64,000 bases of DNA. Source: Clavaria fumosa. Taxonomy: Eukaryota; Basidiomycota; Agaricomycetes; Agaricales; Clavariaceae. The stretch covers positions 62,001 through 126,000 of the forward strand of contig OX637795.1 in NCBI GenBank assembly GCA_951802425.1, written 5' to 3'. Position numbers and translations under genes: made by a program. Below, piece after piece: positions 1 through 64,000 of this stretch; position 1 is the stretch's first letter; every line of letters begins with the position of its first letter. The notes under the pieces were generated by a model. That model did not search any database, was not told the origin of the DNA, and saw only the letters and a program-made list of their open reading frames with translations.

Positions 1-3000
1 ACCTGATGTAATCTTCAACCTTTCCATTGAGATTTGAGAAGATGAAGCTGGAATCAGTGATGATGAGGTCGGATTTGGCAGGGACAAATCTGGAATTGGC
101 AAGGATGAGGTGGGCACAACTGGGTCAAGTTGCTTGCATTGTCGAGCTTGAGGAATTTATATCAAAACTTGAGCAGAATGACATACATGTTTCTCTGCCT
201 CATCGTCATCTTCAGTGACATCTGACTCCTCATTACTTGTGTGTGCAACCGGCTTCAGCATCACCTTTGCAGTGCGACTAGGAGTGCCTCTCAATCTGGA
301 TTGAGGATGAGCCTTAGTCTTTAATAATATCTTATCAATCAGTCATGGATCAGCTGGGATAAAATTTGAAATTACTCTTGCCCTTGCCCTCTCCCTGTTC
401 CTACTTGATGACTGGTAGTCAGTATCCACCTTTGCCATCATTGGCTCATTGTCATCGTCTTCTTCTGTCACTGTGATCTGAGGTGGTTCCAGGGCCTTTG
501 CAGGCTGTTTGCCTTTGCGCTGTTCAATTCATGAGTATGGGAAGTGGGTGCAATAATAAACAATAAATAATTTGAATAAAATTTTACCGAAGTCATCTCC
601 TTGTGCTCTTCATGGCTTATAGACGGAAGTCGTTTGAGGGACCACAAATCTTGTTTTTCATCAAAGATGAAAGGTTCATGAGGACTGACAGAAAAGTGAC
701 GCTGACGGGCTGAATTGTGCTGCAAGGCCTGATGATTGCAATTGCAAAATCATTTAGTTATGAAATACTAGAATTCTGCAAATGAAACTTACATTGATGA
801 GACCATCAATGGCAATGGCAACCTCACTTGCAATGGCTCCCCTACCTTTCACCCCACCCCTCAGCTTAGCAACTTCAGACCTCTCAATACTTGAGATGAA
901 TTTCTGGACTGCAGCTTGGTGAGAGTGGAATTTGTCAGCAGTTTGTCGGGCATCTTGACGCTGTTGAGAGGGTGTAATCGTGTTCAGTACATCTTGCACT
1001 ACCAAACCATCAACCCATTTCCATTCCTTTACAGCCTTAAATTTCCCTGGGCTGACCAAGACATTATGTTCACAGGAAACTGAGGAAAAAATATTGTTGA
1101 GGGATTGTCGGACATGTCCTGCAGCACCCTTGAGTATGTCTGGGCGGTAGTGTAAAGCAAGGTAGCTTTCAAGCATTGCTGAGAGCACAACTCGTCCATA
1201 GTCACGGCGGAGGGCATGAGAGTCAGAGGGGTCAATTGGAAAGGCAGTTGCAACAAGGGCCCGCTTTGTAAAGTCTGCATCAACACGATCTTCAATTGAC
1301 CAGTCTGACTTCCTCTTGACAAACTCCAATAGTTGATCAACAGTGTCAAACACACCACTGGGTTTCAAGCCCAGCTTGTCCAAGTAGGGGTGGATATCCT
1401 TCACTGAGTCGCCACGTCGTTTGGCATGTAGCACGCCTGTAGGAAATATAGCTTCAAGCTTGGCGCCAGACTTCGGGTGGGAGATAGGTAACTTTGACCA
1501 AGCAGCAGAGACATCATAGCTCATGTCAATCATATGGGTGGATAGGTGCTGCAAGATGGTCTTGATAAACTAACATGGCAGAATCAAAATGGTTAAGTTG
1601 ATAAATAATTCAAGAAAACACACAAAGTCATGAGCCTCATTATGTTCTTGGATGAGTGGATCCTTAGCAAGTGCAGCAAGAATAGAGGAAGACACATCGC
1701 GAGATTTGGTGACTTTTGCAAAAATTGCTGAGTAACTTGCTATGGGATCAATCCAGAATAAGATCTGCAAAAGTGGAGTCAATGATGTAGATGTGATGCA
1801 GATGTTAGTATAGGTCAGGTCTGCACTCCATAGTGGGTTTTACTTGGGCCCACACCTTGTTGGCCTATGAAGTGCAGGGTCATGACCCCAAGGCAAACCA
1901 CACTTCATAGGCCAACAAAGTGCAGGGCCATGATCCCAAGTCAAACCCACAATATGAAGTGGCAGCCAATTAAGAGTGTGGAATAATGAACTCACTTCCT
2001 CAAGTGCTGTGCCTACACGTTTGAGTGACCGATCTATCCAGACAATAAATGATGTGGTGGGAATTGGCAGTTGTGCGTATCTTGAGGACCCTGGGTAGCA
2101 AAGCTTCCAAGCAACACGTGCTGGAAATGTCCTGCAAAAATCAAGCTTTGCTGCATGTCTTCTGCGTGTTTCCTCTTGGCAAAGACGCACTACATCTTGG
2201 GCATAAAGCCGAAAGGCAGTTGTCCAGTCCTGGCTCCACATGTTGGGTGGGCAGCCCAATAGGCGATCCCTGAACGCATCATCAATCCTGTCCAGAAGTG
2301 GTCCATGCCATCTGGCACGCATTTTCTGAGTATTGGCCACTCCAACTGCCTGCTTCTCAACTTTGGTTATTGCAGCTTTGAGGTCAGGGTTTTCAATGGT
2401 AGGGTCCCGGTCTGCCCATTGTGCAAGGAGAGTCTGAACTTCCTGGAGTGAAGGAAATTCACCATCACCAACCATGCAAAATAGATTGCTGGCTGCCATA
2501 TTGACTATTGCACTAAGGAGCTAAAACAAAATGAAAAGACAATAATAAAAATCAAATGAGCCTGGATACTCACACCGCCATGGGTGCCAGATAAAGTGTC
2601 TGCCATCCAGCTTATTTTGAGGAAAGGAGCATCACGGAAGTGTTTGCCAAGTGATAGTATCATTGTCAGAAATGCAATCCCATCATTGGTTGCAAAGATT
2701 CGTGAGTATACGCTGGATGTATCGGTTGCCCACCGACGGATTGAAGTGATAGCTTGATCGTTTTTTTCGGTGCTACGAATGACATCAAGGCCATCATCCA
2801 CAGCTGCTTGATAGACCTTCTCATCCTCATCATCAGCCATGATGATATCCCGAACCTTTTCAACAATACGTTCCTCAGGGGTTTCACCAAAAACAAATTT
2901 TGCCTGGTTGCGAGCTAGGAGACGCATGCAGGCCAGACCTTTGTCTGGCAACATGAAGAGTTTTCCTTTGAATATTTAATTTAAATCAGTCAAAAATTTG

Positions 3001-3711
3001 TGAATAATAGACATTACCTATATCCCAAACTGCAATTGCCCAACGCTTTGCCTTCTGAATAGACCCCTCAAGTGTCGTAATGTTTTGTTTCAATTTGTCA
3101 GCCTCCTTCGTGTTTTCCAAGTCTGCCCGTAGGATGTTCAGCTTTTCTTCGAGTTCAGCAATGAACTTTTTCAGGGCATGTCGGCGGTGGTTCCCTCCAA
3201 AAATTTCGGCTTCACCCTTGTTCACTGCATCGATGCCAAGTTGATTGAGTTGCAAGTTGGGTACTTCTTCAATGGTGCATCCATCAATGTCTGCAAGTGG
3301 TGATACATCATCAATCCATTCAGGCTTCAACCCAACTGGCAGAGCACTGTCACGTTCGCAGTGAAGCAGGCCTTCTGTGAAATAGCATTGAACAAGTTCA
3401 TCAACCTTCTCATCATTCAGTGGCCGGTCATTGTAAGTGCCCCAGGTGAAAGAGTAAGGTGACTCAAGCAAGTCAATAGAGTAATATCCCACAAAAGTGC
3501 TGGCAAGATGGCGTTGGGTCTCAGTGTGAGCATTTGCAAACAGATCTTTGTAACGATTGGGGCTGGCCTGTGTTCTGTCATTAGACTATGTTGAATCTTG
3601 GATAATTGGGTGACTCACCATAGTCCCCTTAGCAGATGAAGCCTGTGAGGATGGGGTTGTGTGTGGCAATGGCAGCAATGATGTGGCAAGCTTTGTGATG
3701 AGGTCAAACAT
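1..3711 (-). CDS. ParB-like motif protein, paralogue A (spliced, partial, one in-frame TGA)
   Basis: I do not recognise a named gene. Nine exons fit in phase: 3711-3619 (ATG at 3711), 3567-3018, 2965-2574, 2520-1996, 1764-1624, 1569-793, 728-588, 519-187, then from about 132 to the window edge. Introns have GTGAGT, GTAATG, GTAAGT or GTATGT donors and CAG/TAG/AAG acceptors. Residues about 155-161 read GGNHRRH, like the GxHRxxA box of ParB/Srx-type domains, after a segment with a conserved GYYSID start; a coiled coil follows (about 165-205). Downstream exons are helical and unrecognised. The C-terminus is acidic and Ser/Pro-rich. A TGA at 343-345 interrupts the last exons, yet the frame stays open for over 50 codons and through another spliced exon, so the gene is either a young pseudogene, has a shorter product, or is read through. 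Paralogue B lies at 24893-30398 in the same orientation. Confidence 0.68.
1857..1918. repeat. 18-bp perfect inverted repeat inside an intron of paralogue A
   Basis: Arms at 1857-1874 and 1901-1918 are exact reverse complements with a 26-nt loop. They sit in a 231-nt intron (1765-1995), four times longer than the other introns of this gene, which suggests that a hairpin element was inserted. Part of the arm and loop sequence is repeated just downstream, at about 1919-1950. Confidence 0.75.
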
Positions 3712-3768
3712 GCATCACACAAATTAGCATCAACATTCCATGCAAATATGGAAATTTATACCCACCCC

Positions 3769-3918
3769 TGCAATTTTCCACGCACCATGTAGGGACACAT
3801 GACCACCCCTGCAATTTCCCACACACCATGTAGGGACACATGACCACCCCTGCAATTTCCCACACACAATGTAGGGACACATGACCACCCCTGCAATTTC
3901 CCACACACAATGTAGGGA
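3769..3918. repeat. 41-bp tandem repeat, about 3.6 copies
   Basis: Near-identical 41-bp units contain GCAATTTCCCACACA and TGTAGGGACACATGACC. The array starts about 60 bp upstream of the paralogue A start codon. The core GCAATTTCCC-CACACCAT also occurs in the palindromic satellite at 19886-20345, so the two arrays may be related. Short ORFs across it are repeat artefacts. Confidence 0.85.
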
Positions 3919-6154
3919 TGGGCAATTTCCACCAGTGTTGTGCCAGTCACCAACTGAGAGTCATGGTCACCCAACCATGATGCATGAGAAAGACATCAAC
4001 ACTTGCCAACAGTCATGCATCCATGACTGTGTGCTAGTCCTAGAGTCTTGCTTCACTCTAGCACATGCATTTACTCTGGGCTCTTCCTCCTGGTACATAA
4101 CCCTTATGCCCTCTGCAGTGCTCCTGTATTACACTCTTGTGACTCCTCAATATATCACCATGTTTTGCAATCTATTGTGTCCTCACTCTGAGTCAAACAG
4201 CCTTGCAACTAGTGAGGACAAGGGCTGTAGTGTCAACCCTTGGCCAAATCATAGCTCAAGGGTGCACAAGAGATTAGTAGCAACTCACCTTGTGCAACAG
4301 GGTTGGGTAGCAGAGTTCAATGGAAGTGAGGCAAATTAATGGCCAAGAACTCAGGTGAGTCAAAAACAATTTGAAGTCACATGGTGGTGAACTTTTCTTT
4401 ATGGCCCAATCAAGATTGTAGTATTGGCACCTGTTGATAAAACCATAGCTACCAGAGATGCATGGAACAAAGATATAATGTTGGCTCAAGATTAAATCTG
4501 CACAATCTACTGGCTTGAACATTGGCCAAGACCTATGTATTGGTGTTGCATTATCAAATCAGCCTGATCCCAGTGTGCCAAATCCTGTATCCTGACCTTC
4601 ATGTTGGCTGACCTGTGATGACATCATTGATAGGGTTTTGGGAATATCAGCCTGCTTGAATATTATGGTCAATCTCCAATATCAGCTAGGACTATATGTG
4701 AATTGGTGGCATCAACAAGATCATCACTAACTCCAACCTCATACCTCCATAATGGCTGCCTACTATTGTCAAGGCTTCAACCACTATTATCAGTCTTTCA
4801 GCTACTAGGTTTGTGTGATTACCTTATGTCTCACACTTTGTCTCACTGCAGGGCAACTTTTGAGACAACCCAGTATAAAAATTTTAGCATTTGCACATAA
4901 TATCTGGTATAATATCTGGTAGCATGACTGTAACAAGTATGAGCCATACACACAGCAGCCAAAATGCACTTCAGGAGAATCCTTGGTCAAAGGAAGAGTA
5001 TTACACTGTAGGGAATGGATCTTATAGACATGGCACAGATCTAACTGTTCTTTTATGTGAAAATGTGTGCTGTTCTTGTAGCTGTTCTTGTAGTTGTTCT
5101 GTTATTGTGCCTTGTGTGACCACTTGTGACATATAATATAATATAATATTTTGGTATCAAAATTGTCTGCTATGGTGTTCAGGCATGACAGCCATCACTT
5201 TCCCTCAACCACCTGTGTGACTTATCCATTGTCTAATCAGGCCTCATCAGCAACCACACAGCCTTCAAGTGGCATACAAGTTGTGTGCATGTGCCATGCA
5301 TTTGGATGTGCATCAAAAGCGCAAGTGGTAATGAGCAGCATGGCCATTTGGTAACCCCTTCTGCTCAACATCAACACCAAAACAAAGGACAAAGGAACCT
5401 TCTGCAGGTCAGGTAGGTTCCAAAGTATGCAGATATGAATATTTATTGCTTTCTATCAAAATGTATTGATGTATGATAAGGAGCAGCTCACCTGAAGCCT
5501 GCCTGCGTCATCTGGAACCTCTGAGCACGTGAACAGCATGTGTGCTGATCATCCAGGACAGGCTTGGGTCTCAGGCATTCTCCAGACACACACATCGTGT
5601 TCACACCATATGCAGTGCTGAGCCTGCTGAAGATGTGCTAGTGCAAGCTGTGTGCATTCTGGGAGGGCGAGGCGCAGACGCTGCGGCTCGTGCGAGAGGT
5701 TGCAGATGTGCTCTTGGTCGTGGCGGTGACCCAGCACCACATGCCCATGCTGTACCACTCGTTTATGCAGGCACTGCTGTTGGCGCAGCAGGACTCAGCG
5801 AATGCCAGCGCATGCCTCTTCTTCATGCCTCTGCTAGGCTTCATCATGATCCTGGATTTGTTGGAAAAATGATTGTTCAGCTTCACCCATCTTTGAGTGT
5901 ACTACACCTTCAATAGCAGCCAAAAGTTGTATCCAAAGCTTGAAGAGCATGCTGGATAGAAACTGTGAGTTGTCAGTCATAAGTAGTGGTTCAAGAATGT
6001 TCAAGTCTCAGAGGCAGCACTGAGGCCATGAGGTGTGCATGAGCCCATGCCTGGACAGTTGGTATTACATAATTTGAATATTCAAGTCAGATATAACTGT
6101 ATTATATACTCGATGACAACCAGGTACAGGACTGCTAACTGGCATGTAAAACAG
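3919..6154. other. No gene recognised; weak retroelement traces
   Basis: No convincing gene on either strand. An AT-rich stretch at 5131-5150 is followed by TGGTATCA (5152-5159), which resembles an initiator-tRNA primer-binding site and could mark an old LTR boundary, but no LTR was found. At 5560-5870 there is a GC-richer island with ORFs in three frames and no recognisable domain. The rest is unique-looking AT-rich DNA. Confidence 0.4.
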
Positions 6155-9100
6155 CTAGATCTGTGCTGTGAGAGCTATTCTCCTTGCCCACTTGCTGTTT
6201 TCCTCATCTGAAAATATTAAATAATGCCTGATGGGAGTGATTGGGACATGCTCACCACTTTCTGAATGAATTCGCTTCCGGGTGCCTTGGGTATCATTCA
6301 CAGTTTTCTTGATGACAACAAATTCTGGCCCAGTCCACTCAAAGGTTTTGCAATAGGGAAGATCTTTCAACTCTTTGCCCATCTCTGCTCGAAAATGAAA
6401 TAGGAGGTTAGGATGATGCTTGCAGAAGTGCTTGTCCATCCTTGCATGGAGACAACTCTGTGAGAGACCAGGGTTGGAAGAGTCTTCATCCTCCTTGTAC
6501 TTGCAAATCGTCACAACAAGGTGAACAATAGATGGGTTGAATAGAGCAGATAGGGGATCCACCAACTCTTCTCCAATCTTGAGCCATTGTGATTTGCTGA
6601 AGGACTGCTGGAAGTCCATGTACTTCTTCAAAATTGCTGTGCGCTGGGCCTTCATCATGTTTTGAAGTGCACCTACTTCCAAACTTGTTTGATCCTTGAT
6701 CTCCAAGTCATATGTCCAGCATAGCTCAAGCACATTTCCAAGTGCAATGAGGTCCAAAAGGCCTTGAGCAGTGGTTGGGTCTATTGAATGATCACCCACT
6801 GTCAATTTGCATCAGATGGGGAGAGGAAAGGAGAATAGTTAGGGGCAGACCATCTTGGATATATTCATGAGAGGTATATTCATCAATTGCCATTGCCAAG
6901 ATGCGCCACAGCAATACCTCAGTTTCTGAATGGTTGGTATTTGTCACACCATGTAAGAGCACCCCAGTGTGGATGTGGCCCCAGCATGAGTCACGAATAG
7001 TTGAGGTGCAATACATATGACGACCCAGTACAATTGAGTTGTCAACTGTGAGCACATAATGTGGGGTATTTGGTCGCATGAAGCTATTTCACATTTAGCA
7101 AATTGAATAAAATGTAAAAAGTACACCCACAAGACGGTGCCTGGCTGGATGATAACAGCCTCATGCTCAAAACATGAGGTAGCTGCATCATCCACCTCAG
7201 TGGTGGAAAAGGCAAGGGGTGATGACATATCCCCAGCTGAGCAGGACTCCATATTGTGGCGGTGGTGACAAACAACCCAATATTTGGTCCCAGTGATAGC
7301 ATCAATGGCAGTGGCAAGACCATTTGCATCAATGTGAATCCAGCTCATTGCATTTTTCATGGCAGCTGTAGCCCATATAAGGTGATCGGTGGGCAGATTG
7401 GCATGAGAAAAACCATGAGTGCCTCTTGTTTGTTGCCATGCAATACTGTGGGAGTTCAGGTGACTTGTGAGGGAAATTAAGTCTCAGCACAGGCAGTGCA
7501 GATTTATTGAACACTCACTGGTAGGGTATGCAATGTCGATACTCCAACCCAAGTGGTATGTCAAGAACATTGAGGATGTGTCCATTGTTGGGCATTTGGC
7601 TGTGATGGAAGAAGTCAAGCAGGGTGCCATGGCAGTGTCGCTCACTGTTGGTGCTGTCGATGGACTGATCTGTGTATAATTTGTAAGCATATTTAGGCCA
7701 TGGCATTAGTCATACCATACCTATCATGCTTCTTGTTCTTGTGATATTTGCATAGTTCCTCAATGTTGAAATTGAGAACCCCTCATCTTGGAGAGGTGTG
7801 TTGAGAACAAGAATATGGCGATGCCGGAAGATGTCCTGGAGAGTCCTAGTTGAGAGCTGCAGGAATTCCATGTATGTTGTAACAAAGATGTTTGACACTG
7901 GTGGGTTCAGCAAGTCAAATGGTATGCATCGAGATGAGGCATGGTGGTGAGGTGGGTGACCATCAACATATCCAGCTTCAACACTGGCATGGATGTCCAC
8001 CAACAGCCTAGTTTCTTTGCTAGCCTGTATTTACCAGTGTTGGAATAGTACATGACTGATGAGCAGTTAACTCACAGTGGTCTTTGATGTCTGGAAGTGG
8101 ATAGAGATAGGTGCTGCTTTAGGATCTGGAAGATATGCTTGGATCTTCACTGGGGGTGACAACTATAAAGCATATCAGCAGAAATTGGCAGTCACAGGGA
8201 GAAAAACTCACTCCAGGGTTATCTGTGGCATTTATGAGGGTATTTGGTTCCTCAGGCTCAAAACAAATGTTAGATAATATCCCATCATTATTTAATAAGA
8301 CTCACATCTCCTTCAATATCATAGTAAACTGGAAAGAGCATTGTGGCCTCTTCATCAACACTATTGCCTAACTCCTTACTTTGACCTGCTCCAGACTTTC
8401 TTGCAGATTTCCTATGTTTCCAAGTGCTTGTGGGACTGGACATTGGTGGTGTGGGAAGCAAGTACACAGATTGAGTTGGAGATGATGGTAAAGATGATAT
8501 TGGGGATGAACTTGCTGAGGCAGATTTCAGGAAGGTTAAAGGCAGTGCAGTGGGAAGGTATTTTGCAGCCAATGAATTGACTGCATTGATAGCTGCATCT
8601 GTGTCTTCCTCAGCTTCAAATACCACATCAAAAGTGGGCTTCCAGTCATTATCATTGTACTGCAACCCCAGACATAACTGTAGGTGATCCTGTGCCTGAG
8701 GCAGTGTGATATTGCCTGCTGCAAAATAGCGTATTATATCCCATGCATTTGGGTCATTCAGAGGCAGGGGGTAAAGAAAATCAATATCTCTATTGAGGAA
8801 TGATCAGCTTGTGTCCTCCATGAAAATGTTCACTCACTGTGTTTCCTCTGTTTCTGGTGTTTCCTTAGGCCCTGCCCCTTCTTGGGTCTGCTCCTTGTCC
8901 TGTGGAAGTGGGTGGGAAATGTCCATATCCCTATTGATGTGTGATTAGCCAATATCCTCCCTGAAAATGCAGACTGACTGTGTCTCCTGTGTCTCTTGTG
9001 TCTCCTGAGGCCCTGCCCCTTCTTGGGTCTGCCCATCATCTTGTGATGGTGGGTGAAAAGTGTCCACATCCCTATTGATGTGTGATTAGCTTGTAAGCTT

Positions 9101-9834
9101 GTATCCTCCCTGAAATTGCAGACTGACATCTGCTGTGTCTCTTCTTCCTGGGTCTGCTGCTCATTCTGTGGTGGTGGGGAACAAATGTCCATGTCTCTAT
9201 AGAAGAGTGATTAAATGGCATCCTCCCTGAGAATGCCAACTCACTGTGTCTCCTGTGCCTCTTGTGCTTCCTGAGGTGCTGCCCCTGTATTCTCATGCAT
9301 CTCCCCTTCATTAGGAAGAAGTGCAGGTTGAATTTGGGGGAATAATACATCTGGTATATCACCTGAACCAAAGAAGTGAGTAGATGAACTCTGGATAAAT
9401 GTGGAACATGCTCACGTGTAACAAACCAATCCTGTAATTGTGGTATGTTGCCTTTGCACTCAAGTGCTGCTCCCATCTCATGAAGTTCAATAACTTCAGC
9501 CTTGTACTCCATCCCACATGATGATCTTAGTAATGCCTTCCACATCATTTTCTCTATAGCCAGTAGTGAACTTGGCTTTCCACCAAGTGACTGTCCCAAC
9601 TGGGCCAATGAATCATAAAGATTAACCCATAAAAGGATAATAAAAAGCTTAACTCACCAAAAAGAGCTGCTCTTTATTGATGGACTGTGAGGCACTATTC
9701 CGTGGCACTAAGAGGATGAGAGGGGAGATCGCCAGGGCAAGTTGTGTGTATTGGATTATGTTTCTTATCACTGCTGCATTGGTAAGACCAGCAGGCAGTG
9801 CAACTTGGTGATCTGCAGCCTGCCTGGTTTTCAT
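6155..9834 (-). CDS. JmjC-fold 2-oxoglutarate dioxygenase-like protein, multi-exon
   Basis: The start chosen is ATG at 9834; the stop is TAG at 6155-6157. About 17 exons can be joined in phase with introns mostly of 48-60 nt. The catalytic region is split between two exons: a WIHIDANG segment (about 7330-7343) gives the HxD pair, followed by TGTKYW and an E-x-V-I-I-Q-P-G-T strand; the next exon opens with RPNTPHYV, supplying the distal iron-binding His (7051-7080). This matches the cupin/JmjC family common in Agaricomycetes; histone demethylation would be a guess. Upstream comes a Ser/Pro-rich linker (8300-8560) and an acidic Gln/Thr/Glu-rich repeat region encoded by duplicated exons (8790-9244). 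One junction near 7085-7130 is uncertain. A truncated Gypsy integrase ends only about 65 bp before the start codon, so the native 5' end may be missing. Confidence 0.75.
8790..9244 (-). repeat. Intron-bearing tandem coding repeat in the JmjC gene
   Basis: Exons at 9128-9196 (69 nt), 8979-9071 (93 nt) and 8838-8930 (93 nt) alternate with introns at 9197-9244, 9072-9127, 8931-8978 and 8790-8837 (48, 56, 48 and 48 nt). The introns are near-identical, with GTSAGT donors and mostly a CTAATCACAC branch region ending in AATAG. All exon lengths are multiples of three and all introns have phase 2. Each exon encodes a variant of D-x-D/I-x-x-x-P-x-P-Q followed by Q-T-Q-E-rich sequence. The basic unit is 141 bp. 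Confidence 0.85.
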
Positions 9835-9898
9835 TGTCAGCAGAAATTCAAGAATATTAAAAACTAAATGCACATACTGTTATCCATAATGATCTCCT

Positions 9899-10330
9899 CT
9901 ACTGCTCCCCATCAGCACAGTATATTTTCAAATATGAAGGTTCTGAGAAGTCAGGCAGTCTCGTTTCGTAGCAGTCTCGCTTCCGGATATGTGGATAATG
10001 AGCATTGGGCATGGAGAAGAAGTCGAAAACTGCGAGCCCTGGGTAGGAACATGGTATCAATGTGCGCTCAATGGAAAAGACTGGCTGGTGTGGCAACCAT
10101 CAGTGGAATAAAGATCTTCCAGATTTGCCGAGTCTGGCACTGGTGACAAGTTTGGACAAACCACTTTACGTCTTGATCCAACACCGGCCACCAGAACCGA
10201 TTTAAGATACATGTCTGGATAATGTAAACACCTTTGTGGCCAAGTGAATTGTGTGCCTCAGTGATAATTGCAAGCCGTTTGTAGTCCGGAGGTACTACCT
10301 GGTGGCATCTGTTAGGTCAGCGACACCATA
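9899..10330 (-). pseudogene. Truncated integrase N-terminus of the Gypsy element
   Basis: One minus frame reads CHQCQTRQIWKIFIP, the CxxC half of the HHCC zinc finger, then an HIDTM segment that matches the first catalytic Asp of the integrase core. Stops interrupt the frame and similarity ends at about 9899, before the remaining catalytic residues. The region 10150-10400 should hold the histidine half but is too degraded to place. Confidence 0.65.
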
Positions 10331-10411
10331 GCTTGTTATCAAGGATGAAGAACTCAGATGCAGAGCGGACTAATCGTCGGAACTGGTTTGTGTTGGTGCC
10401 AGAAGGATGGA

Positions 10412-11082
10412 TCAGGTTTCGAAGGAAAGATTCAATTTTGCGGATCTTTTCTTTGCTGCGTCTGACCAGGGTATAAAGATAGTGAAGGATTCGTTGGGGG
10501 CTGGTGAATCATCGGATGGTACCATCGAATTGAGTAGCATCGATCCTGTGTGAAGTTGGAAGCCAGTATGAGTGATACCAGGGGGGTGCACCTCGGATGG
10601 GTAGTAAGATTCCGGTGCTCGATTCATGTGTTCCATGGTGAACACATAGCTCCGATTGATCCACTCTTCATGATCTTCAGACTCAGTGTCTTCCTCACCA
10701 TCTGTGGCATGTCGGCATGATAATCCATCGGCTCTGGTGTGTTTATTTGCGGGAATATGAACAAGGTCGAAATCGAAAAGCAGTATACCAGCAATCCATC
10801 GATTCATGGCAGCGTTTGGTTGGATGTCTGGATTGTTTAGCATACCCTTAATGAATTTAGTGCCCATTTTGACAATGAATTTCGGAAGGTGATAAGGTAA
10901 ATCCGATATGACTGAAGTGCGCAGAACAGTCCGTATAACTCAATTTTTGCTTGAGAGTATCGGGCCTTGCGTTCATTCCAGGTAATCAAACTGAATCTAG
11001 ATGGGTACCAGATTCCATCTTCTCCGATTTGAAATAGCGCAAAGCCGACTGTGATGTTGGACGAGTCAACGGCCATAATCAT
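10412..11082 (-). pseudogene. RNase H and connection region of the Gypsy element
   Basis: The frame at 10837-11082 has MAVDSSNITVGFALFQ and YSQAKIELYGLFCAL, the usual Ty3/Gypsy RNase H pattern. The next frame (10412-10867) carries RWIAGILLFDFDLVHIPANKHTRADGLSC split by normal spacing, the conserved end of that domain. The two frames overlap, which indicates a frameshift. Confidence 0.8.
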
Positions 11083-11201
11083 GGGCCATCCAGAGCGGTA
11101 ATTGATCAGTCGAACGGTGGATGAGTTGACTATTATGTCCTTAAGTCAGTCCATCAAATTTTGCTCTTCTTCTTCAAACCTGAATGGAACATCCTTGCAA
11201 G

Positions 11202-12202
11202 TCAGATTGATGAGTGGTCAGGCAAGTACCGCATAGTTTTTAATGAATATCTGGAGCAGTCTGCAAATGATCGGACATCTGTGAGTGTTTCACACGGAGG
11301 CCAGTCTCGAATACGCTGAACATTGGAAGCATCCGGAACTTGCCCTTCATATGTGCACATGTGTCCAGTAACTATTGTTTCGGGGGTGCAAATTGTTGTT
11401 TTCTTGCCATTAAAGGTTCCTCCGACTTTCTTGATTTGTTGGAGCACCCGGTTGACGTTATTTAAATGCTCCCAAACAAACTGCCATATTTGCGGATTCT
11501 CCGGGATCGTCTTGTAAGTGCCATCTGGAAGCTTGTATCGGGTTTCCGGGCCCTTAATTGCTACATCATCTACAAATGGGATGGTGACATGTGGAATTTC
11601 ATCTTGCAAGATATGCGTGATGTCTCCATGCATAATTTGCGTCATGTTGGTGTATCCCATCAGGACGCAAGTGAGCCGTTTGACTCCGAGAGGGGTTTGA
11701 AATGTGGTAAGGTCTCGGCTTCGCTCATTGAGAGACCGTTGATCGAAGGAGACAAATAAATCGAGTGATCTGTAGCATCCGCATCCAGCAAATGATTCTG
11801 CAAAAACCTCCATTATTGGGGGAACTGCTGAGTTGCTGATAGTGACTTTGTTCAATGGCTGGAGGTTGTGTACGAGTCGGAGGGACTTTCCGTCTTTCTT
11901 TAACACACAAAACCACTGGGACTGATAAGATGAATTGGATTCTTCGTAGACTCCAGCTGCTATCTTTTCTCAGATAACCTTTAGGACTTCATTGTAGATG
12001 CCAGGGGGAATCAGTATATTTTTGAAAATCCAGGGGACATGTTTGACTGTCGGGATGATAATTGGATCGAAGTATTTTGCGTTGAATCGTCCTTTTTCAG
12101 TCTCCATCCAAGCGAAGGCATCTTCCTGGGCTTTGATAAGATAGTGAACAAGTTCTTCTTCCTCCAGCCATAAGAATCCGGTGGGGTTTGTGTTATGCAC
12201 AT
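11202..12202 (-). pseudogene. Reverse transcriptase of the Gypsy element
   Basis: Two frames cover the domain. The 5' part (11970-12200) holds the region ahead of the fingers, with VPWIFKNILIPPGIYNEV. The main part (11202-11906) has LRLVHNLQPLNKVTI, LDLFVSFDQRS, TPLGVKRLTCVLMGYTN and the catalytic PFVDDVAIKG (normally YxDD). Frame breaks near 11910-11970 and 12205-12220 show decay. Confidence 0.82.
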
Positions 12203-12680
12203 CTTTCTGGTCTTGAGTATATCAGAGACTGGGGGTGAAATCGGGGGGGTGTGTTGGAAGAGTCGGTATATCGGCTAGGGGGTCTGGATGCCATCGTCGG
12301 ACAATACAGAATTCTTCGGGTACTGTCGCTTTGATTGGATTGATGCAGTTCGCCACCTTCTTATATTTCTTTCCTAAGTAAACTGGCAAAATGGCATCTG
12401 TAGACAGGACCTTCATTTCGGAGGAATTGTTGTACAGGGGATATGCGATATTCGGATGTGTCGGTTCACATTTGGTAGTGACTGGGGAATCAACAGAATT
12501 GAGAGAAATGTCCAAGACACTGATACAAGGATCAAGAGGGGCTAGATTTACAAAGAGATGATGAGGAATTCTGAACGGAAGTGGAAAAGATGGCTGGAGT
12601 CTCGTATTTGGGTATAGTTTCCATGTCCACATTGATCGGAGGTGAGTCCATAGATTTGCGGATGTTCGAGGCTCCAGCCA

Positions 12681-13322
12681 TCAAAAATCCGGATGCGGTT
12701 TCTTATTCTTCAATGTTTTGCAGATCGGGATTCGCTCTTTTGTTGGCACTATGATTCGTTCTCCTGTGTTTGGATCATTTAGAATGAGGTCCTGGGCCCC
12801 ATGGGGATGATCGATTGTTTGCGAGCTGGTTAGCATAAAAAATGGTCGTCTGACAAGAACCTCGCAGGGCAGTGTGTCTGCCACTTGCATTTGAACATGG
12901 AACGTGCACAGACCGATCTGTAAAGGGGAATTTTTGATGAGTCTGAGCATCAGAGCAATGGTACCATGAGAGGATTCCATGTGAATCACGCGTTCAGAGT
13001 GTAGTGGATTGCCAAGTTTCTCCCAGACGTCTCGCTGCATTGCTACAATCGAACTTCCCTGGTCGAGAAGGCACTCCACAGCGATTCGACCATCCAATAT
13101 GCCTTCTACAATGCGGAGCGGAGCGGCATCGACTGCCACAACGAGATCGGAGGTGTCCGGAGCCGTAACATTTGTGTAGAGTGTATCCTGCACTGCAGAG
13201 ACCGTGACCGGAACACGGCAGGCAGTGACCATATCCTTCATCTTTTTGTGGACATCTCTGGAAATGGCAAGTAGTTCACAAGGCACCTCCATCTGGGTTA
13301 CCAAAGCAGTCCAGCTCTCCAT
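12681..13322 (-). pseudogene. Retropepsin-like protease domain of the Gypsy element
   Basis: A 213-codon frame contains ECLLDQGSSIVAM, an aspartic-protease active-site variant (D-x-G-S), followed by a downstream hydrophobic flap-type region and PCEVLVRRPFF, which corresponds to the conserved ILG strand. It is the 5'-most part left of the element. The frame is intact here but has no gag in front of it. Confidence 0.75.
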
Positions 13323-13599
13323 TCAGCTCTCCCCCATGGATCTGACTAACATCTTACTGATCTTGACCCCTCATGTGATGTGATCTTGGGAATGAATTGG
13401 CTGTTCCAACACAACCTGCTGGTTGACTGGACTACTGCCCAGATAACACCCAGACCATCTATAAATGAGAAAAAAACTCTGGAATCTGTCCTGGAGGGTG
13501 CACTGGCCAGCACTCTCCATTCTGTCCCTTTGTCCACCTCTGTCTCTCTGTCTGTCTCCATTCCATGTGCTTTGGCTCAACCATCATCTGCAGCACGTC

Positions 13600-14230
13600 C
13601 CCGACACCACCCAGGAGGATCTCCTCTCTGTCCCAGAGGAGTACAGGGATTTTCTGGACATCTTCAGTAAAAAGAAGGCAGACACCCTGCTCTGCACCAA
13701 CCATCTGGAGGGGCAATCTCTTCTGCCAGGTATAGTCTATCCTTTGTTGCAGTCTGAACTCAGTGAACTCCACAAGTTTCTGGATGAGCATCTCTGCATC
13801 AGATCCATATGTCTGAGCCATTCTCCACATGGAGCACCTGTGCTCTTCATCCAGAAAAAGAATGGAACACTCTGACACTGTGTTGATTTCCATGGTCTCA
13901 ATAAAGTGACCAAAAAGGACCATTATCCACTTCTGCTAACCAAAGATCTTCTTGATGTTCCAGGAAAAGCCCAAATCTACACTAAACTTGACCTCCAACA
14001 TGCATACCACCTGGTCCATATTGCTGAGGGTGATGAATGGAAGACCATATTCTGCACCCAATATGGGTCCTTCAAATGGTGTGATGCCCTTTGGGCTCAC
14101 AAACACACCCACCATTTTCCAGCATTTCATGAACAATGTCTTCTCTGACCTCCTTGACATGTTCATGGTTGTCTATCTTGATGACATCCTCATCTACTCT
14201 GAGGACCCAGAACAACATGTATGAACATGT
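13600..14230 (+). pseudogene. Reverse transcriptase of the chromovirus
   Basis: VPEEYRDFLDIFSKKKADTL (13640-13700) is the typical lead-in. [12 protein letters not shown] and [13 protein letters not shown] follow at 13920-14010, then [18 protein letters not shown] and the catalytic [11 protein letters not shown] at 14080-14200. Several frames are needed, so the gene is dead, but the YxDD box is preserved. Confidence 0.85.
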
Positions 14231-15062
14231 CTGAGAGGTACTCCAAAGGCTCCAGAAGAACAGTCTCTTCCTGAACCCAGCTAAGTGTGAATTTCATGCT
14301 GAGACCATGGAGTACCTTGGATTTGTCTTATCTCCAGCTGGACCTTCTATGGAAACAACTAAAGTTAAAGCTATACAGGAATGGCCCACTCCGCAGAAGG
14401 TCAAAGATGTACAGTCCTTCCTTGGATTTGCCAATTTCTATTGCTGTTTCATCCATGGCTACTCCAATGTTGTCTCTCCAATGAACTGCTCACTTATAAG
14501 AACATACAGTGGCATTGGTCTGACAACTGCCAGTACACTTTTGACTCTCTACAAACTGTGTTCTCCTCCATGCTGATCCTCTCACACTTTATCCCTGGAG
14601 CTCTGCTTATAGTCAAAACCAACACCTCAGACTATGCTGTTTCCATGATTCTCTCTACAGTCACCTCCGACAGTGAAGTCCATCCTATCACTTTTCATTT
14701 CCACACCCTGGGCATTTACCACTTGGAGGCATTATCTCGAAGGTTCTGAAACTCTGGTCAACATTGTTACTGACCACAAGAACCTTGAGTATTTCTCCAT
14801 GGTCTGCCTGCTCACCTGGTGTCAAGCCAGGTGGTTGAAGTTCCTCTCCCAGTTCAATTTCATGATCTGATTCTGCCCCAGTCACCTTGGAATGAAACCT
14901 GATGTTGACTAGACATTGGGATGTCTATCCCAAAGAGGTGGATAGTGAACATGCCTGCATCAATCCACAGAATCTCTAGCCAATGTTCACTGGTGGACAA
15001 TTGATTTCATCACTCCAAGCTTCATTGCTCTATGTGCTGCACTACATGCATGTGCCTCATTC

Positions 15063-15960
15063 GTGATTGACAATAATCAACTCTGTGAGGATATCTGGTT
15101 TGGACTCTTGCTTGATCCTGTGATCACTCCAATTCTGCAGGACCTCTGCTTGAACTCCATGGACAACAATGGACTTCTCTGTGAGCACAGACAGATTTAT
15201 GTACCAGATGTTGATGACCTCCAATTCTGCATTTTACATGCAAGACATGATCACCCACTTGCTGAACATTTTGGTTGGACCAAGACTATGGCCTTGGTCT
15301 TCAGGGACTATTCCTGGCCAAAACTCCAAGGATTTGTATCAGACTTTTGCAAATCTTGCACAACTTGTGGTAGGGTGAAAGCCCCTCAGCATAAGCCATA
15401 TGAAATGCTTAAGCAGCTGCCCATACCTGAGAAACTGTGGAATTCCATCTCGATGGATTTCATTGAGCAACTCCCCAAGAGCTCTGGTTTTACCACAATC
15501 TTGGTGGTTGTTGATAGGTTTATGAAGCAGGGGATTTTCATCCCAACAACCAACAAAGTGAACTCCACAGAGTTGGCTTGCCTGTTCATACCTCACATCT
15601 TTTCAAAACATGGAGTTCTGTCACATGTCACCTCTGATTGTGGCTCTGAGTTTGTCTCCCATTTCTTCTGCTCATTGGGCAAAGTCCTTGATATGACTTT
15701 GCACTTTACCTCCAGATATCATCTGGAGGGCAACAGACAAACAGAGCACTAACCAGACATTGGAACAATACCTCTGTTGTTACTGCAATTACCAGCAGGA
15801 CAACTGGTCTGAACTGCTGCCTCTAGTGGAGTTTGCCTACAACAATGCTCTGAGTGCCACTACTGGGGTTTCTCCATTCTTTGCAAACAAGGGCTATCAT
15901 CTGAACATATTGGTGTACCCTGAACATGAAGTAACCTTGGTTTGTGCCTAAGAACTTGCT
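15063..15960 (+). pseudogene. Integrase of the chromovirus
   Basis: The 229-codon frame 15063-15752 has the HHCC finger (HARHDHPLAEHFG, then CKSCTTCGR) and a core with SMDFIEQLP (first Asp) and TSDCGSEFVS (second Asp). A stop at about 15750 separates it from the frame at 15760-15951, which includes the [18 protein letters not shown] segment typical of the core's end. Confidence 0.88.
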
Positions 15961-16400
15961 GTGGACTTGGATGAGCTCCACCAAGAACTCCATACCCACA
16001 TTGCCAATGCACAATGTCACTATCAAGGTCCAGCAGACACCCATCAGGCTCTGGCACTGAGGTTTAAGGTTGGAAACCAAGTCTACATTAAGGCAAAGTT
16101 TTTCCATACCACCAGACCATCCCAGAAGCTCTCTGAAAGGTTCCTTGGACCTTTCGAGATCATTGGAGAGGCTGGCTTGCATCCCTTCATACTCCAACTC
16201 CCTGAAGCCATGTGAGTGGTCCACCCTGTCTTCCACATTTCTAACTCCAAGATCAACAAACACCACACCTGCAAACTCCTTTACTTGGTGCAGTGGGACC
16301 AATGAGGAAACATCTTGGTTACCAGCTACAGACCTTGTACACACCTCTGAGGCTGTTTTGGACTTCCATCCATGCATATCTGAACAAGCCTGGACCTCTC
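15961..16400 (+). pseudogene. Integrase tail and chromodomain of the chromovirus
   Basis: The frame 15961-16215 has the GPFEIIGEAG...FILQLPEAM tail that precedes chromodomains. In shifted frames the sequence continues with VVHPVFHISNSKI, LLYLVQW and then EETSWLPATDLVHTSEAV at about 16300-16370, the body of a chromodomain. In chromoviruses this domain binds methylated histone H3 and biases integration to heterochromatin; here it is frameshifted. Confidence 0.75.
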
Positions 16401-16478
16401 AATTCCCTTTGATCTGTCTCTCTGTCTCCTTGTCTCTCTGTCTCTCCTCTCTGCTTTCTCCACTTTCTCTGAATCCCC

Positions 16479-16498
16479 AAAAAAAAAAAAAAAAAAAA
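16479..16498 (+). repeat. A20 homopolymer
   Basis: Twenty consecutive A follow a pyrimidine-rich stretch just past the chromodomain. It may be a retrocopy poly(A) tail or a simple microsatellite. Confidence 0.8.
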
Positions 16499-16663
16499 CC
16501 TTTGTTCTTCTCCAAAAAACTCTGAAATTTTATTTCATCAAGTCCAACTCTGGACTTTTCTTCTGTTTCTCTGTTCCACTTTACCTCATTTTCTGTTTTC
16601 ACACTGCTTACTTTCACTCAAGTTCAAAAGATAAAAGATAAAAAAAGAAACAATAAATAAGTA

Positions 16664-16688
16664 GATAATATATATATATATATATATT
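16664..16688. repeat. (TA)n microsatellite
   Basis: About 11 alternating TA units lie directly before GGCAGAGGGGGGTGAG, a purine run that could be a retrotransposon polypurine tract. No matching LTR was confirmed. Confidence 0.75.
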
Positions 16689-17640
16689 AGGCAGAGGGGG
16701 GTGAGCCAGGCAATGCTTGTAAAACTCCTTCAGGCTCCTTCAGCCTGGACTCTGCTCCTACTTCCCCCTCCTCTGCCTCTGCCTCTTTCTCCTTCTCCAC
16801 CTCTGCCTCCATCTCTGCCTCCACCTCCACCTCTGCATCCATCTCTGCATCCTCCTTCTCCTTCTCTCCCTCCATCTCCATCTCTGCCTCTGACTCTACC
16901 ACCATCTTCTCTCCCTCTGCTTTCTCCTCCACCTCTGCCTCCACCCCCCACTTCCCCATAAAATCCTCCAATCCTCTGCCACTGCCTTCTGCTCCACCCT
17001 CCACTCCTTCCTCTCCACCCTTGCCTCCTTCCTCCACTCCTCCAACTCTGCCACACTGCAGGCCACCAAGTCAAGGGTGGCCTTTGCCAACCTTGCCCAC
17101 TCCACTTCTGCCCTCTCCACCTCTGCTTGCAGAGCCCGCACCTCCCACACCTCCACCTCCTCCTCTACCACCTTCTTTGACTTCACAGAGTGGAGTCTCT
17201 TCTGCTCCAGCCCCTCTGCCTCTCCACCCATACACTTCTGCTTCACCCCCACACAGGCAACACATGAAGTGCCCTGCCCTCCACTTGGGTACATGCAGCC
17301 CAGTGACAACAGCCAGCACTGCATGCATACCCCTCGCTCCACCTCAGACTCTGGCATTGGATTCTGCTTCTGCCCCACTCCATGCACTCATGCGATCTCC
17401 TCCACATGCCACTTCACCTCCACTGCCTTCACCCACTCCATCTCCTCCCACCACACCTGATCCACTTCCTCCCTCTTCTTCCACTTGTCCTCCTCCTGTG
17501 CCTTCTTCTCTTGAACCACCTTGCAAGGGCCACAATCTTGGGGTCCTCATACTCTGGATGCATGGGGATGGTGACCACAGGGCATGGTAATGCACTATTG
17601 GTGGGATATTGACCCTATAAGATATGTGGAAATTGACCTA
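16687..17640 (-). pseudogene. Zinc-cluster/coiled-coil hypothetical protein, frameshifted
   Basis: On the minus strand a frame opens near 17600 with a segment reading HPEYEDPKIVALARW, a start I associate with an expanded Agaricomycete hypothetical family. A shifted frame then carries CX2CX6CX10CX2CX6C (17232-17327), which fits the Zn2Cys6 spacing, followed by a Glu/Arg/Trp-rich coiled coil and a Glu-Val-Ala repeat (16690-16960). At least two frameshifts and a stop near 17390 break the gene. The extreme (CTC/CCT)n composition of the plus strand reflects the Glu/Lys codons. DNA binding is only inferred from cysteine spacing. Confidence 0.55.
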
Positions 17641-18050
17641 TTGGTGGTTTTGTGGTGCTGGCACCTAATTGAAAATGGTTCAGGCACCTAATTCCAACTC
17701 ATTTGTGGAGTGGATATTGCCTTTTTTGGCATCCTGTGCCTAATAGTTTCCCAGATCCCAAGCACCTAATAGAATTGAGGAATATTGTACCTAAAGATCA
17801 CCTGAAAAGGGGGCATTGGTGAAAATTGGGGAATAGGTCATGTGACCTAGTGAATGGGGCCTATGGCTTTACCTGGCAGCTAAGGGTTGAAATTCCCACA
17901 ATCCTACACCATTCTTGTTTTACAAAATTGGTGTAGGATTTAGGGTTAGGAAGAAGCAAACCCCATGCCAATATCTTAGGTATTAGGCTTGCTATGAATA
18001 TTTCTTTAGATTTTCCACCAATGCACTATTAGTGGGATATTGACCCTATA
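17589..18050. repeat. 31-bp direct repeats about 430 bp apart
   Basis: The same 31-bp sequence, beginning AATGCACTATT and ending TGACCCTATA, occurs at 17589-17619 and 18020-18050 with one mismatch. The enclosed DNA has no ORF. This could be the footprint of a small non-autonomous element, but no target duplication was identified. Confidence 0.7.
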
Positions 18051-19519
18051 GACTTTAGAAGTATATTCAAACTACAACCTTGTGTATACAACTGGTCCTT
18101 TGCTTGCCCTTTGTGCTGCTTCCTGCCCTGCTCCTTGCTGCAACAGCCAAAGGTCCAATCCAAACCTCCAATCTGCACCTCCAATCTAAACCCACACTCC
18201 TTATGTTCTTCTGTTCCTTGTTATTCCAGTCCTCACAAATACCAAAACTCTGAAACTCTGCTTTTTCTGATTCCTTGATACTTTGATTCTCTGATTTTTC
18301 TTGACCTTGCAAAAACTCTGAAATCTTGTTCATACAATGTTACCTTTTGTACAACTCCAACACTCCTTGTTTGCTCTGTTTGTTCTACTCTTCTGTCTAC
18401 TCTAGCCTGCTTCTTGACAATTCCTTAGTAAAATTTCTTCTTAGGATAAAAAATTTTGTAGGAGGGAGGGGTGAGTGAACTTACAATAGGTCCTCTCAGC
18501 CCCCCAGCATCTCCAACTTTTTTTGCCCTCCCTCCACACTTCTGCTCCCTCCACACCTCTGCACCTCTGCACCAAAACTCCAAACTCTGATTCCACACCT
18601 CTGCTTCCTCTGCTCCAATCAATTGGACTTCCAGACCAAATGGACTTTACTTCTGGCATTTCCCTTGGTGCTAGTCTATGATTAGCAACCATTGGGATGA
18701 TGCCCACTACCCATGGGAACATATTCTTTGTCTTACATGTATCATCCATGCCTTCCCACTCCTCAGGTGAAATTGCTATAGATATCTGATATACTCATGT
18801 TTCACAGTTAGCCCCTATGCCCTACCCTAGTAGTATATGAACCCCCCATGTATCTCCATGCTCCTCAGTTCAACATTATTGACACCTGGTCTGTGCATTG
18901 GGACTTTGTCCTCACTGTTCTTGACAGTCTGAAATTAAATTTAGAAACTTTTGTTCAAGATGGACCTTTGAAAAACACTTTATTTATTGAGATATTGTTG
19001 TTATCTAAATAACAAAGACTTTAGAAAGATTCCATCTTGAACAAAATGTTCAAATAAGATTTCTGAACATTTCCTCTCAGCAAAGGTAAGTCCCAAAAGG
19101 TCTATGAGGCCTACAGATTTGATGCTGCTGGACTTGTGTGTTAATGTAGTCAGTGGCTGTGTGCATACACCACAAGGTTTCTGTGGCCTCATTCTCTGGC
19201 TCTCATTCTCCCCCCACTTTAAAACACTCTGTGTGCACAGGGTAAGCCTCCAAAACTTCATATTTTCCTATCTTATCATATAAATTACTGTTTTCTCTAC
19301 ATTTCAGGCTGAATACCACCTTCTGACACTTTAGGGACTTGTACTGGACTGTGTGTACTTGGGGGAAAGAATTTGGGGCTTTGGAACACCTAGGTAAGCA
19401 CTATTATACCATTTTCTGAACCTATATATTCACTTATTCATATCTCTTGATGAATTGCAGCTGGGCAAAACCTTGGCTTTCTGGCTCATTATCTCTTATC
19501 AGCTATACAGGCTGAATTT
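18051..19519. other. No gene; possible LTR remnants
   Basis: Repetitive-looking DNA without a supported gene. At 18580-18900 a stretch with ATGCCCACTACCCATGGG and a GTATATGAA TATA-like site resembles 22680-23075 (ATGCCCATGACCCATGGG, GAAGTATAAGAA), as two diverged LTRs or LTR fragments would. A purine run (18460-18473) precedes the first copy. Short ORFs here show no domain. Confidence 0.4.
18949..19046. repeat. Inverted repeat (hairpin) with 16-bp perfect arms
   Basis: TTTTGTTCAAGATGGA at 18949-18964 and its exact reverse complement at 19031-19046 flank a 66-nt AT-rich loop. Imperfect similarity extends the arms to about 35 bp. It could be a small MITE-like element. Confidence 0.7.
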
Positions 19520-19885
19520 ATGCCTCCAAAGTATTCAGCATCACAGAGGTCACAGGATCAGAGAGAGCAGCTGCTCGCAGCTCATGCCAGGAGACTACAG
19601 GAGGGAGGTGTAGGACCATCAGAGCCTGCCTCTGACAAGCAGTTTGAGGGTGTTGAGTCTGCATTGCATAATGCTCAATATTGGCCTTAAGCAATGCCAG
19701 AGCAGAACTCCAGGGTGAAAGGGAGCATTCTGCATCCCTTTATATTACAAAGCACAAGCTGCAAAGGACTCAGACTGCCAAAATCCAGGTACTTGAACAG
19801 GCCATGGAGGCCATGAAACTGGTTGAGAAGACAAAGCAAGAGAATATCCAGCTCATAGAGGAGAGTAAGATATCTTTGGGTCAGT
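19520..19885 (+). pseudogene. Remnant of a coiled-coil ORF with one frameshift
   Basis: A frame starts with ATG at 19520 (MPPKYSASQRSQDQREQLLA) and stops at about 19690; a second frame (19681-19885) continues with an ELQGEREHSASLY segment and a Lys/Glu-rich coiled coil. Together they look like the N-terminus of an Agaricomycete hypothetical protein, with a frameshift or small missed intron near 19685. The frame then runs into the palindromic satellite, so the 3' end is lost. Confidence 0.45.
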
Positions 19886-20345
19886 TTGCCTGTCCCCATA
19901 CCATGTGTGAATGCTATGCTGGAAATTGCAGGGGCAACCACTCCTTCAACTTCCCGCACACCGTATGTGAATGATGTGCGGGAAGTTGAGGGAGTGGTCA
20001 TTCCTGCAATTTCCCGCACACCATACGTGAATGGTGTGCGGGTAATTGGAGGAGCGACCACTCCTTCGACTTCCCGCACACCATTCACGCATGATATGCG
20101 GGAAGTTGAAGGAGTGGTCGCTCCGTCAACTTCCCGCACACCATTCACGTATGGTGTGCGGGAAACCTGCAGAATGACCACGCCTTAAACTTCCTGCACA
20201 TCATGTGTGAATGGTGTGCAGGAAATTGCAGGAGTGATGACTCCTTCAACTCCCACATACCATTCATAGATTGTGTGTGGGAAATTGCATGAGTGACTGC
20301 TCCTTTAACTTCCTGCACACCATGTATGAATGGTATGCATTAATC
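19886..20345. repeat. 60-bp palindromic satellite, about 7 copies
   Basis: Units of about 60 bp contain two nested palindromes: TTCCCGCACACCAT...ATGGTGTGCGGGAA and GGAGTGGTCGCTCC. Because the period is 20 codons and the unit is palindromic, both strands stay open and give nearly the same repeated peptide (SRTPYVNGVREVEGV-like). The outermost units are more diverged. Confidence 0.88.
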
Positions 20346-20556
20346 GTTAGATGTAAAATAATAGCAAGTACATGCAGATGTCTAGACTTAGCTCAAGAAT
20401 AATAATAACACAACCTGAACCACAAAAACGTAACCTATCTAACTCAAACAATTTAAATAACTTACTAACCCCTCACAAATGACCTCTAAAATGCTGGCAT
20501 AGAAACAACCTGAACCCTTCCCAAACCTGAACCCCAATTAGAAAACTTACCTACAA

Positions 20557-21500
20557 TGTACATACCTTATTTAGTTTCCTAGCATAGTTGCTTGGCTATG
20601 CTTATGTCAGCAGCCCTCTGGAAGGCTGCTTGCCTATATATACTGTGTTGTGACTGTACACAGAGGAAAGATCCCTCTACATAGAACTACTACTCAATAT
20701 ACTGTTGAGTCCAGTTCTTTTGAGGGATAAAGTACTCTTACATGATAGCACAAGATTTGCATAGGATCCCACTTGATCAAGGTGCCATCACTAAGTACAA
20801 ACTTGTGAGGACTGTGAGGACTGCATTCTGATGAGTGTGATTTAGTGTTTAGTGTAAGTTGACACTAATCACACTCTCATATGGGGAGTACTAAATAAGG
20901 AAGGTGGGACAAGGTGGGACAAGGTGGGACAAGGTGAGACAAGGTGAGACAAGGTGAGACATTGGGATAAAGGAATCATCCCAAGTTTTAGATCAGTTAG
21001 CAACCCACCTTAAGAAACACAACTTTGTTTCCACATTTCATTAGTTTTTCTTGTCTAGGTGGCTAACATTATTATGTCTTCCTATCTCCACTACCAATGG
21101 AGGGCCTTCTTCTGCCTCTCCATCAAGTATCCATTCAAGCCCTCCCCATCTGATGTGCTCCCTGCTGCCCCTGTTGCTATATCAGATAGTCACCCATATA
21201 CCAGCATACCATTGCCTTTGTATTATTGTTTACTCTCCTGCCTCTGCCCAAGTGACTTCATTCTGCAATGGTGTCTCCCCCATATGTTGATAGTTGTGGG
21301 ACATGCATTCAAGGTTTGACACAGACTCAACTCACAACACAACTGACTTTGTGAGATGCAGGCACCCACTTTGACATACACATCTGGTCAACTTTGTGCA
21401 TCATGTGGGCATGGGAGTCCTGGATGCATTTTGAGATACACATCCAGTCAACTTACTTTGTACATTATGGGTATGGCTTACCTATAAGATGTCCTGCTGC
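20557..21500 (+). mobile_element. LTR-like sequence plus internal region, relative of the 585-bp array
   Basis: 20557-20742 matches the LTR-like part of the array unit at 40516-49400: TGTACATACC start, CTATATATAC TATA-like box, GAGTCCAGTTCTT near the end. It keeps a TTGAGGGATAAAGTACTC segment that the array has lost but that is partly present at 60256. Downstream (20780-21500) the sequence follows the same order as 49271-50040: a GAGTGTGATT/AATCACACTC stem, GGTGGGACAA repeats, then a shared internal region. It looks like the less rearranged form of the element that made the array. No coding capacity was seen. Confidence 0.7.
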
Positions 21501-23439
21501 AGTCTGGTTTTGTCTGGTTCATATGGGACTTTGCTGAACCTCAGACCAGACTTTGGTCTGGTTCTGGCAATTGTATGAAATTTGAACTGGACTTGGGTCC
21601 AGTTTAGGTAATTGTATGAACTTTGAACTGGACTTCATCAAACCTGATAATCAGTCTGGTTCAGGGCTCAGCAACCTCTGAACCTTGAACCAAACCTAAC
21701 TACATGCCAATTTCTTTTACTGTGTATGCACAAAATGGATTTGTAGTGCAACAAAGACCAGAGGCAAGAGCTGGTTGTGCTGCTTCATGTCAGTCAGAGA
21801 TCTGTTTGAAAATGTAATGCCTGTTGTGTCCACATGAGTTGCAGAAGTTCCAGCTCAGGAATGTCAGCCTCACAGCAGGGTTGCATACATTCTAGGCTGA
21901 AGCCATTGCTTTTGCAGGCATGTGGCATGCCAACAGCTTTAACACAGGGTTGTCTGCACTTGTGTTGGGATGCACCTCCATCTTGCCTCCCCACAGCACT
22001 GTGAACAACTTGGATGGGTCTGCAGATGCTGGGTCAGACAGCAACCCCAGCTGAAACTTCCAGTTTGTCATCACCACTGACACAACAATGCTAGGGATGA
22101 TTGTCAACAGTGCCAGACTGGTGAGCAGAGACAGGGAAAAAGAAAAGTAGAGTCAGCTTGACAGTCACTTAGACTGAAATCCAGTTCAGGGAAAGTCCAA
22201 TTTGAACCATGGTTCTGAACTGAACTGTGGCATCAGTACTGTAATTTTGCAATAATCATGAAGCCTTCAACTGGTCTGAGTTGACTGTGATGCATATAGC
22301 TTTATACAAGTCATAGCTCATTTGATCAGTCTGTGGAAAGTGATTAGTGATTAGCATAAATTTATGCTAATCACACACTCATAGGCATAATCTCATGAAA
22401 GGTGACAAGGCCAAACAGCTAATGAACCAGGCAGACATGTCTCACCTTTAGGAGATTATCCTTGTCCTGAAGGAGTATTACATCAGGAATGTATAATATT
22501 ATTCAACACCCTTGTTATGTTCATTGTCTTAACAGTCTTTGTCATCCAAATCAATTCTGAGTAACATACCTGCATTGTTAACCATGTAACCTATTAAGTG
22601 TTACTGCTAACTCAGTGTGTGACTGCTAAGTCATTTCTATAATTAACATATCTGTAAGCTAGTGTAATGACCCCATCCAATCACATGATCATTATCCCCA
22701 CTCTGGACTCTGGACTCTGAACCAACTTCAGCTTTGTCCAATCTGCTCCATCACAACTCTGCATTCCCACTCTGAGTCTCCTTTGGACTCTGTTCTTTGG
22801 ACTTATGAACATCATTCTAGAATGTTCTCCAACATTCCTCTTGTCTGGTGACCAATGGGAGGATGCCCATGACCCATGGGGATGTCTTATTGTTGTTTTT
22901 TATACTCTAGAATTGTGCACAGGCACTGGTGGTGCAACTCCTCCTTGTTATTTGATTTGCATTATGTTTCAGAGTTGTGCCTGTATTCCTGCCTTTGAAG
23001 TATAAGAACACTCATGTATTTCCATGGTCTCCAGTTCAAATATTATCATCTCTTGTTCCTAAATGTTTCTAAGCTCCATTCTCATCATCCGCAACATCCT
23101 TGATGTTGTCCAATCAACTCCAACTGACTCTGATGAACTCTGGAGCTTCAGCTCTGACTTCCAACCTTGCCCTGGGCATTGTGTCTACTTGGTAAATATG
23201 GACACATATATGTGGTGGTACAACACACATTGAGGCCTTCCTCAGTCTCAGAGTCTAACTGGACTCCACTCTACTTCTCCATTTTGGCTAACCTTTGTGT
23301 GCTAACCTGTTACCATGACAGTTAGCCAGGTACCTCTCTAAGTGGACTTTGCTCACTTTGACCAATCTGGAATGCCAGGTCTGTCATTGTAAGGCTTCTA
23401 CTAATCATGAGTGGAAGCAATGATGTGTACTTTCTAACC
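21501..23439. other. No gene recognised; repeat-like intergenic DNA
   Basis: 21480-21700 has CTGGTTC/TTGAACTGGACT repeats. No frame over 75 codons has a recognisable domain. 22680-23075 resembles 18580-18950 and may be an old LTR. 23080-23430 holds only short frames. Confidence 0.4.
22347..22374. repeat. Perfect 28-bp palindrome GTGATTAGCATAAA + reverse complement
   Basis: The palindrome is perfect with no loop and is followed by CACACTCATAG. The GTGATTAG/CTAATCAC core equals the complementary pair found in introns of the genes at 24893-30398 and 32620-36960, although no gene is evident here. It may be an orphan copy of the intron-type hairpin. Confidence 0.8.
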
Positions 23440-24309
23440 CTATGCATCTATGAGTATATGGCATAATTCCTCCCTCAGAAGCAACTCTGACACCTGTTCC
23501 TGATAGTGCTCCTTTAGTGCCTCCTCTCCATCATTGATCATCAATTCCTCAGGATACTTTGCACTTCCATCCTCCACTGCCAACTCATACATTGCCCAAA
23601 GTTCTCCATGACTGAGCTCCTCTTCATGTTTGGACCCATTGTGCCTCAGTGAATGCATGTATGCATATTGGGCTTCAGCTTCCTGCTGCAACTGCTCCTC
23701 TGAATAGTCCTCCCTCAACAGCTCCTGTTCTATCTGCTCCCAGTGATAGAGCTCCTCCAATGCTTCCTCTCCACCCTTGATTAACAACTCTTCAGGATAT
23801 TTTGTGGTTCCATCTCCCACTGCCAGCTCATACATTGCCCATAGTTCTCCATGAGTTGGTTCCACTGATGGTTCCTCTCCATCCAACCAGCCACAGTGAA
23901 GTGAATGCAAGTATGCATGATGGGCTTTAACTTCTTGCCTCAAATACTCCTCTACTCCCCATTGTTTCTCCTCCCATAACTCCATCACAAGTGCTTCATT
24001 CTCACCATCACAAAGTATTGGTTTCCCAAACTCTGTCAATTCTATGACCTCTCTTCTCCAATACTCCAGTTTCTGCAGCCCTCTCCCAAATGCAGGCTTG
24101 ACATTCCACATGCTAGCATATGCAATGTGCCACAGATGCTCATTGAATTTGTGAGCTGCTGTATTCTTGACCATGTATCTCTGGTAAGTATACCTTGTGA
24201 TGCTGGCAAAGGCCACCAGATCAAAAGGATGCTCCCAGGCCACATAGATCACAATCTCATCATAGAGCTCATATGGGAGGTTTGTGAGACATGGTTGGGT
24301 CCTGTGCAA
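23440..24309 (-). CDS. F-box-like protein with two internal repeats
   Basis: Single-exon frame of 289 codons with ATG at 24309. Residues about 9-40 (LPYELYDEIVIYV followed by DLVAFASITR) fit the F-box helix pattern L-P-x-E-[IL]. In F-box proteins this segment binds Skp1 and links a substrate to an SCF ubiquitin ligase, so a role as an adaptor is inferred. The rest is Glu-rich and holds two copies of a segment containing HGELWAMYELAV-DG and KYPEELxI-GGEEAL (about residues 150-205 and 225-280). No substrate-binding repeats such as LRR or WD40 are visible. The intact frame among decayed elements suggests a working gene. Confidence 0.7.
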   Translation of the reverse strand: MHRTQPCLTNLPYELYDEIVIYVAWEHPFDLVAFASITRYTYQRYMVKNTAAHKFNEHLWHIAYASMWNVKPAFGRGLQKLEYWRREVIELTEFGKPILCDGENEALVMELWEEKQWGVEEYLRQEVKAHHAYLHSLHCGWLDGEEPSVEPTHGELWAMYELAVGDGTTKYPEELLIKGGEEALEELYHWEQIEQELLREDYSEEQLQQEAEAQYAYMHSLRHNGSKHEEELSHGELWAMYELAVEDGSAKYPEELMINDGEEALKEHYQEQVSELLLREELCHILIDA

Positions 24310-24399
24310 TGCCTGAACTCTGATTAGAAATTATATTTCAATGGAAACAATGATACATGTTGGAGCTCACATAGTGAGGACCACACAGTGTGTGTTTGT

Positions 24400-24423
24400 G
24401 ATTAACATTGAAATCTGTTAATC
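24400..24423. repeat. GATTAACA/TGTTAATC hairpin
   Basis: 8-bp perfect arms with an 8-nt loop lie about 90 bp upstream of the F-box gene start on the minus strand. It is the GATTAAC variant of the palindrome seen in introns near 36729 and 36863. Confidence 0.6.
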
Positions 24424-24892
24424 CCCTGCAATGCTGTGAAACCAGAATTTCAATCCCCCACCATGTATAACCTTTTCTGATACCTACTTTATGCTGAACA
24501 ATGGTCTCTTCCTTTGCAATGGAATTGACAATCATTTGGTGGCTGTGCAAGGAGTAGGTATTTTTTGAAGTGCATGTAATGCCAAGAAGAAATTTGGGAC
24601 AAAGGTGGATGAGGGGGATATGAAGTGAGCTGTTTCACATTGGCTCCCAGTATATATATCTATTCCCATTGTGATTATATAATCAACCAGGGTTGATTCC
24701 AATAATCAGCCCAAATCCATATGTATGACTTACATTTTAATTACAGAATACAGACTCTTGATCATGTGTTGGGTCAGGCACTGAAATTTTCAATGAGATA
24801 AAACTCAATTCTCAAACAATGGGAGTATAATTGAAGCTTTGCATTAGGGTACTACAAACATGGCAGTTGGAGAGTCTTTGGGAAAAGGAAGA

Positions 24893-27800
24893 TCAGGAAT
24901 TTGCATTTGCAGCTTCCAGCCACTCTGGGTCATCACTCATGGTTGCAAGAGCTTCTAGAAGTGCTGCATCATCTGGTGTATTGGTCCCATCTGCAGTTTG
25001 GCTTCTCCTCTGTCTCTTGGTCACAGGGCCATGCTCATTAGCTAATGTGTGATTGTCATTGACACCATATGCCTGACCATCATAACGAGTTTACTCACTT
25101 GGTGTCTCCATAGCTTTCCCTTTGTTAATTGCAGAAACTAGCCCATCTTGGAATTGGGAGTGTGTTTCTGGTGCTAAGATTGCAGTCAGTATTTGTAGTC
25201 TATTGCCCAGGAAATTGTGATGTAAACAAACCCCTGCTTCCAACCCCTTGTTCCACCTTGCCCCTACTTCGCACTAAATGAAGAGATCAGCAGGATACTT
25301 TGTTCCCAGAAGCACAAATTGACCTCTCTTCTTACTCTTGTTTACTCTATGTTTCAGAGTAATTAGACATATAAATACAGGGATGTAATGCTGTCTTTAC
25401 TCACTCCTGTCCTCTTGACTTGGTCCTCTTGGCAGCCTGAACCAAGCGCTGGATCCAGACTTCTTGGAAAAATCTGTGGTCATCTGGACACTTCTCAGCA
25501 ACCATGTAGAGGAATTCAACCAGGAGCTTCAAGCGTTTCCCCTGCTCTGTAAAGAAGAGCTTCATTTCCTCCTTGCCATTACCAGGATTAGTTGCAGTCT
25601 GAAATGCAATTTCCAAGGCCCTGTTGGCAGCTGGATAGATGCCCTCCTCTTCAACCCACTCTGCATCTAGTTCAAAGATGTAGGAGGATTCCACTGGATC
25701 CAAGGGCACCTCTGCTGGCAAATTTTCCAGCAGATCTGAAAGGAATTGAATTTCCCCAAAGATTTCAGCAGTCCTGTCCACAACAAGTGGCTTATCTGAA
25801 ATAAACAGTGAAGTCAATTCAGGAAATTTTAAAAGTTGGGATAAGCTGACTAGTACCTCTGGAAACTTCCACCTCAGCCATTTCTGAACCAGATTCCATC
25901 TCAACCATTTCTGTGTCTGTCATAATCCTTGTTAGGTCAATGGTACTTGCATAAATCATAGTTGAACATACCTCTGGAAACTTCCACCTCAGCCATTTCT
26001 GAACCAGATTCCATCTCAACCATTTCTGTGTCTGTCATAATCCTTGTTAGGTCAATGGTACTTGCATAAATCATAGTTGAACATACCTTGGTCAGTATCA
26101 AACTTGTTGATGGCAGCTGTCTCCAGGGCAGTGTTGGACTGCTTTTTCAGAGCTTTAGTGGCAACATTTCTCTTCTTGACAGGTAGGCCAGACAGTAGGC
26201 CAGAAATTTCAGCCCTGTGTTTTATCTGCTTCTCCTGTAGTGCCAGGACCTTTTGCTGATGTTTTTGAATTGATGACATCTTGATGCTACCAACATCCAC
26301 CTCTGATGTTTCCTTAGCAGCATAGTGATCCCTGATCATTCCAGCATCAGCAGTCTCAGCAGATGTTGCCCAGGCCTTCCTTATGTGTTCTGCCAATTCC
26401 TCTGCTGGAACATCTTCATCAGTGGCACATTCTGTTGGATTGTCATGGTGACGTCGGTCTAACTCCATTTTCTTGAAGAGTGCCTGTAGTATGCCACTTA
26501 GTGTTGCCCATATAATGTATAATGGAACCTTAGGATTTACCTGAAACAGTCCTTTTGCCGCTTTCTCCACAGCAGGAATAAAAACCCACTCATTGTCAAT
26601 GGCTTCACCTGTCTGAATGGTTCCAATACCTGGCTGCTGTAAAATCTTCATGATTTTGGCCACTGCCCCTGTCATCTTCTCCTCTACCCCAATCTGATGG
26701 AAAAGTTGGTTGGCTTTGATAGTCTGTGCTCTCCTAGCCAATGCCATATCTTTAACCTCCGGGATCTCTTCACCAGTATGTGGATCAGTGATGGCAGGGA
26801 CCTTGATGTGTAGCAGTCCATCCCAGTATGTCCAGTTCTGAAGGCATACATAACTGCAGAGATGTTTCAAGAGCTTATTACGAAGATGCACAATGGATGA
26901 GTCTGCCATCCACTTGACACGATCAGGCATATCCGCAATTGTTTGGAGAACACAACCAGCCATCATGCGAAGATCTGTTCGCTTGGAGTTAGTCTTGTGG
27001 CACCAGTTAAAGGATGTTTGTGCAAGGGCTGTCTTGAGACTGTCTAGATCAAGGCAAGTGTCCAATATCCAGTGATCTTGAGGGAGGGGAGGAGCATGGG
27101 AAGGGTCCACATTTATCAAGCCATTTGTTTGCTTAGCAATCTTGGCCTCAGCTGCTACCCATTCTTTGAGCCATTCCTGCACTTCCCTGCCTTGCTCACT
27201 GTTTGTACCATGGGGCCATGCATTAGAATGAACATATCCACCCTCTTGCTTCATCTTATTGCACAGCATCCTAACCCCAGCATTCTCCTGGAAGAGGAAG
27301 GTTATAATCTGTCATTGTGTTAGCAGGATACAACAGAGGAGCATTCATGATACTGACATTTCCCAAAAGATAGTTGACATCCTTTTCATTAATCTTTGAC
27401 TTCTTGATGAAATGGACTGTAACCCCATCCCAATGATCTTGCCAAGAGGTGTTTGACCTTTGGTTGAAAGGGATGTAGGGAAAAGGTTCAACCCAAGTGG
27501 CAATCTATCACAAAAAGGTTGGCATTGGTGCTGTGCAATCAAGGATAGTGGAATAACAACAATCACCTCTGCTAGTGCAAGTTCATGCTGCTCAAACTTT
27601 TCTTGGATGTGAATCATAAAGCCAAGACCAAGCAAAGGCAACTTGAGCTTGAGTCCAACAAAGGCTTCCTGGACCTTTGCTGCCTTTATCCATTTGAGTT
27701 TGTTGACAAAGTCATCCTGGATTTCTGCATCTACTGATCCCTCATCTGGATCACCAAATCGTTTGAATGCTGCCTCAGTTTTAATGATGACCTCATCAAA

Positions 27801-30398
27801 GTACTCTTCAAAGGCAATATTCCACCTGCCACCTATTTGGCCCAATTCATCACAGAGCTGGGAGAGATGTCTGGTATAGATGTCATCCCACTCCTCAAGA
27901 AGGAACCTATGAATCCAAGGGATGTGGCCATGGCCACTTGCAACAATTCGCAGGAGAGTTTGAATTGCCCCCTGTGTGGCTCTGTGTTGCTGGTCATGTA
28001 GAGCATCCCCTTCTAGTCCAGAGAGTGAGTCTGAAATTGCCTGATAGTCTGGCATTGAGATTGGTGTTGTCAGGTACTCCAGGACTAGGAGCTGGTGATT
28101 CCAAATATGCACTACAAGCTATAATTATTCATTCAAGCAAGTGAGCATGCACAAATAAATAGATTGGAAAAAAACTCACAGAGAGTGAAACCCGGTGCAG
28201 TTGGTTGAAAAATCGTGGATTGAGGACATGTGCCATGCCCTCAAAGTACTTGTGCTGGAATAGGTGCACCAAGAGGGCCAGGATTGTTGGGTTGTTCATT
28301 ATCCGACGAATATCCATTCTGCTGGTAGCATAGCTCCCAGATAATCCCTGGAGAATGCCATCCCAGGAGTACTTTGGTTTGCCCTGGAGAGACTGTATGA
28401 GGTGCACCAATTGAGAGGCAGGGTCATCTATCCTTTGAATGGTCTTGCGATTTTCTGCCAACTTGTGTTTGACAATGTCACCCAATGGTGAGGCTTCCAG
28501 TGCCCCTGTGTTTAATGGTATTAGGGTTCAACAAGGTCTTCATGATGGAGTAAGTTGGTCTACACCTTTGTCCCAAAAGCCCACCAGCCACACACAATGC
28601 TCCAAAGCTTCCTCATTCAACTCCAGATCTTCCCTAATTTTCATCTCATCTTTTTTCTTTTCTACTGCTTCCTTCAAGGATGCCACAAGTTTACCACGTT
28701 TGTTGAGTTCATTCTTGAATGCCTTGGTGATAAGCCAAGCATGACGATGTTGGCCTGCAAGCATCTCTAGCACTACTTCCTCCTCCTTAACCCCAGGTGC
28801 ACACTGGAGATGACAGAAGTTCTTCAGCCGGAATGATTTCATTGAACTGAGTTTGAATTTTTCCTTTTCAACAAGGCAGAACATGGCATTGGGTATTGAA
28901 TCATTTTGCAGACCATCTTGATCTACATATTTGTCAAGTGCAGAGACTTGGGCCTTGGAAATAGGTCGAGCTCCATCCCACTTTATTTGTGCCTTTGTGG
29001 TGGCAAAATTGATGTATGCATAGCCAAGGAGAGTGTCACTCTTGACACTCTCAGCCATTGTTGCCAGGTTTGTCCTGAGTTCACAGTCCCATGCAACAGG
29101 CTATCTTAGTCTGTCAGACAACAGTCTCTAATATTAATAGTAAACATACCCGAATTTCCTGTGATGGGCTGTACACCATAGGGCTTTGGTCCTAGAATAT
29201 ATTATTGATTTGGTGTATCACACAGAAGACTGATCACATACTCCACTTAGATCACTTTCTTCCTCTGGATCAGGGTTTGTCTGCAAGAAATAAGCTGAGG
29301 GCTCAGATTGAATTATGCAAACCGCACACCTTGTTTGAATCACTTTGTGCTCCTGGAACTCCTTTCTGTGCAAAATTAGAATTGTAATTAGCATGAATCT
29401 AGAATAATCACATACCCTGCTTGACTCCCCTGTGCTTGCCACTTGTTTTCCCTGTTGCGAATGAGAATTATGATTAGCATAAGTTTTCACTAGTCACGTA
29501 CCTTGCCAGACACCTTTGGCTCATTTCCCTGCACCAAATGAGACATGTGTTTATCAGAACTTCACACTAATCACATACCTTGCTTGGCCTTGATTTATCT
29601 CCCTAAGAAAATGGGAATTCTGCTTATCATAAATTTGTGCTAATCACATACCTTGCCAGGCCCTCTTGGAAGAGCAGGTTCATCCCCCTGTGGCAAATGG
29701 GAAATATGTTTATCAGAAATTTACACTAATCACATACCTTGCCAGACACCCTTGGCTCATTACCCTGTGCCAAATGAGAAATGTGTTTATCAGAAATTTA
29801 CACTAATCACATACCTTTCCTGGTCTGCTGGGCAGAGCTGGTTCATCTCCCTGTGCCAAATGAAAAATGTGTTTATCAGAAATTTACACTAATCACATAC
29901 CTTGCCAGACACCCTTGGTTCATTTCCCTGTGCCAAATGAAAAATGTGTTTATCATAAATCTACTCTAATCACATACCTTGCCAGACACCCTTGGCTCAC
30001 TTCCCTGTGCCAAATGAGAAAGGTGTTTATCAGAAATTTACACTAATCACATACCTTGCCAGACACCTTTGGCTCATTTCCCTGTGCCAAATGAGAAATG
30101 TGTTTATCAGAACTTCACACTAATCACATACCTTGCTTGGCCTTGATTTATCTCCCTATGAAAATGGGAATTCTGTTTATCATAAATTTACACTAATCAC
30201 ATACCTTGCCAGGCCCTCTTGGAAGAGCAGGTTCATCCCCCTGTGGCAAATGAGAAATGTGTTTATCATAAATTTACACTAATCACATACTTGGTTTGAT
30301 TCTCCCTGACCTGTTTCTCTTTTCTCCTGTGCCAAGTGAGAATGTGATTAGCATGTGTGAACACTAATCAGCCAGTCACTTACTGATTTGTCAGACAT
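24893..30398 (-). CDS. ParB-like motif protein, paralogue B, with micro-exon N-terminus
   Basis: ATG at 30398 (exon 1 is 15 nt). Exons 2-16 are 24-42 nt each and all introns among them have phase 0. Exon 17 (from about 29109) opens the main domain with LLGYAYIN and, at about residue 280 (28733-28756), AGQHRHAW, the GxHRxxA box seen in paralogue A; a Lys/Glu coiled coil follows. Later exons reach 27350, then 27269-26087, two duplicated 60-nt exons (25857-26031), 25856-25404, and exons ending at TGA 24893-24895. The order and many segments match paralogue A, so both belong to one large unrecognised family. A TAG at 25274-25276 interrupts an otherwise open exon just before conserved-looking sequence, so the product may end early or the gene may be a recent pseudogene. 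Function is unknown. Confidence 0.72.
25857..26086 (-). repeat. Exact tandem duplication of one exon plus one intron (115 bp)
   Basis: Copies at 25857-25971 and 25972-26086 appear identical. Each has a 60-nt exon (20 codons, Met/Glu/Val/Ser-rich) and a 55-nt intron with a GTATGT donor, CCTAACAAG branch region and GACAG acceptor. Phase 1 is kept on both sides, so the duplication inserts exactly 20 residues. Confidence 0.9.
29502..30240 (-). repeat. Array of ten micro-exons and near-identical introns
   Basis: Exons: 30205-30240, 30132-30155, 30055-30081, 29978-30004, 29901-29927, 29815-29850, 29738-29764, 29652-29687, 29579-29602, 29502-29528 (36, 24, 27, 27, 27, 36, 27, 36, 24, 27 nt). The introns between them are 49-50 nt, nearly identical, start GTATGTGATTAG and end in CAG or TAG. 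The peptides vary on G-[DN]-[EK]-P-x-V-S-G-K, GDEPALPRGPGK and GDKSRPSK. The first three exons recur in order as the last three, which is a higher-order duplication. Neighbouring exons 2 and 13-16 have related sizes but unrelated peptides. Confidence 0.92.
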
Positions 30399-30419
30399 GT
30401 TTCTCAAATAGGAAGGTGG

Positions 30420-32564
30420 TGGTTGTGGTTCAAGAGGCACTTTTAAACTCAGCTACATAGACTGGGTATATATATCCATATTTCAAGCTCCACCTGGATA
30501 TACACAGTGAAGTTTGCCATTTTTAAACCCAGAAATGTGCAACTTGTCAGAGCACAACAACCACTGAATAGAATTACACCAAACTTTGTAGGGTGATAGG
30601 CCCCTATGAGGAGGCCCTACCAAAATATTTTTGAAATTTTATCTTTAGAATTGCAAGCATGGGAGCAAATCCGCATCATGCCAATTTTAAACTCCGACAT
30701 TCCACAAAGTTGCACTGACTACAATTCTATAGCCATATCTCAGCAACCACTGGATGGATTCTCTCCAGATTTTGTGAGTACATGGGCAGCTATGAATAGT
30801 GTCTACATTAATATTTACATGAATTATGGTGATTTAATGGGGAAGCAAGAAAGCGAAAGTGTTGTTGCTATACCCAAGGTTTCCCTTTGTGGCCACATTG
30901 GTGAAGGGGGAGTGAGAGAGTGGAAGGGGAAGTGATGGGGAGGTGAGAGGACATGAGGGGGTGTGGTGTGAAAAGGTGTTAGAATGAGGGTGGGTGAACA
31001 GGGTTATGTGAGGGTGAAGGTGCTCAGCATGTGGGGTGTTGAGAGTGGTGGCAGTATGAAAGGGGTATGTGGAGTGTGTGGAGTGAAGGGAGAGTGAAGG
31101 AGAATAAGGTTATATGAGCAAGGGTGAAGGGGAATTGTGAGCAAGGGTGAGAATGACAATGATTGAAGCATGGGTGTGATGGGTGGACATGAGCATGAGT
31201 GGGTGTGAAGGAGTGTGAGAGAGGGAAAGATGTATGAGTGTGCAGGTGAGAGTGAGTGAGAGTAGATTAGTGAGGGATCAGTGAACATTTGTGAGTGAGG
31301 CAGGTTGATTGTTAATGTGAGAGTGAAAGTCATGGTCATGGCAAGTGAGGTTGGGTGAGCTGAGGAAAGTGTGAGTGGAGGTGCAGTAGGTGAGTGTAAG
31401 TGTAAGTGAGTCTAGGGTAACTGAAGTGAGCAATAAATGAGGGCAAGTGAGGGTGAGGGTGATTGAGGGTAACTGGGGGTGACTGTGGGTGACTGAAGGT
31501 AGCTGTGGGTGATTATGGGTAGAGAAAATCAGGGTGGGTGAGTAAGAGTGTTAGTGAGGGTAAAGGTGGGGTGGGTTATGTTATGAAGGTTGTGAGGTTG
31601 AGGGTTCTGGGAGTTGTAGTTAGTATATCCATATTTAAAACTCTGCCCTGATATGGCAATATTACAAAGCATTGTAACATTTGCCATTTTCAAACCCAGA
31701 AATGTGCAACTTGTCAGAGCACAACAACCACTCAATACACCATACTTTGTAGGGTCATAGGCCCCATAGGAACTCCACCAAACTTTGTCAGTGGATGGGA
31801 CATTCTTAGGAGGATAACAAAAACATTTCCATAAATTTCTCAAATTTATTGTAAGTGTGAGATCAAATCTGCATCAACCCATTTTTAAACTCTGACAGTG
31901 GCAAAATCTGCATTTTGCACTTCTGAGTATGTCTCCACAGCCACTCTATCAATCCTCACCAATTTGTTTTGAGTAACTACATATCACTAGTACCTGTGAT
32001 AGTATTTTCATAAGTTTAGCTAATTTGTTCCACATGTGAGAACTTAAACAATTGGCATGATGAAGTTCTGTACTTATCTAAGACCTCAATTCTATTTGAT
32101 TGGAACCACTTCTATAACTATTTTTGAGGTATTCTTGAGTCATTGCCCTGTTAATAACTTGGTTCCTCATCATCAGTCCTATGGTTTTGCACTCACCTTT
32201 TGAAAAAGTATGTTTCCCTTTCCATACCATAAGTATGTTTCCCTTTTCATACTATAAAATGGTCCAATTTGAGAACATGTTCTCTTTTAGCAAATAATGA
32301 TTAGTGGAGAGTTATGTTATTCACAATGACCTAATAGGAAATATGATTAGTGGTGATTTACACTAATCACATCCAACTAATTGATGATGTGATTAATACC
32401 ATGCACATTCCCTGTTGGACAATTGTAATTACTAACTAGTCAGACTCTGATCATTAGGATAAGCAAGACCTGCAACAGTTAGGTTTCAAAGTATGCCTAA
32501 GCCATAATTGTGTAACCTAACCTAACCATTTCAAACTCAGCCCAAGGAATGATTATGTAAGCAC
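30420..32564. other. No gene; GT-rich tract between direct repeats
   Basis: A GT/GA-rich tract at 30890-31560 is flanked by diverged direct repeats at about 30471-30760 and 31622-31960, which share CCCAGAAATGTGCAACTTGT and an ACTTTGTAGGGT stretch. No coding frame with a domain was found. 32000-32560 is AT-rich and contains one hairpin (32344-32369) and short repeats of CCATAAGTATGTTTCCCTTT. Confidence 0.6.
32344..32369. repeat. TGATTAGTG/CACTAATCA hairpin
   Basis: Perfect 9-bp arms with an 8-nt loop, about 250 bp upstream of the zinc-finger gene start. It belongs to the same palindrome family as the intron stems. Confidence 0.7.
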
Positions 32565-32575
32565 ACATATATATA
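32565..32575 (+). promoter_or_regulatory. TATA-like box upstream of the zinc-finger gene
   Basis: CATATATATAC lies about 45 bp before ATG 32620, with a pyrimidine-rich stretch (CTGCTCCTTCCC) between them, a usual fungal core-promoter layout. Confidence 0.5.
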
Positions 32576-32619
32576 CCCTGCTCCTTCCCATGCAACTCTT
32601 ACCCACTTGACCCCCCAAT

Positions 32620-35600
32620 ATGCCCCCCTCTCAGTGTCCTAGCTGCATGAACACTTTTTCCAGTGCTCAGATGAAGTACCATCTGCGCAACTGCAGGTCT
32701 ATAGCAGTACTCCATCTCCCTCAAGGCAAAGTTACACTTCAAAGAGATAGTAGTGGCATGTACATGTGCCAATGCACACACAAAGATTGCCCAAGACCCT
32801 TTGACAAGATTGAAACCTTGAGAAAACATATTCAAAGAGCCAAGTCCACATGGAAGGAGCAATTAGGCACATCACCAGAGCAGGACAATGTGAGTAGATA
32901 AATTGATTCATGGAGCTTCTTACCTTGCTAAGATTATCCAGGTTGGAGTGGGCTCCACAGCAAACACTGTTAGTTCTAGCATTGACCATACTGTTCAGGA
33001 AAAGGTAAGGAGTTTTCAACCGTTTGTATTTGCTTCCCACTGAACACTGAGAAATGCCAACCCAGGGGCAAATGGGATTAGTGTACATGTCTGTTAATCA
33101 CAGTGAAAGAAGCAGAGTGGGAGAGGAGTTGGTCAGATCCCAAAGGCAGGCAATCAAGGTGTGTTTGACCAGTCATATATGCATACTTCTCTTTTGACCT
33201 GAAGTGAATGATGATAGCCTTGTAGTGCATCAGATGATGATATTTGTGTGAAGGTAGGAGACATCAGTAAATGCTGCATGCCTTCTGCTGAATACAGCAA
33301 ACTAGGGGAAAATTGGATTAACACACAAATACCTTAATCCCAATGCAAGAGAGAGCAGAACAGGAGACGATTTAAAGACACAGGGGCCAGCAACAAAGGT
33401 ATTGTCAAACTTTTCAATGCAGAGGCATGTGGTGTATAACTGATGTGAATGACAGTCTTGTGACACATCAGATCAAGATGATGATTACCCTTCGACTTCA
33501 CCACAGCTCACACGACCAAGCAGTTCTCTTAGCATGATGAGCATGGCAAGTAAGAAGGCAGATGGTCTCTCTGAATTGGATGATGCAATCAACAACATGA
33601 AGCCTTTTTCATTGGATTCTGGATCCCATCATGGTTCTGCTGTCACTGGTACTGTGGAGAAAATCAGACATGAGAAGCAGTCTGCTCATGTGTGTGATAC
33701 TGCTTCTGCCATTAACAACTAGATATTAATTGTGAAAGGGTAGTCTTGGCAACTGGAATACCCAGAAGGGCTTTCCCCCTTTGGAATTGTTGTCAACACT
33801 CTCCTCCACTGCTTCTGCTGTCAGGCCTGTGGCATCGCCCTATCATCTGCACAGGTGGAGGGTCACTTAAAGACATCTCATCAATCATCCAAAATGCACA
33901 TGGACAAAAAGCTCTTGGCACAGATGGTTGAACAATATGACATCTTTGATGTTCTTCCAAGTCATGACACAGCAAATGTCATTGATGCCTTTGAAGGGAT
34001 CAAGATATTGGATGGCATACAGTGCATCCATTGCACAAAAGTAGCATGCAAACCTGAGTCCATGCGAAGGCACCACTTTGAACAGCATAAAGAGAAACCA
34101 AGACCAAATGTATGGCCTCAATGCAAAGTTCAAAGGCTGAACCTTGTGGCAGGCCATGATAGAGTTTTATTTGAAGTCAAGCCACTGGGGAAACAGCACC
34201 TGATATCAGATGATGAAATGGTGGAGCAGCTGAAGTCTGAGGCTGCAGCTTTCACAAAAGAAGGACATCATCATCCACACAACTCTCGTAGCATCAGCCC
34301 TTGGCTCCTTACCACAAGGTGGCATGAACATGTGCAGGGACATTCAACTGATGAACTTGTGGGTCTCATTGCATTGCCCAAAGAGGAGGAGTTTCCAGGC
34401 CTTAGATCTTTGGTGCTCAAGTACATGAAAGATGCAACAAAGCTCATCAGGAGCACAGCAGAGCTCCCCTTGCAGCGCCTCAATACACCTGATCCAATTA
34501 AGAGGTGAGTGTGCTTAACATTCCAGAACATTAATCACACCCTTCATACTAATTGATACATACAGTGGTATCAACAATACCCCATTCCATGAACACCAAC
34601 AGGCTGCAACATTGAATGCCTACATAATACCCCCACTCTGCCAACTTGCCATGCTTCTCAGGCCCCATGATATGTACAAAATGCCACTCCCAAAGACTCT
34701 TAAAGACTTGATTGAGCAACTAAGATTTTGCCTGCCAGCCTCAGGGGAGATGGATGGACTGGAAGAGCTCCATCAAGTGTTTTTGGGCTTGTGGATGCAG
34801 GAATGGCTACCGACTCTTGACAACACCTTACCCTGTCCAACTATTCGAGCTCTGGCCCTGATGACCTTGCAGAGAGATGGCAGCTTTGCACATCCCAAGT
34901 ATGTGACTGGCCACATAGCCAAATGGGAGCGGGCTATCCAGCTTGTCTGCCTCAGGCAGATGAAGTTCCTCAGCAATACAAAGTATTCTGGTAATGATAC
35001 TAGGGCATGTGATGAGGTTGAGCAATGGTTCATAGAGAAGGTGGAGTCTCCATTTAACAGCCTTCGGTCTCTCCAACATCGAGCTAGTGCCATCTCTTAT
35101 GCCACCATGTCACTCCCTCATTTCTGGTGGACTGACCGCAACAACTGGACATCCTTGCTCTACAAAGGGACCCCTGTTCATATGGATCAAATCAGGGCCA
35201 TGTTTTCTAGGATGGAGGACACATTGGTAGATGTTTGGGAGAATAGGGTTTTATGTGGTCTCAACATTAGGATCAACTATGGTGATATTGCTGAAGACTT
35301 GACCAACAAGAATGTTGGCTACTGTTTCCTTCAAGATGAACGCAATCCATGCTTTGAAAATCAGGATCATTTGATGACAGCTCTGCTGGCAAATCCAGTA
35401 CAAAAGGCAGCATTTACTATTAAGGATCAAGTAACTGGTTCTTTGACCTGGAACAGACACAAGCTTCGTACCTGGTTAATGGACTATGCTGAATTCAATG
35501 GAATCCAGATGACAAGGGCAGAGATGGGGAGTGGAGCACCAAGCCGAGGAACAGAGCTGACAGCCATGAACTACAGGAATACTGTGACCAGGGATGGAAA

Positions 35601-36831
35601 CCTACATGCTTTTGGTGCCCATATTGCTATTGTTCGGCAATATCACAAGCCAGGAGCCCTGTCTGGGGTGGATAAGCTTATCCCACACAGCCTAGATGCA
35701 GTTACTTCTGACCTCATGGTACAAGATCTGGCTCTTGCTCGGCCCTTTGCTCAAATGGCAGTCAACATATGCTTTCCTCATAAAGCTGAGCTATGGGAGC
35801 TGTATCACAACAGGCTCTTTGTTGACTACCTGAGGGAGTTCACATCAGAAAAGCTAAGCCAGATCATGGGAGATTTTGCACTCCCCATTCTTGGTGTCAA
35901 GTTTGGAATCAATCCATGGCGTCATATCTATGCTGCATTCAGACGCAAGCTATGTGTATTTGCCACAGATATGCTGGAAGAGGATGGGCAGATGGACAGC
36001 ATTGGAGCTCTGCAATTTGGACATTCACGCAGCACAGATCTTCGCATTTATGGCATCAGCAGTGATTCTTTAATTGGTGCAGAAGACATCCTGCCTCAGT
36101 ATTTGGACTGCAGCACTCACTGGCAGACAGAAGTACATATGGTCCCTGGTAAGATTGGAATTGCCTCATTCTACACCATGCTCATACAATGTTTGTACTG
36201 ACAGGTGGGCTTCAACTACCATATCAACAGGCAAGGTGTAGCAGTTTCCAAGAAAAACTTGAAAATGGCATCATAAGACAGGAAATGAGGGCCTGGGGAA
36301 AGGAAGAAGGCTTTGCAGACTTGGTTGCAAGGAAACTCAATGCAACTATCAGCAAAACATTCCAAGAAGCCATTTCCCAAACCATTCAGGGTGCTGAAAG
36401 CAGAATGATCCAAGGTGTAAAGGTAGCATCATTGCAAGGCACCTCTTTCCAAGTCAGAAGGTATGTATGCCTACATGTCTGCTTCATAAGAATCTGATAC
36501 AATGTACCTATCTCTTACCCATAGATTGTCACCAATCAAACCCAGACTTGAAGTTAAGGAAGGCGATGAGTGAGTTTCTGTCATTGTCAAGAGAAAATGG
36601 ACAGTCAAATTGCTCATTTTATACATCCAGTTCACTAGATGCACCATGGCATACTCATGATGGAGAAAATATTTTACCCCTTGTGGACATGTAAGCAATA
36701 TAAAATAATAGTCACTCATAACTACAATGTGATTAACATTCAAGTATGTTAATCACAAGTGAACCACACAGCCACTCTCCTACACTCCAGAAGATTCATG
36801 CTGAGATTGTGGCTTCAACCAGAGCAGATAT
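32620..36831 (+). CDS. OrsD-type zinc-finger protein with tyrosine-recombinase-like segment
   Basis: In-phase exons: 32620-32889, 32942-33004, 33116-33158, 33364-33398, 33507-33689, 33744-34504, 34566-36148, 36205-36460, 36525-36569, 36631-36690. The N-terminus has CPSCMNTF...H...C and CQCTHKDC...H zinc-finger patterns. Exon 6 has CCQACG...H...H and CIHCTKVAC...RRHHFEQH, the OrsD (PF12013-like) double finger. Exon 7 holds APSRGTELTAMNY (about 35535-35573) and QFGHSRSTDLRIYG (36013-36054), which recall the Arg box and the GH...T...Y box of tyrosine recombinases. In related fungal proteins such regions precede a RecQ-like helicase, and the helicase frame begins only a few hundred bases on, so this is probably the first half of one gene. 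Splicing after 36690 could not be resolved. Confidence 0.68.
33005..33506 (+). repeat. Duplicated exon-intron unit of about 240 bp
   Basis: The intron/exon/intron stretch around exon 33116-33158 is repeated with divergence around exon 33364-33398. Matching parts include GGGATTAGTG.../GGATTAACAC... stems, AGCAG acceptors, GCCAGCAA/GGCAGGCAATCAA exon ends and the following intron (TGAATGA-GATAG/CAGTCTTGTG...CATCAGAT). Frame is kept through both copies in the model proposed. Confidence 0.6.
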
Positions 36832-36970
36832 GTAAGCAACACCTGTCACTCATCATCACTATGTGATTAACACTCAAGTATGTTAATCACAAGTGAACTG
36901 AATGGTTCCTCTTCCACACACCTAATGCCACATGCTGAGAAGGCTGTCTCAACCAAGGTGAAAATGTAAG
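36691..36970 (+). repeat. Repeated intron units with 28-nt stem-loops
   Basis: Three successive units start AT-GTAAGCAA. The first two contain GTGATTAACA and TGTTAATCAC arms (36729-36756 and 36863-36890; loop centre TCAAGT or similar), followed by AAGTGAAC and a short exon with CATGCTGAG and CTTCAACCA or CTCAACCAA. The third, at 36966, has a decayed stem. Exact exon borders are uncertain because the second acceptor is not conserved. Confidence 0.7.
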
Positions 36971-37006
36971 CAACATTACACAATTATCAACCTACTTCCA
37001 GTGTGA

Positions 37007-38962
37007 TTGACATTCATATATAAAAAACCACAAAGCTCACAAACAAGGGCTTCTATGGTGCCCAACAATGATGTAGAGATGAAAGCTCTCAGCATGCTCC
37101 AAAAAGTGCTCTGTAATGCAGGGGCCACATGGTCCTGCCCAGAGCAGAGGGACATACTTGTTGAGGTGTTGGCTTTAAAAAGGGATGTTCTTGGCATCAT
37201 GCGAACTGGGTCAGGAAAATCAATGATCATGGTCTTGCCCACTCTTCTGGAAAAGGGTCAAATTACGATTGGAATCCTCCCTCTCAATTCATTGATATCT
37301 GACTATGTTCGCAAACTCACCATCATGGGGATTGGCTTTGAGCTCTACACTGGTGGGACCCACATTGATGGACATAAAAACCTGGTCATACTGTCAGCAG
37401 ATCGTGCAAGGACTACAATGTACCAAGAGGCACTGGTGGAGCTCCACACACGTAAATCTGTGGTCAGAACAGTGTTTGATGAAGGCCACTTTGCATTCAC
37501 AGCCAATGATTTTCGACAGTCCCTTCAAGACCTGTATGCACTCAGGAGCTTTCCCATGCAGCTCGTAGTGCTCTCAGGAACCATTCCTCTGCAGAGTCAA
37601 GATGTCATTTGTGACTCCTTTGGGTTGCACAACCCATTTATCTCTCGCACTACCACCCATCGTCCAGAAATCCAGTACATTCTTGAAGCTTCACAACCAT
37701 CCTCACAGCACATCATACAACAATTGAAGCAAGTTCTACATCATGAAATGGAACACTTTGGATCCAAAGATCGTGCGCTTATATTTGCTCCATTCCTAGA
37801 CGAAGGCAAGGCTATGGCAGTGGAGCTTGGATGTGACTTCTATCATGGCATTGACAAAAACAACATGCATGCACCAGACCTTCGAGAACAATTCCATAAG
37901 GACTGGCTGGATGGGAAAAACAAGATCATGGTGTGCACATCGGCATTTGGTGCAGGAAATGACTATCCACATGTTCGTGTGGTCATTCATGCAGGATCCC
38001 CTCGATCTATGATAGAGTTCACTCAGGAGAAAGGACGTGCAGGACGGGATGGAAGGCCAGCCAAATCCATCATCATTCCAAAGGCCACCCATCATCCTCC
38101 ACCTGGCCTACCCAATGGCCAGATTGACCACAAGGGCCATTTGGCCATGTACAAACTTCTCTATCGAACAGGACATAGGGATTGCATTCGGTTTGCAACA
38201 ACCAACTTCTGTGATGCCAAGGGGACATTTTGTCATGAAGACCCCAAGGCAGAGCTATGCAGCGGCTGCTTAAAAAAGACAGGCTTAACAAGAGGAGAAG
38301 CAAGCACAAGGATCCCTTCACAAAGGATTTCCAAACCATCACCATGCATAACCACTCAGCACTCTGCCATGCAACACAGCTTTTCCACTGGGGCCAATCC
38401 CCTGAAACGACAGCTTCTGGAAGCATTTGGACATGCCCATGCAGAAGGGAGCAGAAGAGTGGTGCAAAGGCAGTTGGAAGCAGCTGAGTATGCCAAGCCA
38501 ATCCATCAAGCACTCAGCAGCTACCTTGGTGGATGTGCACATTGTTCAGCAGTGGTGCCCAGAACAGAAACAAGCCAGTCCCACATATTGAAGGACTGCA
38601 ATTTGTTCCAGAGGACTTTTCACAAGTATCGACAATTCAAAAGTGAACTCAAGTACAATGACAATCATGAAGCTATCTGCTACTACTGCCATGTTCCCCA
38701 GTGTGATGGGGAACTGCATAGAACCTTTGTGAGGGGTTCTGCAGATTCATGTGACTTCCCAGACATTGTTGTCCCCCTTGTGCATGCAGTGTTGACTACT
38801 CCAAGTTTGATCACACCTGCTACAAAGGCCTTTGGACAAGATTGGCAAGATTCCATGTCTGCATTGGTTTGGATTAATGCAAAACCTATGCCTGGGCATA
38901 AGAGCAATTTGATTGCATTGTTCATGTGGTTCTACCAATATCAGTTGACACAACAAAAGTAG
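37007..38962 (+). CDS. RecQ-like superfamily 2 DNA helicase
   Basis: Open frame of about 650 codons; ATG at 37055 is the best internal start if it is a separate gene, otherwise this is the last exon of the preceding locus. Motifs in order: CPEQRD (motif 0-like), IMRTGSGKSM (Walker A), VFDEGH (motif II, DEGH instead of DEAH), VVLSGTIP (motif III), VCTSAFGAGNDYP (motif V) and QEKGRAGRDG (motif VI). A C...C..C cluster after it (FCDAKGTFC...LCSGC) matches the RecQ zinc-binding segment, and the C-terminus has a further CAHC...H...C and CYYC pattern. Such helicases unwind DNA 3' to 5'; relatives with OrsD fingers are multicopy in fungi and some are subtelomeric. The frame looks intact. Confidence 0.85.
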   Translation: MTFIYKKPQSSQTRASMVPNNDVEMKALSMLQKVLCNAGATWSCPEQRDILVEVLALKRDVLGIMRTGSGKSMIMVLPTLLEKGQITIGILPLNSLISDYVRKLTIMGIGFELYTGGTHIDGHKNLVILSADRARTTMYQEALVELHTRKSVVRTVFDEGHFAFTANDFRQSLQDLYALRSFPMQLVVLSGTIPLQSQDVICDSFGLHNPFISRTTTHRPEIQYILEASQPSSQHIIQQLKQVLHHEMEHFGSKDRALIFAPFLDEGKAMAVELGCDFYHGIDKNNMHAPDLREQFHKDWLDGKNKIMVCTSAFGAGNDYPHVRVVIHAGSPRSMIEFTQEKGRAGRDGRPAKSIIIPKATHHPPPGLPNGQIDHKGHLAMYKLLYRTGHRDCIRFATTNFCDAKGTFCHEDPKAELCSGCLKKTGLTRGEASTRIPSQRISKPSPCITTQHSAMQHSFSTGANPLKRQLLEAFGHAHAEGSRRVVQRQLEAAEYAKPIHQALSSYLGGCAHCSAVVPRTETSQSHILKDCNLFQRTFHKYRQFKSELKYNDNHEAICYYCHVPQCDGELHRTFVRGSADSCDFPDIVVPLVHAVLTTPSLITPATKAFGQDWQDSMSALVWINAKPMPGHKSNLIALFMWFYQYQLTQQK

Positions 38963-40515
38963 CTACACTTTGCTTACTAAAGCCTGTCAAAGTGGAACTG
39001 GAAGCAGTAGGCATGTTCCTTGGACACAACATATTCTAAAATGTCCAGATCATGTACAATCTTGTCTTCAATGTGTCAAATAAAATGGCCCATTCCCTGC
39101 AAGCAATTAATGTCATTTCCAGAGCCTCTATCTGTATAATCACAACCAAGTCAACACCTGCAGCACAATTCTGAAAACTTGCAAGAATATCTTATGCCAA
39201 GCAGTGGTGAATGTTCATGTGGGCCACAACATCACTTGACAATGACAAAGGGGAGGGAAGTTACAAAATGCACTAAGCTAGCCACTGTGGCTTTGCAACA
39301 ATTAAAACATGTGAAGCACACATGCAAATATCATAACATAGAGCATTGGGGAATAAATTGAATAGAGGGTAAGCAGCCAAGTAGAAACAAAATTAAATGG
39401 TGTTGCATATGACCTACTGAATGAAATAACTTAAACATTATTCAAATGATCCAAGATGCAATACACCTATGTCACAGAATGGATTATAATATGATTGGGG
39501 TCCTTGTTAGGGAGCCCCAAACCACCATTGCTCCCTTAGTACCAGTGTCTAATCCATACTCCAGCCTCTCGGTCTGCCTCTGCCCTCCCATCCATCCCCA
39601 TCTCAATAATTTAATGAAGTCAAATCCAACTTACCTCTGACTGGACTTTACCCCAAACCCCATAACTCCATAACTCCATAACCCCATAACTCTAAAATCT
39701 GAGACCTCAGGACTCTGTATGGGCATCATATCAATGTGTTTGAGTCCCACCTGAACCCTGAAGCCCAATTCCAGAACATCTGGAATCCTGAACCTGAACT
39801 CTGACTAGACTTCACTCCAATCTGCCTGATCTGCCCAAGCACACTTGTAATATGCCCAGAGACATCTTTCAGGCACCATATCAATACCCTACAGTCTAAC
39901 ATCATTAAGGTAGATGCACTAACTCATTTAGAGACCACTAGGTCATGACAACAAAGACCTCCTGGGGTTTCATGGAAGTCTTGGAAGACAGTGATGAGAA
40001 GCAAATTTAGTGTCAATGAAACAGTGTTCAGTGCTGAATACTGAGACAGTCATGTAGCATTACCATGGATGCTGAGCATTGCAACTAAGGTTGCCAACAA
40101 AGTACTAGTAGAATGAAAGTGATCAGACAGGGGTCAGTACAACAAGTCTATGTCAGACTGTGGCAGTGGATCACATGTAGGTCTGGAATTGATGATCTCA
40201 GGAGAGCATCCCTACAATCATGAATATTGGTTTAAGTGTACATATCAGATCCCATCTCAGGCCTGTGGGCCATAGTCAGTATCATTACTGCCAGACACAT
40301 TCCTCATAAATATCAACAGCACTAATAACTACTTCAGAGCCACCGCATTTCAAAGTTGACTGGAAGACCCCAGGAACCCTAAATCAATTTTTGGGGAGAA
40401 AAAAAAATGTTTGAGGGCAAGCACCACATGAGAGTAAACATTATCAAAGACATGATGAGGACTGAAAGGAGGGAATTTTTTTTTTGAGAATATTGCAAGT
40501 GGGGTCCTTGTCGGG
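38963..40515. other. No gene recognised
   Basis: AT-rich DNA with no frame over 70 codons that shows a domain. CCATAACTC repeats occur at 39650-39700. Near 40490 GGGGTCCTTGT, also seen at 39498, comes before the first array unit and may mark an insertion boundary. Confidence 0.5.
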
Positions 40516-40837
40516 GTGCCACTGCTAAGTACAAACTTGTGAGGACTGATGAGTGTGATTTAGTGTTTAGTGTAAGTTGACATTAATCACACTCTCATAG
40601 GGGGATTACTAAATAAGGAAGGTGGGACAAGGCGGGACAAGGTGGGACATTGGGATGATTCCCTTATCCCAAGTTTTAGATCAGTTAGAGAACTAGTAAT
40701 GCTGGGTAGATATCAGGCCATGTCCCACCTTGTCCCACCTTGTCCCACCTTGTCCCACCTTGTCCCACCTTCCTTATTTGGAATGGTAGATACATGCATA
40801 CAAAATTTCAAAAGACTAGCTTCAGTGTTAGATGATA

Positions 40838-41061
40838 TGTAAGGCCATAGGCCTTCTGTCTGTACTTGATTATATAATGTACATACCTTATTTAGTTTTC
40901 CTAGCATAGTTGCTTGGCTATGCTTATGTCAGCAGCCCTCTGGAAGGCTGCTTGCCTATATATACTGTGTTGTGACTGTACACAGAGGAGAGATCCCTCT
41001 ACAATAGAACTACTACTCAATAGAACTACTACTCAATAAACTGTTGAGTCCAGTTCTTACA
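40838..41061 (+). mobile_element. LTR-like segment of the array unit (first copy)
   Basis: Begins TGTAAGGCCATAGG and ends CAGTTCTTACA, so it has TG...CA ends. It contains a CTATATATAC box and a CTCAATAAACTG-type sequence and matches 20557-20742 and 60054-60255. The same segment recurs in every 585-bp unit. No polypurine tract or primer site could be fixed, so LTR status is inferred. Confidence 0.55.
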
Positions 41062-41195
41062 TGATAGCACAAGATTTGCATAGGATCCTACTTGATCAAG
41101 GTGCCATCACTAAGTACAAACTTGTGAGGACTGATGAGTGTGATTTAGTGTTTAGTGTAAGTTGACATTAATCACACTCTCATAGGGGGATTACT

Positions 41196-41364
41196 AAATA
41201 AGGAAGGTGGGACAAGGCGGGACAAGGTGGGACATTGGGATGATTCCTTTATCCCAAGTTTTAGATCAGTTAGAGAACTAGTAATGCTGGGTAGATATCA
41301 GGCCATGTCCCACCTTGTCCCACCTTGTCCCACCTTGTCCCACCTTGTCCCACCTTCCTTATTT
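41196..41364. repeat. Hairpin within each array unit (unit 2 shown)
   Basis: AAATAAGGAAGGTGGGACAA at the left and its reverse complement at the right (ending 41364) are extended by GTGGGACAAGG and TGTCCCACCT repeats, so arms of about 35-50 bp can pair. A second small stem, TTGGGAT/ATCCCAA, lies in the loop. Confidence 0.85.
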
Positions 41365-44300
41365 GGAATGGTAGATACATGCATACAAAATTTCAAAAGA
41401 CTAGCTTCAGTGTTAGATGATATGTAAGGCCATAGGCCTTCTGTCTGTACTTGATTATATAATGTACATACCTTATTTAGTTTTCCTAGCATAGTTGCTT
41501 GGCTATGCTTATGTCAGCAGCCCTCTGGAAGGCTGCTTGCCTATATATACTGTGTTGTGACTGTACACAGAGGAGAGATCCCTCTACAATAGAACTACTA
41601 CTCAATAGAACTACTACTCAATAAACTGTTGAGTCCAGTTCTTACATGATAGCACAAGATTTGCATAGGATCCTACTTGATCAAGGTGCCATCACTAAGT
41701 ACAAACTTGTGAGGACTGATGAGTGTGATTTAGTGTTTAGTGTAAGTTGACATTAATCACACTCTCATAGGGGGATTACTAAATAAGGAAGGTGGGACAA
41801 GGCGGGACAAGGTGGGACATTGGGATGATTCCTTTATCCCAAGTTTTAGATCAGTTAGAGAACTAGTAATGCTGGGTAGATATCAGGCCATGTCCCACCT
41901 TGTCCCACCTTGTCCCACCTTGTCCCACCTTGTCCCACCTTCCTTATTTGGAATGGTAGATACATGCATACAAAATTTCAAAAGACTAGCTTCAGTGTTA
42001 GATGATATGTAAGGCCATAGGCCTTCTGTCTGTACTTGATTATATAATGTACATACCTTATTTAGTTTTCCTAGCATAGTTGCTTGGCTATGCTTATGTC
42101 AGCAGCCCTCTGGAAGGCTGCTTGCCTATATATACTGTGTTGTGACTGTACACAGAGGAGAGATCCCTCTACAATAGAACTACTACTCAATAGAACTACT
42201 ACTCAATAAACTGTTGAGTCCAGTTCTTACATGATAGCACAAGATTTGCATAGGATCCTACTTGATCAAGGTGCCATCACTAAGTACAAACTTGTGAGGA
42301 CTGATGAGTGTGATTTAGTGTTTAGTGTAAGTTGACATTAATCACACTCTCATAGGGGGATTACTAAATAAGGAAGGTGGGACAAGGCGGGACAAGGTGG
42401 GACATTGGGATGATTCCTTTATCCCAAGTTTTAGATCAGTTAGAGAACTAGTAATGCTGGGTAGATATCAGGCCATGTCCCACCTTGTCCCACCTTGTCC
42501 CACCTTGTCCCACCTTGTCCCACCTTCCTTATTTGGAATGGTAGATACATGCATACAAAATTTCAAAAGACTAGCTTCAGTGTTAGATGATATGTAAGGC
42601 CATAGGCCTTCTGTCTGTACTTGATTATATAATGTACATACCTTATTTAGTTTTCCTAGCATAGTTGCTTGGCTATGCTTATGTCAGCAGCCCTCTGGAA
42701 GGCTGCTTGCCTATATATACTGTGTTGTGACTGTACACAGAGGAGAGATCCCTCTACAATAGAACTACTACTCAATAGAACTACTACTCAATAAACTGTT
42801 GAGTCCAGTTCTTACATGATAGCACAAGATTTGCATAGGATCCTACTTGATCAAGGTGCCATCACTAAGTACAAACTTGTGAGGACTGATGAGTGTGATT
42901 TAGTGTTTAGTGTAAGTTGACATTAATCACACTCTCATAGGGGGATTACTAAATAAGGAAGGTGGGACAAGGCGGGACAAGGTGGGACATTGGGATGATT
43001 CCTTTATCCCAAGTTTTAGATCAGTTAGAGAACTAGTAATGCTGGGTAGATATCAGGCCATGTCCCACCTTGTCCCACCTTGTCCCACCTTGTCCCACCT
43101 TGTCCCACCTTCCTTATTTGGAATGGTAGATACATGCATACAAAATTTCAAAAGACTAGCTTCAGTGTTAGATGATATGTAAGGCCATAGGCCTTCTGTC
43201 TGTACTTGATTATATAATGTACATACCTTATTTAGTTTTCCTAGCATAGTTGCTTGGCTATGCTTATGTCAGCAGCCCTCTGGAAGGCTGCTTGCCTATA
43301 TATACTGTGTTGTGACTGTACACAGAGGAGAGATCCCTCTACAATAGAACTACTACTCAATAGAACTACTACTCAATAAACTGTTGAGTCCAGTTCTTAC
43401 ATGATAGCACAAGATTTGCATAGGATCCTACTTGATCAAGGTGCCATCACTAAGTACAAACTTGTGAGGACTGATGAGTGTGATTTAGTGTTTAGTGTAA
43501 GTTGACATTAATCACACTCTCATAGGGGGATTACTAAATAAGGAAGGTGGGACAAGGCGGGACAAGGTGGGACATTGGGATGATTCCTTTATCCCAAGTT
43601 TTAGATCAGTTAGAGAACTAGTAATGCTGGGTAGATATCAGGCCATGTCCCACCTTGTCCCACCTTGTCCCACCTTGTCCCACCTTGTCCCACCTTCCTT
43701 ATTTGGAATGGTAGATACATGCATACAAAATTTCAAAAGACTAGCTTCAGTGTTAGATGATATGTAAGGCCATAGGCCTTCTGTCTGTACTTGATTATAT
43801 AATGTACATACCTTATTTAGTTTTCCTAGCATAGTTGCTTGGCTATGCTTATGTCAGCAGCCCTCTGGAAGGCTGCTTGCCTATATATACTGTGTTGTGA
43901 CTGTACACAGAGGAGAGATCCCTCTACAATAGAACTACTACTCAATAGAACTACTACTCAATAAACTGTTGAGTCCAGTTCTTACATGATAGCACAAGAT
44001 TTGCATAGGATCCTACTTGATCAAGGTGCCATCACTAAGTACAAACTTGTGAGGACTGATGAGTGTGATTTAGTGTTTAGTGTAAGTTGACATTAATCAC
44101 ACTCTCATAGGGGGATTACTAAATAAGGAAGGTGGGACAAGGCGGGACAAGGTGGGACATTGGGATGATTCCTTTATCCCAAGTTTTAGATCAGTTAGAG
44201 AACTAGTAATGCTGGGTAGATATCAGGCCATGTCCCACCTTGTCCCACCTTGTCCCACCTTGTCCCACCTTGTCCCACCTTCCTTATTTGGAATGGTAGA

Positions 44301-47300
44301 TACATGCATACAAAATTTCAAAAGACTAGCTTCAGTGTTAGATGATATGTAAGGCCATAGGCCTTCTGTCTGTACTTGATTATATAATGTACATACCTTA
44401 TTTAGTTTTCCTAGCATAGTTGCTTGGCTATGCTTATGTCAGCAGCCCTCTGGAAGGCTGCTTGCCTATATATACTGTGTTGTGACTGTACACAGAGGAG
44501 AGATCCCTCTACAATAGAACTACTACTCAATAGAACTACTACTCAATAAACTGTTGAGTCCAGTTCTTACATGATAGCACAAGATTTGCATAGGATCCTA
44601 CTTGATCAAGGTGCCATCACTAAGTACAAACTTGTGAGGACTGATGAGTGTGATTTAGTGTTTAGTGTAAGTTGACATTAATCACACTCTCATAGGGGGA
44701 TTACTAAATAAGGAAGGTGGGACAAGGCGGGACAAGGTGGGACATTGGGATGATTCCTTTATCCCAAGTTTTAGATCAGTTAGAGAACTAGTAATGCTGG
44801 GTAGATATCAGGCCATGTCCCACCTTGTCCCACCTTGTCCCACCTTGTCCCACCTTGTCCCACCTTCCTTATTTGGAATGGTAGATACATGCATACAAAA
44901 TTTCAAAAGACTAGCTTCAGTGTTAGATGATATGTAAGGCCATAGGCCTTCTGTCTGTACTTGATTATATAATGTACATACCTTATTTAGTTTTCCTAGC
45001 ATAGTTGCTTGGCTATGCTTATGTCAGCAGCCCTCTGGAAGGCTGCTTGCCTATATATACTGTGTTGTGACTGTACACAGAGGAGAGATCCCTCTACAAT
45101 AGAACTACTACTCAATAGAACTACTACTCAATAAACTGTTGAGTCCAGTTCTTACATGATAGCACAAGATTTGCATAGGATCCTACTTGATCAAGGTGCC
45201 ATCACTAAGTACAAACTTGTGAGGACTGATGAGTGTGATTTAGTGTTTAGTGTAAGTTGACATTAATCACACTCTCATAGGGGGATTACTAAATAAGGAA
45301 GGTGGGACAAGGCGGGACAAGGTGGGACATTGGGATGATTCCTTTATCCCAAGTTTTAGATCAGTTAGAGAACTAGTAATGCTGGGTAGATATCAGGCCA
45401 TGTCCCACCTTGTCCCACCTTGTCCCACCTTGTCCCACCTTGTCCCACCTTCCTTATTTGGAATGGTAGATACATGCATACAAAATTTCAAAAGACTAGC
45501 TTCAGTGTTAGATGATATGTAAGGCCATAGGCCTTCTGTCTGTACTTGATTATATAATGTACATACCTTATTTAGTTTTCCTAGCATAGTTGCTTGGCTA
45601 TGCTTATGTCAGCAGCCCTCTGGAAGGCTGCTTGCCTATATATACTGTGTTGTGACTGTACACAGAGGAGAGATCCCTCTACAATAGAACTACTACTCAA
45701 TAGAACTACTACTCAATAAACTGTTGAGTCCAGTTCTTACATGATAGCACAAGATTTGCATAGGATCCTACTTGATCAAGGTGCCATCACTAAGTACAAA
45801 CTTGTGAGGACTGATGAGTGTGATTTAGTGTTTAGTGTAAGTTGACATTAATCACACTCTCATAGGGGGATTACTAAATAAGGAAGGTGGGACAAGGCGG
45901 GACAAGGTGGGACATTGGGATGATTCCTTTATCCCAAGTTTTAGATCAGTTAGAGAACTAGTAATGCTGGGTAGATATCAGGCCATGTCCCACCTTGTCC
46001 CACCTTGTCCCACCTTGTCCCACCTTGTCCCACCTTCCTTATTTGGAATGGTAGATACATGCATACAAAATTTCAAAAGACTAGCTTCAGTGTTAGATGA
46101 TATGTAAGGCCATAGGCCTTCTGTCTGTACTTGATTATATAATGTACATACCTTATTTAGTTTTCCTAGCATAGTTGCTTGGCTATGCTTATGTCAGCAG
46201 CCCTCTGGAAGGCTGCTTGCCTATATATACTGTGTTGTGACTGTACACAGAGGAGAGATCCCTCTACAATAGAACTACTACTCAATAGAACTACTACTCA
46301 ATAAACTGTTGAGTCCAGTTCTTACATGATAGCACAAGATTTGCATAGGATCCTACTTGATCAAGGTGCCATCACTAAGTACAAACTTGTGAGGACTGAT
46401 GAGTGTGATTTAGTGTTTAGTGTAAGTTGACATTAATCACACTCTCATAGGGGGATTACTAAATAAGGAAGGTGGGACAAGGCGGGACAAGGTGGGACAT
46501 TGGGATGATTCCTTTATCCCAAGTTTTAGATCAGTTAGAGAACTAGTAATGCTGGGTAGATATCAGGCCATGTCCCACCTTGTCCCACCTTGTCCCACCT
46601 TGTCCCACCTTGTCCCACCTTCCTTATTTGGAATGGTAGATACATGCATACAAAATTTCAAAAGACTAGCTTCAGTGTTAGATGATATGTAAGGCCATAG
46701 GCCTTCTGTCTGTACTTGATTATATAATGTACATACCTTATTTAGTTTTCCTAGCATAGTTGCTTGGCTATGCTTATGTCAGCAGCCCTCTGGAAGGCTG
46801 CTTGCCTATATATACTGTGTTGTGACTGTACACAGAGGAGAGATCCCTCTACAATAGAACTACTACTCAATAGAACTACTACTCAATAAACTGTTGAGTC
46901 CAGTTCTTACATGATAGCACAAGATTTGCATAGGATCCTACTTGATCAAGGTGCCATCACTAAGTACAAACTTGTGAGGACTGATGAGTGTGATTTAGTG
47001 TTTAGTGTAAGTTGACATTAATCACACTCTCATAGGGGGATTACTAAATAAGGAAGGTGGGACAAGGCGGGACAAGGTGGGACATTGGGATGATTCCTTT
47101 ATCCCAAGTTTTAGATCAGTTAGAGAACTAGTAATGCTGGGTAGATATCAGGCCATGTCCCACCTTGTCCCACCTTGTCCCACCTTGTCCCACCTTGTCC
47201 CACCTTCCTTATTTGGAATGGTAGATACATGCATACAAAATTTCAAAAGACTAGCTTCAGTGTTAGATGATATGTAAGGCCATAGGCCTTCTGTCTGTAC

Positions 47301-49514
47301 TTGATTATATAATGTACATACCTTATTTAGTTTTCCTAGCATAGTTGCTTGGCTATGCTTATGTCAGCAGCCCTCTGGAAGGCTGCTTGCCTATATATAC
47401 TGTGTTGTGACTGTACACAGAGGAGAGATCCCTCTACAATAGAACTACTACTCAATAGAACTACTACTCAATAAACTGTTGAGTCCAGTTCTTACATGAT
47501 AGCACAAGATTTGCATAGGATCCTACTTGATCAAGGTGCCATCACTAAGTACAAACTTGTGAGGACTGATGAGTGTGATTTAGTGTTTAGTGTAAGTTGA
47601 CATTAATCACACTCTCATAGGGGGATTACTAAATAAGGAAGGTGGGACAAGGCGGGACAAGGTGGGACATTGGGATGATTCCTTTATCCCAAGTTTTAGA
47701 TCAGTTAGAGAACTAGTAATGCTGGGTAGATATCAGGCCATGTCCCACCTTGTCCCACCTTGTCCCACCTTCCTTATTTGGAATGGTAGATACATGCATA
47801 CAAAATTTCAAAAGACTAGCTTCAGTGTTAGATGATATGTAAGGCCATAGGCCTTCTGTCTGTACTTGATTATATAATGTACATACCTTATTTAGTTTTC
47901 CTAGCATAGTTGCTTGGCTATGCTTATGTCAGCAGCCCTCTGGAAGGCTGCTTGCCTATATATACTGTGTTGTGACTGTACACAGAGGAGAGATCCCTCT
48001 ACAATAGAACTACTACTCAATAGAACTACTACTCAATAAACTGTTGAGTCCAGTTCTTACATGATAGCACAAGATTTGCATAGGATCCTACTTGATCAAG
48101 GTGCCATCACTAAGTACAAACTTGTGAGGACTGATGAGTGTGATTTAGTGTTTAGTGTAAGTTGACATTAATCACACTCTCATAGGGGGATTACTAAATA
48201 AGGAAGGTGGGACAAGGCGGGACAAGGTGGGACATTGGGATGATTCCTTTATCCCAAGTTTTAGATCAGTTAGAGAACTAGTAATGCTGGGTAGATATCA
48301 GGCCATGTCCCACCTTGTCCCACCTTGTCCCACCTTGTCCCACCTTGTCCCACCTTCCTTATTTGGAATGGTAGATACATGCATACAAAATTTCAAAAGA
48401 CTAGCTTCAGTGTTAGATGATATGTAAGGCCATAGGCCTTCTGTCTGTACTTGATTATATAATGTACATACCTTATTTAGTTTTCCTAGCATAGTTGCTT
48501 GGCTATGCTTATGTCAGCAGCCCTCTGGAAGGCTGCTTGCCTATATATACTGTGTTGTGACTGTACACAGAGGAGAGATCCCTCTACAATAGAACTACTA
48601 CTCAATAGAACTACTACTCAATAAACTGTTGAGTCCAGTTCTTACATGATAGCACAAGATTTGCATAGGATCCTACTTGATCAAGGTGCCATCACTAAGT
48701 ACAAACTTGTGAGGACTGATGAGTGTGATTTAGTGTTTAGTGTAAGTTGACATTAATCACACTCTCATAGGGGGATTACTAAATAAGGAAGGTGGGACAA
48801 GGCGGGACAAGGTGGGACATTGGGATGATTCCTTTATCCCAAGTTTTAGATCAGTTAGAGAACTAGTAATGCTGGGTAGATATCAGGCCATGTCCCACCT
48901 TGTCCCACCTTGTCCCACCTTGTCCCACCTTGTCCCACCTTCCTTATTTGGAATGGTAGATACATGCATACAAAATTTCAAAAGACTAGCTTCAGTGTTA
49001 GATGATATGTAAGGCCATAGGCCTTCTGTCTGTACTTGATTATATAATGTACATACCTTATTTAGTTTTCCTAGCATAGTTGCTTGGCTATGCTTATGTC
49101 AGCAGCCCTCTGGAAGGCTGCTTGCCTATATATACTGTGTTGTGACTGTACACAGAGGAGAGATCCCTCTACAATAGAACTACTACTCAATAGAACTACT
49201 ACTCAATAAACTGTTGAGTCCAGTTCTTACATGATAGCACAAGATTTGCATAGGATCCTACTTGATCAAGGTGCCATCACTAAGTACAAACTTGTGAGGA
49301 CTGATGAGTGTGATTTAGTGTTTAGTGTGAGTTGACATTAATCACACTCTCATAGGGGGATTACTAAATAAGGAAGGTGGGACAAGGCGGGACAAGGTGG
49401 GACACCCAATAAGGAAGGTGGGACAAGGTGGGACAAGGCGGGACAAGGTGGGACATTGGGATGATTCCTTTATCCCAAGTTTTAGATCAGTTAGCAACCC
49501 ACCTTAAGAAACGC

Positions 49515-51272
49515 AATTTTGTTTCCACATTTCATCAGTCTTTCTTGTCTCGGTGGCTAACATTATTATGCCTTCCTGTCTCCAATACCCATGGTGGGCC
49601 TTCTTCTTCCATTCTATCTAGCATCCATTCAAGCTCTCCTCTATCTGAGGTGCTCCCTGCTGCCCCTCTGGCACTATTAGATAGTCACCCATATACCAGC
49701 ATACCATTGCCCTTATATTATTGTCTGTTCTCCTGTCTCTGCCCAAGTGACTTGATTCAGCAATTGTGTCTCCCCCATATGTTGATAGCTGTGGGCCACA
49801 CACTATGAAACACATGCATTCAAGCTTTGACACTGACTCAACTCACAACTGAACTGACTTTATAACATGTGGGCATCCATGACACCTACTTTGACATACA
49901 CCTCCAGTCAACTTTGTGCATCATGTGAGCATGGGAGTCCTGGATACCCACATTGAGATACACATCCAGCCAACTTACTTTGTACATTGTGAGAGGTGTG
50001 GGTGTCCTGGCCATTTACACGGCATGGCTCACCTGTAACATGTCCAAGCCTGCATCACATTGGATCTTGGTAGGTAGGACCTAGGTTTTGGCATGCTGGG
50101 AGTGAGCAGCACAGGTGGCATAAGTAGGATGGAGGGTGGACAGTCTGAGTGGGGTGAATGGGTGGCACAAGCAAGGTGAGTAAAGCAGGAAGCAAGCCAA
50201 GTGGTGTAGCACCAATGAGGTGAGTGGGCAGGCAGCACAAGCAGGGTGGATGGTGCAATTGGGGTGAGCAGCATGGGTAACACCAGTGGGACAAGTTTGG
50301 TGGACAAGTGCATGTGCCTATTATCAGTCAATGATATATCTGCTTGAGTAATGTATGTGTTTGCTGTGCTCATGCTTGTCATCCTGGCACTGCTCATGCT
50401 CATCAGTCATTGCTTAATGACAAGCAAACACATACATTACTCAAGCAGATATATCATTGACTGATAATAGGCACATGCACTTGTCCACCAAACTTGTCCC
50501 ACTGGTGTTACCCATGCTGCTCACCCCAATTGCACCATCCACCCTGCTTGTGCTGCCTGCCCACTCACCTCATTGGTGCTACACCACTTGGCTTGCTTCC
50601 TGCTTTACTCACCTTGCTTGTGCCACCCATTCACCCCACTCAGACTGTCCACCCTCCATCCTACTTATGCCACCTGTGCTGCTCACTCCCAGCATGCCAA
50701 AACCTAGGTCCTACCTACCAAGATCCAATGTGATGCAGGCTTGGACATGTTACAGGTGAGCCATGCCGTGTAAATGGCCAGGACACCCACACCTCTCACA
50801 ATGTACAAAGTAAGTTGGCTGGATGTGTATCTCAATGTGGGTATCCAGGACTCCCATGCTCACATGATGCACAAAGTTGACTGGAGGTGTATGTCAAAGT
50901 AGGTGTCATGGATGCCCACATGTTATAAAGTCAGTTCAGTTGTGAGTTGAGTCAGTGTCAAAGCTTGAATGCATGTGTTTCATAGTGTGTGGCCCACAGC
51001 TATCAACATATGGGGGAGACACAATTGCTGAATCAAGTCACTTGGGCAGAGACAGGAGAACAGACAATAATATAAGGGCAATGGTATGCTGGTATATGGG
51101 TGACTATCTAATAGTGCCAGAGGGGCAGCAGGGAGCACCTCAGATAGAGGAGAGCTTGAATGGATGCTAGATAGAATGGAAGAAGAAGGTCCACCATGGG
51201 TATTGGAGACAGGAAGGCATAATAATGTTAGCCACCTAGACAAGAAAGACTGATGAAATGTGGAAACAAAAT
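49515..51272. repeat. Giant palindrome, arms of about 850 bp
   Basis: 49515-50372 and 50424-51272 are near-perfect reverse complements around a spacer of about 50 bp (50373-50423). The arms contain the internal region also found at 20990-21500. ORFs repeat as mirror copies, for example the identical frames on opposite strands near 50055-50294 and 50494-50733. These are not genes. Confidence 0.92.
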
Positions 51273-52123
51273 TCTCTGTCCCTGTCCCCAGTCATCTCAG
51301 ACCTTCAGAGTCTACAGTCAGCAAGTCACTCAACTCAATGTAAGTCCCTGTCTATCATGCTCACCTTGCTTGTACTGCACTAGTCACCCTGCTTGTGCCA
51401 TCCCATGCCACTCTCAATGCTTGCACCATCCACCCCACCCTCCTTACTTGCACTGCCTACCCTGCTCAACCCACTTGTGCCATACACCCTGCCCATCCCA
51501 CTTGCACTGCCCACTGCTAACCATGACTGCCACTCACCTGCTCACCCTGCTTGCACTACCCATCTCACTCAACCTAATTGCACTGCCTGCCCCACTCACC
51601 TGCTTGCCCTGCTTCCACTGCTTTGTTGACTGACAATATGTGCATGCCATTGGCTGACTATTTGCACTTATCATTGGTCAACAATATGGGCATGTTGTTG
51701 ATTGAGGATTGAGTTTCCTTGGTCAATGATATAAACTGAACTAACACTGCCAGTAGTTCTATGACATCAATGCACAGAAAGAAACAAGTACCTGTTTGCC
51801 CACCTTCCATCCTGATCCCAAGCTGCAAACCTTATGGGATTAGTGAATGCAACAGTACACACACACTGAGTTGAGAAGAGACAGAATTATTATACAAGCA
51901 GGACATCACATATTATGAGATGAGCAAAGGAGAGGTGCACACACCACTTATCAACAATGCAGACCTGCATGCCCCAGGCATGCATGCAACTGAGCCATGC
52001 AGGGCCTATGCCAATGACAATATGTGCATCAAGATTGCCAAGTCACAAGCAGCAAACCAAGAGACCAGTGTAGATATGTCATGGCCCCATCAATGAGGGA
52101 TACCTTCACTGCTGTCACCACTG
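51273..52123. other. No gene; low-complexity CACCCTGCTTG repeats
   Basis: 51350-51620 repeats CACCCTGCTTGTGC-like and CACTTGCACTGCC-like words without a fixed period, similar to the DNA inside the palindrome arms. 51620-52123 has no supported feature. Confidence 0.5.
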
Positions 52124-52570
52124 TCAGATTGTTCCTTGACACCAACCAAATATGTTATCTATCCTCTTGACAGCTATGAATGTCTCCACTCTTATAGCAC
52201 CACCATCAGTTTGTTCCCCAGCATCAGAATTCTTATATTCATTGACCACTGTGTCATTACCCAGGGGCATTGCAATTCCTATCTGCATCACATGTGAGAA
52301 CATGGTGCCTAAGGCAGTTGCAAATGCCATCTTTCAAACTTCTTCAGGTTCCACATGCACTTGCTTGTACACATCTGACAGATATGTACATGGCTCTAGC
52401 CATGTCTTGTCTGATCTGGTCCTGGTCAGGCAACAGGGTGATATCCCATAAGGTGTTTGCATTCTGTTTCTGACAGTCTACAACTGTCCACAGAAGCAGA
52501 TTCTGGCTCATTTTTGGGATACAAAGCGTAGGATCTGCTTGCATGATGCTGCCCCTGGCTTCTAGCAACC
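52124..52570 (-). pseudogene. Inverted fragment of chromovirus reverse transcriptase
   Basis: Minus-strand frames contain PLPDQDQIRQDMARA and MAFATALGTMFSHVMQIG, near-duplicates of plus-strand sequence at 54820-54990. It is a short inverted copy lying ahead of the main element. Confidence 0.75.
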
Positions 52571-52729
52571 ATTGAGAGCCAACAAGTTGAATGGGCCCAT
52601 TCAGATGGATGGAACCACCCCAGAAGGAGTGGGAGATTAATCAGGAAGTATCCCCAAGTTCTACCAACTACCAAAGTGATGTGTTACATCGCTATCTTGT
52701 GATGATATGAGATAAAACCTTGCTATTGC

Positions 52730-53595
52730 CCAAGGCAATAGCTGAGATTAAGGGGATCAAGATTGAGCCCCCTGAGCTCTATGACAGACAAGATGATCTT
52801 GTTGTCTGGGAAAGGTGGCTCAATGGCCTCTTTAACTACTTCTACTTTTATAGAGTAGTCTGACTGCAGTTGGAGAACCAATGTGTCATGTTAGCAGGTT
52901 CACGACTGAGCAGAATAGCTGCTACTTGGTATACCCAAGAAGTAACAGGACTGTCCTGTGCTCCTCAAAGGTCCACCTTCGAGGAATTGATAACTGCTAT
53001 GTTTAAGTGGTTCCTGACTGAGGTAATGGCCCAAAAGGCAGTGGATGCCTTCTACCAGGTAAAGTTCACAAAGGTGAAGGGTGCCTTGGGATTCTGGAAC
53101 GAACTGGCCCAGGCAGCTGAGCAAATGCTCACCCCACCTGATGCTGGTATGATGAAGAGGCAGTTCCTTAATGGACTGCGTAACGAGATGGTGGAGGCCA
53201 TCTTCAAAACTCATGCAATTAGCATCGAGGATATTATCAACACTAGTCGCCAAGTGGAAGTGACCCTCCACTACCTCCGGCAGCAGAGGGCAGTGCCTTC
53301 ATCAGGGAACCCAGTGGGTACCAAAGGAAACCCGCCCACAGGTGGAATACCTGTGGGGCAGCAGTTTGTGAGACTGTGGCCATATCGGCCACACACAGAC
53401 CACAGGCCAGGGGAACCTGTTACCCTGTGGATTGACTGTGTGCAGGATGAATGCACCCCAGCCAGAGGGAGTAAACCCCAGCTAGAACTGCCCAAGGCTG
53501 GGCCACAAATTGGAGAGGAGCGGAAAGCTCCTTTAATATATTATACATGCAGGAAAGCAGGGCATTACATGAGTGCATGTCTGCAGTCACAGTGA
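52730..53595 (+). pseudogene. Gag polyprotein of the chromovirus
   Basis: The frame starts before a TGA at about 52859 (EPPELYDRQDDLVVWERWLN) and continues at 52870-53595 with a capsid-like helical region (ATWYTQEV, FEELITAMFKWFL) and a zinc knuckle, TCRKAGHYMSAC, that has lost its first Cys. The second frame is open for 241 codons. Confidence 0.8.
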
Positions 53596-53685
53596 AAGCC
53601 AGAGGCTTTTAGGGGAAATGTAAGGAACTATGCCTTACAGGAGGATCCAGGCAAGGCAGAGCCCAATAAACCGCAGGAGATACCT

Positions 53686-54240
53686 GTGGTTGAAAGCAAG
53701 GAGCCAGAGGATGAAAACCTACTGGAGGAAGTTGTGGAAGATGACTATGCTGGTTGTGGGGACCAGTACAATTCTGACAAGCTCAAGGAAGAGATGGAAA
53801 GCAACCAGGTTGCTGGAATCTGTGAAGTGGAGGAAGACAATGTCCTCTACATGACAGAAGTGTGCATTGGACATGTGGATGACAGGCTGTTCTGGGCGAA
53901 TGTCTGGAAAGAACAGACAGGATTGCATCTGGTAGTAACAAAGGAGGCAAGACAATGCCTCACAGCCTACATCATGTGAACGGTATGAAAGTGTACACAC
54001 TTTTTGATTTGGGAAGCACCCCAGACTTAATGAGCCTGGACTTCGCACAGGTGACAAAGGTACCAACCCTCCAACTGGATAACCCAGTTCCAATCCAACT
54101 CGGCTGCATTGGCAACTAATTGATGATCACACACAGATGCCGCATAGCAGTGGAATTGGGAGGAATACTGGTGGAAGACCAGTATTTTGATATAGTGAAC
54201 ATTGATCACTATGACATTATAGTTTCAACAGCATTCATGT
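53686..54240 (+). pseudogene. Protease of the chromovirus
   Basis: After an acidic linker (53686-53860) the sequence has LFDLGSTPDLMSLDF (D-x-G-S/T active-site variant) near 54000 and DHYDIIVSTAFMYKH near 54215, the position of the I-L-G strand. Stops at about 53977 and 54117 break the frame. Confidence 0.65.
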
Positions 54241-54559
54241 ACAAACACCATGTGATATTGGATGTGCACTGATGTGCAATCCATATCTGCGAAGGAAAAG
54301 GAAAAACCCTTCAGGCTATGTTGCCCAAGTGAGGAAACAGAAGTGTTACGCCTCCATGTATTGGGAAAGAGTGTGCCAAGGAAGGAAGCTCCAAAGAGCT
54401 GACTACACTTGGGCCCCTGTGACAAGGGTGAGCCCTGGAAGGGGGAGAGGCTAATGCCTCTGTAAAATTGAAAGATGATGCCTACCTCGAGGGCAGGCAT
54501 GAGTACTGGTTGAACCAGTATGCTGAACTCTTTGGGGGAGTCCCCCCAGACCGCCTCCA

Positions 54560-55180
54560 TTTCGGGCACTAAACCACCATATACCCTTGATAGACAAAAA
54601 GAAAGTCTATAACTATTACTTGCCTTGGTGTGCCGAGGCATTCAAGGAACAATTCCTTGAGAAAGTGAATGGTTACATTACTAACAGTTGGTGGGAAGCA
54701 GGAGCAGCATAACAGGCAGCTCATATGCTGTGTATACTGAAAAGCAGCTGGAACCCGCTGCTACAGACAGTTGTAGACTGCCAGAAATAGAATGCAAACA
54801 CTGTACAGGATATTACCCCATTGCCTGATCAAGATCAGATCAGACAGGACATGGCTAGAGCCGCATATAGGTCAAAGATTGACCTATCAGATGCATACAA
54901 ACAAGTATGCGTAGAGCCTGAGGAGGTGTGGAAGATGGCATTTGTGACTGTCTTGGGCACCATGTTCTCACAGGTGATGCAGATAGGGGAATGTAATGCC
55001 CCTGCTACCTTTCAGTGCCTGATGATGCACATATTTTGTCATCAGCTGGGGAAGTATGTGCATGTGTACTTAGACAATGTATTCATCTTCTCCAAGACCT
55101 TGGAGGACCACGAGCATCACTTAGGGATGGTCTTTGAGACCCTCAAAGGCATGAGCCTTTTCTTGAGCAAGAAATAGTGC
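54560..55180 (+). pseudogene. Reverse transcriptase of the chromovirus
   Basis: HHIPLIDKKK, PLPDQDQIRQDMARA, SKIDLSDAYKQV and NAPATFQCLMM lead to VHVYLDNVFIFS, where the second catalytic Asp of YxDD is Asn. The main frame is 54821-55177; upstream parts are frameshifted. Confidence 0.85.
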
Positions 55181-55565
55181 TCATTATATGCAAAGAGCAT
55201 AGATTGCTTAGGGCACATAATAGATGCCTGGTGAATCCACATTACAGTGGATAAAATGGAAAACACCAACAAGCGTTAACAAGGTACAGAGGTTCCTTGG
55301 GTTAGTACAGTACATTGGACAGTTCCTGCCCAATCTGTCTGCATATACTGGCCCGTTAGCCAGTCTGTATAGTGAAATGCAAATGTTTCACTGGAGGCCG
55401 CTCCATGATAGATGCATGGAGATGATCAAGGCATTGGCACATAAAACACCAATATTATGCCTGGTAGACACAGCAGTACAGGAGCCAATATGGCTTGTGT
55501 GCAAAACCTCAGTATTGGGTGTAGGGGCTATGTATGGCCAGGGAAGACATGAGAAACCTGCTGCC

Positions 55566-56775
55566 CAGATGGAAAGCTGTGGACATCCACAGCTTAACAC
55601 TGAGTAATTGGTGAGTTTCCTGCCAAAAGGCAGATGTGAATCTAGGATCATGGTTGGACACAATCGATCCTGGCAACCCATGTAGTCTCACTACATGTGT
55701 TAGAAAGAGCCACGCTAGCTCTGCTGCCATTACCAACATGGTGACTGGTACTAGGTGTACCAGTGAGGTGAGGTGGCAAATCACCACCCAGAGGTAGTCC
55801 ACCTCTTTTGACATAGGAAATGGACCTACAAAGTCCATTCCTATTGATTCCCAGGGCCGCCTGGGAATTGGGAGGGTATGTAGAAGCCCTTGCAGCTTCT
55901 GAGGGGAAGTCTTGCTTGTTTGGCACATGTCACATGATGAGCAAGACTTCTCAATGTCCTTAGACACTGATGGCCACCAATAATAGCAGTGGACATAGTC
56001 CATTGTTATCTGCAACCCTGTGTGTCCTAGGACTGCATGGGCCTCCTGGATCACTATTCCAGGGATGCTTTTCCCTTCATGAAGGGTATGAGGCACACAG
56101 AGCACCTCATCTCCCTTTCTGTTCTCCACAAAGATCAGGTCATCCCTGATCTTGAAACTGGTTTAATTCCCTGGTTTTTCCTGTATTATTTTAAACAGGT
56201 GATCCTGTTTGTAGCCATCACAGATGCTTTGCAGCACCCTGTCATTCCCCCCTTCCACACAGGGCCTTAACGGCACAAGTGTCTTGTCCCATACATCCCT
56301 GTCTGCTTGGGGCTCAGGCAGCAGCTGCTCCTGCTCAGTCTCCTGCTCCGCAGCAGGTGCGTGTACTTGTAGTGCGTGCACCTCCTCCAGGCATCTGTGG
56401 GGCAGCTTGTCCCCTTCAGGGTCAAGGTGAGTATCTGCCTTCACATACTCATGATCTGGATGAATCTCATCTGTCGCATCACTCATATGGTAACATGAAA
56501 GGCAATCCACAACTTTGTTGTGCTTGCCTTTAATGTAAGTAATGGAGTAGTCAAACCTCTCCATATATTCCATCCACCTGGCCTGCCAGCCAGACAAGTG
56601 CATTTGGTTCTTGAAGAACCCCAGTGCTTCATGGTCCATGACCACATTGATCTGTCTGCCAAGGAGTTTATCCTCCCATTTCTGCAGTGATCCAACAATT
56701 GCTCAGGCCTCCCAGTCCCAAGTTTTATAACTAAACTGGGCCAGGCTAAATCTTTTAGACATAAACCCTGCTGCA
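55566..56775 (-). mobile_element. Inverted RNase H-integrase block inside the chromovirus
   Basis: On the minus strand, from 56770 downwards: an RNase H end (SLAQFSYKTWDWEA, then VMDHEALGFF, YSITYIKGKHNKVVDCLS), the HHCC finger (HAVLGHTG...CSSCDMC), the integrase core (GMDFVGPFP, SNHDPRFTSAFW) and STAFH at about 55580. Both flanks in the plus direction supply the missing neighbours, so the block was inverted in place. A 22-bp near-palindrome (55574-55595) lies at one border, and similar CCTGCTGC...CAGATGGA words lie at both. Confidence 0.85.
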
Positions 56776-57252
56776 GACAGATGGAGTGATGGAGCAGTCA
56801 ATCTGATCTGTGGTCCAGCCAGACCAGACAGATTGGGCAGAGCGAATCCCAATGGTCAAGTTTGCCATTAACAATAAGCATGTCTATGGGGTTCACCCTA
56901 TTTGAATCAACTTATGGGTATATGCCCCAGATGATGGCAGAGTTGCTGGACAACCTCCAGGCTGTGCCCAGAGGAGTAAGGATGTTCGCAGAGAAGGCTG
57001 CACTCAACCTTTCAATGGCACATGACATGATCATAGAAAGTTGCATCCACCAGATGTTTTATGCTAATCAGCATAGACAGGAAGAGCACCCATTTATAGA
57101 GGGAGAATTAGTTTATTGGGCCTTACCCAATATGGTCATGTAGACCAGAATCATCCACATATGAGCTGGAGCTCCCCGACTCACTAAAGTCAAGGAGAAT
57201 CCACCTGACATTCCATGTCAGCTGGCTACAGCGACATGAGCCAAACAACAAC

Positions 57253-57495
57253 ATGTTGTTTCTGCACTGTGAAGTGAAAGTCTTTTATGACTTTGGAATG
57301 GATCCAAAGGAGGAATGGCTGGTCGATGCCATTATTGGCCATAGGTGGGAAGGATGCCACCTAGAATGTGAGGTCCAATGGAACCTTGGGGATACAACTT
57401 GGGAGCTGTATATGGGAGTCAAAGAGCTAGCAGCTCTAGACTACCTTGAATTGCAAGGGGTGGAATCATGGAGGGCACTGCCTCGGCACCCTTGA
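57253..57495 (+). pseudogene. Chromodomain at the end of the chromovirus
   Basis: EEWLVDAIIGHRWEGCHLEC, then VQWNLGDTTWELY and LAALDYLELQGV give the chromodomain pattern, with a conserved aromatic Trp in the third strand. It would bind methylated H3 and target heterochromatin. It follows integrase tail remnants at 56862-57143. Confidence 0.85.
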
Positions 57496-57639
57496 GCAGA
57501 GTGCAGACAGAGCACCCATGCAGAGTGGTAAACATGATTGAGCCAGACCACAGGGTCATTAGCCACAGTGATTGAGTCACATGGTGGCTCAGGTACAAAA
57601 ACTTAAGAGGGTCCACCCTCTTTTTCTTATTTCTCCATC

Positions 57640-59950
57640 AACCATAACCATGGATGATCCGATGGGGAGACCCCATCTCCTCATGCTATCCCTGCTGCTG
57701 TCCCTGGCCTTGCACCAGGAAACTCATTGCTGACGAGCATCATCAGAATGGCTGGGTTGTCCCAGCCATTATTGTCACAAGGGGAGGAGGCCCTCCCCTG
57801 GGTCCAAGACCACAAAATTCATGCGATCACTCACAGATCCTGGTGCCCTCAGTGCATCAGGTTCCATTGTCACATCTTCGAGTTGCTGTTGCACTTGGAT
57901 GAAGTGTTTCAGCAAACACTTAAGGAAGTGCAGGAAAGTGCTAAGCACAAACTCGGGCTGGGGCTCGAGGTGATGCAGTGCAAGCTGGAAGACTTGTGCA
58001 AGGATAATGAGAAGGGCAGTGCCCTTTGTGTTCATCAGCAAAAGCTTGAAAAAGCTTATGATAATTTGGACAAGGTCGAAGAAGACCTTAGAGGGGCACA
58101 GGAGAAGATTCTCTCCTTGACAGAAAAGTTGGCAAGCACCAATGAGGAACTTGCTGCACTGTGAACCACAGCAAAGGGAAAGGGACCTGAAAGGGACCCC
58201 TTGGAGTGGGACCCAAAATGGGCCTGCACCACTGTCTTGTATGTGGACATAGCACTGCCTACAGGGGACATTGACGTCCCCATGAGTTTTGAAGAGGGAT
58301 ATCCCCCTCTTCCACCTGCTGGTGTCAGTCAGCAGAATCCTGATGCCTCACTGAGGCATAAATGAACTTTCTCAGAGATGGTTCTCACACCTCTGACAAG
58401 GGGTTATCCCTTTAATGCCCCTCAACCAGACAGAGCTCCAGATGGCTACCCTTGGCCATCTGGGGTGTCCATGAAACCTGGCACATGGGTTGTCAAGTTG
58501 AAGACAGTTGAGGAGGTGATTGCCCTCAACCAATAGGTGCATCATGGAGTGCCTGACGGCAGTTATGATATGACTGCCATGATGAAGATGCGATGGGCTG
58601 TCAAGGAGGCCCAGAAGAATGCCACAGCAGCTAAGCCACCTATGCCAGTTGAGGACTGGCTGGTGAGGAACTGGAGAGTTCCTGCCAGGGTCAAGAAATC
58701 AGCAGACCAGGTAGCCTGCCATCTGCAAGGGCAGATGTTGTGAGAGAGTGGAGGGATGGGCAACCCATCCCTGAGGACAGGACCCTCAGAAGTCACAGGA
58801 GGGGGAGTACCCTCCTATCCATTGTACCAGACATTGCTGCTGGCAATGATGAGAGTAGTTGTGCCTCCCATGAGGGAGTTTATAGATGTTGGGGAGCTGT
58901 TGCTCCCCCAAGAGTTGTGGCTCTCCTTTGTAGGAGAGAAGGGGGAAATTCCCCCTATGAATCCAAAAGGTGACAGAGGCACAGTGTCAGACCTGCACTG
59001 CTATGTTGAGGAAATAAGGATGGGCAGAGTGGCCATCCTTGGCATTGATAAAGATGGGGACTCACCCCTGTCTTTTGCATGCAAGGTGGCCATCTGGCAC
59101 ACCATAATGGCATGCGTGCCATCCCAGGCCCAGATGCAATGCCTGTTCCTGGCCATGGCCATGGCCCTCTTTGTCTCAAAGGGGGCATATGTGCAGGCCA
59201 TCAAAGGGAGAGTCCTCCCTGTGTGATGGTCCAGACTCTGGACCACAAAAGTAACACTGACAGTTGCACAGACGATCAAGGAATTTGCTGATGCCAGAGT
59301 GTCTGTTGAAGAAGCTCTGAGATGAATTTGTACTCATGTACCCACACAAGTACATGTGAAAGGGGAATGCCCCCTTGGATGATGACATCCAGCTAGTGCT
59401 GGCTGAATGGGAGAAGCCTCCCATACCCCCCCAAATGTATGCACTGCTAGAGTGCATAGGGCACAGCACACATCTGTGCTGCCTCTGGGTGGGGGAGATG
59501 ACAGGGGACAAATGGAGGGGCAACCTGCCCGTGGAAGACAGTGGAAGTACATCCACTGTCCGAAACCCCCTAGGGCTGCCTATTGGAGGTTTAACAATAT
59601 CCCAAACAGAGGGTGCAGGGCCCTCTCAAAACAAAAAAAGAAAGCAGCTAAGTCATCAGCCACTAAGGCTGCGAAGAGGCCTGTTGTGTCATTGCCCAAC
59701 TGGAGTGATGATGAGGGCAGGCCACCATGCGACTATGAGCAGGGCTTGGACTAGGCATCCAAGCCTTTTTTTAAAAAATTGCCTACCCCACAGGACGAGA
59801 CAGTGGCACTTGGGGCACCCCCACCAGGGTGTGCCACTTGTGACACACTGTCCAACTGGGGGCAGGTCACACAGACCACCAGGCTGGACCCATCAGCACC
59901 AGGCAAAGGCCCCAGGAGGGGATTGTGCCTGGTGACATGGTGACAACTCT
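57640..59950 (+). pseudogene. Decayed ORFs of unknown function between chromovirus and LTR
   Basis: 57727-58164 is open for 145 codons and ends in a clear coiled coil (KLEKAYDNLDKVEEDLRGAQ). Further frames continue in the same direction: a segment with TGDIDVPMSFEEGYPPLP (58250-58310), a Lys-rich part (58537-58743), a hydrophobic helical part (58756-59226) and a basic tail with KKKAAKSSATKAAKR (59630-59690). Stops separate them. I do not recognise the protein. Its position between the chromodomain and an LTR suggests an extra retroelement ORF or a captured host gene. Confidence 0.5.
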
Positions 59951-60053
59951 GCCCAAGGGGATGCGCCCCTTTAATATTATTTTACGATCCTGCTTGTCAT
60001 CCTGCACTGCCTGTGCATCGTCTCTGGTTAGGGGCCTCTCCAGTGTGGGAGGG

Positions 60054-60255
60054 TGTAAGGCCCCAGGCCTTCTATATTTCCTATTACATAATCTACATAC
60101 CATATTTAGTTCAATAAGCATAGCCGCTTGGCTATGCTTACATCAGCAGCCCCTGGAGGGCCACTCATCTATATATATGATGTCACAACTGTACAGAGAG
60201 GGCAGATCCCTCTATATAGAACTACCTACTCAATATACCATTGAGTCCAGTTCTT
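60054..60255 (+). mobile_element. LTR-like sequence related to the array unit
   Basis: Starts TGTAAGGCCCCAGG, contains CTATATATATGA and CAATATACCATTGAGTCCAG, and ends near TTCTTTTGAGGG. It is a diverged copy of 40838-41061 and 20557-20742 (GCTTGGCTATGCTTA, CAGATCCCTCTA-like words shared). It may be the 3' LTR of the chromovirus. Confidence 0.65.
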
Positions 60256-61416
60256 TTGAGGGATGGCCCTGGCTCAGGTGGTGTTGTCATTCATGATTTT
60301 TGACTGGCAGGGTGTGTCCTGGTGGTCAGTATGGGGGGGTTGTGTTCATGTAGTCCTGCTGCTCCCTGCATCTTCGGTCTGGTGACTGCTGGCATTGGTT
60401 AACATTTGGTTTTTGGCTTTATTTTGCTATTCTCTGCTCTGCTCTAGTATGGGTAGGTGGTTTGGAAGTGTAGATATGGTAGTTAAGAGGCTCTTGTAAG
60501 GACTATGGTACTAGGTGACTGGGTATTCTTGATTTTGTTGTTGGGTTTTTATGGGTTGCCTAGAAAGGAAGTTGCTCCCTTCACTCCCTTGTTCAATGCC
60601 ATTGTCACACTCTGAGTCAATCATTGCAACTGCCCTCATTGCCATCATGGTTGGTCATATTGAGGCCATGGTCCCAGCTCCTGCCAGCACCCCAGCAGGC
60701 CAGTTGAATGTGGCTGACCCTGCATCTGTGAACAATGGGCCAGTATCTCCAATGGAATTGGTGATCTCACCTCTGCCATTGGGAAATGATGCAGTGTCTA
60801 TCACCCTAGCTGTGTCCTGGGCAGAGTCACAACTGTGGTATCACTGCTTACCTCAATTTGTGCTTCACAAATAGTGTCCCAGTGCAAGACTGCCTGCCAG
60901 CTTCTGAGTCCCTCTGCCAATTTGGCACCTCGCTTGCAGGCCAGTACTCAGGGTCAGTGGCATGCAACATCCTGGCTGGTGTGAGAGCCTAGCACATCTT
61001 CTCCAATGTCCCTTGGAAGGGGGGTGTGCATCTCCAGCAAGCCCTGCATGGTGGTGAAAACCTGCAGCCTGTGACCTCAATCATGCCCATGTGAGGGCCA
61101 GTGTCTTGTGACAACTCATGCCCACTGGACCCATCCTGATTACTGTGCATGTCCCTGAATGGAGTATAAGCAGAGTCACAATACCTGCCTTCACTACCAT
61201 TATCACCCTGCTGAAGAACAGCCTTGACATGAGATCCCAGAACCAACTGAGGCCACTCTGAGTGTGTCTGGACCTCTGGACCATGACGAAGAGTGAGCCT
61301 TTGGTCACTGATGATGATGATAAACTAAATGACCTTCTGACACCTCAAGCTGATCATGAACTAACTCTGGTGCATCTCTATCAGACTGGGTCTCACAAAA
61401 CTTAAAGGTAAGGTCA
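60256..61416. other. No gene supported
   Basis: 60551-60874 is open for about 107 codons with Ala/Pro/Ser-rich sequence but shows no domain. Mirror frames exist on the minus strand. A short frame at 61284-61406 starts with an acidic stretch. None can be assigned. Confidence 0.4.
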
Positions 61417-61683
61417 TGACAACAATACTAAGATGAGGGGAAAAGAGTACAAAAAAGGAAAAGTGAAAGTATATATACTGATTGCTTCGGCACTTGCTGG
61501 CATTCCCATGCTTGGACCCTTGGATCATGTGACATGCCAAGGCACAGGTCAGGTGACTTTGGGGATTATGTAATCTGACCCTCAGCCACAGGTCATGTGA
61601 CCTTCCAACAAGCCTCCCCAGTTTCTCTACAACTCCTCTTTGGGATGGCTTAGGTAAGTGATCCTAACATCACCCCCCTCTTA
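61417..61683 (-). mobile_element. Possible LTR with adjacent polypurine tract, minus strand
   Basis: Reading on the minus strand, AAGAGGGGGGTGA (61671-61683) is followed by TGTTAGGATCAC at 61669, as a polypurine tract and LTR start would be. A GTATATATAC box lies at 61469-61478. A TG...CA unit ending at about 61417 would be 253 bp. No partner LTR or target duplication was found, so it may be a solo LTR. Confidence 0.45.
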
Positions 61684-62334
61684 AGGCTGGGTGTCCTGAC
61701 CCACCCCCTTCAGCACACCCACCCCCTATCCAAAAGGCCCAGCTGATTTTGACTGATGCCCTTTTTATGGGCCCAGCCGATCGTCGGCCGAGATATAGCT
61801 TTATAGGCTTGGCCAATCAACTTGATATACCAAAATCCTGCCAGGCATACAGGGATCCCATGGTAATGATGATACCCTTTCAAAAGGGCTGGCTGACACC
61901 CATTTTAGGAACCAGTGTAGAGGGTCTGAAGCACCCTATTCAAACATTTCTCTCACTTACATGACAAATTAGATCAAAAAAGCTGGGGATAAAGCATATG
62001 CACAAGATTAGGAAGCAAAGATCAGATGTGCTATTTGATAGACATGTATATTACAAGGTCATCTGCATCATTTGAGACTCCTTATCATCTGAGACTCCTC
62101 CATTACAACTTAACATAGTTGGGTGAGATGAAAACCAATATGCCTTCCAATAGGTCTTCAAAGGGTAGAAGCAAATGTACCAATCAAATATGCAATGGAG
62201 CCATTATAAACTAGAGTGAAATGTGGTTGTCAACTGAGTCAGGATATTCTTTGGAAAAGGATGGGCCTTAATATCCTTTCTGAAGAGTATTCAAATCCAC
62301 TTTGAATATGTGTTCTAAAGGAGAATGTATTGTT
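61684..62334. other. No gene recognised
   Basis: A C-rich stretch (61684-61740) next to the putative LTR, then AT-rich DNA without coding signal. Confidence 0.5.
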
Positions 62335-62736
62335 ATTGTTCAAATATTCTTGCAATATAGAAGTTGTGCATGTGAGTCTGTTATCACACCTTGTGATTAT
62401 ATCATTCTGTGGCTGTGCCCGGAATCCCGGGTGTGACAGTCACACTGTGACTAACTCTGCATATTAGTATTGTTCAGATATCCTTGCAATGTAGAAGTTG
62501 TGCATGTGAGTCTGTTATCACACCTTGGGATTATATCACTCTGTGGCTGTGCCTGGAATCCCGGGTGTGACAGTCACACTGTGACCAACTCTGCATATTA
62601 GTATTGCTCAGATATTCTTGCATTGTAGAAGTTGTGCATGTGAGTCTGTCATCTCACCTTGGGATTATATCATTTTGTGGCTGTGCCCGGGATCCCGGGT
62701 GTGACAGTCACACTGTGACCACAACTCTGGATCTGC
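62335..62736. repeat. 134-bp tandem repeat, three copies
   Basis: Copies start at 62335, 62469 and 62603 and are about 93-95% alike by eye. Each contains CCCGG(A/G)ATCCCGGG, a perfect 14-bp palindrome in the third copy, and GTGACAGTCACACTGTGAC, itself partly palindromic. Confidence 0.9.
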
Positions 62737-63930
62737 AACTCATATCCATAACTACCAGGGCAGGGCAAGTACAATGATTGGACAGAGGGGAACAAGGTGT
62801 GAAGACATGTTCAGAGAAGGAAGGACTACTGTATCTGTAACTACAAGGGCACAACAAGAACATATCCAAGGCTGGGGAAGGCATCTCAGAGAGGGTGATG
62901 AGTGTTGAGAAGGGGTGGTGTCAGCACTGACAGAGCCATCACACTCAAACATTCTTTCATTTACTTGTGTCTATAGTAGTCTCTTTGTGTTTACCTGCCC
63001 TCCTCTCCTTGTATTTACCTACCAGTTTCTACATCATATACACCCTGGGGCTCTTGAACATGAGCCAGGGATCACTTTATGACTTATTGCACATGGACAG
63101 CAGAACATAGGATGATTTGACACTTGAGATTATTTGAAAGGATGCTGCTGGCCCACTTAGGGTTAGGGTTAGGGCAGATAAACTGCAATAGATTCAGCAA
63201 TAGATTCAGGGTGATCTCTTATACCATATTCATTTGTCAAAGCTAATCCACAAGTACAAATTAATTACAACAAATCAAAAGAAAAACATGTCTGGCATTT
63301 ACATCAGAGGATGGGTGGCCAAATCCACCTCCGACAAGCCATTCATATGATAATATGTGCTTCATTGCAAAGGGGGCACTGCAATCTAGGCAAGCCCCAC
63401 TTCACCAAAGCAAGAGTCCCCAGTCTCAAGTAGATAAGATGATCTGTAAGAAACTAGGGTGGGAGGACGCTAACCACATGGCAGTCAGCAATCCATCCCA
63501 GAGCCCATATGGCAACCCCAAGGTATGAGCAGCAGATAGCACAAAAAAACTTACAAAGATGGGGTTGGGGGAGGTTGTCTTGCATAATAGACCACACTCA
63601 CATCCTTGGCCCATTTGGCCACCCCAGGTGCAGGTATGAATGAGGGTTGGTTGGGGCCAGCCTGCATATAAGCTGCCACCAAACCAAAAGGCCCATACAG
63701 CCACCCTCTTCACATAACATTCTGAAAAGCAACATCAACGAGCACCATACCAGTAAAAAGTGTGAATAGTAATAAAACCCACATACCTCTGCAGGTGTCA
63801 AGCTCATACAGACACCTGAAGGCAGACAAGAGCAGCATTCCCTGTATGGCACTGCAGTTGCCACACAGAGAATGCTGCCCTTGTCTGCCACAAACCATAA
63901 GGTGGACATGGCAGCACAGGAAGGGCAGTG
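62737..63930. other. No gene supported; contains a short telomere-like tract
   Basis: Frames on the minus strand at 63426-63909 are open for about 95-103 codons but have hydrophobic, Cys/Trp-rich sequence with no recognised domain and may be chance ORFs. The TTAGGG tract is listed separately. Confidence 0.4.
63157..63174 (+). repeat. Interstitial telomere-like repeat (TTAGGG)3
   Basis: Exactly three TTAGGG units lie between CCCAC and CAG. This is the telomere repeat of most filamentous fungi. The G-rich strand points to the right end of the window. The tract is too short to be a telomere here. Confidence 0.85.
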
Positions 63931-64000
63931 GGCAGCAGGCAGGGCAGCAGGTGGGCAGGGCGGGGCAGCAGGTGGGCAGGCAGGGCTGCGGGTGGGCAGG
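63905..64000. repeat. GC-rich minisatellite (GGGCAGCAGGT)n
   Basis: Repeated GGCAGGGCAGCAGGTGGGC words reach the window edge; the array probably continues beyond it. Confidence 0.75.

Follow-up and report, generated by a model that had tools for sequence, protein, structure and literature searches.

A candidate tandem array of micro-exon and intron units in a gene family of Clavaria fumosa

Introduction

Genes built from tandem units of an exon and its own intron are already known from a worm and a ciliate. The polymorphic mucin genes of Schistosoma mansoni (SmPoMuc) are described as a multigene family whose members recombine, and in which a 27-bp exon and an intron of more than 94% identity form tandem units that encode 9-residue repeats: there are 1 to ~20 units per gene, and one truncated gene is without repeats (PMC2576457). 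The LRR genes of Tetrahymena, which number in the thousands, are described as tandem 90-bp exon/intron units of uniform phase 2, with 1–51 exons; their youngest copies are subtelomeric or pericentromeric, and unequal crossing over has been proposed for them (PMC6564038).

Schistosome micro-exon genes (MEGs) are reported to have 10–20 very short exons, mostly multiples of three in length, and to encode secreted proteins (PMC10526429). In recent paralogs from human segmental duplications, minisatellite unit numbers differ and exon structure changes, with the frame mostly kept in coding cases (PMC2812944). In accounts of intron gain, the tandem duplication of an AGGT-containing segment is described as a source of new splice signals.

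Here we analyse a locus of Clavaria fumosa within a stretch of 64,000 nucleotides (the window), which corresponds to positions 62001-126000 of contig C2 in a 48.8-Mb assembly of 17 contigs. An earlier note had seen an array of micro-exons in this DNA and knew of no standard feature class for it. That last claim is not borne out: the SmPoMuc genes, as described in PMC2576457, likewise have tandem exon and intron units and copies that differ in unit number, and the Tetrahymena LRR genes, as described in PMC6564038, likewise have tandem exon/intron units of uniform phase and variable number. In searches of an open-access library we recognised no fungal precedent for tandem arrays of exon and intron units, and we regard the array presented here as belonging to a known kind, of which it is a likely fungal and much more compact form. 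As predicted from the DNA, its units are probably spliced micro-exons whose number changes by recombination inside near-identical introns.

Layout of the array and the predicted gene

Read on the minus strand, positions 30240..29502 contain ten phase-0 blocks of 24, 27 or 36 nt, split by GT...AG stretches of 49–50 nt, in agreement with the earlier note. They form part of a predicted gene with the following features:

25401..30398, minus strand: predicted gene, 24 exons, 23 GT-AG introns, 1256 aa, one terminal stop
30384..30398, minus strand: exon 1, 15 nt, start codon, MSDKS
30291..30326, minus strand: exon 2, 36 nt, EKRETGQGESNQ, left edge of the array
30205..30240, minus strand: array exon 1 (gene exon 3), 36 nt, GDEPALPRGPGK, then a 49-nt intron; absent from the copy on contig C6
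30132..30155, minus strand: array exon 2 (gene exon 4), 24 nt, GDKSRPSK, then a 50-nt intron
30055..30081, minus strand: array exon 3 (gene exon 5), 27 nt, GNEPKVSGK, then a 50-nt intron
29978..30004, minus strand: array exon 4 (gene exon 6), 27 nt, GSEPRVSGK, then a 50-nt intron
29901..29927, minus strand: array exon 5 (gene exon 7), 27 nt, GNEPRVSGK, then a 50-nt intron
29815..29850, minus strand: array exon 6 (gene exon 8), 36 nt, GDEPALPSRPGK, then a 50-nt intron
29738..29764, minus strand: array exon 7 (gene exon 9), 27 nt, GNEPRVSGK, then a 50-nt intron
29652..29687, minus strand: array exon 8 (gene exon 10), 36 nt, GDEPALPRGPGK, then a 49-nt intron
29579..29602, minus strand: array exon 9 (gene exon 11), 24 nt, GDKSRPSK, then a 50-nt intron
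29502..29528, minus strand: array exon 10 (gene exon 12), 27 nt, GNEPKVSGK, then a 50-nt intron with the variant donor GTACGTGACTAG
29150..29451, minus strand: exons 13-16 (36, 36, 39 and 42 nt), with 49-50-nt phase-0 introns between them, right edge of the array
26087..29100, minus strand: body exons 17-21 (535, 326, 552, 147 and 1201 nt) of the predicted gene model
25401..25795, minus strand: last exon (24) of the gene model, with the stop codon

The array exons, which are gene exons 3-12, thus measure 36, 24, 27, 27, 27, 36, 27, 36, 24 and 27 nt in order. All of these lengths are divisible by three, also in a parse that made no demand on frame; the introns flanking the array exons are all in phase 0, and each array exon is followed by an intron of 49 or 50 nt. 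Three exon lengths alternate in this way within units of 73–86 bp. The count of ten given earlier holds for the array units and leaves uncounted the further phase-0 micro-exons that surround them (exons 1, 2 and 13-16, 15–42 nt).

The near-identical intron that each unit was said to carry is found with one exception: nine of the ten array introns start with exactly GTATGTGATTAG, and the last one departs from it with GTACGTGACTAG. The intron before the first unit has the exact 12-mer as well, which brings the exact matches in the window to 10. With up to 2 mismatches the window contains 27 matches to this 12-mer, against a mean of 7.0 in shuffled sequence, and no shuffle out of 100 gave as many. 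The ten array introns have a mean pairwise identity of 84%, and the ten array exons, which are of three length types, one of 68%; GC content is 0.33 in the introns and 0.55 in the exons. The repeat of a three-exon block is confirmed: over 186 nt, inner introns included, the block 36-24-27 of exons 3-5 is 95.7% identical to its second copy in exons 10-12. Nine of the 23 introns of the gene lack a strict CTRAY branch motif, including three of the ten that follow array exons (introns 3, 6 and 10).

The array peptides follow the patterns GDEPALP..PGK, GDKSRPSK and GxEPxVSGK. Every one of the ten array exons in the window ends in a K codon before GT and begins with GGN after AG, so that K|G marks the nine borders within the array as well as the one with exon 13. 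On the predicted splice sites, the border residues of these repeat peptides are thus spelled by the splice consensus itself.

When the predicted exons are joined, they give 3771 nt, that is 1256 codons followed by the sole in-frame stop. Without splicing, the three frames of the stretch between the start codon and the end of intron 16 contain 31, 33 and 28 stops. Introns 1-15 were set by the donor motif and the nearest acceptor; for introns 17-23 and for the acceptor of intron 16, the choice was one that keeps the frame open. Across the whole model the introns measure 49–70 nt; introns 1-16 are in phase 0, and later ones are in phase 0 or 1.

In this spliced model the array builds the N-terminus of the predicted protein, as had been claimed. 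Residues 1-164 come wholly from predicted micro-exons (15–42 nt), and the array supplies residues 18-114 (97 residues). The micro-exon-encoded part has a GRAVY of -1.56, and 78% of it is A, E, G, K, P, Q, R or S. The best 11-residue hydropathy window that starts within the first 30 residues reaches -1.08, so the start is not hydrophobic and gives no sign of a signal peptide. The predicted product is a hydrophilic, probably disordered N-terminal tail on an orphan body of 1092 residues. No Pfam family was found in five scanned ORFs of the array gene. The 419-aa ORF in its largest exon gave no relatives at E 0.001 among 5064 protein-database candidates and no PDB match, and its predicted structure has a mean pLDDT of only 39; residues 165-1250 of the spliced protein gave no relatives at E 0.001 among 7994 candidates scored. 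Rfam had zero matches in the window.

Divergent from the array gene, on the plus strand at window positions 33744-38959, lie an ORF with an OrsD domain and a RecQ-like ORF with DEAD and Helicase_C domains; in a Pfam scan of the window OrsD was above the cut-off and a fungal zinc-finger below it. The helicase ORF (37007-38959) has 180 protein relatives, and among the 120 listed one is named as fungal, from Daedalea quercina, with 44% identity over 53% of the query. Since this neighbour finds such a relative, the protein database that was searched contains fungal proteins to some extent. The array gene is likely a fungal gene. We take the region of the RecQ-like helicase to resemble subtelomeric telomere-linked helicases.

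The layout raises the question of whether the array serves alternative splicing. All ten array exons in the window are in phase 0, divisible by three and free of stops, so every combination of them stays open: any subset would keep the frame, and skipping could yield many protein lengths. Short introns with near-identical donors, however, are usually removed one at a time through intron definition, and we consider a splicing device of this kind unlikely, even though SmPoMuc genes are described as having multiple splice variants besides their repeat arrays (PMC2576457).

Copies of the gene in the assembly

A 101-bp probe from beside the array found five places in the assembly, on contigs C2 (the window copy), C11, C6, C9 and C7, and a probe from a body exon found the same five; as the product of probe searches, five is a lower bound. 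These copies contain 10, 10, 9, 4 and 1 array units, respectively. The first parse took in-frame donors only, and a repeat without any demand on frame returned identical unit counts. In that second parse, 34 of 34 array exons across the five copies are 24, 27 or 36 nt long, which supports the earlier claim that the frame is kept whatever the number of units. Introns 1-5 of C9 measure 58, 40, 50, 39 and 61 nt, while the array exons of this copy stay divisible by three. Exons that are not divisible by three occur in the flanks, namely exon 4 of C7 (35 nt) and, in C6, the exon after an altered intron 14.

The copies differ in how intact they are. C2 is open over 1256 codons, and C11 is without a stop in exons 1-16 or in 1142 aligned later codons. 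In C6 there is a stop inside an array exon and the match to the gene ends early; in C7 the match also ends early, and one base is missing at the border of a flanking exon; C9 has stops, frame breaks and a retroelement-like insert. This insert (6142-9988 of the extracted C9 sequence) interrupts the gene copy and has direct repeats of ~300 bp that are similar to window positions 61379-61701; it looks like an LTR retroelement. The C6, C7 and C9 copies look broken, and their unit numbers may reflect decay without function.

All five copies lie ~85–152 kb from a contig end. At positions 1-300, contigs C2 and C11 begin with an irregular telomere-like repeat, mostly of CTAACCTAA (TTAGGTTAG) units rather than the usual TTAGGG. 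The DNA between the OrsD and helicase ORFs, at 36.0–36.9 kb of the window, has matches next to the copies on C11, C6 and C7. Because flanking DNA is common to the copies, they are likely to be subtelomeric segmental duplications.

The window contains other repeats. About 15 copies of a 585-bp unit (one spacing is 565), with short TGTCCCACCT / AAGGTGGGAC repeats inside, occupy positions 40619-49455, and a 60-bp tandem repeat whose unit has inverted copies (GGTGTGCGGGAA... / ...TTCCCGCACACC) occupies 19908-20338. A perfect 28-bp palindrome, GTGATTAGCATAAATTTATGCTAATCAC, lies at 22347-22374 inside a possible intron of another gene. It has one other perfect copy in the genome, on C11, and a near match in an array intron of C9; with two perfect sites and one near match (at most 3 mismatches) in the genome, we rejected it as a dispersed parent of the introns.

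Gain and loss of units

The copies on C11, C6, C9 (only up to exon 15) and C7 were aligned as mosaics onto the C2 copy. C11 needs zero jumps. One jump suffices for C6: it takes out exactly one unit, and its joint can be placed anywhere along 31 identical bases with which an intron begins. All of the five jumps that C9 requires fall in introns, and the first intron of C9 is a hybrid between intron 1 and one of the array introns; this copy may descend from an array that never resembled that of C2. The single jump of C7 slides over 3 intron bases and 2 exon bases. Six of these seven large jumps thus lie wholly within introns, and the seventh slides over an intron end; the count leaves aside four steps of 2–3 nt and does not list single inserted bases. 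For joints placed at random, seven of seven in introns has p 0.04 and at least six of seven p 0.22: because introns make up 64% of the region, joint placement alone is weak evidence.

Further evidence comes from the units themselves. Among the ten units of C2, exon identity tracks the 22 nt at the 3' end of the upstream intron (Mantel r 0.46, p 0.016) and shows no link to the first 26 nt of that intron (r 0.03) or to the halves of the downstream intron (r 0.03 and 0.11). In a set of 14 units from C2 and C9 the correlation of the exon with the 3' half of the upstream intron is r 0.44 (p 0.0002), and the other half-introns have p > 0.16; four tests were made in each of the two sets. As the exon is linked only to the last 22 nt of its upstream intron, the acceptor half would travel with the exon. 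In C2 the donor side of the introns is more uniform than the acceptor side (91% vs 81%), and with C9 added the values are 80% vs 81%. Exchange therefore seems to fall inside introns, to judge from these comparisons. The claim that expansion proceeds through exon and intron units, neutral to the frame, is supported by the five copy counts, and also by a second, fresh-looking duplication at the 3' end of the gene:

25972..26086, minus strand: 3' unit copy 1, a 55-nt intron (26086..26032) and the 60-nt exon 22 (26031..25972)
25857..25971, minus strand: 3' unit copy 2, a 55-nt intron (25971..25917) and the 60-nt exon 23 (25916..25857)

The two copies of this unit in C2 are 115 bp each and 100% identical. 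The unit is single in C11 and in C9, where it is 97% identical, and a gain in C2 is the parsimonious reading of the sequences. The duplication looks fresh, and the 115-bp repeat may be an assembly error. Its joint is ambiguous over 120 nt, that is 115 + 5, the five bases being AGGTA, which is common to the donors before and after the unit. The join runs from donor to donor, and therefore one whole intron and exon were copied, by construction. This suggests how the N-terminal array began.

Selection and alternative readings

Over 948 codons of the body, with 3 stop codons and 23 gapped codons of C9 set aside, C2 and C9 differ at 48 of 619 synonymous sites and at 81 of 2225 nonsynonymous sites (dS 0.082, dN 0.037, dN/dS 0.46; Fisher p 4e-5). 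Introns of these copies diverge by 0.042, hardly more than the body dN, and it is the contrast with dS that gives the sign of constraint. C11 shows 0 differences from C2 over 622 intron bases, and its 1142 aligned codons contain 2 nonsynonymous differences and no synonymous one. Numbers of differences are also few elsewhere, and no constraint appears in them (synonymous/nonsynonymous: 1/8 in C6, 3/10 in C7, 1/6 in the near-array exons of C9, 0/2 in C11). From these codon counts, selection probably acted on the body during part of its past. The constraint that can be read on the predicted array exons themselves is one of conserved lengths only.

These values bear on another reading, that of a decaying gene whose array is non-coding, a subtelomeric minisatellite: a repeat of ~77 bp would turn over neutrally, and its phase would be a relic of one ancestral exon-intron pair. 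Three of the five copies look broken, one of them with a stop in an array exon, no constraint is seen on the near-array exons, body dN is close to intron divergence, and every copy sits at the distance from a contig end given above. We nevertheless hold this reading to be quite improbable: C2 and C11 have remained open over the lengths reported above, the body dN/dS is below one half with a low p value, and changes of length fall in introns, whereas each of the 34 array exons, those of the broken C9 included, has kept a length divisible by three.

It is very unlikely that the whole array is one long intron between exons 2 and 13 whose units never reach the mRNA. The frame would survive such splicing, as the end of exon 2 and the start of exon 13 are both in phase 0, but an intron of ~840 nt would be far above the 49–70 nt found elsewhere in the gene model, and nothing would then account for the splice signals and the divisible-by-three length found at each unit.

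Least probable of all, and rejected here, is that mobile, introner-like introns were repeatedly inserted into an older, intron-free coding repeat: near-identical introns within one genome are the introner hallmark, and intron 1 carries an inverted GATTAG...CTAATC motif, but the exon goes together with the acceptor half of its upstream intron, the 3' duplication copied an intron and an exon as one piece, and the exact intron pattern, which misses divergent introns, was found genome-wide in 23 of 23 rows in the array gene family and not as the same intron at many unrelated genes.

Discussion

The reading that we prefer, of spliced micro-exon units that are gained and lost within introns, places this gene beside SmPoMuc: the repeat unit is one whole symmetric exon with its predicted intron, and unit number differs between the gene copies. 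As described in PMC2576457, SmPoMuc units are of ~1 kb, with intron microsatellites and one exon length, whereas the unit here, with its three exon lengths, is more than tenfold shorter. The SmPoMuc proteins of that description carry a signal peptide, in contrast to the hydrophilic predicted protein start of the array gene (PMC2576457). The Tetrahymena LRR genes, in the description of PMC6564038, have exons of exactly 90 bp in phase 2 that encode an LRR domain, and young T. thermophila LRR genes have introns of ~257 bp; the exons here are of 24, 27 or 36 nt in phase 0, with array introns of 49–50 nt.

Other systems are more distant. MEG introns are given as 0.1–5 kb, in contrast to the introns of 49–70 nt here, which are near-identical within the array, and the MEG genes of the account drawn on are not described as a tandem array of near-identical exon and intron units (PMC10526429). 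The repeats of the human paralogs, found inside exons or at the borders of exons and introns, have units with a mean length of 30 bp, and these do not comprise a whole exon and intron (PMC2812944). SP7 effectors of AM fungi have repeats and a conserved intron before the first repeat, but an intron of its own for each repeat is not described in the account consulted (PMC11333574). In AGGT duplication, as it is generally described, a new intron arises, whereas in the 115-bp case an existing intron and exon were copied from donor to donor. The present array stands apart through its phase 0 and its three alternating exon lengths; the gene also has a second such site, and its joints are readable at base level.

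A possible mechanism joins the two sites. New units would be seeded when two splice donors that share AGGTA recombine and so copy one whole intron and exon; the array would then grow and shrink through unequal exchange within introns, and the array introns would be removed by splicing. With each unit gained or lost, the protein would become longer or shorter by 8, 9 or 12 amino acids, and frame and splice sites would stay undisturbed. Tentatively, and with somewhat less than even confidence, we suggest that splice donors act as the breakage-and-join points that copy intron and exon cassettes, that introns multiply and delete these cassettes, and that the K|G border is dictated by the splice consensus (AAG|GT...AG|GG). 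If this is true, the gene lengthens its protein in frame with splice signals that are themselves the recombination signals, and one gene would display both steps at two sites, of which one is newborn.

Coding minisatellites are bound to the frame, and an intron in each unit would free most of the repeat as a substrate for recombination while the exon stays intact. If the array is spliced, a single genome offers a natural series of 10, 10, 9, 4 and 1 units together with a fresh unit, and a direct test of whether introns promote in-frame exon duplication, which is a long-standing question of exon shuffling. At this scale of 73–86 bp, whole units are easily sequenced, counted and rebuilt. Gene finders may miss or misjoin such genes.
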